DNA of 64,000 nucleotides from a bacterium (GTDB lineage: Bacteria > Hinthialibacterota > Hinthialibacteria > OLB16): contig JAJVIK010000013.1 of assembly GCA_022072055.1 (NCBI GenBank), forward strand, positions 248,001 to 312,000, given 5' to 3'. This document shows, in pieces, positions 1 to 64,000 of the stretch. The position numbers and the translations under genes are program-made. Within the stretch, counting starts at the first letter, position 1. Every line of letters starts with the position of its first letter. The notes beneath the pieces are model-generated. The model searched no databases. It worked only from the letters and a program-made list of their open reading frames with translations, and had not been told where the DNA came from.

Positions 1-1803
1 GTTCCGGGCCAGAAGCCCGGCCATGGGGCGGAAATCGATTCCGCCCTCGCCCACTTGAAGCCCCTCGCCATCCACGCCCAGGCCATCGGAAACGTGGAGG
101 TATCGAACGAGCGGCCACAAGCGGGTCATGTAATCCGTGAGATTGAGTTTGGCGTAGTTGCAGTACAGCGCCGCATGCGAGGTGTCGAACACGATGTTGT
201 AGCGATACTCGGCGCAGAACCGCTCGATCAGGTCCACGTCCATGAATAGATTGCTGAACCACTCCTCCGAGAAGAACCAGGGAAGCGGGGGCATGTTCTC
301 CACCAGGATCTCCACATTGGTGGGATCGATCTCGGCGAGGGACACGGCCAATCGTTCGTAAAGGGTCCAGCGTTTCTCCCTTTCGAGCGGCATCACCTGG
401 CTCCACCCGCCGCCATGAATGACCAGCTTCACCGGAGTGTTCCGATTGCCCTCGAAGTGCGGCTTGATGGCTCGTCCCAGGTCCGCCAACCTTTTCCAAA
501 CATCGCGCGTCGCGGAAAGGACCTCCGGCTGTGTGGTGCAACCATCGAGGAGGATGGTCCCCCAGTATTCCGGCATGTGGAGAATGACCTCAAACGGGTA
601 TGTTCCCAGCCAATTGGGGAGACCGGCCTCCAAGTCGCGATCCGAGAGGTGGAATTCAACCGCCGCGAGGTCCGGGTGGACAATGGTTTCCAGGTCGGCG
701 TAGCGGACAATCACTCCCCATCTGTAACCGGATGGGAGTTTCTTTCGCCGTTGAGTCTCCGCCGCGCCAAGGTCCTGTTCGGTGAACTCCTCATCCTTGC
801 GAATGGCGCGCTGGATCTTCTTTCCGACAAGGTCATAGAGCCGCTGCGGGGAGAGTCCCTTTCCCGGTGATTTCGCGGTGATCATGGGTCGTTCCAGAGT
901 TGTCCCGGCCTCGATGTCGCAAGCCGCGACCAGACTCTTCCCTAGAACCGTCCGATTCATCATCTCCCCACGGGTCATCCATTTCTTCGGCTGACCCAGC
1001 GCCTCCTCGGCGATGCGGATGTCTCGCACCAGTCGCGCGAGCCCTTGCGGTTCCAGCGAGGAGGCGTGGTCCGGACCGCGGAGAGTCCGGTCCAGGGTCA
1101 GGTGACGCTCGATCACGCAGGCGCCCAAGGAGGCGGCGACAACCGAAACCGCGATGCCCTTCTCGTGACCGCTGTATCCCACGGGGACCCCAAACTTGCG
1201 TTGCATCTCCGGGATGTAGCTCAGGTTGAGATTACGGAACGGAGCGGGATAGGTGCTATTGCAGTGGAGTAGGGCAAAGGGGACTCCTCTTTCCCGAACG
1301 AAACCGCAAGTTGCCTCGATCTCGGTCTCGGAGGCCATTCCGGTGGAGATGAGAAGCGGCTTCCCCTTTCCACACAGATATTCAAGCAGATCGAGGTTCG
1401 TGAGATCGGCGCTTGCGACCTTATACGCCGGGACCTCAAGCGCTTCGAGGAGGTCGGCGCTGGGACGGTCCCAGGGGGTGCAGAGAAACGTGATTTGACG
1501 CTCCTTGCAGTAGCGCGAGACCTCACGGAAGTCGGAATCGGAAAGCTCGAATTCCTGGAGGAACGGAAGAATGTATTGAAACCCTTTTTCGCCCTTTTCG
1601 GGGGTGTCGAGGAGTTCGTTGCGATACAGGTCGCGCAGGCTTCGCTTTTGCAGCTTGACCGCATCCACGCCCGCCTGGATGGCGATGTCGACCAGGGCCT
1701 TGGCGAGGTGGAGTTGACCATTGTGGTTGAGGCCGATCTCGGCAATGATGAAACAAGGACGGCCGGGACCGATCTCGCGCCCCGCGACGGATATCGGAGT
1801 CAT
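1..1803 (-). CDS. NeuB-family synthase fused to SAF and xylose isomerase-like TIM barrel (partial, 3' end outside window)
   Basis: The frame is open for 601 codons from ATG 1803 to the window edge. Residues 10-260 are a NeuB-type PEP-condensing synthase (AEIGLNHNG near 21, GYSGHEKG near 209, then PDHASS). Residues 285-345 look like the SAF/antifreeze-like domain that normally ends sialic acid synthases. From about 360 a second barrel follows, with sugar isomerase/epimerase-type metal ligand candidates: H463 in VIHGGG, E498/E502, D540 in FDTSHA and H570 in LHVSDG. NeuB enzymes condense PEP with an N-acyl-hexosamine to make nonulosonic acids, so the extra barrel may act on the precursor sugar (inference). 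A G-rich ribosome site (GGGGGA) lies just upstream, and the gene starts 20 bases after the stop of the sigma54 activator, so the two are probably co-transcribed. Exact substrate unknown. Confidence 0.85.
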   Translation of the reverse strand, partial: MTPISVAGREIGPGRPCFIIAEIGLNHNGQLHLAKALVDIAIQAGVDAVKLQKRSLRDLYRNELLDTPEKGEKGFQYILPFLQEFELSDSDFREVSRYCKERQITFLCTPWDRPSADLLEALEVPAYKVASADLTNLDLLEYLCGKGKPLLISTGMASETEIEATCGFVRERGVPFALLHCNSTYPAPFRNLNLSYIPEMQRKFGVPVGYSGHEKGIAVSVVAASLGACVIERHLTLDRTLRGPDHASSLEPQGLARLVRDIRIAEEALGQPKKWMTRGEMMNRTVLGKSLVAACDIEAGTTLERPMITAKSPGKGLSPQRLYDLVGKKIQRAIRKDEEFTEQDLGAAETQRRKKLPSGYRWGVIVRYADLETIVHPDLAAVEFHLSDRDLEAGLPNWLGTYPFEVILHMPEYWGTILLDGCTTQPEVLSATRDVWKRLADLGRAIKPHFEGNRNTPVKLVIHGGGWSQVMPLEREKRWTLYERLAVSLAEIDPTNVEILVENMPPLPWFFSEEWFSNLFMDVDLIERFCAEYRYNIVFDTSHAALYCNYAKLNLTDYMTRLWPLVRYLHVSDGLGVDGEGLQVGEGGIDFRPMAGLLARN

Positions 1804-1822
1804 TTGTTCATCCCCCACTTCC

Positions 1823-3766
1823 CTACGCGGCCCCAGGCCGTTGGATTCCCAGTTTCTGAATCCTGCTGCGAAGGGTGTTCGGGTGGAGGTCGAGGACCTT
1901 GGCGGCGCCTCGCGCCCCCTCGATCACCCAATTGGTTCGATGCAGCACCTCGAGGATATGGCGACGTTCAACATCGATTAGGGATGACTCCGTGGATTCC
2001 AAAACCGTGGCGGCCGGCCCCGGCGGCCTCGAAACGGGCGGAAGATCGAGCCGGAGTTCCTCCCCGGTCGAGAGGATGACCGCTCTCTCCACCGCATTCT
2101 CCAGTTCGCGGATGTTACCCGGCCAGGGATACTCCAGGATCCCTTGGAGGATTGCGTCGCTGAGGCGCGAGGTCCGGCGCCCGATCCTCCGGGCATGCTT
2201 TTCCATGAAGTGCTTGACCAAGGAGGGGATATCCTCCTTTCGTTCACGTAGGGGCGGAAGGCGGATGGGAAAGACGCTCAGCCGATAGAAGAGATCATCC
2301 CGAAACCGCCCTTCCGCGGCCTCCTTGAGGAGGTCGCGGTTGGTCGCGGCGATGACTCGGACATCGACTTTGAAGGTCTTGGACCCGCCGACACGCTCAA
2401 ACTCCCGCTCCTGGAGGACCCGCAGGAGCTTCGCCTGGGCCTCCAGCGGGATCTCCCCAACCTCATCCAGAAAGAGGGTGCCGCCATCAGCCAGTTCGAA
2501 GCGCCCCAGACGCTGCGACACCGCGCCGGTGAAGGCGCCTCGCTCGTGGCCGAAAAACTCGCTTTCCAGCAGATTCGCCGGCACACCGCCGCAGTTCACC
2601 TTGATGAGGGCCCGACCGCGTCGCGGACTGAGGTTGTGGATGGCGCGGGCGATCAGCTCCTTGCCGGTCCCGGTCTCGCCCTGAATGAGCACCGTGGAAT
2701 CCGTGGCCGCGACCAGTTCCACGGTTTCAAGGACGCTTCTGAGGGCGGAGGATTGTCCGACGATCTCCTCGAAATTGTATTGGCCGCGAATCTCCTCCTG
2801 GAGATAGTCCTTCTCCATTTTGAGTTTGCTGAGCTCGGCCTCGGCCTGCTTGCGCTCATTAATGTCGCGAAGGATCAACGTGTGGAAGTCTTCCCCCTCG
2901 ATGCGCACCTTGGAGAGGGTGCCCTCAATCGGGAATTCGACGCCGTCGGCGCGACGCGCTGTCAACCCATCCGGCAGCCAGACGCAGGACTCCTCGGGAG
3001 GTCTATCGCGGAAGCGCCCCTCCAGAAAGGCGCGGGAATTCTGGGACAGGAATCGATCCAGCGGTTTGCCGATGGCCTGATCTCTCGAACAGCGGAACGC
3101 CTTTTCGGCGGAGCGGTTGAACAAAGCAATGTTCCGTTCCATGTCCACCGTGACAATGGCATCCATGGCGGACTCCAGGATGCGCGCGAGCCGCTCCTGG
3201 CTTTCCCGCAAGAGGATTTCGGCCCGCTTGCGCTCCAGCTCCGCGCGGGCGCGCCCGGCAAATATTCGAACCACGGATAGAAAGCGCGGTTCCGGGGGCA
3301 TCGGCCGCGTGTCGAAGATGGCGAGATGGCCGAGAACCTCACCCGCTTCCGAAAGGAGCGGGACCCCCATGTAACTTTCGAGGTGAAGAGTGGCCAGCCC
3401 TTTGTCCCTCGGGTAGAGCTGCTGGATTCCGGTGGGATGGTGGCTGAAGCTGCCGGAAAGGACCGGTTCGCAGGGGGTGCCGTCGAGATCGAACTCAAAG
3501 TTGTCCTCAATCCGGCCATTGGAGCAGAACGCGAGAGTGCGGACCTGTCTCTTTCCGCTCCCCTCAACAAACTCGGAGACAAACACGCAGGCGGCGGAAA
3601 GGGTCTTGGCGAGTTCGGCGACCAGCGCGCGGAAAAACTCATCTCCGGTGGCGGTGGCGGTGCCCTCAAGAATGGCGCGAAGGACTGAGGCCTCCTCGAA
3701 ATCAGGAGGGCGAGAGGTCAGGTCATCAGAGGTGGCGGGGCGCCTCATGGTCTCAGGCAAGTGCAT
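1823..3766 (-). CDS. GAF-PAS sigma54-dependent transcriptional activator
   Basis: A 647-residue bacterial enhancer-binding protein. A GAF domain (about 20-180) and a PAS domain (about 190-310) precede a sigma54 AAA+ domain (about 325-560) with Walker A GETGTGKE, the sigma54-contacting loop GAFTGA, and a Walker B ending LFLDEVGE. A Fis-type helix-turn-helix closes the protein (about 605-645). There is no receiver domain, so the input is probably a small ligand or redox signal sensed by GAF/PAS rather than phosphorylation (inference). An alternative ATG lies 6 codons into the frame; neither start has a strong ribosome site. It lies directly upstream of the NeuB fusion gene, which it may be transcribed with; its targets cannot be named. 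Confidence 0.92.
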   Translation of the reverse strand: MHLPETMRRPATSDDLTSRPPDFEEASVLRAILEGTATATGDEFFRALVAELAKTLSAACVFVSEFVEGSGKRQVRTLAFCSNGRIEDNFEFDLDGTPCEPVLSGSFSHHPTGIQQLYPRDKGLATLHLESYMGVPLLSEAGEVLGHLAIFDTRPMPPEPRFLSVVRIFAGRARAELERKRAEILLRESQERLARILESAMDAIVTVDMERNIALFNRSAEKAFRCSRDQAIGKPLDRFLSQNSRAFLEGRFRDRPPEESCVWLPDGLTARRADGVEFPIEGTLSKVRIEGEDFHTLILRDINERKQAEAELSKLKMEKDYLQEEIRGQYNFEEIVGQSSALRSVLETVELVAATDSTVLIQGETGTGKELIARAIHNLSPRRGRALIKVNCGGVPANLLESEFFGHERGAFTGAVSQRLGRFELADGGTLFLDEVGEIPLEAQAKLLRVLQEREFERVGGSKTFKVDVRVIAATNRDLLKEAAEGRFRDDLFYRLSVFPIRLPPLRERKEDIPSLVKHFMEKHARRIGRRTSRLSDAILQGILEYPWPGNIRELENAVERAVILSTGEELRLDLPPVSRPPGPAATVLESTESSLIDVERRHILEVLHRTNWVIEGARGAAKVLDLHPNTLRSRIQKLGIQRPGAA

Positions 3767-3840
3767 TCAGTTGTTATTGTCAGCGAACATTTCCCGGTAT
3801 CATGCGGTGAAAGGGTAGCACGGTTTGTCATTCATTGGCG

Positions 3841-3870
3841 TGAGAAAAACCGACCCCATCCGGTTCTCGA
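3841..3870 (-). terminator. Weak intrinsic terminator after ridA
   Basis: Read on the minus strand, a short AACCG/CGGTT stem with an 8-base loop is followed by TTTCTC. It sits about 50 bases past the ridA stop and before the start of the sigma54 activator gene. The stem is only five pairs, so the call is tentative. Confidence 0.35.
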
Positions 3871-3916
3871 ATCATCCCGAGCGGGCGTGTCGGGGAACCT
3901 AGTTTGCCCTCCGCCG

Positions 3917-4306
3917 CTACCGGACCACCCGCGCGATGGCGTCGATCTCGACCAGCGCTCCGGGAAGCGGGAGCGCGCCCGCTTGGACGGTGGTGCGGGC
4001 GGGCTTGTGGTTCTCGAAGAAGCGCCCGTACACCTCGTTCATCTCTCTGAAATGGGAGATATCCGCAAGGAAGACCGAGACCTTGAGAACATGATTCAAG
4101 TCCGAGCCGCCCGTGGTGAGGATGAACGAAAGGGTCTTGAGGACACGTTCGGTTTGCTCCTGGATTCCCCCCTCGATCAGTTTTCCCGTTTCCGGGTCGA
4201 GGGCCACCTGCCCGGAACAGTACAGCAGCCCATCGCATTCGATGGCTTGCGAGTAGGGGCCCTGAGCCTTGGGGGCCAGGGTTGTGGCGACCATTCGGAC
4301 GCTCAT
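3917..4306 (-). CDS. ridA: RidA family reactive imine/enamine deaminase
   Basis: 129 residues, the normal RidA (YjgF/YER057c/UK114) length. It carries the family motif around YSQAI, the conserved arginine in ARTTVQ near residue 105, and the C-terminal LVEIDAIA segment whose glutamate lies in the active-site cleft of the family. RidA hydrolyses reactive 2-aminoacrylate and related imines made by PLP enzymes, protecting other enzymes in the cytoplasm. The ATG overlaps the stop of mqnC by four bases (ATGA), so translation is coupled to that gene. The presence of ilvBN and pheA in the same region fits general amino-acid metabolism, but no specific partner is indicated. Confidence 0.93.
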   Translation of the reverse strand: MSVRMVATTLAPKAQGPYSQAIECDGLLYCSGQVALDPETGKLIEGGIQEQTERVLKTLSFILTTGGSDLNHVLKVSVFLADISHFREMNEVYGRFFENHKPARTTVQAGALPLPGALVEIDAIARVVR

Positions 4307-5394
4307 GCGGCGACCACCTCCTCTTGGGGATCTTCCAGGTATTCATAGAAGGTGCTCCGCCTGCGGGGCTGGAAACCGGCCTCGCGGGCAAGACGGCGCA
4401 GGCGCGCCTCATTCGTGCGATGGGTGCACTTGGCGGCGCTCACCACATTCTCCTCCATCATGGTCCCACCCATGTCGTCCGCGCCGAAGCGAAGCGCGAG
4501 CTGCCCGATCTTCTCGCCCATGGTGACCCACGAGGATTGGATGTGATTGAAGTTGTCCAGGTAAATCCGGCCCAGCGCCTGGGTCCGGAGATACTCGTAA
4601 GGGCCCACATGCATCCCGCGCAACGGGGTGTTGTCGCTTTGGATCGGCCAGCAGATAAAGGCGGTGAACCCACCGGTTCGATCCTGCACCCGGCGGAGAC
4701 GTTCGAGGTGCTCGATCCGCTCCGCGAGGGTCTCGATGTGCCCGAACATCATCGTGGCGCTGGAGGTGTAACCGATAGTGTGCGCGGTCTCCATCACATC
4801 GAGCCACTCCTGGGCGCTGCATTTGGTGGGGGCGAGACGACGCCGGACTCGGTCCACGAGGATTTCCGCGCCTCCACCGGGGATCGAGCGCTGGCCCGCA
4901 TCCCAGAGCTCCCGGAGCACACCCTCCAGCGAAAGCCCGCTCAGCGCCACGAAGTGAACGATCTCGGGCGGCGACCAGGCGTGGATGTTGATCTGGGGAT
5001 ACTTTGCCTTGAGTCGCGCGATCATGTTGACGTAGTACGCGAAGGGGAGCTCCGGATGGAGACCTCCCTGGAGCAGGACCTGGACACCGCCGATCTCGGC
5101 GAGTTCATCGATTTTTCTGTCAATCTCCTGATCCGCCAACACATACCCCTCGGAGTGGCCGGGCGTTCGATAGAACGCGCAGAACTTGCACGGGGTGATG
5201 CAGATGTTGGTGTAGTTGACATTGCGGTCCACAATGTAGGTCACCACGTTTGGGTTCGAGCGCTCCATCCGGGCGGCGTGCGCGCGCTCGCCCAGTTCAA
5301 ACAGATCGGCGCGCTCGTAAAGGTCAAGCGCCTCTTCCACTGAAAGACGCGGCATCCGCAATTCCTCCCTGATCGGCATGGGCGAGACTCCCAT
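4303..5394 (-). CDS. mqnC: Cyclic dehypoxanthinyl futalosine synthase (MqnC), radical SAM
   Basis: 363 residues with the radical SAM cysteines in CITPCKFC near residue 70, followed by GGLHP and the MqnC-typical SIPGGGAEIL and ATMMFGH segments. MqnC cyclises dehypoxanthinyl futalosine using a 4Fe-4S cluster and SAM, a step of the futalosine route to menaquinone. CofH and MqnE are related, but the GGGAEI/ATMMFGH pattern and the length favour MqnC. The start lies 1 base from the GDPD stop, and the stop overlaps the ridA start, so the three genes form one transcript. No other mqn gene is in the window. The gene implies a menaquinone-based respiratory chain made by the non-classical pathway. Confidence 0.92.
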   Translation of the reverse strand: MGVSPMPIREELRMPRLSVEEALDLYERADLFELGERAHAARMERSNPNVVTYIVDRNVNYTNICITPCKFCAFYRTPGHSEGYVLADQEIDRKIDELAEIGGVQVLLQGGLHPELPFAYYVNMIARLKAKYPQINIHAWSPPEIVHFVALSGLSLEGVLRELWDAGQRSIPGGGAEILVDRVRRRLAPTKCSAQEWLDVMETAHTIGYTSSATMMFGHIETLAERIEHLERLRRVQDRTGGFTAFICWPIQSDNTPLRGMHVGPYEYLRTQALGRIYLDNFNHIQSSWVTMGEKIGQLALRFGADDMGGTMMEENVVSAAKCTHRTNEARLRRLAREAGFQPRRRSTFYEYLEDPQEEVVAA

Positions 5395-5395
5395 G

Positions 5396-6208
5396 CTACT
5401 TCAAACCCTGGCCCTTGAGCCAATCCAGAAGCTCGCCGGGCTTGTTGGTGATGATACCATGGACTCCCAGATCGACCACCCGACGCCAGTCCTTGGCTTC
5501 ATCCACGGTCCAGGTCCAGACCTCAAAACCCTTTTCCTGGAGGAGTCGGACCGAGGTCTCGGTGAGCTTGTCATGCTTCCAGGCGGCAATGGGGACTCCC
5601 AGCCGAACCAAGTCCTGAACCCGCTCCAACGTGACATCCTCACCGCACAGCGCCGCCATCCGAATCTTCGGATTCCAATACTTCACCGCGGCCAGGAAGT
5701 CCCAGTCGAATGATTGAACCACCAGGGATTCCGTGTAGCCGAGGCGTTCGAGGAGTTTGACATGCGCGAGGGCCGAGCCGGCCTTGCGCTCAAGCAGGGT
5801 CACCGATCCTGTCTGGATGGTCTTGAGAGAGTCTTCCAGGGTCGGGAGCCGCTCGCCCTTGAACTTCGGGTCCTTCCAGGCGCCGGCGTCCAGATCCTTG
5901 ATCTTGTCCCATTCCTTGGCGGCCAGCGCGACTCCAGTCACGCCGAAGACTTCCTTCGCGGAGGTCGTGCGGTCCAGTGTGGCGTCATGGAGCACCACCA
6001 GCGTCCCATCCTTGGTGGCGTGACTGTCGAGCTCCACCAGGTCCGCGCGCTTGGCGACCGCGCTCCGGAAGGCGGAAAGGGTGTTTTCGGGGAAATGCGC
6101 GGAGTCTCCCCGATGGGCGATTACCAGGATCTTTTCCGCGGCATGGGTGAGGGGCGCAGTGCTTGCCATCAAGAGAGAAAACAGGCAGAAGAGAGTCGTT
6201 TTTTGCAT
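5396..6208 (-). CDS. Exported glycerophosphodiester phosphodiesterase
   Basis: 270 residues from ATG 6208, chosen over a longer frame because it begins directly with a Sec signal peptide (MQKTTLFCLFSLLMAS, cleavage near THAA). The GDPD core is clear: catalytic HRG followed by PENT, then ELDSHATKDG with the acidic metal ligands, and VLHD with the second histidine. The enzyme hydrolyses glycerophosphodiesters to glycerol 3-phosphate and an alcohol; the signal peptide places it in the periplasm, where it could scavenge phospholipid headgroup diesters. It is followed after 1 base by mqnC, an arrangement that suggests shared transcription rather than a shared pathway. Confidence 0.92.
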   Translation of the reverse strand: MQKTTLFCLFSLLMASTAPLTHAAEKILVIAHRGDSAHFPENTLSAFRSAVAKRADLVELDSHATKDGTLVVLHDATLDRTTSAKEVFGVTGVALAAKEWDKIKDLDAGAWKDPKFKGERLPTLEDSLKTIQTGSVTLLERKAGSALAHVKLLERLGYTESLVVQSFDWDFLAAVKYWNPKIRMAALCGEDVTLERVQDLVRLGVPIAAWKHDKLTETSVRLLQEKGFEVWTWTVDEAKDWRRVVDLGVHGIITNKPGELLDWLKGQGLK

Positions 6209-6276
6209 GGTGGCGTCGATGATACCGACACCCCGGGCGATTTGAAACAGGAGTCTATCCCCCCCGTTTGCGCCCT

Positions 6277-6954
6277 TCAACCTTGTCCCGCGCCCGCGAG
6301 GAACCCGTCCCCATTCAGCGAGGAAACCCACCGCGAAACATGCCCGAGATCAGCCCGGATCGATTCCGGAAGGGACGACAACGTAAGTATCATTGGGATG
6401 AACCGGGCATTCCCGGAGGGAACCCCGGCGCCTAATGGCTTGAAGCCGATTCGCTCGTAGAACTTCCTCCGCTGTTCGAAACCGGAGATGAGGAGGTGCT
6501 CCTTTCCTCGATCCAAAGCGTGGCGGTAGACCAACCAACTTAGACCGGCAAACACTTGACCGCTCCGATGGCATGGATCGACGGCAAGAAGCCGCACCTC
6601 CAAGGATCGGGCGCGGTAGGAATCGAGCGCCTTGGGGTCCGGAAGACGGTCTTCGATGGAAAATGGTGGCTGGTCGTGGATGGCGGTCATCCCGACCACC
6701 CGGCTGCCCTCAAGGGCCACAAGATACACATTCTTGGAGTGAAACTTGTCGATCAATCGCCTGCCTTCCGCAGCCGGGTGTTGAGGAATCTCCTCAACGA
6801 AGGTTCGGTAATTGAGACGGTGGATCTGGTCCAACTCAGCCTCCGTAGTGGCTGGTCTGAACCGGTAGGGACCGAGGACCATGTCGGAAAGAGGGGGGGC
6901 GACCGTTGGGTCGGCGCCCCCACGCCCTCCATTCCGAGATCCCGCCGACATCAC
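6277..6954 (-). CDS. GNAT-fold acyltransferase (FeeM/N-acyl amino acid synthase-like)
   Basis: 225 residues. The central part (about 25-190) looks like a GNAT or autoinducer-synthase-like fold: YRTFVEEIPQH, a VALEGSRVVGMTAIHD strand-turn, SLEVRLLAVDPCHRSG where GNATs bind the pantetheine arm, and YERIGFKPLG near the end. The YRTFVEE...H segment is what I associate with FeeM-type N-acyl amino acid synthases, which use acyl-ACP donors, but a plain GNAT N-acetyltransferase is also possible. Its ATG overlaps the stop of the dockerin protein gene (ATGA), so the two are co-translated. Substrate unknown. Confidence 0.7.
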   Translation of the reverse strand: MMSAGSRNGGRGGADPTVAPPLSDMVLGPYRFRPATTEAELDQIHRLNYRTFVEEIPQHPAAEGRRLIDKFHSKNVYLVALEGSRVVGMTAIHDQPPFSIEDRLPDPKALDSYRARSLEVRLLAVDPCHRSGQVFAGLSWLVYRHALDRGKEHLLISGFEQRRKFYERIGFKPLGAGVPSGNARFIPMILTLSSLPESIRADLGHVSRWVSSLNGDGFLAGAGQG

Positions 6955-8645
6955 TGTCCCTGTGAAAGCAGGATCATCTGAAACAGGAGCAGGTCTTTGC
7001 TGTCGATCTCCGAGTCATCGTGCAAGTCCGCTCGCGGATCGCCACTGTCCTCCGATTTCTTCCACTCCTTGGAGAAGGCGAACAGGTCGAAGAAGTCCAC
7101 CACCTCATCCGCGTTCAAATCGCCCGGAATCGGAGTGGAGGTCACGGTGGGAGTGGGTTCGAGTTCGGTTTCGGTCGGCGTGGGTGTCGAGGTCGGTTCG
7201 AGCGGGGTTTCGGTCGGTGACTCGGAGGGACTCGACGTGGCTGTCGGTGTCGGAGGAATGGGGGTTTCGGTCTCGCTTGGGGTCGGAGTGGGAGGACAGG
7301 CCACATCGAGGAGTGTGAGAGACAGGCCACCCGTGAAGCCAAGCAGCGTGTCCTCGTTCCCATCCACGCCGTCGCAAAGGTTGGACACGGCGCATGTGGA
7401 CAGCGGCCAACCGATTCCGCCCGCGCAAGGCAGTCCGAGCTCCTCGCCGCAGAGGCAGGCATGGAACGGGACCGAGCTCACGATCCGAACGGTCCCCGGA
7501 GGAAGCGATTGGGTCGTGGCCGCGAGGGTCCCGCCCCCTTGGGTCTGGACCGCATCCAAGACCTGGCTGATCAAGACTCCCGTTAGCGTGGCGCAGTCAA
7601 AGGGGGTCTCCGGCTCCGGAGAGGCGCAGTCCAAGGTGATATCGACAAGGGTGGCGCCCGCGCACAGGGTGGGGGTGCATTCCAAAGGCGCGGAGCCGGC
7701 AAGCAGTTTGAGGCGCAAGGTCCTTGTTTCAGAAGCGACAACGCCTGAACAGTCGATCACCAGGTCCGCCGATTGCGCGCACTCAATCGGCTCCTGCGCC
7801 CCTTCCAGCACATAGTTGAACACCGGAGTCATCCCGTCGCCGCAATCGGCCCAAGGGGAGCTTTCACAGGCCAATCCGACCGAGATGGTTTTTCCGATGT
7901 GCAGGTGGGGATTGCCCATCGAATCCTTGAGCGCGGCGCGGAAATCCACTCCGATCTCGCATTCCGTCATGTCCGGGGAGAACTCCTGGGTCATGAACAC
8001 ATCAGTCCCAGGAGTATACCCGGACCTGCGGATGTCGTCGGTGAAGACAATCCCCGACGGGATGCTCTCGGTGAGGAACTTGAATTGGGCTTTGTTGTCG
8101 TAATCCGCGGGCCCGAACCGGATCAAGCCCTGGAGCAGGTCGGACTGGTTGAGAAACAGAGACCGAGGCCCGCCGTAACCGTAGAAATACTGGTAGACAT
8201 ACAAGGTTTGGGCGTCATTCCAGTCCCGCTCAAACTCAAACTCGAGGTCGCAGCCGAGCGAGACCGGATCGTAACATTCCGGGTCGGTGGTGGCGGGGTT
8301 GAAGCCGGTCAGGGGGTTGTTGTCGAGGTCGATGAACAGGAGGTAGTAGTATCTTCCCTGCCCTCCCGTGCCGGCATCCTCGGAAACAATGGGGCCCGCG
8401 TGACGCGAGTAGTAGTACAGGTGGGTTTCATCGTGGGCGATCTTGAACTCCAGAATATCGGTGCCGGGCTTGGTGATGTCTTCGGATGGATCGCTGTAAC
8501 CGGGGATGTCCTCCCAATCGCTCAAATCCCCATCGATCAGGATGGTTCTCGCCGGCTCGGCCCAGGAAGGCTGAATCCCCGCCAACACAAGAAGAATCCA
8601 GGTCAACGCGCACTTTTTTTGAGTTGTAGAAGGAAGCAGCGGCAA
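6951..8645 (-). CDS. Secreted carbohydrate-binding-like protein with Thr/Pro-rich linker and dockerin-like repeats
   Basis: 564 residues. An N-terminal Sec signal (hydrophobic LTWILLVLAGIQPSWA) is followed by a domain resembling CBM9/DOMON-type modules (ILIDGDLSDWEDIPGYSDP, about 30-250). A middle region with many Cys pairs follows (about 270-450), then a long Thr/Pro/Ser/Glu linker (about 450-500). The C-terminus has two dockerin-type calcium loops (GDLNADEVVDFFDLF and ADLHDDSEIDSKDLL). Dockerins bind cohesins, and a cohesin-like protein is encoded at 34,319. The linker is a low-complexity direct repeat at DNA level. The stop overlaps the next gene (acyltransferase) by ATGA. The ligand of the N-terminal domain is unknown. 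Confidence 0.82.
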   Translation of the reverse strand: MPLLPSTTQKKCALTWILLVLAGIQPSWAEPARTILIDGDLSDWEDIPGYSDPSEDITKPGTDILEFKIAHDETHLYYYSRHAGPIVSEDAGTGGQGRYYYLLFIDLDNNPLTGFNPATTDPECYDPVSLGCDLEFEFERDWNDAQTLYVYQYFYGYGGPRSLFLNQSDLLQGLIRFGPADYDNKAQFKFLTESIPSGIVFTDDIRRSGYTPGTDVFMTQEFSPDMTECEIGVDFRAALKDSMGNPHLHIGKTISVGLACESSPWADCGDGMTPVFNYVLEGAQEPIECAQSADLVIDCSGVVASETRTLRLKLLAGSAPLECTPTLCAGATLVDITLDCASPEPETPFDCATLTGVLISQVLDAVQTQGGGTLAATTQSLPPGTVRIVSSVPFHACLCGEELGLPCAGGIGWPLSTCAVSNLCDGVDGNEDTLLGFTGGLSLTLLDVACPPTPTPSETETPIPPTPTATSSPSESPTETPLEPTSTPTPTETELEPTPTVTSTPIPGDLNADEVVDFFDLFAFSKEWKKSEDSGDPRADLHDDSEIDSKDLLLFQMILLSQGQ

Positions 8646-8681
8646 GGAACCATCCTCCCGTTTGAAGTATGTCCTGATTTC

Positions 8682-9218
8682 TCAGGGAGTTGCTTCGCCT
8701 TTTTGGGGACCGGGCACGACCTCGGAGCAGCTCACCCGGCATTCCGTGGACAGAACGCAGAGGGTCACCATCCCGGCCAGAAGGATCGCGTCCCGAGCTA
8801 GAGTGTAGGCCCCCACCTTGGTGTCGACCCCCACAAAGCAGCCGCACTCGATGTCCAGTCCCCGAATCATGGCCTGAATCATTCCCACAAGGAAGCAGGC
8901 CTGAAGAAGGCCGAGCAGCAAACTGCTCGCCTTGAGCCAGCGCCCGCGCAAGAGGCACATCGCGGCCACGGTTTCGACTCCGACGATGAACATGGCGGCG
9001 AGATGAACCCACTCCACGGGGAGAACACGGTAGTTGTAGACGCTCCGCGCGAAGGGCCCGAGGTCAACGGGCGGCGGGAATCCTTCCGGCGGGAAGGCTC
9101 CCCACGCCACGGTTTCCCAATTGAAGAATTTGGGGATCGCGGCATACAGCATGATAAGGCCAAGGACCACTCGGAGTCCGTGGAAGACCCAGCTCCTTGT
9201 GAGTGTGGCGGAGTTCAT
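8682..9218 (-). CDS. MauE/DoxX-like redox-associated membrane protein
   Basis: 178 residues from ATG 9218, two bases after the rhodanese gene stop; a longer start would run back into that gene. Four or so hydrophobic helices are visible (FHGLRVVLGLIMLYAAIPK; HLAAMFIVGVETVAAM; SSLLLGLLQACFLVGMIQAM; ARDAILLAGMVTLCVL), with a Cys pair in IECGCFVG between helices 3 and 4. This matches MauE/DoxX membrane proteins, which are linked to periplasmic disulfide or sulfur redox chemistry. The CxC-type pair and the neighbouring rhodanese fit a role in moving electrons or sulfur across the membrane (inference). Confidence 0.82.
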   Translation of the reverse strand: MNSATLTRSWVFHGLRVVLGLIMLYAAIPKFFNWETVAWGAFPPEGFPPPVDLGPFARSVYNYRVLPVEWVHLAAMFIVGVETVAAMCLLRGRWLKASSLLLGLLQACFLVGMIQAMIRGLDIECGCFVGVDTKVGAYTLARDAILLAGMVTLCVLSTECRVSCSEVVPGPQKGEATP

Positions 9219-9220
9219 GT

Positions 9221-9709
9221 TCAACCCACCCCCTGCCCTTCCGGTTCCACTTCGCCCCCCTGTTTCACCCACTCGGTCCATCCACCGGAGAATATCCGCA
9301 ACTTGTCCTCCTCAAAACCAAGCTCCAGCAGCTTTTCATAGACCACCTTGCTGGCGTGACAATCAGCCCCATCGCAGTAAATGACCAACTGTTGATCCTT
9401 GGGGAGATCGTTGACCAAATCCGGAGTGCCCTGCTCGAAAGCCTTGTAGGGGAGCGAGAACGCCCCGGGGATATGGCCCTTGGAAAAGGCCTCCTCGGAG
9501 CGAGCGTCTATGAACAAAACCTCTCCGCTCTCCCACAGAGCCCGCAGCTCGGAAGTCGCCACATCCGAACCTTCGGGAACGGCTTCCTTGAAAAGGTCGG
9601 CTGAGGCAAGGAGCGGGAGCGGCTCGGGGGCCAGCGCGTTCATCGCAAGACCGAGAAACGCTCCGGAAATGCACAACAAAGTGACTTGAGACAGTGTCCT
9701 CATTTCCAA
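9221..9709 (-). CDS. Membrane-anchored/exported rhodanese-domain protein
   Basis: 162 residues. An N-terminal hydrophobic stretch (VTLLCISGAFLGLAMNALA) acts as a signal or anchor, and one rhodanese domain follows: FIDARSEEAFSKGHIPGA, then the active-site loop VIYCDGADCHAS, whose first Cys is in the position of the persulfide-carrying cysteine. Single-domain rhodaneses transfer sulfane sulfur. The stop is two bases before the MauE/DoxX-like gene, so the pair is likely a two-component periplasmic sulfur or thiol redox unit. The start overlaps the end of the isomerase gene by ten bases. Confidence 0.88.
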   Translation of the reverse strand: MEMRTLSQVTLLCISGAFLGLAMNALAPEPLPLLASADLFKEAVPEGSDVATSELRALWESGEVLFIDARSEEAFSKGHIPGAFSLPYKAFEQGTPDLVNDLPKDQQLVIYCDGADCHASKVVYEKLLELGFEEDKLRIFSGGWTEWVKQGGEVEPEGQGVG

Positions 9710-10581
9710 TCCAGGTAAGGCGCAAGAGTCTTGAGGGACAGGAGCAGACCGAGGTCTTCCTTCTTGGCCCCTCGTTTCTCGTTACGATAGACCTCATCGT
9801 GCCATCCTTCAATATTGAGGTCCCCCGCATATCCTCCGCGCTGGAGCTCCTTGATCACCAGCCCCCAGTTCGTGTCTCCGAGGCCGGGGAAGCAGTGCTC
9901 CGCCACGTGATAGGCCCAGATTCCCTCGCGCGCGAGCAAGTCGCGGTTGATGTGGGCGTCCTTGGCATGCACATGAAAGACCTTATGCCCGAACTCGCGA
10001 AGATTGGAAACCGGGTCGATGAACTGGCAGATCAGGTGCGAGGGGTCCCATTCGAGACCCAGGTAATCGCTTCTCACCGCCTCAAAGCCGCGCCGCCACA
10101 TCTCCGGGGTGGAGAGGAAATTGATTCCATCCTGGCCCGGTAGGTGATGCCAGCCCATGGGACATGGCTCAATCGCGATCCGGACCCCATGCTCCTCGGC
10201 GAAGGCGGCGTGTTCGCTCCAGACTTTCTTAAAGGCGGGAAGACTGTCCTCGATCAGGCGGGTTGGGCTTCTCCCGGAAAAGCCCGCGACCACTCCGACC
10301 CCCAACTTTGCGGCGAGCAGGATGGACCCTCGGACACGAGCGCGTCCCTCCTTGGCGAACTTGGGATCGAGGTGGTTGACATAGAAGGCGGCCAGGCAGG
10401 ATATCCGCAGGTGGCGCTTCCGGAAGGTCTCGCCGACCTCCTCGGCCTTATCCGACCAGCCTCGGTTACCCGGGAAAAACGGATCGGAGGGTTGGACAAT
10501 GAGTTCGGCGCACCCGAACCCGTTGTCGGCGGCAAACCGAATCCGCTCCTGATCGAAAGGCATCATGAATCCGACACGCAT
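9700..10581 (-). CDS. Sugar phosphate isomerase/epimerase-like TIM barrel
   Basis: 293 residues from ATG 10581, preceded at normal distance by a strong AGGAGGA ribosome site; the upstream in-frame codons are therefore not used. The protein belongs to the AP-endonuclease-2/xylose isomerase-like barrel family (IolE, hydroxypyruvate isomerase and relatives): FGCAELIVQPSD at the start, IAIEPCPMGWH with the metal-binding Glu, LEWDPSHL, VFHVHAKDAH and LNIEGWHDE near the end. These carry the usual Glu, Asp, His and Glu metal ligands. Substrate cannot be assigned. The stop overlaps the rhodanese start, so it leads that three-gene operon. Confidence 0.87.
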   Translation of the reverse strand: MRVGFMMPFDQERIRFAADNGFGCAELIVQPSDPFFPGNRGWSDKAEEVGETFRKRHLRISCLAAFYVNHLDPKFAKEGRARVRGSILLAAKLGVGVVAGFSGRSPTRLIEDSLPAFKKVWSEHAAFAEEHGVRIAIEPCPMGWHHLPGQDGINFLSTPEMWRRGFEAVRSDYLGLEWDPSHLICQFIDPVSNLREFGHKVFHVHAKDAHINRDLLAREGIWAYHVAEHCFPGLGDTNWGLVIKELQRGGYAGDLNIEGWHDEVYRNEKRGAKKEDLGLLLSLKTLAPYLDWK

Positions 10582-10749
10582 GGCGGGGTCCTCCTGGTCC
10601 AATGGAAATGGATGGGTCGCTCATGCCGGACGGAAGCCGAGCTGGGGCAATTGTCGCACGGACCGCGTGGGAAAGCAGGGTGTCGGGGGGGGCGGCGCCC
10701 ACCCCCGACACTTTTGGAAGGTCATGCTCCTGAAGCGACTCGCGAGGTC

Positions 10750-11259
10750 TCAGGTTTCGGCTCGGCCGCGCGCGATGATGAGCTTGCCGGAACGGATCAT
10801 CTCCTGGATTCCGTACCGGTGGAACAGGCTCTCCACCGCGTCGAGCTTTTCCGAATCCCCGGTCACCTCGACAATCAGGCTTTCGTCGGAGATGTCCACC
10901 GTCTTGGCGCGGAACACATCCACGATCTGAAGAATCTCCGTGCGGGTGGACACATCCGCCTTGATCTTGATGAGGGCCAGTTCGCGCACCACGGATTCCT
11001 CGCCGGTGTGCTCGGCCGCGCGGACCACATCCACCAGCTTGTCGAGCTGCTTGATGATCTGGTCCAGAATCTCGGGGTCTCCCTTGGACACAATAGTCAT
11101 GCGGGAGAACCCGGGCAGGTGAGCCGCGCTGACCACCAGCGAGTCAATATTATACCCTCGCCTCGCGAAGACCTGGGCGATCCGGCTGAGCACTCCGGGA
11201 CGGTCGTGAACCAGAACGCTGACTGTGTGTTTAGGGCTTGCGCCGTTGTTGTCGTTCAT
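10750..11259 (-). CDS. ilvN: Acetolactate synthase small regulatory subunit
   Basis: 169 residues with the N-terminal ACT domain (VLVHDRPGVLSRIAQVF, then GYNIDSLVV) and the C-terminal IlvN/IlvH domain (about 85-165). The small subunit binds valine and controls the catalytic subunit. The gene starts two bases after the ilvB stop (11261), giving a tight ilvBN pair. Its length matches IlvH/IlvN of about 160-170 residues, so ilvH would be an equally valid symbol. Confidence 0.95.
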   Translation of the reverse strand: MNDNNGASPKHTVSVLVHDRPGVLSRIAQVFARRGYNIDSLVVSAAHLPGFSRMTIVSKGDPEILDQIIKQLDKLVDVVRAAEHTGEESVVRELALIKIKADVSTRTEILQIVDVFRAKTVDISDESLIVEVTGDSEKLDAVESLFHRYGIQEMIRSGKLIIARGRAET

Positions 11260-11260
11260 T

Positions 11261-12961
11261 TCAGGTGCTCCCTTCCGGCTTCGCGAGTTTCACTTTGGGC
11301 GGCTCGATGAGCATGTCCCGGATCGCGGCGCCCGCGGGAATCATGGGGAACACATTCCCCTCTTTCTCCACATGGGCGTCGATCACGCACGGGCCATCGT
11401 TGTATTCGATGGCCTGCTTCAGGATGCGCTTGACATCTCCGATGCGGCGGATGCGGAAGCCCTTGGCTCCATAGGACTCCGCCAGGCGGACAAAATCGGG
11501 GTTGCCCTCCAGGTCCACTCCAGAATAGCGGTTATCGAAGAATAGCTCCTGCCACTGGCGAACCATGCCGAGGTACGCGTTGTTGATGATCAGGACCTTC
11601 ACGGGGAGTTTGTGGAGGACCGCCGTGGAGAGCTCATAAAGGGTCATCTGGAACCCCCCATCGCCGACCACCGCCCAGACTTGCTCGTTGGGACGTCCGA
11701 ACTGCGCGCCGATGGCCGCCGGGAACCCATAGCCCATGGTCCCCGCTCCACCGCTGGATAGCCACTGGTGATCGCTGTCGCACTTGTAGAACTGCGCGCA
11801 CCACATCTGGTGCTGCCCCACATCGGTGGTGACGATCGCCTTGCCGCCGGTGAGTTGATACATCATGTCGAGCACATACTGGGCGTGCAGCCCCCCGCGC
11901 TTGGGATACTTGAGCGGAAACTGCTTCTTCCAGCCGTTGATCCGGTCCAGCCATTCCTTGGTGTCCAACGGGCGGACATGCTTGACCAGCTCCTCCAGGA
12001 TCGCCCGAGCATCCCCGGCGAGCATCACATCCGGCTTGATGATCTTCCCGAACTCGGCCTTGTCGATGTCCACATGAATCTTCCTGGCGTTCGGACAGAA
12101 CTCGGCGAGCTTCCCCGTGATACGGTCATCCCACCGTCCGCCGATGGACATGATCAGGTCGCAGTCCACAACCGCCTTGTTGGCGTAGGCGGTTCCGTGC
12201 ATCCCCATCATTCCGCAGGAGAGCTCGTGCGTTTCGGGGAAGCCTCCTTTGCCAAGGAGGGTGTTGACCACCGGGACGCGGAGTTTCTCGGCGAAAGCTT
12301 TCACCGCCTTGGCCGCCTTGGAGATCAGCACTCCGTGACCGACATAGAGCAGCGGACGTCTGGACTGGTGGATCAGATCCGCGGCGCGGTAAATGCTCTC
12401 CATGGCCAATTCCGACGGCACCCGGTAACCCGGGAGCTCCACCCTTTCCGGGAAAGTGGCGGTGCAAGGTCCGGAAGCGACATCCTTCGGGACATCGATC
12501 AAGACCGGTCCCGGGCGACCCGTGTTGCAGATCAAGAAGGCCTCCTTGAGGACTCTCGGGAGATCGTTGGTGGTTTTGACCAAATAGGAGTGCTTCACCA
12601 CCGGGATGGTGATCCCGAAGATATCGGCCTCCTGAAAAGCATCCTTCCCCAACATGGGTGTGATCTGCTGGCCGGAGATCACAATCAGCGGGACCGAATC
12701 CATTTGGGCTGTCAGTAGCCCGGTAACCGTGTTGGTGGCTCCCGGACCACTGGTCACCAACACAACGCCCGGTTTCCCGGTCACTCGGGCGTACCCATCG
12801 GCAATGTGGGTCGCGCCCTGTTCGTGACGGGTCAGGACCAATTTGATTTTGGATTCCAGGATGGAGTCATAAACCGGCATGACCGCCCCACCCGGGATTC
12901 CGAAAACATGGTCCACGCCCTCACGACGTAATGCCTCAATCACTGCATCGGCGCCGGTCAT
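11261..12961 (-). CDS. ilvB: Acetolactate synthase large catalytic subunit
   Basis: 566 residues, full length. It shows the three ThDP-enzyme domains: N-terminal pyrimidine-binding domain with the catalytic Glu in [17 protein letters not shown] near residue 47, the central FAD-binding domain, and the C-terminal domain with GDGGFQM and the Mg/ThDP motif ending [11 protein letters not shown]. It makes acetolactate or acetohydroxybutyrate for Val, Leu and Ile. A good AGGAG ribosome site precedes ATG 12961, and a sigma70 promoter lies about 110 bases upstream. It is followed directly by the regulatory subunit gene. Confidence 0.97.
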
Positions 12962-13069
12962 GGCCTTGCTCCTTCAATTCTGACGGATCGCTCCGAGGGT
13001 CCGCTTGAAACCAAGCCTTATAGCGGCTGAATCTCACGTCCTTCGGTCGAGCGTCATGGATATGTTGGG

Positions 13070-13098
13070 AGAATAGACCCTATTTTGCAGGATGTCAA
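13070..13098 (-). promoter_or_regulatory. sigma70-type promoter of ilvBN
   Basis: On the minus strand TTGACA (13098-13093), a 17-base spacer and TATTCT (13075-13070) form a near-consensus promoter. The predicted start is near 13063, giving a leader of about 100 bases before ilvB. The leader contains no codon-biased leader peptide typical of ilv attenuation. Confidence 0.75.
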
Positions 13099-13141
13099 GA
13101 CCACTGATGGCATAAGTCAATTCTTGTGGTCATATTTTGCA
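13081..13141 (-). promoter_or_regulatory. Direct and inverted repeats upstream of the ilvBN promoter
   Basis: TATTTTGCA occurs twice on the plus strand, at 13081-13089 (inside the promoter spacer) and 13133-13141, 52 bases apart, close to five helical turns. Between them lies an inverted repeat, GACCAC 13099-13104 and GTGGTC 13126-13131. This looks like binding sites for a regulator that loops or spans DNA; the regulator is not known. The rest of the 12,962-13,335 gap shows no gene. Confidence 0.4.
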
Positions 13142-13335
13142 TAACCCGTGAGAGCTATGCTGAAAATCATGCGTAAAAGGCGCCCAATTCCAACAGCATC
13201 GCCTTGCTTATTACTCGGAAGCTCGATTCTCCGTGCAGAACCTGCAATCGGAACGGGATAGCCCGGACAGAAATCGCCTAGTGGGAATCTGAAAGGAGGG
13301 CGACCGAGGATGGAAACAGCGAAAGATGGGAGAAT

Positions 13336-14466
13336 TCAGTCCCCGAGTGGGTCGGCAACTGGGGTCCGGACATAATCTTCCCGCGGATAGGACCCGAGAG
13401 ACTTGGTCTGAAGGCAGAACTCTTCGAGCTCCTCCAGCGCCCGGCGCACATTTTCGTCCTGTGTGTGCCCCTCGAATTCGATGAAAAAGAGGTACTCCCA
13501 GCGCTCATCCTTGGTCGGGCGCGAGTCAATATGGGTGAGGTTGATGGTGTGCCTGCGGAATGGCTCCAGCGCCGAGAGCAACGCTCCGGGACGGTTCCGG
13601 AGTTGGAAAATCATGGAGGTCTTATCCCGCCCCGTGGGAGGCTCGGAGTCGTACCCGATGATGACAAAGCGAGTGGAGTTATGGGCCCGGTCCTCGATAT
13701 TGGCGTGCAGGATCGGAACCCCATAGAGCTTGCCCGCGAGCTCGGCGGCGATTGCGGCAGTCCCCGGCTCCACGGCGGCCCGTTCGGCCCCGGCGGCGGT
13801 GTTGGCCACCTCGACATACTCGGCTTCGGGAAAGTGGCGGTCGAGCCACTCCCGGCATTGCCCGAACGCTTGGCCGTGAGTGTAAATCCTCTTGATCTCA
13901 GACGGGGCCGACTTGGACAGGAACTGATGGTGAATGTCGTGCTGGGTCGAGGCGTAAATCTTCAAATCGGACTTCTGAAGATTGTCGATGGTCTCGGCGA
14001 CCACGCCGTAAGTGGAGTTGCGGATCGGGACCACTCCATAGTGGGCTTCCCGCTTCTCCACCGAACGGAACACATGGCTGATCTGCTCATGGGGGATGAA
14101 CTGGGAAGACTGGCCGAATTTCTCAAGCGCGGCCATGTGGGTGTAGCTCCCAGGCGACCCGAAAAACGCGACCTTCAGTTTGGCCTCAAGCGACCGGCAG
14201 GCTGAGATGATCTCGCGGAAAACCAGCGGAATCGCATCGGATGGAAAGGGGCCTCGGCTTTCCTTGGCGAGTCGCTCCTGAATGTCGCGCTCGCGGCGGG
14301 GGATATAGAAGCAGACCCCTTCCGCCCGCTGCTTGAGCTGCCCGACCTCGCGGACAACCTCCGCTCGGCGGTTGAGGAGCTCAAGAATCTCCCGGTCGAT
14401 CGCATCAATGCGCTCGCGCAGGGGCTGAAGGGCTTGATCGTTTTCAGAGGGGGTCACGTTGTTCAA
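13336..14466 (-). CDS. pheA: Bifunctional chorismate mutase/prephenate dehydratase (P-protein)
   Basis: 376 residues: AroQ chorismate mutase helix bundle (about 10-95, LRERIDAIDREILELLNRR), prephenate dehydratase domain (about 100-275) and C-terminal ACT domain (about 285-365, binds Phe). The dehydratase domain keeps NSTRFVIIG with the catalytic Thr and THGQAFGQC. However, the segment that is normally PIENS reads PIRNSTYG, an acidic residue replaced by arginine. FFGSPGSYTHMAA at the domain start is also a divergent form. It follows smg after 24 bases and probably shares the dprA-smg-pheA transcript. It converts chorismate to phenylpyruvate if the dehydratase is active. Confidence 0.93.
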   Translation of the reverse strand: MNNVTPSENDQALQPLRERIDAIDREILELLNRRAEVVREVGQLKQRAEGVCFYIPRRERDIQERLAKESRGPFPSDAIPLVFREIISACRSLEAKLKVAFFGSPGSYTHMAALEKFGQSSQFIPHEQISHVFRSVEKREAHYGVVPIRNSTYGVVAETIDNLQKSDLKIYASTQHDIHHQFLSKSAPSEIKRIYTHGQAFGQCREWLDRHFPEAEYVEVANTAAGAERAAVEPGTAAIAAELAGKLYGVPILHANIEDRAHNSTRFVIIGYDSEPPTGRDKTSMIFQLRNRPGALLSALEPFRRHTINLTHIDSRPTKDERWEYLFFIEFEGHTQDENVRRALEELEEFCLQTKSLGSYPREDYVRTPVADPLGD

Positions 14467-14490
14467 TCGGCGCCATCCGGGGCGCGGAGA

Positions 14491-14943
14491 TCAGTGGAAA
14501 AAGTCGCTGATGGTCTCATCAAACTCGCCGGGCATCTTGGGTCTTCCCTGAAGCAGCTCCTCGACCAGCATTTCGGTCTCCTCCACGGTGAGATCCTCGG
14601 CATCCAGGACCAGAATCCGCTCCACAAGCTCCTCGCGTTGGAGACGGTCCAGCACTTGCATCCCCACCAGCTGGTTCAGGTAACCGCGAACTTCCGGGCT
14701 GATATGGTGCTCCTCCAACTTCATGAAGAAATGCTCCCCCACCGGACCGCGCGGACCGGGCCAGGGGCATTCCAGACGTTCGTGGATCTTGTCGACAATG
14801 CTCAGCGCCGCGCTGATCTCATTCGGATTGTGCCCTTGCTCCATCAAACTTTCCACCAAATCATGTCGCAGGTCGCCGCTTGAATCCTCTTCCAGCGATT
14901 CCCGCAGGAAAAGGGTCACCATTTCCAACACTCGCCCAGTCAT
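14491..14943 (-). CDS. smg: Smg/DUF494 family protein
   Basis: 150 residues, acidic, predicted helical. The sequence pattern (an N-terminal MVTLFLRE-like segment, EISAALSIVDKI, and LEEHHISPEVRGYLNQL in the middle) matches the DUF494/Smg family, whose members are also near 150 residues. Smg has no established biochemical role. The decisive support is context: smg lies just downstream of dprA in many proteobacteria, and here it starts 59 bases after dprA and is read in the same direction. Confidence 0.85.
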   Translation of the reverse strand: MTGRVLEMVTLFLRESLEEDSSGDLRHDLVESLMEQGHNPNEISAALSIVDKIHERLECPWPGPRGPVGEHFFMKLEEHHISPEVRGYLNQLVGMQVLDRLQREELVERILVLDAEDLTVEETEMLVEELLQGRPKMPGEFDETISDFFH

Positions 14944-15002
14944 TTGCCACCCCTCACTGCTGGAATCTCCCCCTCGGAGCCAAGGACAATATAGCCCAAA
15001 CT

Positions 15003-16205
15003 CTAGGCCAGGTCAAAACTCATTCCAGGCAACCTCCGAACCAAGCCCTGCATTTCTAGAAGTAGCAAACGTTCCGACACTTTACGAACAGGGAGATCCA
15101 AATCCCCCGCCAGTCGGTCGATATGGGTCCGCCCGGCCTCCAGTCTCAGGACTATCCTGCGATCGATGGGGTCATCGGGGAGGCGCATTCCGGGGCTGGA
15201 GATGGCGGGGGGCTGCAAGGCCTCCTCAGGATGGCGCGCTGAGGTTTCAGAGCCAGTCTTAACCGGTTCGACCCTCTTTGGGGGTTGGTTGTGCCGGGAG
15301 GCGGGGCGCGCGGGGACAAAAGCTCGGAGCTCGGAGAGGATATCCTCGGCCGAGCAGACCAGCTTCGCGCCATCCTGAATCAGCCGATGAGGACCTTCCG
15401 AAGGGGGCTCGTTGGCGCGACCGGGAACCGCGTAGACATCCCGGTTCTGCTCCATCGCATGCCTCGCGGTGATCAGCGCGCCGCTTCCCATCGGAGCTTG
15501 GACCACCAGAACCCCTCGCGCGCACCCCGAGACCAGACGGTTCCGAACCGGGAAACACCTCGGATGGGGCTGGATCTTGGAATGGAATTCGGTGAAAAGC
15601 CCCCCGGTCCCGGCGATCTCCTCGGCGAGCTCCGCATGCTCGCAGGGATACATGGAACCGAAGCCACAGGGGAGAAAGGCCCAGGACTGCCCCCCCACCG
15701 CAAGCGCGGCGCGGTGGGCCGCGCCATCGATCCCCAGCGCCAGGCCACTGGCGGTGACAATCCCCTTGCCGGCAAGCGCGGTGACTATCTCGCGGGTCAT
15801 CTTCAGTCCGTACGAATCGCAGCGTCGTGTCCCCACCACCGCGATCACGGGACCTTGGGGATCGGGGAGGCGCCCTCGCGCGAAAAGGAGTCGGGGGGGA
15901 ACCGGGATTTCACGCAGCAGCGGGGGGAAGTCCGGGTCGGATGAGAGCAGGATCCGAGCCGCCTTCCCATCAAGAAGCGCGAGCTCGGCCTCCACCTCCG
16001 ACTCCCGCTTTCCCTGGCCGGTCAGAAGCAACCCCTTGACCGCCTTGGGGGAGATCTTGGGGATCCGTGAAAGCTCCGCCTCGGACTTGCCCAAGACTTG
16101 GTCCGGGGATCCGAAGGCCGTGATCAGGGCATTGAGGGTGGAGGGGCCGACCCCGGGAGTCAGGACCAAACGGAGCCAATCAGCCCGGGCAGAGTTCTCG
16201 GACAT
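15003..16205 (-). CDS. dprA: DNA-processing protein DprA
   Basis: 400 residues. An N-terminal helical SAM-like domain (LVLTPGVGPSTLNALI) precedes the Rossmann-like DprA core (about 105-300) with VVGTRRCDSYG, TASGLALGIDGAAH, FPVRNRLVSG and VVQAPMGSGALITA. A winged-helix domain closes the protein (about 345-400). DprA loads RecA on incoming single-stranded DNA during natural transformation. It suggests that competence functions exist, which fits the pilus/secretin cluster further right, though no com gene is seen here. It heads the dprA-smg-pheA run. Confidence 0.95.
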   Translation of the reverse strand: MSENSARADWLRLVLTPGVGPSTLNALITAFGSPDQVLGKSEAELSRIPKISPKAVKGLLLTGQGKRESEVEAELALLDGKAARILLSSDPDFPPLLREIPVPPRLLFARGRLPDPQGPVIAVVGTRRCDSYGLKMTREIVTALAGKGIVTASGLALGIDGAAHRAALAVGGQSWAFLPCGFGSMYPCEHAELAEEIAGTGGLFTEFHSKIQPHPRCFPVRNRLVSGCARGVLVVQAPMGSGALITARHAMEQNRDVYAVPGRANEPPSEGPHRLIQDGAKLVCSAEDILSELRAFVPARPASRHNQPPKRVEPVKTGSETSARHPEEALQPPAISSPGMRLPDDPIDRRIVLRLEAGRTHIDRLAGDLDLPVRKVSERLLLLEMQGLVRRLPGMSFDLA

Positions 16206-16250
16206 GGCAAGCAGGTTAGTTTCCCAATCGGGGACTTGGCAATAGGAATA

Positions 16251-17813
16251 TTAACGGTTCTCTCCGGTTCGATCGAGCAGCCACCGGACGCCATCTCCAA
16301 CCTCCGGATGGGGAAGGAAGCCCATCTCGCGGAGAGTTGCCAAGGCTTCCTCCCCGGAATCCAGTCGGAGCAGCAAATGTCTGGGGGTGAACCGTCCAAG
16401 AACCAACGGGGCGAGTTTGCGGTTGTGAAGGACTTCGTCGGCGAGCTCGGCTGAATCACAGACAAGCAGCAAAGGGGCCTCCACGCTGAGGCGCCCATAA
16501 AGAGCGTCCCAGGCTTCGATGCTCTTCCGGACATTCTGGGGAATCGTGCGCCTTTCGCCGAGTTGCGCGGAGTACCAATCGATCTGGCGGGCGGCGGTCC
16601 AGCCCCCGCAGAGACCCCCGTAAACCGATTCCTTGGTGATTCGGTAGTGCAGGAGCTGGTCCACCCCCGTAAGGTCCGCGATTCGCTCCAAGGTCAAACG
16701 CGCCCGACGTGAGATCAGCGCCGGGGCGATGAGCTCGAAGTTGGGCTGGAGGTGGATCACCCCCACGGCCTCCTCGGGAAGGGTCTCGGGAGGCGAGCTT
16801 GCGCGCCAATACCACTCGTTCTCATCCTCGCCGAGTTCACAGTGTCCGAAGGCCATCAGGTTGAAGAGGGCCGAACGAACCAGCGCCGCGGACCCCGCGC
16901 CGCTGAAAAGCTGCACCCGAGGCCGAACCGCCTCGACCAGGTCATCCACCCGTCTCCAGCTCGGCGCCTGGCCTTCGCTATCCCCCAAGACCTCCTTGAT
17001 GCGCGCATAGTCAGCCGGCGCCGCATACGCGGGCCGCGTGGCGGTCAGACACTCTCGCCAGTCCTTGGATAGAAGGTCCAGCAGGGTCAGGAATGCATTC
17101 GCCGCCTCCTCATCGACCAGCGCGCGTCCATCCATCTCGCGAATCACCCCATGAGATTCCAACAGATGGAGGAGTGTCGCGGGCCAGTTCACCTCCCGCC
17201 CGGTGAACCGTAGGCGGAGCTCCGCGAGCCGGGTCCCCCGCAAGAGTGGCTCCAAACGGCGGAGGTGGCGCTTGGCGAGATGGGTCAGCTGGGTGACTCG
17301 AGCCTCATTCCGCAGGCAGAAGCCGACTACGGTCAGGAGGTCATCCTGCCAGACATTCGAGTGGGAATGGATCACGCGGGGGGTGGGTGTTCGCGCCTGC
17401 TGGACCATCTCAGCGGGTCGGAGGTGAGACAACAGTTGTTCGCGCAGATCCTCAAAGATCAGGAAGAGGTCCATCCGCTTTCCGGAATCGACCTGGACTC
17501 CGAGAAGCCCGGTCCCCTCGAGCTCGCGGATGGCCGCGAGGAACTCGCCTTGGCTGCGCTCCTCGCAATCGCGGTACAGGTCCTCGAAAGTGGTGGACTC
17601 CGAGCCGCGAATGACCAGGAAACGCAAGAGCTCATAGGCGTCCTCGGAGAGCTGCTCAAGGATTCCGGCAAGGGCCTCCTTGTTTGAAAGACGGCGCGCG
17701 ATCCCGAGGACCAGTCGCTGCTTCGAGTTCTCGCTCCCGGATAGACCGATGCGCGAGGCAACGGCTTGAAGGTCCCCAACGCTTCGAGAGGAAAGGTAAT
17801 CGAGCAGGGTCAT
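16251..17813 (-). CDS. Helicase-associated protein, partner of XPB helicase
   Basis: 520 residues. The N-terminal third is helical (QRLVLGIARRLSNKEALAGIL). A region near 350-470 (VIHLQPNFELIAPALISRR, LTLERIADLTGVD, YRITKESVYGG) matches the XPB/Ssl2-like helicase N-terminal (Helicase_C_3) domain found in bacterial proteins encoded beside XPB. No ATPase motif is present. Its ATG overlaps the XPB stop by ATGA, strongly suggesting that both proteins are made together and act in one complex, probably in DNA repair. Confidence 0.75.
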   Translation of the reverse strand: MTLLDYLSSRSVGDLQAVASRIGLSGSENSKQRLVLGIARRLSNKEALAGILEQLSEDAYELLRFLVIRGSESTTFEDLYRDCEERSQGEFLAAIRELEGTGLLGVQVDSGKRMDLFLIFEDLREQLLSHLRPAEMVQQARTPTPRVIHSHSNVWQDDLLTVVGFCLRNEARVTQLTHLAKRHLRRLEPLLRGTRLAELRLRFTGREVNWPATLLHLLESHGVIREMDGRALVDEEAANAFLTLLDLLSKDWRECLTATRPAYAAPADYARIKEVLGDSEGQAPSWRRVDDLVEAVRPRVQLFSGAGSAALVRSALFNLMAFGHCELGEDENEWYWRASSPPETLPEEAVGVIHLQPNFELIAPALISRRARLTLERIADLTGVDQLLHYRITKESVYGGLCGGWTAARQIDWYSAQLGERRTIPQNVRKSIEAWDALYGRLSVEAPLLLVCDSAELADEVLHNRKLAPLVLGRFTPRHLLLRLDSGEEALATLREMGFLPHPEVGDGVRWLLDRTGENR

Positions 17814-19534
17814 GACTGAAATCGGCCGCGCTCGGGGATGGGAGGATAGTACGCTGGAAAGGAATCCTTGCGGTCGATGATCTCGTAGCTGTAGCCCTGT
17901 TCGGTGAGGAACAGTTGACGCTTGGTGGCGTATTCCTGCTCGACAGTCTCCCGGCTCACCAAGCTGTAGAAATGCGCGGGGCGTCCGTGGGATTTCGGTC
18001 GCAGAATTCTCCCGAGGCGCTGAGCCTCCTCCTGACGGGACCCGAAGGTGCCCGAGACTTGGATGGCCACGTTGGCATCCGGGAGATCAATCGCGAAATT
18101 CGCCACTTTGGACACAATCAAGCAGGGTATTCGCCCCTCGCGAAAATCCTCGAAGAGCTCCTCCCGTCGCTGGTTGGGCGTCTGTCCGGTGATTAATGGG
18201 AAGCCGAACCGTCGGGTGATCTCCTGGAGCTGCTTGAGATACTGGCCGATGACAAGAACTTGGTCGCCCTGATGCTTTTCGAGAAGCTCCTCGACCACGA
18301 CCATCTTGAGAGGGTTCTCGGAGGCGATGCGGAACTTGGAGCGTGTCCCCGCCGCGGCATAATCGTGGCGGGTGGAGGTGTCCAGCGGGAGGCGGATTTC
18401 ATGGCACTGCGCGGCCGCGATCCAGCCCTTCTCTTCGAGCTCCTTCCAAGGGACATCAAAGCGTTTGGGTCCGATCAGGCTGAAGACATCCTCCTCGCAG
18501 CCATCTTCGCGAACCAGCGTGGCGGTGAGACCCAGGCGCCTGCGCCCTTGGATCTCGGCGGTGGCGCGGAAGACGGGGGCGGGCAACAAGTGAACCTCGT
18601 CGTAGATGATCAACCCCCAGTCCCGCGCGTTGAACAGGTGGAAATGGGGGAAGGGCCCCTCCTTGTCCTTACGGTAGACCACGATCTGGTAGGTGGCGAT
18701 GGTGATTGGCGCGAATCCCTTGGATTCGCCGCTGTATTCGGCGATGTCTTCGGGGCGGATGGTGGTCTTTTCGAGGATTTCATCCCGCCACTGGCGCAAT
18801 GCGACAATGTTGGTGGCGAGAATCAGGGTGTGGGTTTGGAGCATGTTCATGACCGCGAGTCCGACCACGGTCTTCCCCGCTCCGCAGGGCAGAACAATCA
18901 CACCGGAGCCGCCCTCGGCTCGTCCACCAAGATGAAAAGCCTCCGCCGCCTGGGTTTGGTAGGAGCGCAGTCCGAATGCGCTCCCATCCGGCAGGTGGTC
19001 CCGAAGGGCCAATTCCAGTCGGGCGCCGGCCACATACCCGGCCAAGTCCTTGACTGGGAACCCGATCTTGACCAGGGCGTGCTTCAAATCGCCGCGGAAT
19101 CTCGGCTCGAAATAGAACCTGTCGCGCCTGCCCTTGTCGATCAGGAACGACATGATCCGCTTGTTGTGGCGCAGCTCCTCCATGAGGATCGGGTCGGCGC
19201 AGCACAGCGCCAGCAGGTCGACCCCTGGCTCGAACCAGAGCTTCCCGTACCGTCCAAGGTAATCCTCGATATCAGCCAGGAGGTTTGAGGGAACCTCGAA
19301 CTTGCTGAACTCGCGAAGAGTCGAGAGGATGTCTTCCAGGGTGACCCCGGTGGCGGCGGCATTCCAGATGGAAAGCGGGGTGACCCGGTACGTGTGAATG
19401 TGCTCCGGGCTTTTGACCAGCTCGGCGAAGAGGGCCAGGCGGTCGCGCGCTTCCTTGAAGGAGGGGTTATCCACCTCCAGCAGGACGGTGCGGTCACTCT
19501 GGGCGATGAGGGGTTTGTGCGGGTCGAAAACCAT
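17810..19534 (-). CDS. XPB/Rad25-type DNA repair helicase
   Basis: 574 residues from ATG 19534, the start that leads straight into the conserved KPLIAQSDRTVLLEVD. An N-terminal XPB-type domain (about 1-150) precedes SF2 helicase domain 1 with Walker A VLPCGAGKTVVG and the DEVH box in IIYDEVHLLPAP, then motif III GLTATLVREDG. Helicase domain 2 follows (VLVIGQYLKQL, GTFGSRQEEAQRLGRILR with motif VI) and a C-terminal XPB extension. Family members unwind DNA with 3' to 5' polarity; bacterial XPB has been linked to repair and recombination. It is coupled to the following partner gene by ATGA. Confidence 0.93.
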   Translation of the reverse strand: MVFDPHKPLIAQSDRTVLLEVDNPSFKEARDRLALFAELVKSPEHIHTYRVTPLSIWNAAATGVTLEDILSTLREFSKFEVPSNLLADIEDYLGRYGKLWFEPGVDLLALCCADPILMEELRHNKRIMSFLIDKGRRDRFYFEPRFRGDLKHALVKIGFPVKDLAGYVAGARLELALRDHLPDGSAFGLRSYQTQAAEAFHLGGRAEGGSGVIVLPCGAGKTVVGLAVMNMLQTHTLILATNIVALRQWRDEILEKTTIRPEDIAEYSGESKGFAPITIATYQIVVYRKDKEGPFPHFHLFNARDWGLIIYDEVHLLPAPVFRATAEIQGRRRLGLTATLVREDGCEEDVFSLIGPKRFDVPWKELEEKGWIAAAQCHEIRLPLDTSTRHDYAAAGTRSKFRIASENPLKMVVVEELLEKHQGDQVLVIGQYLKQLQEITRRFGFPLITGQTPNQRREELFEDFREGRIPCLIVSKVANFAIDLPDANVAIQVSGTFGSRQEEAQRLGRILRPKSHGRPAHFYSLVSRETVEQEYATKRQLFLTEQGYSYEIIDRKDSFPAYYPPIPERGRFQS

Positions 19535-19622
19535 CGGCGATGTCGGCGTTCGCGTTGCCGCCGCGCGAAACAAATCGGCGAATCGAGAACTTTAGCAGGG
19601 CGAGGGGTCGGAAGGAATGGAG

Positions 19623-20402
19623 TCAGGTCCGGACCGCGCCATAGCGACGGTCGCGTGAGAGGTAGTCCGAGATGGCCTGGTAGAAATGGACATCCCGGAA
19701 ATCCGGCCAGAGCCTTTCGGTGATCCAGACCTCGGCGTAGGCAATCTGCCAGAGGAGATAGTTGCTCACCCGAAACTCCCCACTGGTGCGGATCAACAAG
19801 TCGGGGTCCGGCATGCCCGTGGTGTAGAGGTGGTCAGAGACGACTTCCGGAGTGATCTCGCTTGTCCGAAGTTTGCCATCCTTGACCTTGCGCGCGATGG
19901 CGGCGCAGGCCCGTGTGATTTCGTCCCGGCTGCCGTAGCTCAGGGCCAGCGAAAGCTGCATGTCCCTCCCAGCCTGAGTGGCCCGGCGGGTTTTTTCGAG
20001 CTGGTATTGGACATAGAGGGGGAGCTGCGACAGATTGCCAAGCCCTCGCAGGCGGATTCCATTCTCCAGCATTTCGGGGATCTCATCCCGCAGGAAGTCG
20101 CGGAGGAGCTTCATGAGAGCCGCCACCTCGCTTCGTGGGCGCTTCCAGTTCTCGGTCGAGAAGGCGTATAGGGTCAGGTAAGGGATGTTCAGCTTGCGGC
20201 AGGCTTGAGCGATGGACCGGACGGACTGAATCCCCGCGCGGTGGCCCTCGATCCGGGGAAGGCCGCGCTCCCCCGCCCAGCGCCCATTCCCATCCATGAT
20301 GATGGCGACATGTTGGGGGGACGGCTTGGAGTCCGGGGAGGCGGTCCGCGCGGTCAAGCGCTCGATCCAGGATTGGGCCTCGGGGCTGGGATGATAGGGC
20401 AT
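19623..20402 (-). CDS. uppS: Undecaprenyl diphosphate synthase (isoprenyl transferase)
   Basis: 259 residues with the UppS signature: HVAIIMDGNGRWA (catalytic Asp) near residue 31, GHRAGIQSVRSI, LTLYAFSTENWKRP and, near the end, DLLIRTSGEFRVSNYLLWQ. The enzyme makes the C55 carrier lipid for peptidoglycan and surface polysaccharides by successive cis additions of isopentenyl diphosphate. It starts 8 bases after frr, completing the common rpsB-tsf-pyrH-frr-uppS order. The usual next genes cdsA, dxr and rseP are not present. Confidence 0.96.
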   Translation of the reverse strand: MPYHPSPEAQSWIERLTARTASPDSKPSPQHVAIIMDGNGRWAGERGLPRIEGHRAGIQSVRSIAQACRKLNIPYLTLYAFSTENWKRPRSEVAALMKLLRDFLRDEIPEMLENGIRLRGLGNLSQLPLYVQYQLEKTRRATQAGRDMQLSLALSYGSRDEITRACAAIARKVKDGKLRTSEITPEVVSDHLYTTGMPDPDLLIRTSGEFRVSNYLLWQIAYAEVWITERLWPDFRDVHFYQAISDYLSRDRRYGAVRT

Positions 20403-20410
20403 CGCCGCTC

Positions 20411-20971
20411 TCAGAAGTGGAGAATCTCCTCCTCCTTCTCCTTGAGCAGCTTGTCGATTTCCGCGCTGTAGCGGTCGGTCAGCTTCTGGATCTCATCGAT
20501 CACACGCTTGCCCTCATCCTCCGGGATGCTTCCATCCTTCTCGCCCTTCTTGACCTTGTCGTTGCTCTTGTGACGTTGGTTGCGGATGGCGACCTTGCCT
20601 TCCTCGCCGATCTTCCGAACCACCTTGACCAGGTCCTTGCGGCGCTCCTCGGTAAGCGGCGGCAAATTCAGGCGGATGACCGATCCGTCATTGGACGGAT
20701 TCAGACCGATGTCCGATTTCTGGATCGCGGTATCGATCGCCTTGATCAGGGAGCGGTCATAGGGTTGGATCACGATCGTTCGCGGTTCCGGGATGGAGAT
20801 GTTGGCCACATGGCTGATGGGGCTCTTCGCGCCGTAACACTCGACATCGATGCCGTCGAGGATGGCGGCGTTGGCGCGCCCCGTGCGGATCTTCTGGCAC
20901 TCATGGTGGGTTGCGTGGACCGAGGCCTTCATATGGGTCTCCGCGTCCTTGAGGATTTCTTCAGTCGGCAT
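20411..20971 (-). CDS. frr: Ribosome recycling factor
   Basis: 186 residues from ATG 20971, which gives the normal RRF length and N-terminus (MPTEEILKDAETHM). The three-helix bundle and hinge domain are complete, with TGRANAAILDGI, PEPRTIVIQPYD, LNPSNDGSVIRLNLPPLTEERR and the RNQRHKSNDKVKK helix. RRF splits post-termination ribosomes with EF-G. The start overlaps the end of pyrH by 11 bases. A longer frame upstream would run further into pyrH and is not needed. Confidence 0.96.
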   Translation of the reverse strand: MPTEEILKDAETHMKASVHATHHECQKIRTGRANAAILDGIDVECYGAKSPISHVANISIPEPRTIVIQPYDRSLIKAIDTAIQKSDIGLNPSNDGSVIRLNLPPLTEERRKDLVKVVRKIGEEGKVAIRNQRHKSNDKVKKGEKDGSIPEDEGKRVIDEIQKLTDRYSAEIDKLLKEKEEEILHF

Positions 20972-21779
20972 CCCGAACGGCCTCCTTTTGAGATGAGGCG
21001 GCGGCGCGCTCCGGCGGCACATCGGCTCCGATAAAAGTTCCGATGGGCCTCCCGGCCACCGCCTGCTCGATGGCGAATGGGTGGTCCATGTCGAAAACGA
21101 TCACCGGGAGGCCGTTGTCGCGGCACAGGGTGATCGCGGTGAGGTCCATGACCCGGAGTTCCTTCTCCAAGACCTCCTGGTAGGTGAGAAAGGGAAACAG
21201 GCGAGCATCCGGAAACCGCTTGGGGTCCTTGTCGTAGACCCCATCCACCGTGGTGGCCTTCAGCAGCACCTCGGCGGCGATTTCATTGGCGCGAAGGGCG
21301 GCCGCCGAATCCGTGGTGAAGTAGGGGTTCCCGGTCCCCGCGGCAAAGATCACCACCCGCCCCTTTTCAAGGTGACGGATGGCTCGTCGGCGGATGTAGG
21401 GCTCGGCGACTCGATCCATGCTCAGCGCGGATTGGAGACGCGTGACCGCGCCGTGGGTCTCAATCACACTCTGGAGCGCGAGGCCGTTCATCACGGTGGC
21501 CAGCATTCCGATCATGTCGGAGGTGGTGCGGTCCAGGTCGGCCTGGCCCGCGCCGCGCCAGAGGTTGCCGCCGCCGATCACAATCCCGATCTCGACTCCC
21601 TTCTGGGTCAGTCGAACGATCTGTTCGGCGATGTCCGCCGCGCGGGTCATGTCGATCCCCCGCCCGCCGGAATCCCCCAGGGATTCGCCGCTCAATTTGA
21701 GAAGGATGCGTCGGTAACCCAAGGACCCCTCCCCGGTCGCGCCGTGGTCAGACCTGCTCGCCCAGTTGGAACCGGACAA
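20961..21779 (-). CDS. pyrH: Uridylate kinase (UMP kinase)
   Basis: A hexameric bacterial-type UMP kinase: RRILLKLSGESLG, VIGGGNLWRG, DMIGMLATVMNGLAL, FAAGTGNPYFTTDSAA, KATTVDGVYDKDP and the C-terminal PVIVFDMD. It phosphorylates UMP with ATP in pyrimidine synthesis. The start is uncertain: ATG 21779 overlaps tsf by 32 bases and adds about 19 residues before the conserved core, while a TTG at 21722 has a G-rich site (GGGGAGGGG) just upstream and fits the usual length better. The C-terminal tail is longer than typical. Confidence 0.95.
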   Translation of the reverse strand: MSGSNWASRSDHGATGEGSLGYRRILLKLSGESLGDSGGRGIDMTRAADIAEQIVRLTQKGVEIGIVIGGGNLWRGAGQADLDRTTSDMIGMLATVMNGLALQSVIETHGAVTRLQSALSMDRVAEPYIRRRAIRHLEKGRVVIFAAGTGNPYFTTDSAAALRANEIAAEVLLKATTVDGVYDKDPKRFPDARLFPFLTYQEVLEKELRVMDLTAITLCRDNGLPVIVFDMDHPFAIEQAVAGRPIGTFIGADVPPERAAASSQKEAVRDAD

Positions 21780-22353
21780 ACCGTCGCACCGAGATATTCT
21801 CTCCGCAGGTCCCGATCAGTTCCTTGACCAGATCGGAGATCTTTTTCTTGTCGTCCTTGATGAACAACTGGTCGAGAAGGCAGACCTCGGTGTAGAGCTT
21901 CTCGAGGCGCCCTTCCACCATCTTTTCAATCACCGGGGCCGGCTTGCCGGAAGATTCCGCCTGCTTGCGGTAAATCTCCTTTTCCGACTCAATGAAATCA
22001 GCCGGCAGATCCTCGCGGCTCACCCCGCGCGTTTGCGGGTTGGCCGCCACTTGCATGGCAAGGTCATTGACCAGGGTTCTGAACTGATCGGTGCGGGCCA
22101 CGAAGTCGGTTTCGCAATTGACCTCGATCAGAACTCCAATCCGCCCGCCACCGTGAATGTAAGCGTGGACCACCCCCTCGGAGGTGGTTCTGCCCATGCG
22201 CTTCTCGGCCTTGGCGGCGCCTTTTTCACGGAGGATCTTGACCGCGCCCTCCATGTCGCCGCCCGCCTCAACGAGGGCCTTCTTGCACTCCATCATCCCA
22301 ACCCCGGTCCGCTCCCGGAGCTTCATGACATCCGCAGCCGCGATATCCACCAC
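21748..22353 (-). CDS. tsf: Elongation factor Ts (short form)
   Basis: 201 residues. The N-terminal UBA-like domain (VMKLRERTGVGMMECKKAL) and the core with GRIGVLIEVNCETDFVAR are present, and the C-terminus ends RFVRFQLGE. It exchanges GDP on EF-Tu. At about 200 residues it belongs to the compact EF-Ts class seen in many phyla, not the about 280-residue E. coli form. It begins 2 bases after rpsB and overlaps pyrH. Confidence 0.96.
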   Translation of the reverse strand: MVDIAAADVMKLRERTGVGMMECKKALVEAGGDMEGAVKILREKGAAKAEKRMGRTTSEGVVHAYIHGGGRIGVLIEVNCETDFVARTDQFRTLVNDLAMQVAANPQTRGVSREDLPADFIESEKEIYRKQAESSGKPAPVIEKMVEGRLEKLYTEVCLLDQLFIKDDKKKISDLVKELIGTCGENISVRRFVRFQLGEQV

Positions 22354-22355
22354 GA

Positions 22356-23213
22356 TTAGACATCCTCCGTCACTTCAGGTAAGTCCACCATATCCTCGAT
22401 CTCCTCGAGGTCGATCACGGGGGTCGGGGTGGGACGGATCGGCTCAAGAGCCTCGGGATCCGCTCCCTCCGCCCGCTCTTGGCGAAGTTTTTGACCCTGG
22501 ACATAGGCGTTGGCGATCAGTTCCGTGATCAGCCGGACCGCGCGGATGGCGTCATCGTTAGCCGGGATTACATAGTTGATCGGGTCCGGGTCACAGTTGG
22601 TGTCCACAATGGCAATGACCGGGATGTTGAGCTTGTTGGCCTCCTCGACTGCGATTCGCTCCTTGCGGGTGTCGGTGACAAAAAGAGCGTCGGGCAGACG
22701 GTCCATTTGCCGGATGCCGCTGAGGTATTTGTGCAACCTCTCGCGAATCTTCATGAGGTTGAGCTGTTCTTTCTTGGTGCGGTGGGAAAGGGTGCCGTCC
22801 TCGCGCATGCGGTCGAGCTCGATCAGTTTGTTGACCCGGCCCCGAATGGTTTTGTAATTGGTGAGCATGCCGCCCAGCCAGCGGTGGGTCACATGGAAGC
22901 AAGAGATATTGGAGGCGATTTCCGCCACGCTCTCCTGCGCCTGGCGCTTGGTTCCCACGAAGAGGATCTTGCCCCCGCGGGCCGAGAGTTCCCTCACGAA
23001 CTCGCAGGCCTCGTGGATCATGCGGACTGTTTTCTTGAGGTCCAGGATGTAGATGCCGTTGCGCTCATTGAAGATGTATTTGGCCATCTTGGGGTTCCAG
23101 CGTCGGGTCTGGTGACCGAAGTGGACTCCCGCCTCCAAGAGCTGCTTCATGCTTATGCCATCTTCTTCGAGAATTTCCTCCGTCTGCATTTGCCGATTCT
23201 GTGCTTCGGCCAT
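22356..23213 (-). CDS. rpsB: 30S ribosomal protein S2
   Basis: 285 residues from ATG 23213, which has an AGGAG ribosome site 8 bases upstream; the 26 codons further upstream belong to the leader. The S2 core is complete: [47 protein letters not shown]-like, [13 protein letters not shown] and [14 protein letters not shown], with the C-terminal acidic tail ending in a proline-rich segment. It leads the rpsB-tsf-pyrH-frr-uppS cluster. Confidence 0.97.
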
Positions 23214-23440
23214 AACGTGAACTCCTGGGCGTCTGAACGCCGATGTGTCTCCCGCCGCTCGCGCAAGGGCCTCCGCCATGCGAAAGGCCAACGGAGAGTG
23301 GGGCGCGGTTCCGAGTTGCGTTCGGAAAGCGCCCCGCGGGGCTCCCTATGGGACTCCCGAAGGTCCCTACCGGATGTGTCTCCTCAAAACGAACCCCATC
23401 GCGAGGATGGGGCCTGTTTCTGGGAGAATTTTGCGCAACC
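23214..23440 (-). other. Structured 5' leader of rpsB
   Basis: About 225 bases separate the predicted transcription start from rpsB. Several hairpins are visible on either strand: CCCCATC/GATGGGG with a 5-base loop near 23387-23411, GGGAC/GTCCC near 23347-23366, and a GCCCCGCGGGGC palindrome near 23331-23342. Such leaders often carry autoregulatory sites for ribosomal proteins; no known S2 motif could be confirmed by eye. Confidence 0.4.
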
Positions 23441-23445
23441 TCCGG

Positions 23446-23473
23446 ACTATAGCACCGATGCGGGGGGAGACAA
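23446..23473 (-). promoter_or_regulatory. sigma70-type promoter of the rpsB operon
   Basis: On the minus strand TTGTCT (23473-23468), a 16-base spacer and TATAGT (23451-23446) form a good promoter, giving a start near 23439. It fits the strong expression expected for rpsB-tsf-pyrH-frr-uppS. Confidence 0.65.
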
Positions 23474-23608
23474 GGGATACCGAGGGCCACCATGTCGTTG
23501 GATTCTCAGAGTTCCTGGGGGCGCCTGAATACAGCCTCCCCTTGGGGCGTCTATTCCACCAGACCCAAGGTCTGAGGCGGAGGAATCCGCCGAGAAAGGA
23601 GCCCTACC

Positions 23609-24313
23609 ATGAAAAACACATTCCGAATCTCTTTGGCGGCCCTGGTCTTGACGGTAGTCGCGGTGGGAATCGGCCCGAATACCGCCCAAGCCGGTGATTG
23701 GTCCATCTCGATCTGGGGTGGGACTCCGTACTATGTTCAGCCCGGCCCGCCCTACACGTATTACTACCACGAGGGTTACCCCAGGTACCGCTATGGTCGC
23801 GGGTACGACTACTACCCGTATTACCGTCAGCGGAACCCGGTGGTGACGCGGGATTACTACCGGGAGGGGGGATATGCGCCGGATGGGTCCTACCATAGCG
23901 AGGATGTCGTGGAGGACCGTCGCGCGAGTTACTTCTCGCCCGGACGAAATCAGGCCATTACCCCGCCCCGGACCTCTGTCCAGACTTGGAACCAAGGGCC
24001 GTGGGGCAGCCGCACCCGGGAGCGCACATCCTGGATTGGAGCGGATGGTCGTCCCCACAGCACAACCATCGACCGAGTCACAACCCAAGACCCCTATGGG
24101 AACACCCACACGGACACCTATGTGGAGCTGAAGAACAAGGCGGTCAGCGGTGGGAGTGGCGGTGGGGGAGCGGTGAGCGAGCTTCCGGCAAACACCTCGA
24201 CCAACCCTCCCGCGTTGAGCACGCCGAGCGTCCGCGAGCCGGTTCAGATGCCCTCGCTGCAGACCCCTTCTGTCGAGGCGCCTTCCGCCCCGCCTGCAAC
24301 CTCGGTTCAGTAA
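23609..24313 (+). CDS. Exported Tyr-rich hypothetical protein
   Basis: 234 residues after a clear AAGGAG ribosome site. A Sec signal peptide (SLAALVLTVVAVGIG, cleavage near AQAG) leads into a Tyr/Pro/Gly/Arg-rich segment (about 30-90, with YTYYYHEGYP, YYPYYRQ). A more polar part follows (RTRERTSWIGADGRP), then a Ser/Pro/Thr-rich tail. No catalytic motif is seen. The composition resembles surface or periplasmic structural proteins of unknown function. It is transcribed away from rpsB and is a single gene, closed by a hairpin at 24,350. Confidence 0.75.
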   Translation: MKNTFRISLAALVLTVVAVGIGPNTAQAGDWSISIWGGTPYYVQPGPPYTYYYHEGYPRYRYGRGYDYYPYYRQRNPVVTRDYYREGGYAPDGSYHSEDVVEDRRASYFSPGRNQAITPPRTSVQTWNQGPWGSRTRERTSWIGADGRPHSTTIDRVTTQDPYGNTHTDTYVELKNKAVSGGSGGGGAVSELPANTSTNPPALSTPSVREPVQMPSLQTPSVEAPSAPPATSVQ

Positions 24314-24349
24314 CCAACTGCGGCTAGGGTTGCCTCTTGGAAGTCAGAG

Positions 24350-24383
24350 ACCGCCTCTGGTGGTGAAAGCCGCCAGGGGCGGT
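24350..24383. terminator. Hairpin between convergent genes
   Basis: A 14-pair stem with two G-U pairs (arms 24350-24363 and 24370-24383) and a 6-base loop lies between the Tyr-rich protein gene and the convergent propeller gene. It lacks a clear T-run on either side, so it may be a bidirectional terminator of weak type. Confidence 0.5.
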
Positions 24384-24433
24384 TCCCATGAGATAGCCGG
24401 TCCGGCTGGGTCAAAAAGGGGGTGCTGGGCGGG

Positions 24434-25786
24434 TTAATCGCTCGTCAGGCTGACACACACCAGCTCTTGATCGTTTCGCGCGTAGAGGCAGCGCTCGGCG
24501 AATGCCGGGTGAGACCAACAGACCTTGTGATCCCTCTGGGACATGTCCGTGGTGGGCTCGATGACCTTGGCGCGGCTGAGCTCCTCGAAGCCCTTGGGCG
24601 AGAGTCGACCGATCAGGAGCTCCCCAAGCTCGTTAAAGACCCAGACCACGTCCTGGTTTCGAACCATGTGGGCGGTTCCCCAACGAACATTGGGCACAAG
24701 GGACAGGTCTTCCCAAACACGCTCGCCCGTTTCCGCGTTCAGACAGCGGAACTCCCCGTAGGAATCCACGCCATAGACATGGCTCCCATCGAAGATGGGG
24801 GTCCCAATGGTGGAGTGGAGGCCATCCGTCTTGGTTTCGTTGATCCCCCGCCTCCTCCACAACTCCTCGACTCCGAGGCGATCCGTGAGCAGCCTGAGCA
24901 TCAGGCATCCATCAAAGAACGAGGTTATAAAGAGCCGGTCCCCCCGGATCACCGGAGAGGGAACATGCATGACCATCTTGGTCGGGCGGAAGGGGTGCTT
25001 CCAGTACACCTCTCCACTCTCGGGCGCCACTCCGACCACATGATTCCCCGTGACACAGACCAGCACGCGCTTCCCGGCCTGGTCGATCAGGATGGGTGAG
25101 GAATATGAGGCCGAGTCTTCCACCGCCCTCCATTTCTCTTCGCCGCCGGCTGGGTCGAACGCGACCAGGCAGCCCCCCCCCTCGCCACCGATTTGGAGGA
25201 TGACCCGATCCCCATCCGCGATCGGCGAGGCGGAGAGCCCCCAGATCGGCATCCGAACGTGGTATTCGGCTGCAAGGTCCTTGGACCAGAGAATTCGCCC
25301 GCTCACCGCATCAAGGCAGTGAAAGTGGCCCATCGTTCCGAGCGCGAATGCGCGCCCCTCCCGGACAGTGACCGACGCTCGCGGCCCGAGGGGATAGTCC
25401 ACCTCATAGCGGCACCTGTAAGAGTGAGTCCAAAGAGGCTTCCCATCATCGGCTCTGAAACAGAGGACGCGCTCAACCTCCTCAGGCTCGGTGAGGCGGT
25501 CCATCACGAAAACTTTGCCTTCGGAGACTGTCGGTCCGTTGAACCCACCGCCGACTGCGGCGGTCCACTTGGGCGCGAGGCGGGCGGAGGGAAACGAGCT
25601 GAGGACGCCGGTTTCGTTCCAAGAGGCGTCCCGCCTTGGTCCGCGCCACTGGGGCCAGTCCTCGGCCTGAACCATCGTGAGAGGGCCCCAAAGCAAGGTT
25701 GCGCCAAGGGGAAAGGCGAGCGCGCGACGAATCCTTCGGGGGGTCCGAAGGCGCCTTCCATCATGGGGCGGAACGGATTGCGTCAT
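24434..25786 (-). CDS. Exported PQQ-type beta-propeller protein (BamB-like)
   Basis: 450 residues from ATG 25786. A twin-arginine-containing N-terminus and a hydrophobic segment (LAFPLGATLLWGPLTMVQA) form the signal peptide. The mature protein begins DWPQWRGPRRDA, a common start of secreted PQQ-like propellers, and continues with repeated blade motifs such as GKVFVMDR, LWTHSYRC, GRILWSK, EVYWKHPF and YGEFRCLNAETGERVWED. The fold is an eight-bladed propeller shared by BamB and quinoprotein-like proteins; residues binding PQQ are not evident. It probably acts in the periplasm. Function unknown. Confidence 0.85.
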   Translation of the reverse strand: MTQSVPPHDGRRLRTPRRIRRALAFPLGATLLWGPLTMVQAEDWPQWRGPRRDASWNETGVLSSFPSARLAPKWTAAVGGGFNGPTVSEGKVFVMDRLTEPEEVERVLCFRADDGKPLWTHSYRCRYEVDYPLGPRASVTVREGRAFALGTMGHFHCLDAVSGRILWSKDLAAEYHVRMPIWGLSASPIADGDRVILQIGGEGGGCLVAFDPAGGEEKWRAVEDSASYSSPILIDQAGKRVLVCVTGNHVVGVAPESGEVYWKHPFRPTKMVMHVPSPVIRGDRLFITSFFDGCLMLRLLTDRLGVEELWRRRGINETKTDGLHSTIGTPIFDGSHVYGVDSYGEFRCLNAETGERVWEDLSLVPNVRWGTAHMVRNQDVVWVFNELGELLIGRLSPKGFEELSRAKVIEPTTDMSQRDHKVCWSHPAFAERCLYARNDQELVCVSLTSD

Positions 25787-25796
25787 AGCCTGTCCA

Positions 25797-25839
25797 AGAA
25801 ACACGAACCCCCTGGGTCATGGGGGACACAGGGGGTTCG
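25797..25839 (-). terminator. Intrinsic terminator after the ferredoxin gene
   Basis: An 11-pair perfect stem CGAACCCCCTG/CAGGGGGTTCG (25804-25814 and 25829-25839) with a 14-base loop is followed on the minus strand by TGTTTCTT. It ends the ferredoxin transcript and lies just before the start of the propeller gene. Confidence 0.8.
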
Positions 25840-25862
25840 CGCGGTCAGTATGTGTTCTCGTT

Positions 25863-26165
25863 TCAGTCGGCGTTGGCCAGTTTCGGGTCCCACTTGGGGC
25901 CATGGACCACGGAGGCCTTGTCGCTGACTCGCTTGCTCTCATCAAAATCGAAACCCGCGTTCTTCTCCGTCCACTCCTTGGGGGCTTCCGAATCCGGGAA
26001 GATGGCGTTGACCGGGCACACCGGCGCGCAGGCGTCGCAATCGATGCATTCCTCCGGGTTGATGTACAGCATGTCATCCCCCTGATAGAAGCACTCAACC
26101 GGGCAAACCTCCGCGCAATCTCCATACTTGCAGTTCACACACGGTTCAGTCACAACGTAAGCCAT
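25863..26165 (-). CDS. fdxA: 7Fe (3Fe-4S/4Fe-4S) ferredoxin
   Basis: 100 residues. The cysteine spacing CVNCKYGDCAEVCPVECF near the N-terminus and CIDCDACAPVCP near residue 40 matches Azotobacter-type FdxA ferredoxins, with the extra C-terminal part (about 60-100, NAGFDFDESKRVSD) also typical of that group. It is a cytoplasmic electron carrier; the partner is not shown by context. It is a single gene with its own terminator. Confidence 0.92.
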   Translation of the reverse strand: MAYVVTEPCVNCKYGDCAEVCPVECFYQGDDMLYINPEECIDCDACAPVCPVNAIFPDSEAPKEWTEKNAGFDFDESKRVSDKASVVHGPKWDPKLANAD

Positions 26166-26326
26166 TGAGATTCTCCTTGGGTATTTCTGCCGGCGGTCCG
26201 AACAATCGGGCCCGGTCTGGCACGTAGTTGAAGCAAGTTTAGTCGAAGCGCGCCCGGTTTAGAAGGGAATCTCGCCTTCACGCTCAGGTGATCGGCTTCC
26301 GGGAGTTCCCCCTCGGGGGTGGCCTT

Positions 26327-29300
26327 CTAATCCTCGGGGATGATTCGAGAGGTGACCAGAATGAGGAGATTCTGGGTCGTTTCGGCGTCCGACTTCTGGG
26401 TAAAGAGGGTGGAGAGGCCGGGGATGTAGCCGAACAACGGGGTCCGCCCCTCATTGTGGTTGAGTTCGCGGCGAAGCAGACCGCCGATGACCAGGGTGTC
26501 GCCGTCCTTAACCCGCACCCGGAGAGTGGCGCGGCGTGTGTCCGTGGCGGGTTCGCCCACGGGGTCCAGGCCGCCGGTGATCGGGTTCGGGACAAGCAAT
26601 GGATCGCCCGGCACCTCCAGTTCCGGTTCGAGGTCCAGCTCAATATGCCCATCGCCGGTTACAATCGGCACGGTGGTGAGCGTGAATCCAAATTCGGCGC
26701 TTCCGGTTTGCGGGGTTACAATCGGGATATCGCTGCCTTGGGGCACGGTGAGGTCATACCCTGAAATGAACGGGATGGTTTCGCCGAGGAACACCTCACC
26801 CTCCGCTCCGGACACCACGGTCAGTTTCGGAGCGGTCAGGATGCGTATCTCGGAAAACTGGGAGAGCATGGTGAGGGCGGCGTCGACCGTGGTGCGCCCA
26901 AGCGTGGCGAGAGTCAGGGTGGACCCAATCGGACTGTTGGGCTGGCTGATGAAATCCGCCGCGGCATCCGACAGCGTGAAGCCCGGGCCCGGCTCATCAT
27001 CATCATCAATTTCAAGCAAGTTGTTGATGGTCATGGTGACTCCGAAGGAATCATCGGAGTTGTAGCTCAGTTCGACCAATCGGACCTCGACTTCGACCTG
27101 CTCCACCGGGATATCCAGGCGCTCGATCAGGTCCTCGGCCTTATCCAGGTCGGACAAGCGGAACCCGCTGAGCACAAGCTGCTTGGTGGAGATATCGGCG
27201 GTGACAATGACCGGAATGATGCCGAACAGGCCGAACTGGCCCTGAGTCTGAAACTGTTGCTGCTGGTTGAACTGTTGGAAATTTCCTTGCTGGCCGATAC
27301 GGCTCCCCCCGCCGCCCGCAAAGCGAACGCCGAGGACCAGACCCTGCAGCGCCTGTCCGAGGCTGACCACCTCACGGCGGCGCGCGAGCACGGTGCGAGT
27401 CAGGTTGGTGGTCTCCGTGATTCCAGACAAATACTCCTCAATCTTCTTGAGGTTGTCCGGCATATCGACCACGTCAATCGTGCCCTCGTCCAGGTCGGGG
27501 TACATGACCCGTCCCTCGGCGGCGGCTTCCTCGATGCTTTGGCTGCCATAGAGGAGACTCTGGAAGACTTGCTTGGTGAAGTTAACCTGGTTCTGGCGTC
27601 GGAGGACCGCGTCGGGCGTGTCGCTGCGGCGGTCTTCGGCGGGAACGACCACGAACTTGCGGGCCTTGAGCTCGCGTTCGGTGACTTGGCTGACAAATTT
27701 CGGATCGCGCATCAGGCGGCGCACGAGTTCGAGTTTCTCGGGAGTCTGGCGGATGATCATGATGCCGGATCGTTCGTCATACACGAGGTACGGCTGGTCG
27801 TCCTTGAACTCCGACTTGAATTCGGCGTCGCCAAAGAGGCGCAGATTGATGATACGGGCCAGGTTTTCCCCGCCGCTCTTGGGGAGACGGAAGGTCTCCA
27901 CCAGCATCGGCGGGTTTTCGACTTGGAGCTGGTTTGTCTTGTAGAGCTGGAGGAACTGCTCGACGAGTTCCACATTGTGGCTGCTGTCTCGCACGACCAG
28001 CTCCAGGTTGAACTTGCTCAGGAAGAAGGTCCGTCCGGGAATGGTGGCATCGATGTCCCGCGGCTCGACCTTCCCGAGGATCACTTCGCGCAACGCCTCG
28101 GAATAGTCATCCGTTTCCCTGCCCCCCAGGTGATCCATCGCCAAGCGCTTCAGGGCTTGATACTGCTGTTCGGTGAGCGGGAAGCGCTTGGAGACCAGAT
28201 CTCGGGTGACTTCGATGATGTTGGTCCCCGGCTGCCGCTTCCAGGCGTAGCCGTTCAGGGAAAGGACCTGATCCAGGAACTGGCGGTAAGTGAGCTCTGT
28301 GGTGCGGAGGGCGTTGATGTCTCCATCCACGCCCGCGCCGGTGATGATCTGCAGGTCGGCGATTGCGCCCATGGTGGAGAGGATCGAGTTGATGTTGACC
28401 GGCGTGTCTTGCTCCAAGACAAAGGTCTTGGTGTTGAGGAGATCCTCCACGCGGGCGTCCACATCGGATCGGCGAGTGCTCTCCTCCTTGGCGCGCGCGG
28501 CCTGGGCGTGGGAGTCGGCGTATTTCTCGAGGAAGGCCTGCGCGGTGGGATTATTCGGGTCGAGGTCGGCGGCCTTCTGCCACATTTCATAGGCGGTCAG
28601 TATGTCGCCGCGCTCGTTGGCGCGAACGCCGGTTTCAATCAGTTCCTGGATCTGTCCCTCCGTGGTGGCCGGGGGCTTGTAATCGGGAATCGACGGAATC
28701 GGCGCGGCCGGGCTGGATTCCGGCGTCACCTGCGGCGCGGAGGCGGGGACCGGCTCCGGGGCGACCGCCGGGGCCGCCTGCGCCATTTCAATTGAGCGGG
28801 ACCTGGGCGCCTGATTCTCGGAGGCGATTTCCGGCAAGGCCGGGGTGGTCTGGGATGGCTTCCAGGCGGGCGTGGCTGGGGGTTGGGGAGATGATGCGGC
28901 CCCTGTCGAGAGCCATGGGTCGAAGACCGCTTGGTCGGAATTCGCGGCCACCAGGGTCGAGGGCGGCTCAGCCGCGGTTACCGATCGGCCTTCCTCCTCG
29001 CCGAGAAGTTTGTCGATGCGCATCAAGTAGACTTGAGCGGTCTCATATTCGCCTGCGTTGTCGGGGGGAACATCCTTGAGGAACTCGCGGGCTCCCACCA
29101 AGTCCCCGGCGCTGAACAAGTCCCTTCCCACCTCGAAGGAATTCCGCGAAGGGGAGGTGTTGATCGGAGCGCCCTCCCGCGAAGAGGAGACCAGGGTTGT
29201 GGACCTGGTTTTCGCTTCGCCATCGTCTGTCTTGCCCAGAAGGTCGCACTGGGCCAAGTACTGTTGGGAGGGAGCGTGGTCCGGGGCGATTCTCAAGACC

Positions 29301-30169
29301 TCGCTGAAGCCGGCGCGCGCGGTCTGATAATCCCCCGCGAGGAAAGCCTCCATCCCTTTCTCATAAACCGGTTTGATCCGTGAAACGACATCACCCGAAC
29401 CCGAGCCGGCCTCCGAGGCCTTCTCGCGTTTGGATTCAATTGCGACCAGCCGGAGTTGGGCATCCTCCGAATTGGGGAAAAGACGCAAGACTTCCTGGTA
29501 AAGTCGTGAGGCTCGATCGAGGTCTCCCGCTTGCTCGGCCTCGAAACCCTTCCCGAACAGCTCGGCGGCCTGGGCCAGCGCCGCGTTTTCTCCGGAGGGC
29601 TTGGCTTGCGTGTCCTCGGTGAGCAGCAATTCCCCGACACTGGCCTCGTCGCCGGGCTTGGGGGCGGAGGCCTTGGCCTCTTGGACTCGTTTCAGCCCCT
29701 CTTTGGCGTCATAGCATTCCGGATCGAGTTGAATGGCCTGCTGGAAGAAAGCTTCGCTGTTGTCGTACTGCCTTTCAGCCAGGGATTGAATGCCGCGCGC
29801 GACATAGTTCTTAATCAATTGGTCGCGCTTCTCACGCTCCACGCCCTTGAGCGCCGCGCCTTGGGAGGCGGCCCCCTCGGCCTTGGCGAACAGGTCGGAG
29901 GCGGCCTTGGCTTTCTTGAGACGATCCTGGAGGGTGGCCACGGAGGATGGCGCGCGGGACCCGGTGTCCCAACTTGCAAGGGCGCGCTCCGCTTCCTCGA
30001 AGTGACCGGTGTTGATGAGGTCCTCGATCACCGGAAGGGGAATTCGGCTGGGCTCGGCCACCAATCTCTCTGGGGATGTTCGCGCCGAGCTCGCCGTGTT
30101 TCCGGCGGCGGACCATCCTTCACCGGGAAACAGCAGCAGCGCGAGGACAAAACAAGGCAGGATACGCAT
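26327..30169 (-). CDS. Secretin (GspD/PilQ-like) with long TPR N-terminal region
   Basis: 1280 residues from ATG 30169, which starts a signal peptide (RILPCFVLALLLFPG). Residues about 35-420 contain TPR-like repeats (DNSEAFFQQAIQLDPE, ASRLYQEVLRLFPNSEDA, QTARAGFSEVLRIAPDHA), a Pro/Ala-rich stretch follows, and one more TPR lies near 525-560. After an N0-like domain near 590 (INSILSTMGAIADLQIITG) come N-domain-type repeats, and the last 250 residues are the secretin barrel (VRLVELSYNSDDSFGVTM, LTAPKLTVVSGAEG, LVIGGLLRRELN). It forms the outer-membrane channel of the pilus/type II-like system encoded upstream. Family secretins are about 600-750 residues, so the N-terminal extension is unusual. 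Confidence 0.9.
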   Translation of the reverse strand: MRILPCFVLALLLFPGEGWSAAGNTASSARTSPERLVAEPSRIPLPVIEDLINTGHFEEAERALASWDTGSRAPSSVATLQDRLKKAKAASDLFAKAEGAASQGAALKGVEREKRDQLIKNYVARGIQSLAERQYDNSEAFFQQAIQLDPECYDAKEGLKRVQEAKASAPKPGDEASVGELLLTEDTQAKPSGENAALAQAAELFGKGFEAEQAGDLDRASRLYQEVLRLFPNSEDAQLRLVAIESKREKASEAGSGSGDVVSRIKPVYEKGMEAFLAGDYQTARAGFSEVLRIAPDHAPSQQYLAQCDLLGKTDDGEAKTRSTTLVSSSREGAPINTSPSRNSFEVGRDLFSAGDLVGAREFLKDVPPDNAGEYETAQVYLMRIDKLLGEEEGRSVTAAEPPSTLVAANSDQAVFDPWLSTGAASSPQPPATPAWKPSQTTPALPEIASENQAPRSRSIEMAQAAPAVAPEPVPASAPQVTPESSPAAPIPSIPDYKPPATTEGQIQELIETGVRANERGDILTAYEMWQKAADLDPNNPTAQAFLEKYADSHAQAARAKEESTRRSDVDARVEDLLNTKTFVLEQDTPVNINSILSTMGAIADLQIITGAGVDGDINALRTTELTYRQFLDQVLSLNGYAWKRQPGTNIIEVTRDLVSKRFPLTEQQYQALKRLAMDHLGGRETDDYSEALREVILGKVEPRDIDATIPGRTFFLSKFNLELVVRDSSHNVELVEQFLQLYKTNQLQVENPPMLVETFRLPKSGGENLARIINLRLFGDAEFKSEFKDDQPYLVYDERSGIMIIRQTPEKLELVRRLMRDPKFVSQVTERELKARKFVVVPAEDRRSDTPDAVLRRQNQVNFTKQVFQSLLYGSQSIEEAAAEGRVMYPDLDEGTIDVVDMPDNLKKIEEYLSGITETTNLTRTVLARRREVVSLGQALQGLVLGVRFAGGGGSRIGQQGNFQQFNQQQQFQTQGQFGLFGIIPVIVTADISTKQLVLSGFRLSDLDKAEDLIERLDIPVEQVEVEVRLVELSYNSDDSFGVTMTINNLLEIDDDDEPGPGFTLSDAAADFISQPNSPIGSTLTLATLGRTTVDAALTMLSQFSEIRILTAPKLTVVSGAEGEVFLGETIPFISGYDLTVPQGSDIPIVTPQTGSAEFGFTLTTVPIVTGDGHIELDLEPELEVPGDPLLVPNPITGGLDPVGEPATDTRRATLRVRVKDGDTLVIGGLLRRELNHNEGRTPLFGYIPGLSTLFTQKSDAETTQNLLILVTSRIIPED

Positions 30170-30585
30170 GGAGGGACCGTTGGATATCCATCGGCGCCAT
30201 CTGAATTCCTCGATTGTCGCGGCAAAGCTTGCGCCCGTCAGGCCAGGCATCCGACAAGACCTCCAGCAGCGGCATGGAAAAGCAATCACGCTCTCAATTC
30301 AGCCCGGAAGGAAAATTCCAGACTTTCCCCCTAGTAGTTTTCGGATGACGGGAGCTCAACCTTGAGCGAGACTCGTCACCCCCCCACACCCAGCCGTGGA
30401 AAAGGCCGGGTCGCATCCTCAGGTCACTTATGGGGTGGATTCAACTCGCCCGCACTCCGGAAACTCTCGTCCAGACGCCTAACGCCTGATTGGGTGCGTG
30501 AAGTTGTCTACGAGTCGCTCCACCGTGGCTTTCAATCCCTTAACGGACAAATTACACAAACGTCCAACCGTGCAAAAACAAGCCA

Positions 30586-30614
30586 AAGTTAGTCCATCAA
30601 ATCAAATCTGTCAA
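30586..30614 (-). promoter_or_regulatory. Candidate promoter upstream of the secretin gene
   Basis: On the minus strand a perfect TTGACA (30614-30609) is followed by a 17-base spacer and a poor TAACTT (30591-30586). It lies in an AT-rich patch in the 513-base gap 30,170-30,682, which otherwise holds no gene I can support. It would leave a long (about 410-base) untranslated leader before the secretin. Confidence 0.4.
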
Positions 30615-30682
30615 TCGCTCGGCTCCCCTTTTTGAGTGGGCCTCCTCAAGTTATCCACAGCCTCCCTAGGATAACCCGGGCC

Positions 30683-32095
30683 TTATTTCAGTTTCAGACG
30701 AAGCTGCTTGAGCCGGTTTTGGTGCTCTTTAAGCCTCTTCATGGCCTCCCCGTAGGCGGCTCGCGCCTGCCGGATTCCCTTGTTTGTCCGGACCATGTCG
30801 TTGACTTTCTCGATGGTTTCGACAATGCGCTGGACAGTATCCTTGTATTCCTGGCTGGAGTCATCGAGGCGGGCCAGCTTTTCGATTTCGGCATCGACCG
30901 AGTCCAACATCTTGGCGATCTCCGCCACCCCTTCCGCCGCGCGAATTTTCAGGAGGAAACCCTCATACTCCCGCCGATCCGCCGCCGCCTTGGGGTCCTC
31001 CAGCATCTGGAGGGTGTCGAAATTCTTGAGAATCTCCTCGAGAGCCTCGCGCTTGTCCTGGTATCCCTCGACCGCCGCCAGGGCGCTGATGCGTTGACGA
31101 ACCTGGTTGATACGTGACTCGCGGTCCCCCTCCAGTTTGGTCTGGAGCTCCTGAACGCGGTCGCGCTGGGCCTGTTCGAGGATGGTGGAGTCCGGATCGA
31201 GTTGAGTCAAAAGGTCCTTGAAGGCGCGAAGCCTCTGGAGAATCCCCGCCACGGTCTCGGCCGGGGCTTGGGAATCGAGCTGCCCCCCATCTCGGACCAA
31301 GGAGTCATACTCTCGCCGGATCAAGGTCTGGTTCAGGTTGAGACGGGACTGGGCCAGGGAGTCCAAAAGGCTCCGGCCCTCCGCAAGCTTGGACTCGATG
31401 CTCTTGTTTTCATTGGCGCACTGCGGGTTCGCGGCCGCGTTCTCGACCGCGCGAGTGAGGGAAATGTGAGCCTGATTGAGGGCCTCAATCGACTGGTAGA
31501 GGTCGGTCTGATCGGTGCGCGAGGCCGATTCACTGGTGCTTCGGGCGCCATCGATCGCGGCCCCGAGAGCTTGTGAACTGTCCTCGCAAATCAGGTTGGC
31601 CAGGATTTCGGAGGGGGGACTTGGCCAATCGAGGATTCTCCCCTTGGAGTCATCCTTACAGTATTCCTCGAGCTTCTTGATGGCGGTCTTCGGGTCTCCC
31701 GCCGCGATGGCATCCTGATAGTCCTTCTTCAGCCCCGAGAGACGGTCCTTGAGAAGCTTGTAGTTGCCGGCCTCGGTGAAGATCGGGTTGGCCGAGATGG
31801 GGTCCAAATCCTTCACTTGAACCTGGCGAAAGATCTCGGCGGCGTTGGTCGGGGAGTTCAGCGAATTGCCCTGCCCGCCGCCTCCCTGCCCCGGCATGCC
31901 CGGATCCACCGGGGCGCGAACGACCTCTTTCCATTTGTTCTGCCAGATCTCCTCAGGGTCCTGCTCCTTGATGGCCTGGCCCTTGTTCATGAAGAAGAAA
32001 ATCCCCCCCACCGCGAGGAGCACCAGGAGCCAGTCGCGGTACTTGGAGAACTGTTTGAGGAGTTTTTCCAATGCCGATTTCATGGATGCATTCAC
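30683..32095 (-). CDS. Inner-membrane coiled-coil protein in PilO position of the pilus cluster
   Basis: 470 residues. One transmembrane helix near the N-terminus (DWLLVLLAVGGIFFFMN) is followed by a Gly/Pro/Gln-rich link and a long, charged, heptad-like region (about 110-470, e.g. YQDAIAAGDPKTAIKKLEEY and the repeated leucines to the C-terminus). This single-pass topology with a large periplasmic coiled coil resembles PilO/GspM-type alignment proteins, but it is longer and no PilO or PilP motif is identifiable. It starts 11 bases after the PilM-PilN fusion, which supports a role in the same inner-membrane platform. Confidence 0.65.
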   Translation of the reverse strand: MNASMKSALEKLLKQFSKYRDWLLVLLAVGGIFFFMNKGQAIKEQDPEEIWQNKWKEVVRAPVDPGMPGQGGGGQGNSLNSPTNAAEIFRQVQVKDLDPISANPIFTEAGNYKLLKDRLSGLKKDYQDAIAAGDPKTAIKKLEEYCKDDSKGRILDWPSPPSEILANLICEDSSQALGAAIDGARSTSESASRTDQTDLYQSIEALNQAHISLTRAVENAAANPQCANENKSIESKLAEGRSLLDSLAQSRLNLNQTLIRREYDSLVRDGGQLDSQAPAETVAGILQRLRAFKDLLTQLDPDSTILEQAQRDRVQELQTKLEGDRESRINQVRQRISALAAVEGYQDKREALEEILKNFDTLQMLEDPKAAADRREYEGFLLKIRAAEGVAEIAKMLDSVDAEIEKLARLDDSSQEYKDTVQRIVETIEKVNDMVRTNKGIRQARAAYGEAMKRLKEHQNRLKQLRLKLK

Positions 32096-32106
32096 CTATC
32101 TCACGA

Positions 32107-34206
32107 TCACATCGGGGGCGGGCCGCCCATTGGCGGTCCTCCCATTGGAGGGCCTCCCATTGGAGGGCCACCCATCGGCGGGCCACCCATGCCCTCCGCC
32201 CCCATCCCACCCTCGGCGCCGGGAAGCACTTCGGCATCGGTCCGCGGGGTGAGATCCTTCACCTCCATCTTGCCTTGCAGGATGGACTGTATCTCCTCCT
32301 GCGAAATCTCGTAGCGCATGACATCCTGCCGCTTGTTGTTCTGGAAGGCGATGGTCACCCGCACGGTCTGAAAACCAAGCTGGGCCTCGTTCTGGGCGTT
32401 GAGAATATCCTGAACCAGTTCGCTCTTCTCCGCCTCGTTAAAGGGTTCGAAGACCACGACTCGGATGGCCGCGCTTTGCTTGCTCCCCGGCGGAGTGCTG
32501 TGGTCGGTAAGGGAGACATCCAGCGGCTCAATGTTGAAGGTCTGAAGTTTCTCCCGGAACTTGCTGAGTTCGAGCGAGGGGTTGCGTTCCACCTTGGCCT
32601 TCAGGGCGAATTTGACTCCATCCGGGAGCGGTTGGATGTCCGGCACAAGCAGGTCGCGTAGGCGCGTGGCCTCCTTCATCTGCTCCTTGAAGGGATCCAC
32701 CGATTCCTTGCTCGCGCCGCGCATCTGGACCTTGATTTCACTGGTGTCCATGTCCACCGCCTCGACCCAAGTCTCTCCGAGCGGGACCTTCTCGGCGAGT
32801 TCGGCGAGGGTAAGCCCGATAACCCCCCGGCTGAGGCCGATCTCGCGGAGATAGGAAACCCGCTCCTCCACGGTCTTGGTGGATTCGATGTAGGAGCGAA
32901 TATGTTTGGCGTTCTCGCTGCGCGTGCTGTCAAGGTTGGACTCAAGGGTGATCGAGGCCGCCTCGATCACCTCGATCGACTGCCCCATGGTCACTACCGA
33001 GAAGCCGATCAGGAAGGCGAGCAGAATCCCCTCGGCCGCGAGCACCGCGCGGCGCTTCTCGAACTCCTTCTGACGAATAATCGCCGGGGGCAGGAAGTTC
33101 ATCCGGAGCGGGATGCTCGGCACATTCCTCTGACACTGGCCCAGCAGCACCGCGGCGGTGGTCTCGATGGGGGCCGATTGGAGACTCTCCACGTTCACCA
33201 AGGTTCCCTCGAAGGGGCTGCGAACCTCGGCGGGAATCCCGAGACGGTCGGTGATGAACCCGCCGATCCCGGGGCAGCGGGCGGTGCCGCCCGTGAGGAT
33301 GATTCTCGACACCGGCTCGCCATCCGGTTGAGACACATAAAAGTCGAGGGTCCGGCGGATCTCATTGGAGATCCCATCGAAGGCTTTGGAGAGGAACACT
33401 CGCACGCGCGCGGCCTGGTTACGCTCCCCGTAGGCGAGCGGGTCGGTCTGGCGGTCAATGGTGGAATCGAGTTCTCCGAGGCTGACCTTCAGTTCCTCGG
33501 CCGCCTCCCAATCCAAGCTCATCTGATCCGCGAGGGCCTTGGTGAGTTGGTCCCCGGCCTGAGGGGCGGAGCGAATAAACTCAATCCGCCCTTGCTTGCA
33601 GACAATGATGTCCGTGGTGGAGGCGCCGATATCCACCAGCGCGGTCACCTCGTCGGGATTCTCGGACAACTGCGGGAAATAGGCGTTGAACAGCGAGAGG
33701 GTGGTGACATCGATGGTGTCCGGCACCAACCCACCGCTCTTGAGCATTTCACAGAACTGGTCGATGACGGTCTTCCGGACCGCGACCAGGGTGACTCCCA
33801 ACTCGGGTCCATCGCTCTCGAACACATGCGAGTCGAGAATGATGTCCTCAATCGGGAACGGAATCTGCTGCCGGGCCTCATACTGGATGAGACGCTTGAG
33901 GCGGTCCCCGGAGACCTTGGGAATCTTCAGTTGGCGAACAAAGCTTGCGCGGCCGGGTATCGCGAATGAAACCTGCTTGGCCGAGAGGGAGTGACGGGAG
34001 AGAACTTCCTTGATCAGCTCCCCGATGCGCTCGGCCACCTGTTCGGGGGTGGTCTGGGGAGTGGCCCCGGTGCGGACCGTATAGACTGACTGGAGTCGCG
34101 CCCACCGCCCCTTGGAACCCATCACCCCCACGCCCACCTTGAGCGTGTGGCGACCCGGATCAATCACAAGCAGCGACTGCGATCCAAATCCAAAGGTGAA
34201 ATTCAT
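32107..34206 (-). CDS. PilM-PilN fusion protein of a type IV pilus-like system
   Basis: 699 residues from ATG 34206, with a GAGGA ribosome site 5 bases upstream. Residues 1-350 are an actin-fold PilM/GspL-like domain: LVIDPGRHTLKVGV, IPKVSGDRLKRLIQYEARQ with the QIPFPIED platform loop, LVDIGASTTDIIV and IILTGGTARCPGI. After about 375 a PilN-like part begins: RMNFLPPAIIRQKEFEKRR, one transmembrane helix (GILLAFLIGFSVVTMG) and a periplasmic domain (about 430-660). The C-terminus is a low-complexity MGGPP repeat. PilM and PilN are separate proteins that bind each other in most bacteria; here they are one chain. Confidence 0.88.
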   Translation of the reverse strand: MNFTFGFGSQSLLVIDPGRHTLKVGVGVMGSKGRWARLQSVYTVRTGATPQTTPEQVAERIGELIKEVLSRHSLSAKQVSFAIPGRASFVRQLKIPKVSGDRLKRLIQYEARQQIPFPIEDIILDSHVFESDGPELGVTLVAVRKTVIDQFCEMLKSGGLVPDTIDVTTLSLFNAYFPQLSENPDEVTALVDIGASTTDIIVCKQGRIEFIRSAPQAGDQLTKALADQMSLDWEAAEELKVSLGELDSTIDRQTDPLAYGERNQAARVRVFLSKAFDGISNEIRRTLDFYVSQPDGEPVSRIILTGGTARCPGIGGFITDRLGIPAEVRSPFEGTLVNVESLQSAPIETTAAVLLGQCQRNVPSIPLRMNFLPPAIIRQKEFEKRRAVLAAEGILLAFLIGFSVVTMGQSIEVIEAASITLESNLDSTRSENAKHIRSYIESTKTVEERVSYLREIGLSRGVIGLTLAELAEKVPLGETWVEAVDMDTSEIKVQMRGASKESVDPFKEQMKEATRLRDLLVPDIQPLPDGVKFALKAKVERNPSLELSKFREKLQTFNIEPLDVSLTDHSTPPGSKQSAAIRVVVFEPFNEAEKSELVQDILNAQNEAQLGFQTVRVTIAFQNNKRQDVMRYEISQEEIQSILQGKMEVKDLTPRTDAEVLPGAEGGMGAEGMGGPPMGGPPMGGPPMGGPPMGGPPPM
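32113..32195 (-). repeat. 15-bp tandem repeat encoding MGGPP
   Basis: About five copies of a 15-base unit at the 3' end of the PilM-PilN gene encode Met-Gly-Gly-Pro-Pro repeats. The units differ slightly (cccatTGG versus cccatCGG), consistent with slippage followed by drift, so the tail length may vary between strains. Confidence 0.85.
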
Positions 34207-34318
34207 CGGTCCTCTTCTCTCAGCGCAGGCTCGCCGCCTTCCCCAGCCCCTTGAAGGCTCACACGAAACCGTCAATCAGGGAGTCTATCCGATCCCAAGT
34301 CAAGCGACAGGCATTTTT

Positions 34319-36007
34319 TCACTTCGCGCGGACATCCGCCAGACTGCCGGTCTCATCAGAGGCGCGCCTAGGAACAATTGAGATGATTGCCCCTCCCACG
34401 CCATCCTGGGGGTCTTCCGTGTTCGCCAAACGGTCGGCTCGCTTGCGGGTTAGGACTGTCCCATCCCGCCAAGTCACCTCACCAGGAACTCGGAAGGAAA
34501 TCTTGGTTTCGGGAACAGGCCTCAAGGCCCGCAGCCGAAGGGTGGCCACAATCCCCTCGACTCGCAGCGGCTTGGTCAGCACGCCGCACTCATAGAGAAT
34601 GCGCCCTTCCTTTTGGCGCACCAGATTATTCCGCATCCACTCAAAAGGAAAGCGGTCATGGTAGGGGCCATCCAGTAGGTTCGTTCCGCGCGTGATCCAG
34701 TTGCCGCTGTCCTGATCCTCCACGGTGAGGTAGCGCGGATCAAACTCGAGATCAACACGAATCCGATCCCAAGGAATCTCTCTTGGGTTAAACAGGCGAA
34801 TGTTCAGGTCCACTGGCTTTCCGGACTGGACGACCGCGACCCTGGGTTCAAGCACAATCCGAGTTCCCGTTTCTCCCTTGGGGGCCTTTTCCTCCTCCTC
34901 GGCCAGCGCCTGGAGGTGGTCCCCATGCACGGTGAGCCCGCCCGAGATCACCCCATCCGCCTCGGTTCCCTCGCTCCCGAGGAGGTTTTCCCATTTTCCC
35001 TGGCCGCCTGTCGAGGATGGGCTCTTGGCCACAAAGGTCATGGTCTTGGGCCAGATCCAGGACTGGTCGGACTGCTCCAGGGGCGCGAGGCTCTCCGGCC
35101 AGTCCGAGAAACGAAACCTCAATCCCGTGTGCAAGATCGGTTGAAGGGCGCGGAACTTCATGGTGAGCAGGAACCCCTGCCCCACGGTGGTCTCCCCGGA
35201 GGCGCAACGCGCCCGGTAGTAGACCATTCCCTCCTTGGGGTCGGCGCGGTTCAGATAGAAGGGGTCCTCCCGTTCATCGCGCGCAAGCGGAATCCCGCCG
35301 AGAATCTTTTCGGACCGGTCATGGGAATTGTGCACTGCGGGATCGCCGCCGGGAGCATCCACGAATTCAAGAAGCTTGGGATCATAGGAGAGGGCGAAGG
35401 AGATCACATCAAACGGCTTCTGTTTGGGGTTGTCGAGATAAACATGGACAGGGAACTCCTGCCCCACATCCGCCTTCTGGTCGACCGGGACCAAGCGGAG
35501 TGTGATGTGTCCTTCGGGTGGGATCCCGGCCTTGGGCGCCTCCTGCTGGCCTTGCTGAGGGCCGGGTTGTTGCGCTTGGCCGGGCCGGGGGCGGACACGA
35601 GGAACCTGGCCGGGGATCGCGGGCTGGGTTGCCGCTCCCGGCGGCGGAGCCCCTGGCTGCGGTGAAACCTGAGGGGGGATCGGAACCGCCGGTGGGGGGG
35701 AAGGAGGTTCGGAGCCCTGCGGCTCCTGGGGCGCGACCTGCTCCGCGGGGGCCTGGTACTGCTGGGGCGGCGCTTGTTCGCGGCTGCTCCCCCCGCTCGA
35801 TCCGCGCTTGCGCTTGAAAATCGAGTCTCGTTGCCGACCCGAGCTGAACTGCGCCCATGCCGTTGTCTGGAAAACATTCTCAAGAGGTGGACACGCGACC
35901 GAAAGCGCCAGAACCGAAACGACAAGAAAGCGCGGGAGGCGACAAGGCGCCGGCCCCCTAAAGGGTGTCCCGTGGGTCGGTCTGCGCGCGAGCTGGAATG
36001 AAGGCAT
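34319..36007 (-). CDS. Exported protein with two cohesin-like domains, pilus cluster
   Basis: 562 residues from ATG 36007. A signal segment (LPRFLVVSVLALSVACPP) is followed by a Pro/Gln-rich region (about 80-175). A cohesin-like Ig domain comes next (about 175-330: VGQEFPVHVYLDNP, FDVISFALSYDPKLLEFVD), then a second, similar domain (about 395-540: GKPVDLNIRLFNPREI, VDLEFDPRYLTVED). Cohesins bind dockerins, and dockerin-like secreted proteins are encoded at 6,951 and 63,826. Such domains can also occur in pilus-associated proteins without dockerin partners. It lies between the sigma54 activator and the PilM-PilN fusion gene, in the same direction. Confidence 0.7.
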   Translation of the reverse strand: MPSFQLARRPTHGTPFRGPAPCRLPRFLVVSVLALSVACPPLENVFQTTAWAQFSSGRQRDSIFKRKRGSSGGSSREQAPPQQYQAPAEQVAPQEPQGSEPPSPPPAVPIPPQVSPQPGAPPPGAATQPAIPGQVPRVRPRPGQAQQPGPQQGQQEAPKAGIPPEGHITLRLVPVDQKADVGQEFPVHVYLDNPKQKPFDVISFALSYDPKLLEFVDAPGGDPAVHNSHDRSEKILGGIPLARDEREDPFYLNRADPKEGMVYYRARCASGETTVGQGFLLTMKFRALQPILHTGLRFRFSDWPESLAPLEQSDQSWIWPKTMTFVAKSPSSTGGQGKWENLLGSEGTEADGVISGGLTVHGDHLQALAEEEEKAPKGETGTRIVLEPRVAVVQSGKPVDLNIRLFNPREIPWDRIRVDLEFDPRYLTVEDQDSGNWITRGTNLLDGPYHDRFPFEWMRNNLVRQKEGRILYECGVLTKPLRVEGIVATLRLRALRPVPETKISFRVPGEVTWRDGTVLTRKRADRLANTEDPQDGVGGAIISIVPRRASDETGSLADVRAK

Positions 36008-36128
36008 TGTTTCCCTGTCGGACCTGAGCCGCGCCACGGCTCCTTGTTCGGGAGGCCTTCGGTCTCTCTCCCCCTCCCGTGATGGGCGTTCCGCCTCCCT
36101 GCCCCTTGGCGGAATCACCCACTCCCGA

Positions 36129-37112
36129 TTATTCCCGCTTGAGCTGGTATTTGTCAATCTTCCGATCCAGGGTGGGCCGTGAAATCTTCAGGATGGTCGC
36201 GGCGCGAGTCTTGTTCCAGTTGGTGTGCTTCAGAATCCTGCGCAGATGGCGCGCCTCGATCTCATCGAGGGAGAGCAGCTCCACCGGAGCGCTCTCCGGG
36301 TCGAACTCCTCTCGGGGGCGCAGGAAATGGCTTTGAGCAAGAGCCGCGTTGGGGATGTGTTCGACCCAAATGGTGTCTCCCTCGGTCATCAGGATCGCGT
36401 GGTGAACCAGGTGCTCCAGCTCGCGGATATTCCCCGGCCAGGTGTGCCGCTTGAGGACCTCCAGCGCCGCCGGCGATATGGCGTGGACCTGCTTCCCATA
36501 GCGCGCGACATACACCGAGATGAAGTGGCGAATCAGCGGCTCAAGATCATCCTCCCGCTGGCGGAGTGGAGGGATGTCGATGTTCACCTCGTTGAGACGG
36601 AAATAGAGGTCCTGACGGAAGGTCCCGTTGGCCACCTCCTCCGCGAGTTTCCTGTTGGTGGCGCAGATCACGCGAATGTCCACGGGGATGAGTTGGTTGC
36701 CGCCGACGCGCTGAATCGCGCGCTCCTGGAGCGCGCGGAGAATCTTGGCCTGGGCCTGGAGGCTCATGTCTCCGATTTCATCGAGAAACAGAGTTCCCCC
36801 ATGCGCCTGCTCGAACTTGCCTTCCCGGGTGGCCACCGCGCCGGTGAATGCCCCCTTCTGGTGGCCGAACAGTTCGGCCTCCAGGAGGCTGTCCGGCATC
36901 GCGGCGCAGTTGATCGCGACAAAGGGACCCGCTTTGCGGTGGCTCTCTTTGTGTATGCCGCGCGCGAACAGCTCTTTGCCGGTCCCACTCTCGCCGGTAA
37001 TCAGAATGACCGCTTCGGTCGGCGCCACCTTGCGCGCGAGCGCGATCAGGTTGCGCATCACCAAGCTGTTGTGAACGACTCTCTCGAAACCGGCTATTTC
37101 TTCCCCGCGCAT
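36129..37112 (-). CDS. sigma54-dependent Fis-family activator without sensor domain
   Basis: 327 residues: almost only a sigma54 AAA+ domain (about 10-240, Walker A GESGTGKE, sigma54 loop GAFTGA, Walker B LFLDEIGD) and a Fis-type helix-turn-helix (about 280-325, NWNKTRAATILKISRPTLDRKI). The N-terminal regulatory domain found in most family members is absent, as in PspF, so activity must be set by a partner, by expression, or be constitutive. It is the first gene of the pilus-like cluster. A convincing -24/-12 promoter was not found in the intergenic spaces of this cluster. Confidence 0.93.
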   Translation of the reverse strand: MRGEEIAGFERVVHNSLVMRNLIALARKVAPTEAVILITGESGTGKELFARGIHKESHRKAGPFVAINCAAMPDSLLEAELFGHQKGAFTGAVATREGKFEQAHGGTLFLDEIGDMSLQAQAKILRALQERAIQRVGGNQLIPVDIRVICATNRKLAEEVANGTFRQDLYFRLNEVNIDIPPLRQREDDLEPLIRHFISVYVARYGKQVHAISPAALEVLKRHTWPGNIRELEHLVHHAILMTEGDTIWVEHIPNAALAQSHFLRPREEFDPESAPVELLSLDEIEARHLRRILKHTNWNKTRAATILKISRPTLDRKIDKYQLKRE

Positions 37113-37286
37113 CCGTCTTCCTCCCCCCCAAGCGTGGGGGCGCCTCGAAATGACAGTTCCCCGTGACCAGCCCGCCGCTCAAGCGTTATCGGAACACAAG
37201 ATGCAAGCCTGAACTTGCGTCCCGACTGATTTGTGGGCATAATCGGTTGTCTAACCTTTGGGGGAGTGTATCAGTTCATTTCAACA

Positions 37287-38774
37287 ATGTCAATTTGCTT
37301 TAGCAAACAGGCAAGAAATTGCGCTGTTTGGATCGGCTTTTTATCCATCCTGGGGGGGATGGGGGAGATTCCGGCGGCGGCTCAACAGGAGCGGCCGAAC
37401 GATTCCCTTTTCGCCAAGATCTTCCAACCTGAAGCGAGTTGGTCGGTTGTTCTTGCGGAGGCCGAGTCGGGTCGAGTGGTCTATGAGCAGCGCGGGCAAG
37501 AGCCGCGCATGCCCGCCTCAAATCTCAAGCTGTATGTCACCACGGCGGCCTTCAACACGCTCGGGTCGCGGTTTCGCTACCGGACTCCGCTTATGGGCTT
37601 CGGCCAGCTCGACCGTCAGGGAACCTGGAGAGGCCACCTCTTGGTCAGGGGAAGCGGCGACCCGACCTTCAGCGGTCGGTTTGAGGAGAGCCCCCTTGAG
37701 GTGACCGGCGCTTTCGACCGGTGGGCGCATCGGCTCAGGGAGCTCGGGATCCGCTCGGTAACGGGGAATCTCTATGGTCACGATGACATTTTCGATGAGA
37801 ATTTCTGGGTGGAGGGTTGGCCCAAGGATGCTTGGTGCGACTGGTACACGGCTCCCTCGGGAGGGTTGATCCTGAACGACAGTTGCCTGGATGTCGGAAT
37901 CTACCCCTCGCGCCCCGGCGCTCCTCCCTTGATCAAGAAATTTCCCGACACCGGTTACATCCAGATCGCCAACAACGCGGTGACCACGGGCAAGGGAACT
38001 TCCACGGTGAGTCTGAGACGCTCCTTCGAGGCCAACGACCTCAAGCTGTTCGGCAGGGTTTCCACGCGCACGGGTCCCACACAGCACACGGTGGCGGTTG
38101 CCGATCCGACCGGGTATTTCATCCATGTCCTTGAGGAGGTTCTGGAGCGGCACGGAATCGAGATTCGTGGGCAAGCCATGGATGCCGATCTCGCGACGGA
38201 TGTGCCCAAGAGGGGTTGGAGGGTCTTGGCCTGGAACGAGTCTCCACGCCTGGTGGACTTGGCGAGGGTCATCAATACCCGCTCTCAGAACCTCTTCGCC
38301 GATTCGCTTCTCAAATCCCTTGGCGCGCGCAAATCGGGAACCGGCTCGTGGTCCACGGGAGAGGCGGCGGTCAAGGAATATGTGGCCTCGCTTGGAATCC
38401 CGGTGGATGGTCTCCGCCTCAAGGATGGTTCCGGATTGTCGCGTCTCAATCAGGTCACCGCCGAGGACACCCTCGAGCTCCTCCTCAAGGTCCAGCGGGA
38501 ATCCTGGTTTCACGATTGGAAGAGCACGCTGGCGGTTTCCGGGGCATCCGAGGGGTCGCTCAGAAAGCGTCTCAAGGGACCGCTGCTCGCGGGAAAGGTC
38601 TTCGCCAAGACCGGTTTCATTGAGGATGTCTATGCTCTCAGCGGGTATGTCGAATCCAAGGGGGGGCGCACCTACGCCTTTTGCATGTTGTTCAATGGAA
38701 AAAACCACGCCGGGAAGCATCCTCACCAGCGCATGGAGGAGGCGCTCACCGTGCTGGCCCGGGATGAACCTTGA
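37287..38774 (+). CDS. dacB: D-alanyl-D-alanine carboxypeptidase/endopeptidase (PBP4, peptidase S13)
   Basis: 495 residues from ATG 37287; the upstream in-frame codons precede the signal peptide (CAVWIGFLSILGG, cleavage near AAAQ). All three penicillin-binding motifs are present: SxxK in PASNLKLYVT, SxN in RSQNLFADSLLK and KTG in FAKTGFI. PBP4 trims pentapeptides and cleaves D,D-crosslinks in periplasmic peptidoglycan. It is transcribed alone, diverging from the sigma54 activator. Residues about 105-290 contain the extra domains typical of the S13 family. Confidence 0.95.
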   Translation: MSICFSKQARNCAVWIGFLSILGGMGEIPAAAQQERPNDSLFAKIFQPEASWSVVLAEAESGRVVYEQRGQEPRMPASNLKLYVTTAAFNTLGSRFRYRTPLMGFGQLDRQGTWRGHLLVRGSGDPTFSGRFEESPLEVTGAFDRWAHRLRELGIRSVTGNLYGHDDIFDENFWVEGWPKDAWCDWYTAPSGGLILNDSCLDVGIYPSRPGAPPLIKKFPDTGYIQIANNAVTTGKGTSTVSLRRSFEANDLKLFGRVSTRTGPTQHTVAVADPTGYFIHVLEEVLERHGIEIRGQAMDADLATDVPKRGWRVLAWNESPRLVDLARVINTRSQNLFADSLLKSLGARKSGTGSWSTGEAAVKEYVASLGIPVDGLRLKDGSGLSRLNQVTAEDTLELLLKVQRESWFHDWKSTLAVSGASEGSLRKRLKGPLLAGKVFAKTGFIEDVYALSGYVESKGGRTYAFCMLFNGKNHAGKHPHQRMEEALTVLARDEP

Positions 38775-38806
38775 CCGAAACCGCCTGAAAAAAAAGCGGT
38801 TCCAGG

Positions 38807-38835
38807 TTGACCGACCTCCGAAAATAGAGTAAATC
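38807..38835 (+). promoter_or_regulatory. Promoter of the HU gene
   Basis: TTGACC (38807-38812), a 17-base spacer and TAAATC (38830-38835) form a reasonable sigma70 promoter between dacB and the HU gene, giving a leader of about 75 bases. Confidence 0.5.
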
Positions 38836-38916
38836 CCCGATATTCTCGTGTGTCGCCCCTGTCTGGTTGCGCGACGGAGAATAAAATCTCTAGGGTACGG
38901 AAAGGGGACTTCCTGA

Positions 38917-39210
38917 ATGTCACACAAACCCATGACCAAGTCGCAGCTGGTCGCCCACCTGGCCGAGAAGGGTGACCTCAAGAAACCGCAAGTAGCCGCT
39001 CTGCTCGATGAGCTGCTTGCAGTGGCCTGTCACGAAGCCAAGTTGTCGGACAAGGGCTTTACCCTCCCGGGATTCGGAAAACTGGCTCTGGTGCAGCGCG
39101 CGGAGCGTCAGGGACGCAATCCCGCCACGGGAGAAGCCATTACCATCCCGGCCAAGAAAGTGGTCAAGTTCCGGGTGGCGAAATCGCTGAAAGATGCCCT
39201 CTTGGGTTGA
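38917..39210 (+). CDS. HU-family nucleoid DNA-binding protein
   Basis: 97 residues with the HU/IHF fold: MTKSQLVAHLAEKGDLKKPQ-type N-terminal helices, FTLPGFGKLALVQRAER and the beta-arm segment RNPATGEAITIPAKKVVKFR. The protein binds and bends DNA. The spacing and length match HU rather than IHF, which could not be excluded. It has its own promoter and a strong terminator, so it is a single-gene unit. Confidence 0.93.
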   Translation: MSHKPMTKSQLVAHLAEKGDLKKPQVAALLDELLAVACHEAKLSDKGFTLPGFGKLALVQRAERQGRNPATGEAITIPAKKVVKFRVAKSLKDALLG

Positions 39211-39262
39211 AGTTCTGATTCACTTTCCGCTCTGCCGAGGATTCACGGATTGAGTGTTGTGG

Positions 39263-39298
39263 AGGGGGATGGCGCGCCGGTCGCGCCATCCTCGTTTT
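39263..39298 (+). terminator. Intrinsic terminator of the HU gene
   Basis: A 10-pair GC-rich stem, GGATGGCGCG/CGCGCCATCC (39267-39276 and 39282-39291), with a 5-base loop is followed by TCGTTTTCC. It also separates this gene from the convergent adaptor gene ending at 39302. Confidence 0.88.
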
Positions 39299-39301
39299 CC
39301 A

Positions 39302-40426
39302 CTAGGGGTGTTCCATCGCGCTCGGGATGATCACGTCCGCGTACATTCCGGCGCGCAAGTCTTCCCCGCCCTCGATGACATCCACTTTCATTTCGAAGAC
39401 CAGCTCGGCCCGCTTTTCGGTGGTCTGAATGTTTCGTGGCGTGAACTCCGCCTCGGAGTTGAGCCTCCGAATTCGCCCGGAAAACAACCTGCCTGGAAAT
39501 GTATCCACCGTGACCTGAACCGAGTTGCCCGGCTTCACGAGGCCCAGGCGGTTTTCCGGGACATAACACCGGACCCAAGGGGAATGCTTCAGGTTCAGGA
39601 CCGCCACTGTCTGTCCCGCCTTGACCAGGTCGCCCGGTTCGAGATCGAGAGTTTCCACCGTGGAATCAAACGGGGCAAGAATGTGAGTCTCTTCGAGCTG
39701 AGACACGAGACGCGCGACATTCGCGGAGGCGGCCTCCACCGCGGCGCGGGCGGCGGCGATCTCCTCCGGTCTGGCGCCGTTCCGGAGACGTTCCAGTTGG
39801 GCGCGCGACTCGGCCAGGCGCGCATCCGCCATGGCGATTTCCTCCGGGCGCGAGCCGCTCCGAAACAAGGCCAGCCGATGGGCGGCAACCTGCATCCTGG
39901 CGCGCGCGGTCTCGTGGGCGGTGCGCTTGGAGTCGAATTCGCGTCGATCCACGGCCCCGCGCTCAAAGAGCGCGGTGGATCGGCGAAACTCGCTGCTCGC
40001 GAGCTGCAGATCGCTGCGGGCGGACTCCAGCTGCGCTTCGGCCTCCCTGATTTCCTCCTCGCGAAATCCCTTGCGACGCAGCGCGAGCTCGGCGGACATC
40101 GCGCGAACCACCGCCTCCGCGCGGTCAATTTCCTCGCGGCGGGTGCCCACCAGCAGGAGGTCGAGTTCCGCCTGCGCCTGGGCGGTTGAGGCGCGCGCCT
40201 GAGCCAGTTGCGCCTGAATCTCCTGGTCCTCCAGCTGGACCACGATGTCCCCGGCCCGGCAGGAGTCGCCCTCCTCGAAATTGACTTTGAGGACTCGTCC
40301 CCCGATCTTCGAGCCGATGTGAACATCATCCACCTCAACCCTCCCGCTCACCATCAGGTCCTTCGAGGGCGGTTCGCAGCCGCTGGAGAGGCACGCAAGC
40401 AGAATCAGGGGTAAGGTGCGTTTCAT
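39302..40426 (-). CDS. HlyD/RND-type periplasmic adaptor lipoprotein
   Basis: 374 residues. A lipoprotein signal (LILLACLSSGC, lipobox LSSGC) anchors it in a membrane. The barrel-sandwich half motif (VHIGSKIGGRVLKVNFEEG) is followed by a long antiparallel coiled-coil hairpin with repeats of the RPEEIA type (about 65-240), then THILAPFDSTVETLDLEPGD and a beta-barrel domain. This resembles YhiI/YbhG and MacA-type adaptors of ABC or RND exporters. No transporter gene is adjacent. The start overlaps the end of the SGNH gene by ATGA. Confidence 0.9.
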   Translation of the reverse strand: MKRTLPLILLACLSSGCEPPSKDLMVSGRVEVDDVHIGSKIGGRVLKVNFEEGDSCRAGDIVVQLEDQEIQAQLAQARASTAQAQAELDLLLVGTRREEIDRAEAVVRAMSAELALRRKGFREEEIREAEAQLESARSDLQLASSEFRRSTALFERGAVDRREFDSKRTAHETARARMQVAAHRLALFRSGSRPEEIAMADARLAESRAQLERLRNGARPEEIAAARAAVEAASANVARLVSQLEETHILAPFDSTVETLDLEPGDLVKAGQTVAVLNLKHSPWVRCYVPENRLGLVKPGNSVQVTVDTFPGRLFSGRIRRLNSEAEFTPRNIQTTEKRAELVFEMKVDVIEGGEDLRAGMYADVIIPSAMEHP

Positions 40427-41550
40427 GGCGACGCCATCCCTTGGCCGACAGGTTCGAGGCTCCCCTCAGGAGCCTGTTGGCTCAGAATCATCCGCAACCG
40501 GGGCAGAATCTCCTCAGCCGCCCAGCGATGCCCAAGAGGTGTCCAATGGCTGTCCTCTCGGAACCGATAGCGGTAGATGTTGCCACCACTCTTTTCCCGG
40601 AACGAGGGGGTGAGATCCAGATGCTCGATGCCCTGATCCCGGCAGAAGACCTCCAGGATGTCGCGCGGGTATTTCGAGGATCGGGTCCCATCCACATCCG
40701 GATCGAGAGGCCGAACCACGAGAAAGGTCAAGGCCCCGTCCTTTCTCGCCCGATCCCGGATCGTTTTCAGGTAGGCCAGGGTGACCTCCCAATCCGCCGT
40801 GAATTCCGTGGCGGACCCCACGTTCCTATACAGGAGCGGGTGGAAGCGCTGCTTGTGTCTTTCGATGGCCGCGAGTCTCTCAGCGCGGTTTCCAAACAGA
40901 CGGTAAGCCCGCATGCGCGCGAACTGCGCCAAGTGGCTGTGACTCCCCAGAAACTCCACGATGGGGAAGGATCCTTTGGAATCTCCAAAGCCGCCAGGGA
41001 ACACCTCGCCCTGTTCGACATGATACCAGCGGCAAAAGAGATTCTCCGAAAGGTCATTGATCAATGAGAACTGGATCATCACCAGATCGGGACCAAGGGA
41101 GGAGCCGAGGTATTCGTACATCCGGAGTTGGTCGCCTGTCCCGAATCCGGAGACGCCCGCGTTGATCACCTCGTAGCGAGTCGCCGAGGTGGGGGTGTTC
41201 AGGCTGGCCTCGAGGATTTCCGTGTAGACCTCCGAATCCGCCACCTCCAAGGCGGCGGTGGTGGAATCCCCGAGGACCAGGATTCGGAAGCTCCCGGTCG
41301 GCTTCTCCTTGGAGTACTCGCGGTCCCGCAGACCCATCGAGTTGAACCGAGTGCGGATCTGAAACTCTCCGGTCTTGTTGGTGAACTCATAATTGGGGGT
41401 GTGGACCGGGACCGAGCTCCATGAGGAATAACTCGCGCCCAAGGGCTGCGGGAAGAACAACCGGAAAACCCCCTCCAACGCGGCCACGGTGAGGGTCACG
41501 CTCCCCAAGATGGTGAGGAGGGCCATTTTCCAGGATTTCCCCCGGTTCAT
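40423..41550 (-). CDS. Membrane-anchored SGNH/GDSL-fold hydrolase
   Basis: 375 residues. One N-terminal transmembrane helix (ALLTILGSVTLTVAALEGVF) leads to an SGNH domain: block I ILVLGDSTTAALEV, GVSGFGTGDQLRM, an Asn-containing SLINDLSENLF segment, and block V DSHWTPLGHRWAA with the catalytic Asp and His. These enzymes act on ester bonds of sugars or lipids, often in cell-surface polysaccharides. The stop overlaps the following adaptor gene by ATGA, so a coupled surface-modification and export function is possible. Substrate unknown. Confidence 0.85.
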   Translation of the reverse strand: MNRGKSWKMALLTILGSVTLTVAALEGVFRLFFPQPLGASYSSWSSVPVHTPNYEFTNKTGEFQIRTRFNSMGLRDREYSKEKPTGSFRILVLGDSTTAALEVADSEVYTEILEASLNTPTSATRYEVINAGVSGFGTGDQLRMYEYLGSSLGPDLVMIQFSLINDLSENLFCRWYHVEQGEVFPGGFGDSKGSFPIVEFLGSHSHLAQFARMRAYRLFGNRAERLAAIERHKQRFHPLLYRNVGSATEFTADWEVTLAYLKTIRDRARKDGALTFLVVRPLDPDVDGTRSSKYPRDILEVFCRDQGIEHLDLTPSFREKSGGNIYRYRFREDSHWTPLGHRWAAEEILPRLRMILSQQAPEGSLEPVGQGMASP

Positions 41551-41726
41551 TCCCTCATTATCGGGAAAACCTCACCGGAAGGGAATTGACGCCCCTTCTG
41601 TAAGAGGGGCTGAGGTCTCTCCGAGCCCCACGGGCGAACTTGACTCGACTCGATGAGCGGTCTAGCCTATCAGCGAAATAATTCGCCTCTAAATTCGCAC
41701 CTTGTTTTTCAGGGAGGTTATCGCCC

Positions 41727-42494
41727 ATGTCTCAGCCCAAGGTCTCGCGCCGCGCCAACTTCCGAAAGGGCCTCATGGCGGGGTTTCTTTCGCTTCTCTC
41801 GGTCTCAGTCTCGGTGGCCCAAGAACCCTCGAGGAACTTGCGGGTCTGCCTGGTGTCGGGGTCCGAGCTCTACGGATCTCAGATTTCGCTCCCGGCGTTC
41901 AAGGCGGCGGTCGAGCCGAAATACGCCATCGAGTGCACCCTGGTTCAGTCTGTCGGGAAGGACAAGCTCCCGGGACTGGAGGCGTTGGAGAATTGCGAGG
42001 TGGCCCTGTTCTTCACTCGCCGACTTGAGATCACGGGGGAGGAACTGGAAGCGGTCAAGCGCTACTGTCTCGGGGGGAAGCCCATCGTGGGGGTTCGGAC
42101 CGCCTGTCATGGTTTTCAGAACTTTCTGGAGTTCGATAAGGAGGTCCTCGGGGGCAATTACCACGGGCACTACGGCAGCGATGCGCTCACCCGTGTGGTG
42201 GTGGCCCCTGGGATGGAGAGCCATCCGATCCTGAACAAGGTGGGTGGGCTGGATTCCCTGTCGAGCCTCTACCGGACCCACCCGCTCGCCAAGGACACTC
42301 AGATGCTTCTCGGTGGAGTGGCGCCCCAAGGGGCGCAACCGTTGGCCTGGACCCGTGAATACAAGGGCGCGCGAGTCTTCTTCACCTCGCTTGGGTCGGT
42401 TGAGGATTTTGAGAACCCGGGTTTTCGGAGAATGATTGTGAACGCGCTTTTCTGGGCTGCGAACCGCGATGTGGAGGAGCGCCCGAAACCATGA
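41727..42494 (+). CDS. Exported ThuA-like (class I glutamine amidotransferase-fold) protein
   Basis: 255 residues after an AGGGAGG ribosome site. A signal segment (LMAGFLSLLSVSVSVAQ) is followed by a ThuA-type fold: RVCLVSGSELYG, CEVALFFTRRLEIT, VGVRTACHGFQNF and a C-terminal FFTSLGSVEDFENPGFR. ThuA-like proteins are common in Planctomycetes- and Verrucomicrobia-like genomes next to sugar-degrading enzymes, but their catalytic role is not settled. Its stop overlaps the start of the pectate lyase-sialidase gene by ATGA, so the two are co-translated. Confidence 0.85.
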   Translation: MSQPKVSRRANFRKGLMAGFLSLLSVSVSVAQEPSRNLRVCLVSGSELYGSQISLPAFKAAVEPKYAIECTLVQSVGKDKLPGLEALENCEVALFFTRRLEITGEELEAVKRYCLGGKPIVGVRTACHGFQNFLEFDKEVLGGNYHGHYGSDALTRVVVAPGMESHPILNKVGGLDSLSSLYRTHPLAKDTQMLLGGVAPQGAQPLAWTREYKGARVFFTSLGSVEDFENPGFRRMIVNALFWAANRDVEERPKP

Positions 42495-45019
42495 GGGGGC
42501 TGCTTTCGGTCCCGAGCGTGTTGCTCGCGTCCCTGCTCCTCTCCCGAGCCGCGCTCGCGCTACCCGCCTTTCCCGGCGCGGAGGGGTTCGGCGCGGAGGC
42601 GGTGGGGGGACGAGGCGGGCGGGTGATCGAGGTCACCCACCTGAACGACTCCGGGCCCGGCTCGCTGCGCGCGGCGGTGGAAGCCCCCGGTCCGAGGACC
42701 GTGGTGTTCCGTGTCTCCGGAAACATCCACCTCAAGGATAGACTCGCCATCCGCAACCCGAACATCACCCTCGCGGGTCAGACCGCGCCGGGCGAGGGGA
42801 TCTGTGTTTGTGACGATTCCGTCCAGGTCGAAACCGACGATGTGATCATTCGATATCTGCGCTTTCGCCTCGGAGCGGCCGCGGGGAAGCCCACGGACTC
42901 GCTCTGTGTGGGCAAGGGAAGGCGGATCATCATCGACCACTGCTCCGCGAGCTGGTCCATTGACGAAACCCTTTCGGTCACCACCGGGGATGACCCGCTC
43001 ACCGATGTGACCGTGCAGTGGACCTTCATCACCGAGAGCCTGAACCAATCTCTTCACGAGAAAGGCCAGCATGGCTACGGGTCGCTGGTCCGAGGGTTCA
43101 AAGGCTCCCGATACTCCTTCCATCACAACTTCTATGCCCACCATCGCGGTCGCTCGCCGCGTCCCGGGGTGTATGACAAGTGGAATCATGAGATCGATCC
43201 CGAGGGACTGCTCTTCGATTTCCGAAACAATGTGGTTTACAACTTCGCGGGCGGACATGCGGGCTACAACCAGGACAAGGAGAGCGTGACCCGGTTGAAT
43301 TACATTGGGAACTTCATCCTGCGGGGGGTGAACGCGGATCCGGACAGCGTGGCATACCGCGAAGGCTCTCCGTACAACCTCGGCTATTTCGCGAACAATT
43401 CGATGGATGGCGTGATCCCGGAGGACCCCTATTCCCTGGTCCGCTTTCCGGAAGCGTACACGTCGGAGGTCGTTCGGGGCTATAGGCAGAGCACGCCCTT
43501 CGAGGTCGCGCCGGTTCACACGGACGAGCCGTGGCTGGCTTACGAGCGGGTGCTCGCGGGAGCGGGGGCCGGTTTCCCCAAACGGGATTCGGTCGATGAG
43601 CGGGTGGTCGCGCAGGTGAGAAGCCGAACCGGGAGAATCATAGACAATGAGTCGGATGTGGGTGGGTGGCCGGAGCTTGCCTCGGCCCCGGCGCCGGCGG
43701 ACTCGGATCATGATGGCATGCCGGATGAGTGGGAATCCTCGCGCGGCCTGAACCCCGAGGACCCCTCCGATGGGCCGGGCGACCGTGATGGGGACCTTTA
43801 CACCAACCTGGAGGAGTATTTGAACGGCTTGGTTCCGGCCTCGATTCCACCGATTGAGATCGAGACCGGCTACAAAATTCCCTCCAAGGGGTATTGCGAT
43901 CAACCGTATGTGGTGAAGACAAGGGATCGGGCCTGGCTGTGTGTCATGACCACGGGCGCCGGACGCGAGGGCGCCACCGGACAGCACATTGTCTCCACGA
44001 GGAGCTTGGACATGGGGAAGACCTGGAGTCCCTTGGTGGATATTGAAAGCGCCGAGGGGCCGGAAGCCTCATGGGCCATGCCGTTTATCACCCCGAACGG
44101 AAGGATCTATGTCTTCTACACCTACAACGCGGACAACCTGCGTGAGGTCCTCGCGAACACGGATTACGCCCGCCGACGAGTGGACACGCTGGGGCAGTAC
44201 GTGTTCAAATTCTCGGATGATGGAGGCCTGAGCTGGTCGTCGGAGCGTTGGTTCATCCCGGTCCGTGAAACCGAGATCGACCGTCGCAACCCGTATCGCG
44301 GCAAGGTGCGGTTCTTCTGGGGAGTCGGGAAACCGATCCTCCACCAGGGGGCGATGATCCTGGGGTTCTCGAAGGTCGGGCGGTTCGGCCAGGGGTTCAT
44401 TGAGGAGTCTGAGGGGTGGTTCCTCCGGTGCGACAATATCCTGACCGAGAACGATCCGGCAAAGCTGCGCTGGGAAACTCTTCCGGAGGGAGAGGTCGGG
44501 TTGCGCTCGCCGGTGGGACCGATCGCGGAAGAGGCCAATCTCACTTCCCTTTCGGATGGTTCGCTGTTCTGCACCTACCGGACCGTGGCGGGACACCCCT
44601 GCCACGCTTACTCGCGCGATGGCGGCAGGACTTGGACCCCACCGGCGTTCATGACCTATGCCCCTGAGGGACCACCGGTGGACCACCCTCGCGCCGCCAA
44701 CTTTGTCCGGAAGCTCGCGGATGGCCCTTCCGCGGGGCGGTTCCTGTACTGGTTTCACAATCACTCCGGGCGCGGGTATGAAGGTCGCAATCCCGCGTAT
44801 TTCCTTGGGGGCATCGAGCAAGACTCCCCCGCGGGCAAGGTGATCCGTTGGGGTCGACCGGTTCCGATCCTGTATTCCAGGGACCCCAAGACGCGGATGA
44901 GTTATCCGGACTTCATCGAGGAAGGCGGGCGTTTGTTCATCACCGAAACGCAGAAAGAAACCGCGCGGGTGCATGAAGTCCCGCCGCTGCTTCTCGCGGA
45001 GTTGTGGAAAGGAATGTAG
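42491..45019 (+). CDS. Pectate lyase-like/sialidase-like fusion protein, secreted
   Basis: 842 residues. A signal segment (VLLASLLLSRAALALP) is followed by a right-handed beta-helix of polysaccharide lyase type (about 23-400: FPGAEGFGAEAVGGRGG, VTHLNDSGPGSLRAA, the NITLAGQTAPGEG rung, DHCSASWSIDE). Calcium-binding EF/thrombospondin-3-like loops come next (about 398-440: DSDHDGMPDEWE, DRDGDLYTNLEEYL). A sialidase/BNR-type propeller fills the C-terminal half (about 450-842: SLDMGKTWSPLVD, SDDGGLSWSSERW, SRDGGRTWTPP Asp-boxes). The two glycan-active halves in one exported chain suggest attack on a complex acidic polysaccharide. Whether either catalytic site is complete could not be verified. Confidence 0.85.
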   Translation: MRGLLSVPSVLLASLLLSRAALALPAFPGAEGFGAEAVGGRGGRVIEVTHLNDSGPGSLRAAVEAPGPRTVVFRVSGNIHLKDRLAIRNPNITLAGQTAPGEGICVCDDSVQVETDDVIIRYLRFRLGAAAGKPTDSLCVGKGRRIIIDHCSASWSIDETLSVTTGDDPLTDVTVQWTFITESLNQSLHEKGQHGYGSLVRGFKGSRYSFHHNFYAHHRGRSPRPGVYDKWNHEIDPEGLLFDFRNNVVYNFAGGHAGYNQDKESVTRLNYIGNFILRGVNADPDSVAYREGSPYNLGYFANNSMDGVIPEDPYSLVRFPEAYTSEVVRGYRQSTPFEVAPVHTDEPWLAYERVLAGAGAGFPKRDSVDERVVAQVRSRTGRIIDNESDVGGWPELASAPAPADSDHDGMPDEWESSRGLNPEDPSDGPGDRDGDLYTNLEEYLNGLVPASIPPIEIETGYKIPSKGYCDQPYVVKTRDRAWLCVMTTGAGREGATGQHIVSTRSLDMGKTWSPLVDIESAEGPEASWAMPFITPNGRIYVFYTYNADNLREVLANTDYARRRVDTLGQYVFKFSDDGGLSWSSERWFIPVRETEIDRRNPYRGKVRFFWGVGKPILHQGAMILGFSKVGRFGQGFIEESEGWFLRCDNILTENDPAKLRWETLPEGEVGLRSPVGPIAEEANLTSLSDGSLFCTYRTVAGHPCHAYSRDGGRTWTPPAFMTYAPEGPPVDHPRAANFVRKLADGPSAGRFLYWFHNHSGRGYEGRNPAYFLGGIEQDSPAGKVIRWGRPVPILYSRDPKTRMSYPDFIEEGGRLFITETQKETARVHEVPPLLLAELWKGM

Positions 45020-45262
45020 ACTCGGGGTTGGAGGGCTAGGGACTAGGGCGGGCGACGAAACCACCGACGACAAGGACATCCCCCAGGTCCTGGCGGGGGC
45101 TTGGTCAAACGCCAGCGGCGAGTGCCGACCGGAACGCGTTGGCCAGGGTGCCAGCCACGCACTGACTTCTACTTGTTCTGACTTGCATACCCGTACAAGC
45201 GGCTGTACAGTTACGCAGACTACGGCAACCTGACCATCGCCGAGAAGCAGAACGGCGCGAGC

Positions 45263-46420
45263 GTGAAGCAGGAGAAGTGGGTGTATTCCTGGAATCCGAG
45301 GGATCAGATGACCAAGGCGGAGAAGTTCACCGGGACCTCCGACACCTACGCGGGCAAGGTCGAGTACGAGTACTGCCTCTCCTGCGACGGAGCGCTCTCC
45401 AAGCGGCGGGAGTACAGCACGACCCAGTCCGGGAACATCATCCAGGAGCGGCGGTACGAATACGATGGCCTCAACCTCTTGCGGGTGGATCAGCGGGTGG
45501 ACACGGACGGCGATGGGGTGATCGAGGCGGGGGAGACCGCTTGGCGGCATGTGGAGGTGAACAGCCACCGGCCCGGCGCGCTCGGCGCACAACTCGGCAA
45601 ACGCGCTTACCTCTACGCCAACGGCCAGAGCACCACGCCCTCCTCGACCACCGACTACGCGTATGTGTATGATCCGGTCGGGAATGTGTGGGTGATTCTC
45701 TCCGACATGGGGGAAGAAGTGTACTGGTTCAGCCAGGATGCCTTCGGCAATGAACTGTCGATCTCCCCCTTCGCGGGCACCTCGTGGCAAACCGCGCGCA
45801 CCGCTGGGATCACGGAACACCAGACAGGCAAGTGGATTGATCCGTTTACGGGCCTCTATTTCTTCCATGCTCGCTGGCTGGACGCGGGAGTGGGGAGGTT
45901 TGTGGGGAGGGATCCGGCGAGGGAATATGGCGGCAGGATTTACTCCCTGGCCTACAATCTTCCCACAAAGAATGTCGATCCGACTGGGAAGTTTGGCGGT
46001 TGCGGCATTGGGGGTCCGAATTGTTTTCCGCCGCCGCCACCACCACCACCGCCTGGACCGTGTTCAGATGTTGTGGATAAGATCTATACAAACCCACCGC
46101 ACTTTGAGAATGATGTGTGCCGTCATAAGAACCATTGCTATGCCTGTTGTATGATACGAATGTGTTCTTGCGCTGGTGTCGGCACCATCGCAGCCTGGCT
46201 TGCACAAGGGTGGAAGGAGGGTGGCGACATTTTTTGTGCCCCGGGATCGGATGTCTGTAGGGATTGGGATGCCTGCAATTATGGTATCGATAGAGGGTCT
46301 CAGTATTGGTTCTCAGCCTTCAGGTCTTTGAATTCAGACAAGCACTGTAAGAATGCCTGTGATAATCCAATATGGGACACCACAGACTCGAGTCAGTGTA
46401 TACCGGATACATCGCCATGA
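45263..46420 (+). CDS. RHS-repeat C-terminal fragment with Cys-rich tip (5'-truncated candidate toxin)
   Basis: The frame opens at 45182 right after an in-frame TGA; the first standard start is GTG 45263, giving 385 residues. No ribosome site or N-terminal export part is visible, so this is likely a 5'-truncated RHS gene. It contains YD-type repeats (YEYCLSCDGALSKRREY) and the RHS core end (GLYFFHARWLDAGVGRFVGRDP, NPT-type VDPTGKFGG). A Pro run of nine and an unrelated tip with 15 cysteines follow. The tip begins an AT-richer stretch. RHS proteins usually carry a variable C-terminal toxin after this core. The stop overlaps the next start by ATGA. Confidence 0.75.
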   Translation: MKQEKWVYSWNPRDQMTKAEKFTGTSDTYAGKVEYEYCLSCDGALSKRREYSTTQSGNIIQERRYEYDGLNLLRVDQRVDTDGDGVIEAGETAWRHVEVNSHRPGALGAQLGKRAYLYANGQSTTPSSTTDYAYVYDPVGNVWVILSDMGEEVYWFSQDAFGNELSISPFAGTSWQTARTAGITEHQTGKWIDPFTGLYFFHARWLDAGVGRFVGRDPAREYGGRIYSLAYNLPTKNVDPTGKFGGCGIGGPNCFPPPPPPPPPGPCSDVVDKIYTNPPHFENDVCRHKNHCYACCMIRMCSCAGVGTIAAWLAQGWKEGGDIFCAPGSDVCRDWDACNYGIDRGSQYWFSAFRSLNSDKHCKNACDNPIWDTTDSSQCIPDTSP

Positions 46421-47475
46421 AGCGGTCGCTACGGTTGTATGCAGTATGGACTTCGATTGGAGCGATCTTCGGTGGGGGGGTTATACTTGTGAGATTGGCT
46501 CTCGGAGACAATTACCGAGACCATGGGCAGTTCAATGAGAAGACAAGACTGAGGATTCATTCTGACCGCATAACAGATCTGGCAGTGTCTCCTGACTCGA
46601 TCATTTACACCAGTTCATGGGATGGGACGGTCAGATCCGCAAGCGCATCAAACCTGGAGACTGTTAGAACCTATAAGCCTCTTAACGACCAGATATATAT
46701 TAATTGCGTTGCGATCTTTAGAGATTCTCGCCGGTTTGCCTCAGGTGCTGATGACGGGAAGATTCGCATATGGAGAATCGAAGACGAATCTCCATTTCTT
46801 GAAATGCGCGCTTCGGAGAAATGGCATATTACGGCACTTGATATCGACAGGGACGACACGCGCATGCTGTCTGGAGATGCAGGAGGTACAGTATCTGTAT
46901 GGGAGCTTCCGTCAGGGAGGAGGGTCTCAACACAAAAACTGTCCGACAGCGGCGTAAAGGAAGCGCGGTTTGTAGATGGCTCACATGTTGCGATAATAGT
47001 TTTCGAATGCGGGACAATTTGCATATTCAATCTAACAACCGGTTCGGAAGTGTGGCGAAGAGGTGACCTCGGCATTAACTCGGTTGATTGTCAGATAGTG
47101 TCGACACGCTTGGTAACAAGCGGGCAGGACTCAACAGTACGCTTGTGGGACCTGCACACAGGATCCATATTGTGGGAATATGCGGCAATGGATGGTACAT
47201 CAATCAGTTGTGTTCGCTTTTTGAAGTCATCGGACGCGATACTCGCCGCATGCTCGATCCAACGATCGTTCCGATCAGACATTGGCGTGATTGCAACCTT
47301 AAATCCTGGCGAAGAGAATCCGATTCAATACCATATGAACGCAAGCCGTCCGGTGGAAAGGTTTGAGCTACTTGAATCTCTTCCAATGGCCGTATTCTTT
47401 AGCAATGCCCCAGTGTGGAAGCGATTCGAGATTGGACTGTGGGAGCTGCAAACTGATCCGGTGGAGGAGTTCTAA
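46417..47475 (+). CDS. Membrane-anchored WD40-repeat protein, candidate immunity protein
   Basis: 352 residues from ATG 46417, sharing ATGA with the RHS tip stop. One transmembrane helix (LYAVWTSIGAIFGGGVILV) is followed by about six WD40-like blades (ITDLAVSPDSIIYTSSWDG, FASGADDGKIRIWRIED, MLSGDAGGTVSVWELP, LVTSGQDSTVRLWDLHTG). The base composition is visibly AT-richer than the surroundings and codon use differs, a sign of recent acquisition together with the tip. A small gene placed directly behind an RHS tip is the usual place of the immunity gene, but WD40 proteins are not the common immunity type, so this role is inferred from position only. The stop abuts the next RHS remnant. Confidence 0.7.
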   Translation: MKRSLRLYAVWTSIGAIFGGGVILVRLALGDNYRDHGQFNEKTRLRIHSDRITDLAVSPDSIIYTSSWDGTVRSASASNLETVRTYKPLNDQIYINCVAIFRDSRRFASGADDGKIRIWRIEDESPFLEMRASEKWHITALDIDRDDTRMLSGDAGGTVSVWELPSGRRVSTQKLSDSGVKEARFVDGSHVAIIVFECGTICIFNLTTGSEVWRRGDLGINSVDCQIVSTRLVTSGQDSTVRLWDLHTGSILWEYAAMDGTSISCVRFLKSSDAILAACSIQRSFRSDIGVIATLNPGEENPIQYHMNASRPVERFELLESLPMAVFFSNAPVWKRFEIGLWELQTDPVEEF

Positions 47476-47476
47476 C

Positions 47477-47830
47477 CTCAACAAGAACGGCACGATCACC
47501 GAGGACCTCACCTGGACGCTGGAGTACAACGGCTTGAACGAACTCGACGTCGCTACAGCGGGGCCTCCTGGACCGGGGCCAACGGGGACACGCGGATCGA
47601 CTACGCCTACGACACCAACGGCAACCTCACCCAAGCGCTCAAGGAGACCAAGAGCGGCGGGGCCTGGAGTCAGGCGGAGAAGTGGGACTACACTTGGAAT
47701 GTGAGGGACCAGATGACCCGCGCGGTGAAGTACACGAACACGGCCAACAATGTCGGGTCGGTCGAGTACGAGTACTGCCTGTCCTGCGATGGGGCGCTGT
47801 CGAAGTGGGCGGTGAGTGCGGCTCGGAGCA
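47477..47830 (+). pseudogene. RHS-repeat remnant with frameshift
   Basis: Directly after the WD40 stop the frame reads LNKNGTITEDLTWTLEYNG, typical of RHS repeats. A frame change near 47545 moves the rest (DYAYDTNGNLTQALK, WNVRDQMTRAVKY, VEYEYCLSCDGALSKW) into another frame, and similarity ends near 47810. About 45 bases, 47760-47805, resemble 45358-45403 of the first RHS fragment (for example GAGTACGAGTACTGCCT shared), so the two are relatives. It has neither start nor core and is not expected to be functional. Confidence 0.8.
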
Positions 47831-47887
47831 AAGGGGACATTTCCCTTCCCCTGTCTCTCGGGTCGTCCCCGGTGGTACCTTCACCAG

Positions 47888-48382
47888 ATGGAAATCCGAC
47901 ACCTCGCTCAGGTCTTCCGCATCCTCCGCGCTCACAGCGACCAAGTCGGTCCCGCATCGGTCACTGAGATTTCAGAAAACCACAAGGATGATCCGTACCG
48001 CGTCCTCATCTCCTGCCTCATCAGCCTGAGAACCAAGGATGAGGTGACCGAGGCGGCGAGCGCCCGGCTTTTCGAGCTGGCGGACACTCCCTCCAAGGTG
48101 ATCAAGCTACCGGAGGCCGCCATCGCTAAGGCGATCTATCCCGCGGGGTTCTACCGTACCAAGGCCAAGATCATCCGGGAGATCAGCGCCGAGATTCTGT
48201 CCCGGTTCGCGGGCAAAGTTCCTCAGGAGATCGACGACCTGCTCACCTTGAAGGGCGTGGGGAGAAAGACCGCGAACCTGGTGGTCACACTCGGATATGG
48301 GAAGCCGGGAATCTGTGTGGACACTCATGTGCACCGAATCACAAACCGATGGCGATCTGTTGCCTATTTGCCGTATTCTTAA
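47888..48382 (+). pseudogene. nth: Endonuclease III, truncated by element insertion
   Basis: From ATG 47888 the frame encodes the N-terminal two thirds of Nth: [39 protein letters not shown], the helix-hairpin-helix [13 protein letters not shown] with the catalytic Lys, and [12 protein letters not shown] with the catalytic Asp. Exactly after ITNRW the sequence becomes unrelated (RSVAYLPYS then stop), and the four-cysteine iron-sulfur loop that Nth needs is missing. The break coincides with the 3' end of the serine recombinase gene on the other strand. The remaining piece of nth is not found in the window. Base-excision repair by this copy is presumably lost, unless the start fragment is rescued on excision. 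Confidence 0.85.
48339..48353. other. Probable attachment-site junction of the recombinase element in nth
   Basis: Nth similarity stops within the codons for NRW (48344-48352), and the recombinase stop codon lies in the same bases (48339-48341). The last two or three codons of the recombinase are thus made from target-gene DNA, as is often seen where a serine integrase gene lies beside its own att site. The core is probably within about 48341-48353; the second copy could not be found. Confidence 0.6.
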
Positions 48383-49835
48383 GAGCGGGGAGATAGAAAA
48401 GGTTGATTTCCACTGAATTCTCCCCGATTTTGATGGACTCTGTAATCGCCTCAACCAGCCTGCGTTTCTCGTCAAACTCCATGTGCGGCCACTGTGCGGA
48501 GAGGTTTCTGGCTTCCTCCAGGATCTGCTCCTCGGAAAGGTGACTGATCCGGATGTAGTCGCACTCCGCCTCCAGCCGGGGAATCTCGTCCTCCAGTTGC
48601 GCCAGCCGTTCCTCCATGGGTCGGTACTTGGCCCCGAATCCTTCCCCAGTTATCCGGTCTTTCAGGTACAGGTGATAGACCTTATCCATCTCGGCCCGAA
48701 GTTTCTCCTCCTCTCGCCCCAGAACCTTCAGAATTTCCTCCTTCTCCTGGAGAACCTGGTCACCATTCGCCAAGTGTTGAACAACATCCTCCGGGGAAAG
48801 AAAGTAATCCTTGATTTGGTCCTGAAAGACGAACTCCAAATCGTCGGCTGGAATCTTCGTTCGGCACGCTTGGCAGGTGTACTTGGTGGAATTGGAAGGG
48901 ACGTACATCTTTTGCCCGCACTGGCAAACCACAAGTCCGGCAAACAGGTGGCTGGGACGTTTCCCTGGCGCTATCTTGGTCCTCTGTTGCTCGTTGAGAA
49001 GATGATTGGCGGCGTTCCAGATTTCTTCCGACACGATGGGGTCGGATTCCTGCCAAACCCATTCCTCCTCCGGCTTCAGGGCAACCTGGCCATCCTTGAG
49101 AGTCTTGGTGTAGTTCGCGCGATGAACACCTTTGGCCGTGGGATCGGTAATGGCTCGTTTGATGGCGGTATCGGAAAAGAGAGCCCCAGAAGAGGTTCGG
49201 TAACCCGCTTCATTCAAGATGCGTGCGACCGTTTTCTTCCGTTTGTGTTCGAGGAACAAATCGTAGATCATTTTCCGGACCGGGGCCTCTTGCGGGTGCG
49301 GGATCAACCGGTTGCCTTCCCACCGGTAGCCATAGGGGGCTTTGCCGCCCACGTTCTTACCCATCTTCGCCCGGATCGGCACCGAGGCCGCCACCCGATC
49401 CGCGATCTCTTCCCGTTCCCATTGCGCCATGGCGGCGATCATGGTGTAGAACAACCGACCGGCAGGCGTGCTCGTGTCAATGGACTCTTGCAACGAGATC
49501 AGATCGGTTCCGCACGACTGAAAGATTTCGGAGAACTCCAGAAGCTCCCTGGTGTTGCGAGCAAGTCTCGCGAGTTTCGAAAAAATGAGTCCCTGGATGT
49601 GCCCGGTTCGAATATGCTCCAGCATCAACTGGGTCTCAGGACGGTCCATGACGGACTTGCCGCTGACGGCGTCCAGGCGATACACCTCAACAACCGTCCA
49701 ATCTCGGGATTCGGCATACGCCCGCGCTCGCCGTTCATGGTGCTCTGGACTTTCACCCCTGACTTGGTCTTCAGTAGAGACGCGAATCCAGATGCCAACC
49801 CGCTTCTCGCCGTCAGACTTGCCTTTCGTGATCAT
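48339..49835 (-). CDS. Large serine recombinase
   Basis: 498 residues. N-terminal resolvase domain (about 12-155) with catalytic S20 in IRVSTEDQ and the conserved [12 protein letters not shown] and [13 protein letters not shown] segments. A recombinase domain follows (about 165-270, [17 protein letters not shown]), then a zinc ribbon (about 300-330: CQCGQKM and CQAC) and a coiled coil (about 350-450). This is the large serine integrase architecture used for site-specific integration and excision of mobile elements. The gene ends in the interrupted nth gene. Its ATG shares one base with the upstream ATPase stop (TGATG), so translation is coupled to that ATPase. Confidence 0.95.
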
Positions 49836-52800
49836 CAGTCTGCGCCTCGCTTCTTCTGCTTCCGTTGAGCCATCGTCTTGGCGATGATCTCTGCCACCAC
49901 CCGTTGTCTTTCCTGTTTGTCCTGTTCGCTCACTGCTTTATGCTTGCGCGCTACATCGTATCCACGCACGGTCCCCGCTTGGGCTTTACTCGCAGCCGCT
50001 TCCTCTTTCAGGTAAAAGATTAAATCCGGAACTGTGAGGCAGTCGATTCGTTCCAATTCGGCTGCCGAGAAGGTCTCTTCCAACCGTCTTTTTAGGGTAC
50101 TCAACCGTTTGGCTTCCGCAACGATCAGGAACACTTCGTCGTACTTCTCCGTCTCGAGATACTTCCGAAGTTTGCCAAGTTCATACTCAGTCGTGGAGGT
50201 CACCGTGATCTCGCAAGCGATGGAGCGTTTGCCTAATTCCAGGACCACGTCAGCGCTACCGCCCGCGTCCAGTTTTCGTTCGATACTGACGCGGAATCCG
50301 AGTTCTTCTCCCTCAAGTTTAATCAGCTCCTGAAGGCGCTTATGTTCCGGTCCGCCCCTGCCGGGGCTTGAGGGGGGTTTGGGAACATACACGGGTGGTT
50401 CCACTGGTGCGACAGCGGGTGGAGGAACCGGCCGGGAAGGAGGCTCTGGCGGACGAGTCTCCCGCGCCGGTTCAGGTTCCACCGAATCGGGTTGTGGTGC
50501 GGCCGCTTCGGGCTCCGGCTCTGCGGCTTTCTTCCTTCGGCGCGGCTTCGGATCGAATTCCTCCTCAAAGGCTCCGCCTGACTCGTCTTCGTACTCCTTG
50601 GCAATCTCCCTCGCGATTTCGGCCCGCGACCGGCAATAGAGGTTGTGGGTCCGGGTGGTCACATACTCATGGTTCCATTGCACGCGGTCTTCGTTGAGCG
50701 GCGGTAAAGACGGGACCGACAGATTGAAATCGTTGTCCGCTCGTTCGATTCGGGCGATGGCCTCTCCCACGCCCAGATTCCGCAAGTCGGAGCTCTCGAA
50801 GGTCGAGAAACCATCGTCCAGTTTCCGAGCGTCCTGGTCATCGACGCGGAAGCAGACGCGGGTGAACGGGTGGGTGAGGACCGCACTCGCCAAATCCGAT
50901 CCGCCCAGTTGGTGGAGTTCCTGGTGGGCGAGAATCAATCCGAGTTTGTATTTTCGAGTGCCCGACAGAATCGCGTTCATGGAGGGGGTGACGAAGTTGT
51001 GGCACTCGTCGATGTAAAGGTAGAAGGGGCGGCGGTCGGATTCTCTCAAGTCCTGACGTGACATGGCGGTTTGCTGAAACTTCGAGACCAGAAAACTCCC
51101 AAGAAGATAGGCATTCTTTTCCCCGATGGCTCCCTGGGAGAGTCGCGCCAAGAGGATCTTGCCGCTATCCATGATGGATCGGAAATCGAGTTTGCTCTCC
51201 TTTTGCGCCATCATGTCTCGAATCGGTTTGAGCGAGAAGAAAGCATTCAGCCGCGTGAGAATGGAGGCGTGAGGTTTCCCAGAAAGTTGCGGAAACTCCT
51301 TGCGCCAATAGTAGACCAGTTCGGGTTCCTGGACCGTTCGGAGGAATGCGTTTCGGAAGTTCTTGTCCACAAGGAATCGTCGCAGGTCTCGTAGCGTCCC
51401 ACCTTCGCTGCTCTCAAGAAAAGCAAGAATCGCATTGCTGAGCACCGACGTCATTTGGTCGCCCCAGCTCGTGGAGAGCCGTTGAAACGCTGACACCAGG
51501 TCCGAAGAGAGGAGGGTTTTTTCGATTTCGGAGTGCGCGGTCAGGATGTTCAGCCCGACGGAATACTCGTAATCGGAAGGGTCGACGAGAATGATGTCGT
51601 CAAGCCGTTCTTGAGGCGCGTACCCGATGATCTGGTCAATCAAGTCGCCGTGCGGATCGAGGACGGCGAAGCCGTTTCCCTCCTTCATGTCCTGACGAAT
51701 CATTTGAAGTAGAAACGTGGACTTGCCGGTGCCGGAAGCGCCAATCACATGCATGTGACGGCTGCGTTGCTCGGGGGAGAGGGAGACTTGGGTGGTTTTC
51801 CGTTGATGAGTGTTCTCGCCAAGGACGAAGGAATGGCCCTTGGCGATCTCCGGCGATGCCTTCGTTCGGCCGATTTGCTTGCGAATCTTCGGGGACCGGA
51901 CCGAGGCGGAAGGGAGGTGGGCCAGCGATGCGAGTTCCTCGGCGTTCAAGATCATCCCGCAGCGGTGCGAGCGGCGCTCGAACAAGTCCTCTTCGTGTTC
52001 GTCATCAGGGTACATCTGGTTCGTCAGAGGAATGAGTTCGTTTCCATCCCCACGCGAGTACTGGCCAAGCGCCCCCCCAATGCCTCTGACCACTTGCCAC
52101 GACCGCCGGTTGTCGGCCCCCGCCATGGCGACGCGAACCACCGCCGCATAGAGTGGGGAAGCCATCTTCTCTTGAGTTAGGAGGAGCATATTTTGGTCCT
52201 CAAAGACCGAATCACCCTCCCAGTCGGTGACCGCTCTCAAAGTGCTCTTGGCCCAGGGATGTTGAACCGCCTGAAAGACAACCTGGAAAACAGCCGTCTC
52301 GTCGTCGCGTAGGCGACCCATGGCCCCCACAATGGATGTGAGCGGATCGGGATCGAATGCGGAGATCGACTCCAGTGGGACCATGAACTCCTGCGAGAGC
52401 CCGAAATCCACAATCACGGCGTGGCGTCGGCGCATCCGGCTCCAAAGGGATTGCAGCGCTCCCGTCTGCTCGTTAAGGAGGCAATCCGGAAAGTGGCTCT
52501 CAAGTTGTGGGGAGACTTGGGGTAAATCAGAATCGCTGCATACGACCTGCACGCTGATCGTCTCCGCCGTTCCGATGATCTCGAAGGCAAGAGGGTCGTG
52601 GCAGTGCCGCAGGCTCTGAATGAACCTCAGCCACCCGTCCTTAGTGACCTTGAGCGATGCGGGAATCGCGATGTCGATTTCAATCAGGAGTCGAGGGGAA
52701 TCGATGATTTCCGGATCGGGTTCCTCGATCTCGTCATAGTCCGAAACCTGCGGCTCCGGTTTTGATCGCGACCAACCTGTCCCGATCTTTTCGACGAGAC

Positions 52801-53020
52801 GACTGAATAAGGTATGATGCCGCCCGTCGTCAACGGCGCGGGGTGGCTCAGGCAGTTCCCAAGTGAAGGGACGGAAAGGCGGCTCCAGTTCAACGGGCGC
52901 GTCGTAGAGAACCCACCCTCTGCCCCGGTGCTCCCAAGAGTAGAAATGGTAAAGCAGCCGCTCCGCGAGACTCATCGAACCAGGTCTGAAGGACGAGACA
53001 GGGGAGGAGTCGGAGGCCAT
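49835..53020 (-). CDS. VirD4/HerA-like ATPase with PD-(D/E)xK-like C-terminal domain
   Basis: 1061 residues. Residues 1-400 are a poorly conserved region. A RecA-fold ATPase follows (about 420-780) with Walker A GASGTGKST at 427-435, FAVLDPHGDLIDQII, and Walker B YLYIDECHNF near 667-676, as in conjugative coupling proteins and HerA-type translocases. A Pro/Glu-rich linker (about 825-890) leads to a restriction endonuclease-like domain (about 893-1000): LEGEELGF, D924 in GGSADVVLE and E937 in ACEITVT. The Lys expected in E-x-K is replaced by Thr. No transmembrane helix is visible; the preceding gene supplies two. It may move element DNA or act in defence. Confidence 0.85.
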   Translation of the reverse strand: MASDSSPVSSFRPGSMSLAERLLYHFYSWEHRGRGWVLYDAPVELEPPFRPFTWELPEPPRAVDDGRHHTLFSRLVEKIGTGWSRSKPEPQVSDYDEIEEPDPEIIDSPRLLIEIDIAIPASLKVTKDGWLRFIQSLRHCHDPLAFEIIGTAETISVQVVCSDSDLPQVSPQLESHFPDCLLNEQTGALQSLWSRMRRRHAVIVDFGLSQEFMVPLESISAFDPDPLTSIVGAMGRLRDDETAVFQVVFQAVQHPWAKSTLRAVTDWEGDSVFEDQNMLLLTQEKMASPLYAAVVRVAMAGADNRRSWQVVRGIGGALGQYSRGDGNELIPLTNQMYPDDEHEEDLFERRSHRCGMILNAEELASLAHLPSASVRSPKIRKQIGRTKASPEIAKGHSFVLGENTHQRKTTQVSLSPEQRSRHMHVIGASGTGKSTFLLQMIRQDMKEGNGFAVLDPHGDLIDQIIGYAPQERLDDIILVDPSDYEYSVGLNILTAHSEIEKTLLSSDLVSAFQRLSTSWGDQMTSVLSNAILAFLESSEGGTLRDLRRFLVDKNFRNAFLRTVQEPELVYYWRKEFPQLSGKPHASILTRLNAFFSLKPIRDMMAQKESKLDFRSIMDSGKILLARLSQGAIGEKNAYLLGSFLVSKFQQTAMSRQDLRESDRRPFYLYIDECHNFVTPSMNAILSGTRKYKLGLILAHQELHQLGGSDLASAVLTHPFTRVCFRVDDQDARKLDDGFSTFESSDLRNLGVGEAIARIERADNDFNLSVPSLPPLNEDRVQWNHEYVTTRTHNLYCRSRAEIAREIAKEYEDESGGAFEEEFDPKPRRRKKAAEPEPEAAAPQPDSVEPEPARETRPPEPPSRPVPPPAVAPVEPPVYVPKPPSSPGRGGPEHKRLQELIKLEGEELGFRVSIERKLDAGGSADVVLELGKRSIACEITVTSTTEYELGKLRKYLETEKYDEVFLIVAEAKRLSTLKRRLEETFSAAELERIDCLTVPDLIFYLKEEAAASKAQAGTVRGYDVARKHKAVSEQDKQERQRVVAEIIAKTMAQRKQKKRGAD

Positions 53021-53026
53021 GATTCA

Positions 53027-53704
53027 TCACCTCCTGAAGAAGTCCCGATTGATTGGTTTCCGCTCCGAATCACTCATGCGAGGAAGACTCTTGGCGTCGG
53101 TGAGGGCATCGATAACCTCAAGCACCGATGAGTGGACCGATGCTTGAAACATGAGGGCCGTGTCGTATTCAAAGTACGAGATTCCGCGTTTGAAGACATT
53201 CCAGATGCCGCCGAATAGGGTGAGGCCGAGGAGGAACTCTTCCACCTCCACGGGGCCCCTGAACCCGCCAGCACGAACAAAAACCCAGATGAGCAAGAGG
53301 GCTCCAATGAGAGCGGAACCCCCTTTGGCGACACCCCAGTATTGAGCGACGAAGAAGTAAAAAAAGAACGCGGTCGTCGCCATCCCGATCAAATGAAAGA
53401 TCGTGAGCGTGGGACGGAGCATGACCAGCCACGCGGAAAAGAAAAAGTCTCTGCCGAATGGCGCGGCGCAGATGTCATAGACGAGCCGCCTCCGCCCAAT
53501 TCGTAGGTACTCGCGATCCGCGCTCAGAAAACTCCCCTCTTTCCAGATCACACGCGAGACCTCCAGTCCGGGGATTTCATGTTTGGCAAGAGCGGCTTCG
53601 ACGGATTGGTAGAACTCCGAAGGGGACGTACTGAAATGGGTAAAGTACTTCGGCCAGCGGGAGATGAGTTCCGCGCCCCTGGTCTTTTTCCAACCTGGTT
53701 CCAT
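53027..53704 (-). CDS. Two-helix membrane protein, partner of the VirD4-like ATPase
   Basis: 225 residues from ATG 53704, the first Met before the conserved-looking KKTRGAELISRWPKYFTHF. A soluble N-terminal part (about 1-95) is followed by two transmembrane helices (LTIFHLIGMATTAFFFYFFVA, then ALIGALLLIWVFVRAGG) and a short soluble C-terminus ending in KPINRDFFRR. No family was recognised. It ends 6 bases before the ATPase gene, so the two are very likely made together. VirD4 proteins normally have their own two N-terminal helices; here this protein may provide the anchor (inference). It diverges from hsdM; the gap 53,705-53,879 shows no clear promoter. Confidence 0.65.
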   Translation of the reverse strand: MEPGWKKTRGAELISRWPKYFTHFSTSPSEFYQSVEAALAKHEIPGLEVSRVIWKEGSFLSADREYLRIGRRRLVYDICAAPFGRDFFFSAWLVMLRPTLTIFHLIGMATTAFFFYFFVAQYWGVAKGGSALIGALLLIWVFVRAGGFRGPVEVEEFLLGLTLFGGIWNVFKRGISYFEYDTALMFQASVHSSVLEVIDALTDAKSLPRMSDSERKPINRDFFRR

Positions 53705-53879
53705 GAGATGCCTCCACAAGCAAGAATCGAGCAGCCTGGCAGCAGGAGGGCAGCAGAATGAGGAGGTTACCATTACTCGAAGGAGACGGGTACGGGAATT
53801 GTTGTCACACCCCTGGAATAGAGTCGGAACCGGTCCAGGATGAGAACCAAAGGTTGCAAAAGTTCTCGAATTTGACACA

Positions 53880-55529
53880 ATGGGCGAACTAATGGCTAGA
53901 AAAACCGGCTCGAAAAACAACAGCAAACCTTCCAACGGGGCCAACCTCGGCTTCGAGGCCGCCATGTGGGCGGCGGCGGATAAACTCCGGGGCCACATGG
54001 ACGCCGCCGAGTACAAGCACGTCGTCCTCGGGCTGATCTTCCTCAAGTACATTTCGGATGCTTTCGAGGAGCATCACGCCAAACTTCTTGAGGACCCGGA
54101 GGCAGACCCGGAGGATCGCGACGAATACATCGCCCAGAATGTCTTCTGGGTTCCCAAGGAAGCCCGCTGGTCCCAGCTCCAAGCAAACGCCAAACAGCCC
54201 ACCATCGGCAAGTTGATTGACGACGCCATGATCGCGGTCGAACGCGAGAACCCCGCGCTCAAAGGGGTGCTGCCCAAGGACTACGCCCGTCCCACGCTGG
54301 ACAAGCACCGGCTTGGAGAATTGATCGACTTGGTGGGCAACATCGGGCTGGGCGACAAGGAAAGCCGTTCCAAGGATATCCTGGGCAGGGTCTACGAATA
54401 CTTCCTCTCCCAGTTCGCCAGCGCCGAAGGCAAGAAGGGCGGCCAGTTCTACACGCCACGCTGCGTCGTGCAGGTGCTGGTGGAAATGCTTTCTCCTTAC
54501 AAGGGGCGCGTGTTCGACCCGTGCTGCGGTTCGGGCGGGATGTTTGTCCAGAGCGAGAAGTTCGTGGAGGCCCACGGCGGCCGGATCGGGGACATCAGCA
54601 TTTTCGGTCAGGAGAGCAACCCGACCACCTGGCGGCTGGCCAAGATGAACCTGGCGATCCGTGGGATCGAGGGCAACCTCGGCCCAGAGAACGCCGACAG
54701 TTTCCATCGCGACCTGCACCCGAGCCTCAAGGCCGATTATGTCCTGGCTAACCCGCCGTTCAACGACAGCGATTGGGGCGGGGACCGGCTTCGTGAGGAT
54801 GTGCGATGGAAGTACGGGACGCCCCCGGCTGGCAACGCCAACTACGCCTGGGTCCAGAATTTTATTCATCACCTGTCGCCGACCGGGCTGGCCGGGTTCG
54901 TTCTCGCCAACGGGAGCATGTCTTCCAATCAGTCCGGCGAGGGGGAGATCCGCAAGGCCATCATCGAAGCCGATCTGGTGGACTGCATGGTGGCGCTGCC
55001 GGGGCAGTTGTTCTATTCGACCCAGATCCCGGTCTGTTTGTGGTTTCTCCGCCGAGACAAACGCCGGTTGCCCGCGCATTCCGGGGGCGAGGCCGCCGAC
55101 CGGCGCGGGCAAACCCTGTTCATCGACGCCCGCAAGATGGGCCGGTTGATTGACCGCGTTCATCGCGACCTGGACGAGGCGGACATTCAAAAGATTGCCG
55201 GGACCTATCATGCCTGGCGCGGCGATGCTCCCTCTCCCTCGATGGGAGAGGGCCGGGGTGAGGGTGCTTCTGGCCGGGGCGCGGGTGTTTACGAAGACAT
55301 TGCCGGGTTCTGCAAAAGCGCTTCGCTGGACGATATCCGCGGGCACGGGTTCGTGCTTACGCCGGGGCGGTATGTCGGAGCCGCCGAGGTCGAGGATGAC
55401 GGCGAGCCGTTCGAGGAGAAGATGGCGCGGCTGGTCGAAACTTTGGATGGGCAGTTCGCGGAATCCGCCCGGCTCGAAAAAGAGATCCGGTCGAACCTAA
55501 CCAAACTGGGGTTTGCGTTCAAATCATGA
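53880..55529 (+). CDS. hsdM: Type I restriction-modification methylase subunit HsdM
   Basis: 549 residues. N-terminal helical HsdM domain (about 18-160, [16 protein letters not shown]), then the SAM-dependent N6-adenine methylase with motif [12 protein letters not shown] and motif IV NPPF. The C-terminus has [10 protein letters not shown], typical of HsdM. It methylates adenine in the recognition site set by HsdS and forms a complex with HsdS and HsdR. An in-frame insert of about 20 residues (455-475 region, [13 protein letters not shown]) comes from a palindromic repeat. A second ATG at 53892 (MARKTGSKN) could be the true start. The hsdM-hsdS-hsdR order is split by other genes. Confidence 0.95.
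55228..55287. repeat. Invasive palindromic repeat inserted in frame in hsdM
   Basis: CCCTCTCCCTCGATGGGAGA and the following GGGCCGGGGTGAGGGTG match the widespread extragenic palindromic repeat whose antisense translation reads [11 protein letters not shown]. Here it lies inside hsdM without breaking the frame. It was recognised from the typical words TLTPALS on the minus strand and GEGRGEG on the plus strand. Confidence 0.75.
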
Positions 55530-55618
55530 CTTCGGAATCGCTCAATCCCGCCGCCCGATTGCGTTCGACCCTTCGAAAAGGGGATTTTCGACGAATCCAC
55601 AGTTTTGATTTCCGGGCC

Positions 55619-55647
55619 TTGCAATCGGGTATCCGATCGGGTATATT
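55619..55647 (+). promoter_or_regulatory. Strong promoter in front of the NYN gene
   Basis: TTGCAA (55619-55624), a 17-base spacer and TATATT (55642-55647). The predicted start is near 55654. It lies in the 192-base gap between hsdM and the NYN gene, so the genes after hsdM have their own promoter. Confidence 0.7.
55630..55643. promoter_or_regulatory. Palindrome in the promoter spacer, possible operator
   Basis: TATCCGATCGGGTA is an imperfect 14-base palindrome (two mismatched positions) centred between the -35 and -10 boxes. A repressor bound here would block RNA polymerase; no repressor gene with a helix-turn-helix is seen in the locus. Confidence 0.45.
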
Positions 55648-55663
55648 TCAAATACGACTTACT

Positions 55664-55708
55664 CCCCACTGGACTTGCCGAAAGGCCTCCAGTGGGGTTT
55701 TGCTTTTT
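55664..55708 (+). terminator. Intrinsic terminator or attenuator between the promoter and the NYN gene
   Basis: A 10-pair perfect stem, CCCCACTGGA/TCCAGTGGGG (55664-55673 and 55688-55697), is followed by TTTTGCTTTTT. It starts about 10 bases after the predicted transcription start and ends 14 bases before the NYN start codon. Transcripts would therefore stop after about 50 bases unless the stem is prevented from forming. Confidence 0.85.
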
Positions 55709-55721
55709 AAGGGGGTTCGTT

Positions 55722-56348
55722 ATGGCGACTGAACCCTCCATCAAGCGAGCCTGCGCCTTCTTCGACGGCCAGAACCTCTACCGGACGGCCAAGACGGCGT
55801 TCGGTCACCACTTCCCGAACTACCAGCCCCTTCAACTCGCTCAGGCCGTCTGCGCCCTGAAGGGGTGGACCTTGGCGAGCGTTCATTTCTACACCGGCGT
55901 TCCCGATGTCGCCGACGATCCCCAATGGAATCACTTCTGGACCAACAAACTTCGAGGCATGGGGAAGTGCGGGATCAAGACTTATTCGCGCCCGCTGCGG
56001 TATCGCAACCAGACCGTGCGTCTTCCTGACGGAACGGAGCACACCTTCCTGGTCGGTCAGGAGAAGGGGATCGACATTCGGATCGCACTCGATGTGGTGC
56101 GGATGGCGCGGTCGCGCGATTACGACGTGGCGCTGATCTTCAGCCAGGACCAGGACCTTTCGGAAGTAGCGGACGAGGTCAAGCAAATCTCCATCGAGCA
56201 GGACCGCTGGATCAAGGTCGCTTCCGCTTTCCCGTTCAGTCCCACGACCACCAACCGACGCGGCATCAACGGAACCGATTGGATCAAGATCGACCGGGCG
56301 ATGTACGACTCGTGCTTGGATGGGAATGATTACAGGGTGAAAACGTAA
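55722..56348 (+). CDS. NYN-domain (LabA-like) putative RNase inside the type I RM locus
   Basis: 208 residues from ATG 55722, with an AAGGGGG site 5-12 bases upstream. The NYN fold is clear: CAFFDGQNLYRTAK near residue 11 (Asp15, Asn18), EKGIDIRIALDVVRMA, and DVALIFSQDQDLSEVADEV with the acidic residues of a PIN-like active site. NYN proteins are metal-dependent nucleases, mostly acting on RNA. Adjacent genes are hsdM and hsdS; hsdS starts one base after its stop, so it belongs to the same transcript as the specificity subunit. A backup function acting when the restriction system is inhibited is possible (inference). Confidence 0.87.
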   Translation: MATEPSIKRACAFFDGQNLYRTAKTAFGHHFPNYQPLQLAQAVCALKGWTLASVHFYTGVPDVADDPQWNHFWTNKLRGMGKCGIKTYSRPLRYRNQTVRLPDGTEHTFLVGQEKGIDIRIALDVVRMARSRDYDVALIFSQDQDLSEVADEVKQISIEQDRWIKVASAFPFSPTTTNRRGINGTDWIKIDRAMYDSCLDGNDYRVKT

Positions 56349-56349
56349 T

Positions 56350-57645
56350 ATGAGCACCTCATCCTCACGATTAGAAAATGCTGAACTCAACGGATGGCGA
56401 CCTGGTACGGTCGGCGGATTGACAGATAACTTCGACGGTCAACGCATCCCAGTGAAAGAGGCGGATCGAAAACCCGGCCCATATCCATACTATGGGGCTT
56501 CGGGAATTGTAGACCATGTGGACCAGTACATTTTCGATGGGGAATATCTGCTTGTTGCCGAGGATGGAGAAAATCTGAAGACCCGGAAAACTCCGATTGC
56601 GTTTCTCGCAGACGGTAAATTCTGGGTGAATAATCATGCCCATATTGTCCGAGGAAACTCCGAGAACGACACTCGTTTCCTCATGTATGCATTGAATAAC
56701 GCTGACATCAGCGGGTATCTCACGGGTTCCACCATGCCCAAGCTAACACAGGGCAACCTAAATCGCATTCAACTGAATATCCCACCCCTCCCCGAGCAGC
56801 GGGCCATTGCGCACATCCTGGGGACGCTTGACGACAAGATCGAGAACAACCGGCGGATGAACGAGACGTTGGAGGCGATGGCGCAAGCCCTGTTCAAGTC
56901 GTGGTTCGTGGACTTCGATCCCGTCCGCGCCAAGATGGAAGGCCGCCCCCCCGTCGGCATGGACTCCGAAACCGCCGCGCTGTTCCCGGACCGCCTCGTC
57001 GATTCGGAGATCGGGGACATCCCGGAGGGGTGGGGGGTTGAACCAATCGGGGACCTTGTTCGAGTGGTTGGCGGCGGAACCCCAAGTACAAAGAATCCGG
57101 CCTTTTGGGATGGAGTCCTCCACTTTGCTACACCGAAGGACCTGTCATCTCTAACCTCACCAGTGCTCTTGGAAACCGAAAGGAAGGTCACCGACGAGGG
57201 TCTGCAGAAAATCAGTTCTGGACTCTTGCCAGCGGGAACAGTGTTGCTCTCTTCTCGCGCCCCAATTGGATACCTGGCAATCACAGAGATCCCCGTGGCA
57301 GTAAACCAAGGCTTCATCGCGATGGTCTGCGACGGTCCTCTTCCGAACCTCTATGTTCTGCATTGGACGAAAGAGAATTTAGAAGTAATCCTCTCCAAAG
57401 CCAATGGATCGACTTTTCAGGAGATCAGCAAAGCAAATTTTCGACCAATACCCGCGCTCGTGCCGCCAAGCGAGATCTTTGACGAATTCATCAAGACCGT
57501 CGGACCACTCCATAATCTGATCGTGGAGAACTTGCAGTCGTCGAACACCCATTCCGTCGCCCGCGACAGGCTGCTGCCGAAGCTGCTTTCCGGGGAGATT
57601 CGGGTGAAGGATGCGGAGGGGTGGGGGGAGAGTCGGCCAATATGA
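56350..57645 (+). CDS. hsdS: Type I restriction-modification specificity subunit HsdS
   Basis: 431 residues with two target recognition domains. Each half ends in the conserved helix region: first half PLPEQRAIAHILGTLDDKIENNRRMNE near 150-175, second half ending HSVARDRLLPKLLSGEIRV. The half-site repeat is as expected (YPYYGASGIVD and KFWVNNHAHIV in TRD1, FATPKDLSSL and GSTFQEISKANF in TRD2). It reads the bipartite DNA site for HsdM and HsdR. It starts one base after the NYN stop, and its stop overlaps the AbiJ-like gene by ATGA. Confidence 0.95.
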   Translation: MSTSSSRLENAELNGWRPGTVGGLTDNFDGQRIPVKEADRKPGPYPYYGASGIVDHVDQYIFDGEYLLVAEDGENLKTRKTPIAFLADGKFWVNNHAHIVRGNSENDTRFLMYALNNADISGYLTGSTMPKLTQGNLNRIQLNIPPLPEQRAIAHILGTLDDKIENNRRMNETLEAMAQALFKSWFVDFDPVRAKMEGRPPVGMDSETAALFPDRLVDSEIGDIPEGWGVEPIGDLVRVVGGGTPSTKNPAFWDGVLHFATPKDLSSLTSPVLLETERKVTDEGLQKISSGLLPAGTVLLSSRAPIGYLAITEIPVAVNQGFIAMVCDGPLPNLYVLHWTKENLEVILSKANGSTFQEISKANFRPIPALVPPSEIFDEFIKTVGPLHNLIVENLQSSNTHSVARDRLLPKLLSGEIRVKDAEGWGESRPI

Positions 57646-58472
57646 GTTCGCTTAAGGCCATCGAGAAGACGCAACTCGAGAAGTTCCTTGGGATGGAGTC
57701 AGGCTATGTTCTCGACTTCACCAATCGAACTTTCCAAGACTTTGTGCGCGATGTGGCGGGAATCGACATTTATTCGGATGAATATGCGGTCAACGGTGAC
57801 TCTAAGGCCAAGCGGTTTCGGGCATTCTGGGAGAGAGAATCGGATACGACAGTCGCTAAGGTTCTTTCTGAGTTCCTGAACTATTGGCGGCTTCAAACCC
57901 CTAACCCTACCCCTGAGGAACGAGTCCTTTCCGAGCACTGCCACCAAATCATTCAACGATTGTCTGGGCAGACTATTGCGTCGACGGTAAGTGAAGAAAG
58001 TTTCCTAAAGATGGGTTGGGGAGACATCTCACTGAAAGACGCTACGACAGACCACACTCTGCTCCCGATCCTCGAATCCCGCTTTGAAGAGGCGAAGCAT
58101 TGCCTTGAACACAAAGCCCCGCTCGCCACAATCTTCCTGTGCGGAAGCATCCTGGAAGGCTTACTGCTCGGAACAGCAAGCGACAACCCCGCCGTTTTCA
58201 ATAGCGCAAACAGCAGCCCAAAAGACTCCTCGACCGGGAAGGTCAAGAAGTTTCCGGATTGGCGTCTCGCCGAATTGATCGAAGTGGCGTGTGAGGTGAA
58301 GTTTCTTACGCTAGACGTTAAAAAATTCAGTCATGCACTTCGAGATTTTAGGAATTACATTCACCCTCATGCTCAAAGGGTCTCCGAATTCAACCCCGAC
58401 AAGCACACGGCGGAGATTTGTATGCAGGTCCTGAAGGCGGCCGTGGCGTGTCTCTCCAAAAAGAAGAAATGA
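57642..58472 (+). CDS. AbiJ-NTD3-like/HEPN protein coupled to hsdS
   Basis: 276 residues from ATG 57642, overlapping the hsdS stop by ATGA. The N-terminal part (about 13-85: GYVLDFTNRTFQDF, SKAKRFRAFWERE) matches what I know as AbiJ N-terminal domain 3. The C-terminal part (about 140-270) is helical and has a HEPN-type motif in RDFRNYIHPH, with R237 and H241/H243. HEPN domains are mostly RNases that cut tRNA or other RNA during abortive infection. The coupling to hsdS recalls PrrC, an anticodon nuclease kept silent by a type I RM complex, though the proteins are not similar. Assignment from motif and context. Confidence 0.7.
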   Translation: MSSLKAIEKTQLEKFLGMESGYVLDFTNRTFQDFVRDVAGIDIYSDEYAVNGDSKAKRFRAFWERESDTTVAKVLSEFLNYWRLQTPNPTPEERVLSEHCHQIIQRLSGQTIASTVSEESFLKMGWGDISLKDATTDHTLLPILESRFEEAKHCLEHKAPLATIFLCGSILEGLLLGTASDNPAVFNSANSSPKDSSTGKVKKFPDWRLAELIEVACEVKFLTLDVKKFSHALRDFRNYIHPHAQRVSEFNPDKHTAEICMQVLKAAVACLSKKKK

Positions 58473-58524
58473 GTCGCTTCCACCCCACCTTATTGGACGG
58501 CGCGCCTGCACCTGGAGAGGGGAT

Positions 58525-58944
58525 ATGAGCATCCCGATTGTACTCACGGTGTTGGCGGTTTTACTTGGTTATTGGCTGCGACGGGTGCGACGCAAGGGAG
58601 AGTCACCAGAGGGTCAAGAAGTAGGTCGCTGGCAAGGGATTCATATCCCAAGGGAAAAACTTAATAGGACAACCGATCGAAACCTCCTGGGACGTGAATT
58701 GGAACGTGAAGGAAAAGAGGAAGAAGCTCGACTGCTTTACGAAGCCAATCTTGCTGAAGGGGATATTGGATCGCATCCCTATGAACGCCTCCGCATAATC
58801 TACTCCAGGCGCAAGCAATACGAAGAGGCGCTGCGAGTTTGTGAAGCATTCCTGAAAGTTCCCCAGGAGCCAAAGAAGCTTGAAGCCTTTCGGCAGCATG
58901 CCGAGAAGCTTCGGCTTAAGATTGACAAAGAGGGCGCGAGATAA
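58525..58944 (+). CDS. Small membrane protein with TPR-like soluble part
   Basis: 139 residues after a GGAGAGGGG site. One N-terminal transmembrane helix (IPIVLTVLAVLLGYWLR) is followed by a soluble helical region (about 45-139) with TPR-like spacing (NLLGRELEREGKEEEARLLYE, YERLRIIYSRRKQYEEALRV). No enzyme motif is present. It sits between the AbiJ-like gene and the DUF3800 gene in the same direction. Function unknown; it could tether a partner to the membrane. Confidence 0.65.
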   Translation: MSIPIVLTVLAVLLGYWLRRVRRKGESPEGQEVGRWQGIHIPREKLNRTTDRNLLGRELEREGKEEEARLLYEANLAEGDIGSHPYERLRIIYSRRKQYEEALRVCEAFLKVPQEPKKLEAFRQHAEKLRLKIDKEGAR

Positions 58945-58956
58945 AGGACCAGAAGG

Positions 58957-59667
58957 ATGACCGAAACCTTCAACATCTACTGGGACGAAAGTTGCCACCT
59001 GGAGCATGACGGCATCCCGGTGATGGTGCTCGGTGCGGTCTGGTGCGCCGCCGACCGAGCCCACGCAATATCCCGGCGCGTCCGCGACATCAAGGTCAAA
59101 CACGACCTTTCCCCCCACTTTGAAATCAAATGGACCAAGATTTCCCCGGCGAAGAAGGACTTCTACCTGGATCTGGTGGATTATTTTTTTGATGAGGACG
59201 ATCTTCATTTCCGCGCGGTGCTGGTTCCCGACAAGGGAATCCTCAAGCACTCGGAGTACCATCAAAACCACGACGAATGGTACTACAAGATGATGTTCAC
59301 CCTGCTGGAGCCGCTCATCGATCCCGTCCAGCGATACCGCGTCTATCTCGACATCAAAGACACCCGCAGCGAGGAGAAGCGCGCCAAACTGGAAGAGGTT
59401 CTGCGGAACAAACGGTACGACCGCCAAGGCCGGGTGATCGAACGGGTCCAGCAGATTCGGTCCCATGAATCCGAGCTGATGCAGATGGCGGACCTTTTGA
59501 TCGGCGCGATTCAGTACGCAAACCGGGAACTGAAGGGAAACTCAGGGAAGCAAGATGTAGTGGATGCGATCAAGAGGAAATCGGGAAAGAATCTGAATCA
59601 GACAACCTGGCTACGGGAACAAAAGTTGAACCTGCTCCGGTGGGAATCTGCGGGAGACCGGGCGTGA
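58957..59667 (+). CDS. DUF3800-domain protein
   Basis: 236 residues. The DUF3800 pattern is seen: N-terminal IYWDESCHLEHDGIP, then MVLGAVWC, FEIKWTKIS near 50, the middle YRVYLDIKDTRSEEKR, and the C-terminal ESELMQMADLLIGAIQY acidic segment. The fold is RNase H-like with conserved Asp/Glu, and family members are often found in defence or mobile loci, but activity has not been established. Its stop shares GTGA with the start of the next gene. Confidence 0.8.
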   Translation: MTETFNIYWDESCHLEHDGIPVMVLGAVWCAADRAHAISRRVRDIKVKHDLSPHFEIKWTKISPAKKDFYLDLVDYFFDEDDLHFRAVLVPDKGILKHSEYHQNHDEWYYKMMFTLLEPLIDPVQRYRVYLDIKDTRSEEKRAKLEEVLRNKRYDRQGRVIERVQQIRSHESELMQMADLLIGAIQYANRELKGNSGKQDVVDAIKRKSGKNLNQTTWLREQKLNLLRWESAGDRA

Positions 59668-60164
59668 GCGGGTACCCGGACTGGCTTCCTCTGTTGGATT
59701 TATTGGAGGACCACGAAGGTTCTTGGGATCAATACCTGGATTGGGTCTACCAACGGTTCCGTAAAGACCTGATTGAGTCACAGCCGAAATTCCTAAACTG
59801 TTGGGTGCGGTGCCCTACGGAACCTGTAATCGAGGGAAAGGAAGGCACATTCTGGCATTGCGTTTCGGAGGGACTTGAAGAAGACCAACGAACCCCGGAC
59901 ATTCGGCGAATGGAAAGGATTTCATGGATACGGGCGATCCTTGACCATGCGACCGATCCAGCGGTGGAGTGCTGGACAAACCTAAGAGGCACATCGACTC
60001 ACCACTTGGTTTGGTTCAAAGAGGAGTACCTGATCGTCCTGAAAGAAGTCCTCAGGAAACGCGACAACTTTAGATACTTCGTCCTGAAGACGGCATATTG
60101 CACGACGAGTGAAAGAACGGTTGCCACTCTGAGGCGGGAAAGAGACGCCAGTGGGCTCTACTGA
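59664..60164 (+). CDS. Conserved hypothetical protein coupled to the DUF3800 gene
   Basis: 166 residues using GTG 59664, which overlaps the DUF3800 stop (GTGA). It starts VSGYPDWLPLLDLLEDHEG and has a central KEGTFWHCVSEGLEEDQRTPDIRRMERISWIR segment and a C-terminal YLIVLKEV...YFVLKTAYCTT. I recall similar short proteins beginning YPDWLPLL in many genomes, but no function is known to me. Gene overlap suggests joint action with the DUF3800 protein. Confidence 0.65.
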   Translation: MSGYPDWLPLLDLLEDHEGSWDQYLDWVYQRFRKDLIESQPKFLNCWVRCPTEPVIEGKEGTFWHCVSEGLEEDQRTPDIRRMERISWIRAILDHATDPAVECWTNLRGTSTHHLVWFKEEYLIVLKEVLRKRDNFRYFVLKTAYCTTSERTVATLRRERDASGLY

Positions 60165-60176
60165 GCAAAAACGACA

Positions 60177-60202
60177 GACGCCATCTCCGAGGAAATGGCG
60201 TC
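60177..60202. terminator. Hairpin in the gap before hsdR
   Basis: GACGCCAT/ATGGCGTC arms of 8 bases (60177-60184 and 60195-60202) with a 10-base loop lie in the 222-base gap between the hypothetical gene and hsdR. There is no T-run. It could slow transcription or protect the RNA end; the rest of the gap holds no gene I can support. Confidence 0.4.
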
Positions 60203-60386
60203 CATTACTCCTTCCACACTTGGTGGATGAGCTGCTTACAGTATCGGTTACCGAGGCCGCGCCGTCAATGAGGAATCGGAGAAAACTTGCGCGATGGAGT
60301 ATAAACTCAAGCGAAAGAATGGGTTGCGGCGGTCCCCAGACTCGATTTGACAAGGGACCCCAAAGGCTTCACATTGGAAGGAAATC

Positions 60387-63485
<3,099 letters not shown>

Positions 63486-63528
63486 GACTGCGTTGAATCG
63501 ATTGATCCAGCCGTGCCGCTGTCCGACC

Positions 63529-63783
63529 TCACGGATCAGGCGGTTTGTACGAGTGTAAGCGCTCCAGTGTCACAGTGGTTGTGACGGTGGGGAACGGACA
63601 CTCCCCGGTGAACCCCCAGCGCGGCACCCAGGAGGCGTCCGGGCGGGACACATAGAACGTGAACACCCGCGTGCTCACCACGAAGTAGATCGTGTTCCTT
63701 CCCGGCTGGAGACCGGGCGGAAACAAGACGTGCCAGGCCGCGAGGAAGAGGGCCACGATCCCGGCCACCGCCAACCGCTTCAT
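63529..63783 (-). CDS. Small exported hypothetical protein
   Basis: 84 residues from ATG 63783. A signal or anchor segment (VAGIVALFLAAWHVLFPP) is followed by a short soluble part (NTIYFVVSTRVFTFYVSRP) with one Cys and Thr-rich strands. No family was recognised. It starts 43 bases after the stop of the dockerin gene and may share its transcript. It faces the end of hsdR. Confidence 0.5.
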   Translation of the reverse strand: MKRLAVAGIVALFLAAWHVLFPPGLQPGRNTIYFVVSTRVFTFYVSRPDASWVPRWGFTGECPFPTVTTTVTLERLHSYKPPDP

Positions 63784-63825
63784 TCCCGCGCTCCCTTCGC
63801 TCTTCGGACTTCGCACCCCGCTGCC

Positions 63826-64000
63826 TCACCGTAGGACGGTCGGTGTCGGCGTCGCCCGGTGCCACCGCTCCATGAGGAGGAGCAGGTCTCTCGCGTCCAC
63901 CAATCCGTCGTGATTCAGGTCGGGATCGGGGGTCAAAGTGGGAGAGGTTGTCGCCGTAGGGGTGACCGGCTCCTCTGTGCCTGTGGCTGTGGCGGTAAAT
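63826..64000 (-). CDS. C-terminal end of a dockerin-like secreted protein (partial, 5' part outside window)
   Basis: The open frame runs from the window edge to a TGA at 63828-63826. It encodes a Thr/Pro-rich linker (VTPTATTSPTLTPDPD) and one dockerin-type calcium loop (DLNHDGLVDARDLLLL, followed by MERW), ending in a short Thr/Pro tail. This matches the C-terminus of the protein at 6,951-8,645. It shows that host-type genes resume by here. Confidence 0.7.
   Translation of the reverse strand, partial: FTATATGTEEPVTPTATTSPTLTPDPDLNHDGLVDARDLLLLMERWHRATPTPTVLR

Follow-up and report, generated by a model that had tools for sequence, protein, structure and literature searches.

A membrane protein, a VirD4/VirB4-type ATPase with a nuclease-like tail and a large serine recombinase at one end of a putative integrated element of Hinthialibacterota

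To our knowledge, only few cases of cell-to-cell DNA transfer without a type IV secretion system (T4SS) have been described, namely TraB and TdtA. DNA donation by the element ICETh1 of Thermus thermophilus proceeds without a T4SS and needs the HerA-like ATPase TdtA, a NurA-like nuclease and a restriction enzyme (TthHB27I), while the DNA is taken up by the competence system of the recipient (PMC5365140, PMC7767461). MobC is present in those mobilizable elements that bring a VirD4 of their own (PMC5704250), and the Replic_Relax family PF13814 is grouped with the MobC relaxases (PMC5357655). No description of the elements reported below was found in the literature (open PMC text).

The window, i.e. 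the whole analysed stretch of 64,000 nucleotides, contains three consecutive genes on the minus strand, encoding a membrane partner protein (MP), a large ATPase and a large serine recombinase (Table 1). The earlier note had described them as one coupled unit, and both the gap of 6 bases between MP and ATPase and the one-base TGATG overlap between ATPase and recombinase are present. The mechanically called open reading frame of MP begins at 54052, and the ATG at 53704 is backed by homologues. Judged from its sequence context, this trio is one end of an integrated element, comprising approximately 5 kb out of roughly 20-45 kb, since the host gene nth is split and inverted half-sites are found at both junctions.

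Table 1. Features of the window around the trio, with positions in window numbering
Feature	Position	Strand	Remarks
Host nth (endonuclease III), 5' half, cut by the element	47816..48352	+	HhH-GPD match; frame lost after HRITNRW
GATGG common to both nth junctions	48348..48352	.	Junction comparison; element starts about 48353
att half-site GGCAAATAGGCAAC	48359..48372	-	Just inside the window junction
Large serine recombinase (integrase)	48339..49835	-	498 aa; PF00239 114 bits, PF07508 59 bits; PHROG 95 integrase
Large VirD4/VirB4-type ATPase with nuclease-like tail	49835..53020	-	1061 aa
PD-(D/E)xK-like tail domain of the ATPase, residues 888-1012	49985..50359	-	
Membrane partner protein MP	53027..53704	-	225 aa; alpha/beta domain and helical hairpin
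HsdM, type I methyltransferase (cargo)	53880..55529	+	PF02384 351 bits; PADLOC MTase_I
NYN-domain protein between hsdM and hsdS (cargo)	55605..56348	+	PF01936
HsdS specificity subunit (cargo)	56350..57645	+	PF01420
HsdR type I restriction enzyme (cargo)	60387..63485	+	

The final codons and the stop codon of the recombinase gene fall within nth DNA. A genome search located the missing C-terminal half of nth at positions 1135-1338 of contig C9, near the start of that contig, and an inverted partner of the half-site, GGCAAAAAGGCAAT, lies just inside this second junction. Related elements inserted in comM likewise have the half-site at each end; assuming uniform bases, 0.013 matches with at most one mismatch would be expected by chance per 42 kb. 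We infer that C6, the contig of the window, and C9 carry the two ends of one element, joined across an assembly gap, of which approximately 40.5 kb on C6 and 1.1 kb on C9 are visible (about 42 kb plus the assembly gap). Beside the far junction, inside the element, a second nth copy was observed (L017, G000:C9, 128-641), showing 81% DNA identity to the nth of the window over the shared stretch; its 5' end is missing and it adjoins transposase-like sequence. This copy may be a replacement for the gene broken by the insertion.

The recombinase could be assigned to the large serine recombinases, a group characterised by a Resolvase catalytic domain, a Recombinase domain, a zinc ribbon and a coiled coil; the Resolvase and Recombinase domains scored above cut-off and the zinc ribbon below it (18.4 vs. 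25.3). Several features are shared with the SCC cassettes and their CcrA/CcrB recombinases, namely large serine recombinases, of which one lineage has two per element, type I restriction-modification cargo, and primase and helicase-like genes. The target genes are different, however, and the recombinase models for SCC scored far lower than required (CcrB 128.2 bits vs. 900, CcrC 110.7 vs. 900). We know of no SCC cassette with a VirD4-like pair and MP. In four acidobacterial loci (L047, L050, L059, L067) the terminal recombinase has 308-323 aa and no catalytic resolvase domain (E36 25253-26203), and may be a DNA-binding partner in this lineage; E36 also has a second, full-length serine recombinase.

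Complete relatives of the element were found in comM. In seven loci, the recombinase gene reads into a fragment of comM that is broken after or close to MNP, and an eighth fragment adjoins a reverse-strand recombinase. Via the other comM half, complete elements could be delimited in G014 (42.8 kb) and G017 (36.5 kb). In the isolate Sediminibacterium ginsengisoli DSM 22335, the two comM halves enclose a further complete element, approximately 21.7 kb long, whose half-site deviates from the consensus. Common to all three are the recombinase, one or more RuvC-like genes with an HTH gene, a short VirD4-like ATPase, MP and the large ATPase. They also have an HTH gene at the far junction, and the HTH gene at the C9 junction is of the same type. 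In DSM 22335 the frame of the short ATPase is interrupted (L137 16500-17672, then 18661-18927). As cargo, the window element and G014 have type I restriction-modification genes, G017 has a SAVED-HNH effector together with methyltransferase/restriction genes, and DSM 22335 has a Gabija-like pair, recognised by eye. Additional genes in one lineage encode a second serine recombinase, a P-loop ATPase of about 450 aa and, in many cases, a primase; having seemed universal from four elements, this P-loop protein was rejected as a universal component, being limited to this lineage. Verrucomicrobial elements add a Replic_Relax (MOBC-type) protein and a CHC2 primase, and some of them an ArdC-RadC polyvalent protein.

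The short VirD4-like ATPase of the window element is encoded just outside the window, at 72318-73598 in window numbering; farther along, at 87077-87937, there is an ArdC-like gene. The claim that no other conjugation gene is present thus holds for the annotated genes of the window but not for the element. Short and large ATPase were both present in all 14 genomes searched with a short-ATPase profile, usually 2-28 kb apart on one contig, and on different contigs in G035 and G047. SWIM-like and Cas4-like PD-(D/E)XK genes stand beside the short ATPase in C6 (74541-76375 in window numbering; L015 17542-19376), C3 and G017. A second, internal large serine recombinase is kept in four elements, namely at 80368-81897 in window numbering (L018 4369-5898), at C3 15363-16892, in G014 and in G017, near the P-loop ATPase of about 450 aa, for which no family match was obtained.

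Contig C3 of the same genome carries a second, diverged element in mirror image, with its ATPase pair at 21865-23082 (short) and 45514-48675 (large). Backbone segments of the two elements mostly show 82-91% DNA identity, whereas identity drops to 65-72% for recombinase, ATPase and MP, which indicates that module and backbone have different histories. The order hsdM, NYN-domain gene, hsdS is repeated in the C3 element. Both elements are bordered, immediately beyond their recombinase end, by an exact repeat of 42 bp, part of an RHS-like coding repeat (window 47760-47801; G000:C3 50289-50330). A C3 reading frame of 2499 aa, considered as a conjugation-linked protein, was rejected as an FG-GAP/beta-helix protein.

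A scan of GTDB species genomes yielded 342 relatives of the large ATPase, the best 80 of which were kept for locus analysis. Among these 80, the aligned relatives come from at least 13 named phyla, and most match from approximately residue 17 to 1055, tail included. Of the 72 loci with upstream sequence, 69 have MP as the immediate upstream neighbour of the ATPase, and 59 of the 69 gaps measure between -41 and +42 bases; only L038, L082 and L102 have upstream room and no detected MP homologue. In 38 of the 80 loci a homologous recombinase follows the ATPase downstream and in the same orientation. It lies within 340 bases of the ATPase in 24 of them; in the others cargo intervenes and the distance reaches up to 8.2 kb. 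In four further loci the recombinase is on the opposite strand. ATPase distances correlate with those of MP (r=0.67) and of the recombinase (r=0.62), and 0 of 999 permutations gave a correlation as high. Pairing and correlated distances together indicate that MP and ATPase are a tight unit, with the recombinase forming the end of the element to which they belong. The three-gene coupling expected by the earlier note among homologues is therefore confirmed for MP, while cargo frequently stands between ATPase and recombinase, and the recombinase can also be found on the opposite side.

On the ATPase tree the phylum labels change 19 times, with a minimum possible of 12, and ATPases of a Bacillota bin and a Moraniibacteriota bin are 82% identical. 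As far as can be read from sequences, this pattern supports recent transfer across phyla, although misbinning can contribute to it, many loci being from metagenome-assembled genomes. Plasmid and phage collections contained only distant, core-only relatives. Among 2.9 million viral contigs there were three full-length matches, one again in comM, and nothing at these three points to a virus of its own.

The core of the large ATPase matched TrwB_AAD_bind (45.7 bits, cut-off 20.5) and DUF87 (25.7, cut-off 23.2), and the Walker A/B residues G430, G432, K433, D671 and E672 are kept in 65 of 65 homologues. The predicted model (pLDDT 85.2) matches TrwK/VirB4, TrwB and HerA, with only the motor core fitting well. 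Phage proteins of the SPO1 gp27.4 type (PHROG 5156) are homologous to residues 282-808 (209.8 bits), but have no known MP, tail or recombinase partner. The tail model has the alpha-beta-beta-beta-alpha-beta topology of the PD-(D/E)xK core, while the tail alone matched no Pfam or PDB family. As read earlier from the window sequence alone, D924 and E937 are present and a Thr replaces the ExK lysine: E914, D924, E937 and E947 are invariant (65/65), and position 939 is never Lys among the homologues. K953, in the helix after the ExK position, is Lys in 61 of 65, and may be the migrated ExK lysine of this predicted nuclease.

An ATPase-nuclease fusion in elements rich in defence genes could suggest a defence or exclusion device of HerA-nuclease type, in which MP would hold the enzyme at the membrane to destroy incoming DNA of phages or competitor elements. 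In this respect the ATPase resembles the SIR2-HerA and DUF4297-HerA anti-phage systems, which likewise combine an ATPase of the FtsK-HerA superfamily with an associated nuclease, and the PADLOC mad8 and HerA models do touch its core. These matches are weak and core-only, however: HerA models reached 16.2-16.9 bits around the P-loop, against cut-offs of 970 and 800, so that membership in HerA-NurA or HerA-nuclease defence was rejected. The fused tail and the MP partner are further differences. Moreover, the module is element backbone and not swapped cargo, staying constant with the short ATPase (14/14) while defence genes vary, and it always lies in an element context where boundaries are visible. 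A defence or exclusion role is consequently considered unlikely, as is a stand-alone HerA-nuclease defence, and the earlier suggestion to this effect was not borne out.

For MP, a model with pLDDT 87.3 was obtained, consisting of an N-terminal alpha/beta domain, a hairpin of the adjacent helices 102-123 and 125-144, and C-terminal helices. A fold search against PDB gave no significant match, and no family was found in the family-model, PADLOC or PHROG searches. No obvious membrane hairpin, i.e. no N-terminal anchor of VirD4/T4CP type, is seen in the ATPase model; MP may for this reason serve as membrane anchor of the ATPase, as its predicted structure would allow. The proposal that the VirD4 anchor has been split off agrees with this separate, conserved protein, a candidate for the anchoring role. 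A membrane partner would be unusual if the module only handled the DNA of its own element within the cell, resolving replication intermediates or assisting segregation or synapsis together with the RuvC-like protein, as FtsK does with a recombinase, and with no export. RuvC-like and HTH genes are indeed constant companions, and some lineages have a primase and the P-loop ATPase beside the second recombinase. Two coupling-type ATPases, as well as MOBC and ArdC in sister elements, are left unexplained by such a role, which appears quite unlikely to us.

Annotation of the elements brought to light no T4SS channel gene. In the host genomes VirB4 (PF03135) was the VirB family covered by the search; of 15 genomes, two have it, and in the remaining 13, that of the window among them, it was not detected. 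Replic_Relax was not found in the window's genome, in which a PF03432 relaxase occurs once, on contig C30, outside both elements. The presence of Replic_Relax in the sister elements is the best independent hint of transfer that the sequences offer, because PF13814 is classed with MobC relaxases and MobC is what mobilizable elements equipped with their own VirD4 contain. Streptococcal integrative mobilizable elements (IMEs) and some mobilizable plasmids combine their own VirD4 with a MobC relaxase (PMC5704250, PMC5357655). They resemble the present elements in being integrative, in their own coupling ATPase and, in some, in a serine recombinase, and the VirD4-like and MOBC pair of the verrucomicrobial elements would fit passage of an IME with its own coupling proteins through the pore of a co-resident conjugative T4SS. 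The result for VirB4, with no resident T4SS detected, the minimal element without relaxase, and the additional MP and ATPase-nuclease, for which no IME counterpart is known, make this route quite unlikely as well.

We lean towards the view that the trio is the transfer-and-integration end of a T4SS-less integrative element, transfer itself being deduced from gene content. The nearest tested precedent for the pump that this view proposes is, by analogy, TdtA of ICETh1. Both ICETh1 and the present elements are small integrative elements with an FtsK/HerA-class ATPase (hexameric in ICETh1), a nuclease (predicted here from the tail) and a restriction enzyme. TdtA, however, is HerA-like, of approximately 64 kDa, and acts with a separate NurA, whereas the ATPase described here is VirD4/VirB4-like with a fused tail, and a second ATPase and a separate membrane protein accompany it. 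A further difference is that ICETh1 sits in a tRNA gene. The recombinase would excise and reinsert the element, and the large ATPase would form a ring that MP holds at the inner membrane and that pumps the DNA of the element from the donor to the outside. Its nuclease-like tail would make or trim the pumped DNA end, standing in for a dedicated relaxase, and the short ATPase could deliver or move DNA together with the large one. The entry route might be provided by the recipient, e.g. its competence machinery, or by a co-resident pore. In the verrucomicrobial versions the MOBC-type protein probably cuts, and primase and ArdC would serve the incoming strand, while defence cargo would pay the host. 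Against transfer count the minimal element without recognised relaxase or pore and the tail without canonical ExK lysine. The minimal mobilisation or DNA-processing device suggested before stands in outline, supported by the element backbone, the separate membrane partner and the lack of a complete T4SS, and has to be extended by the short ATPase.

A bolder version, possible but doubtful in our judgement, is that these are undescribed, phylum-crossing self-transmissible elements in which two VirD4/VirB4-type ATPases and one MP are the whole transfer apparatus, the tail replacing the relaxase, with no T4SS and in the minimal form no relaxase. If true, this module would be a general answer to the question how defence islands move among poorly studied bacteria; the elements that contain it come from at least 13 phyla, and for some of these groups no conjugation system is known. 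The minimal element of 21.7 kb in a cultured isolate makes direct testing possible, and the integrases with their common half-site, targeting nth and comM, are candidate tools for site-specific integration.
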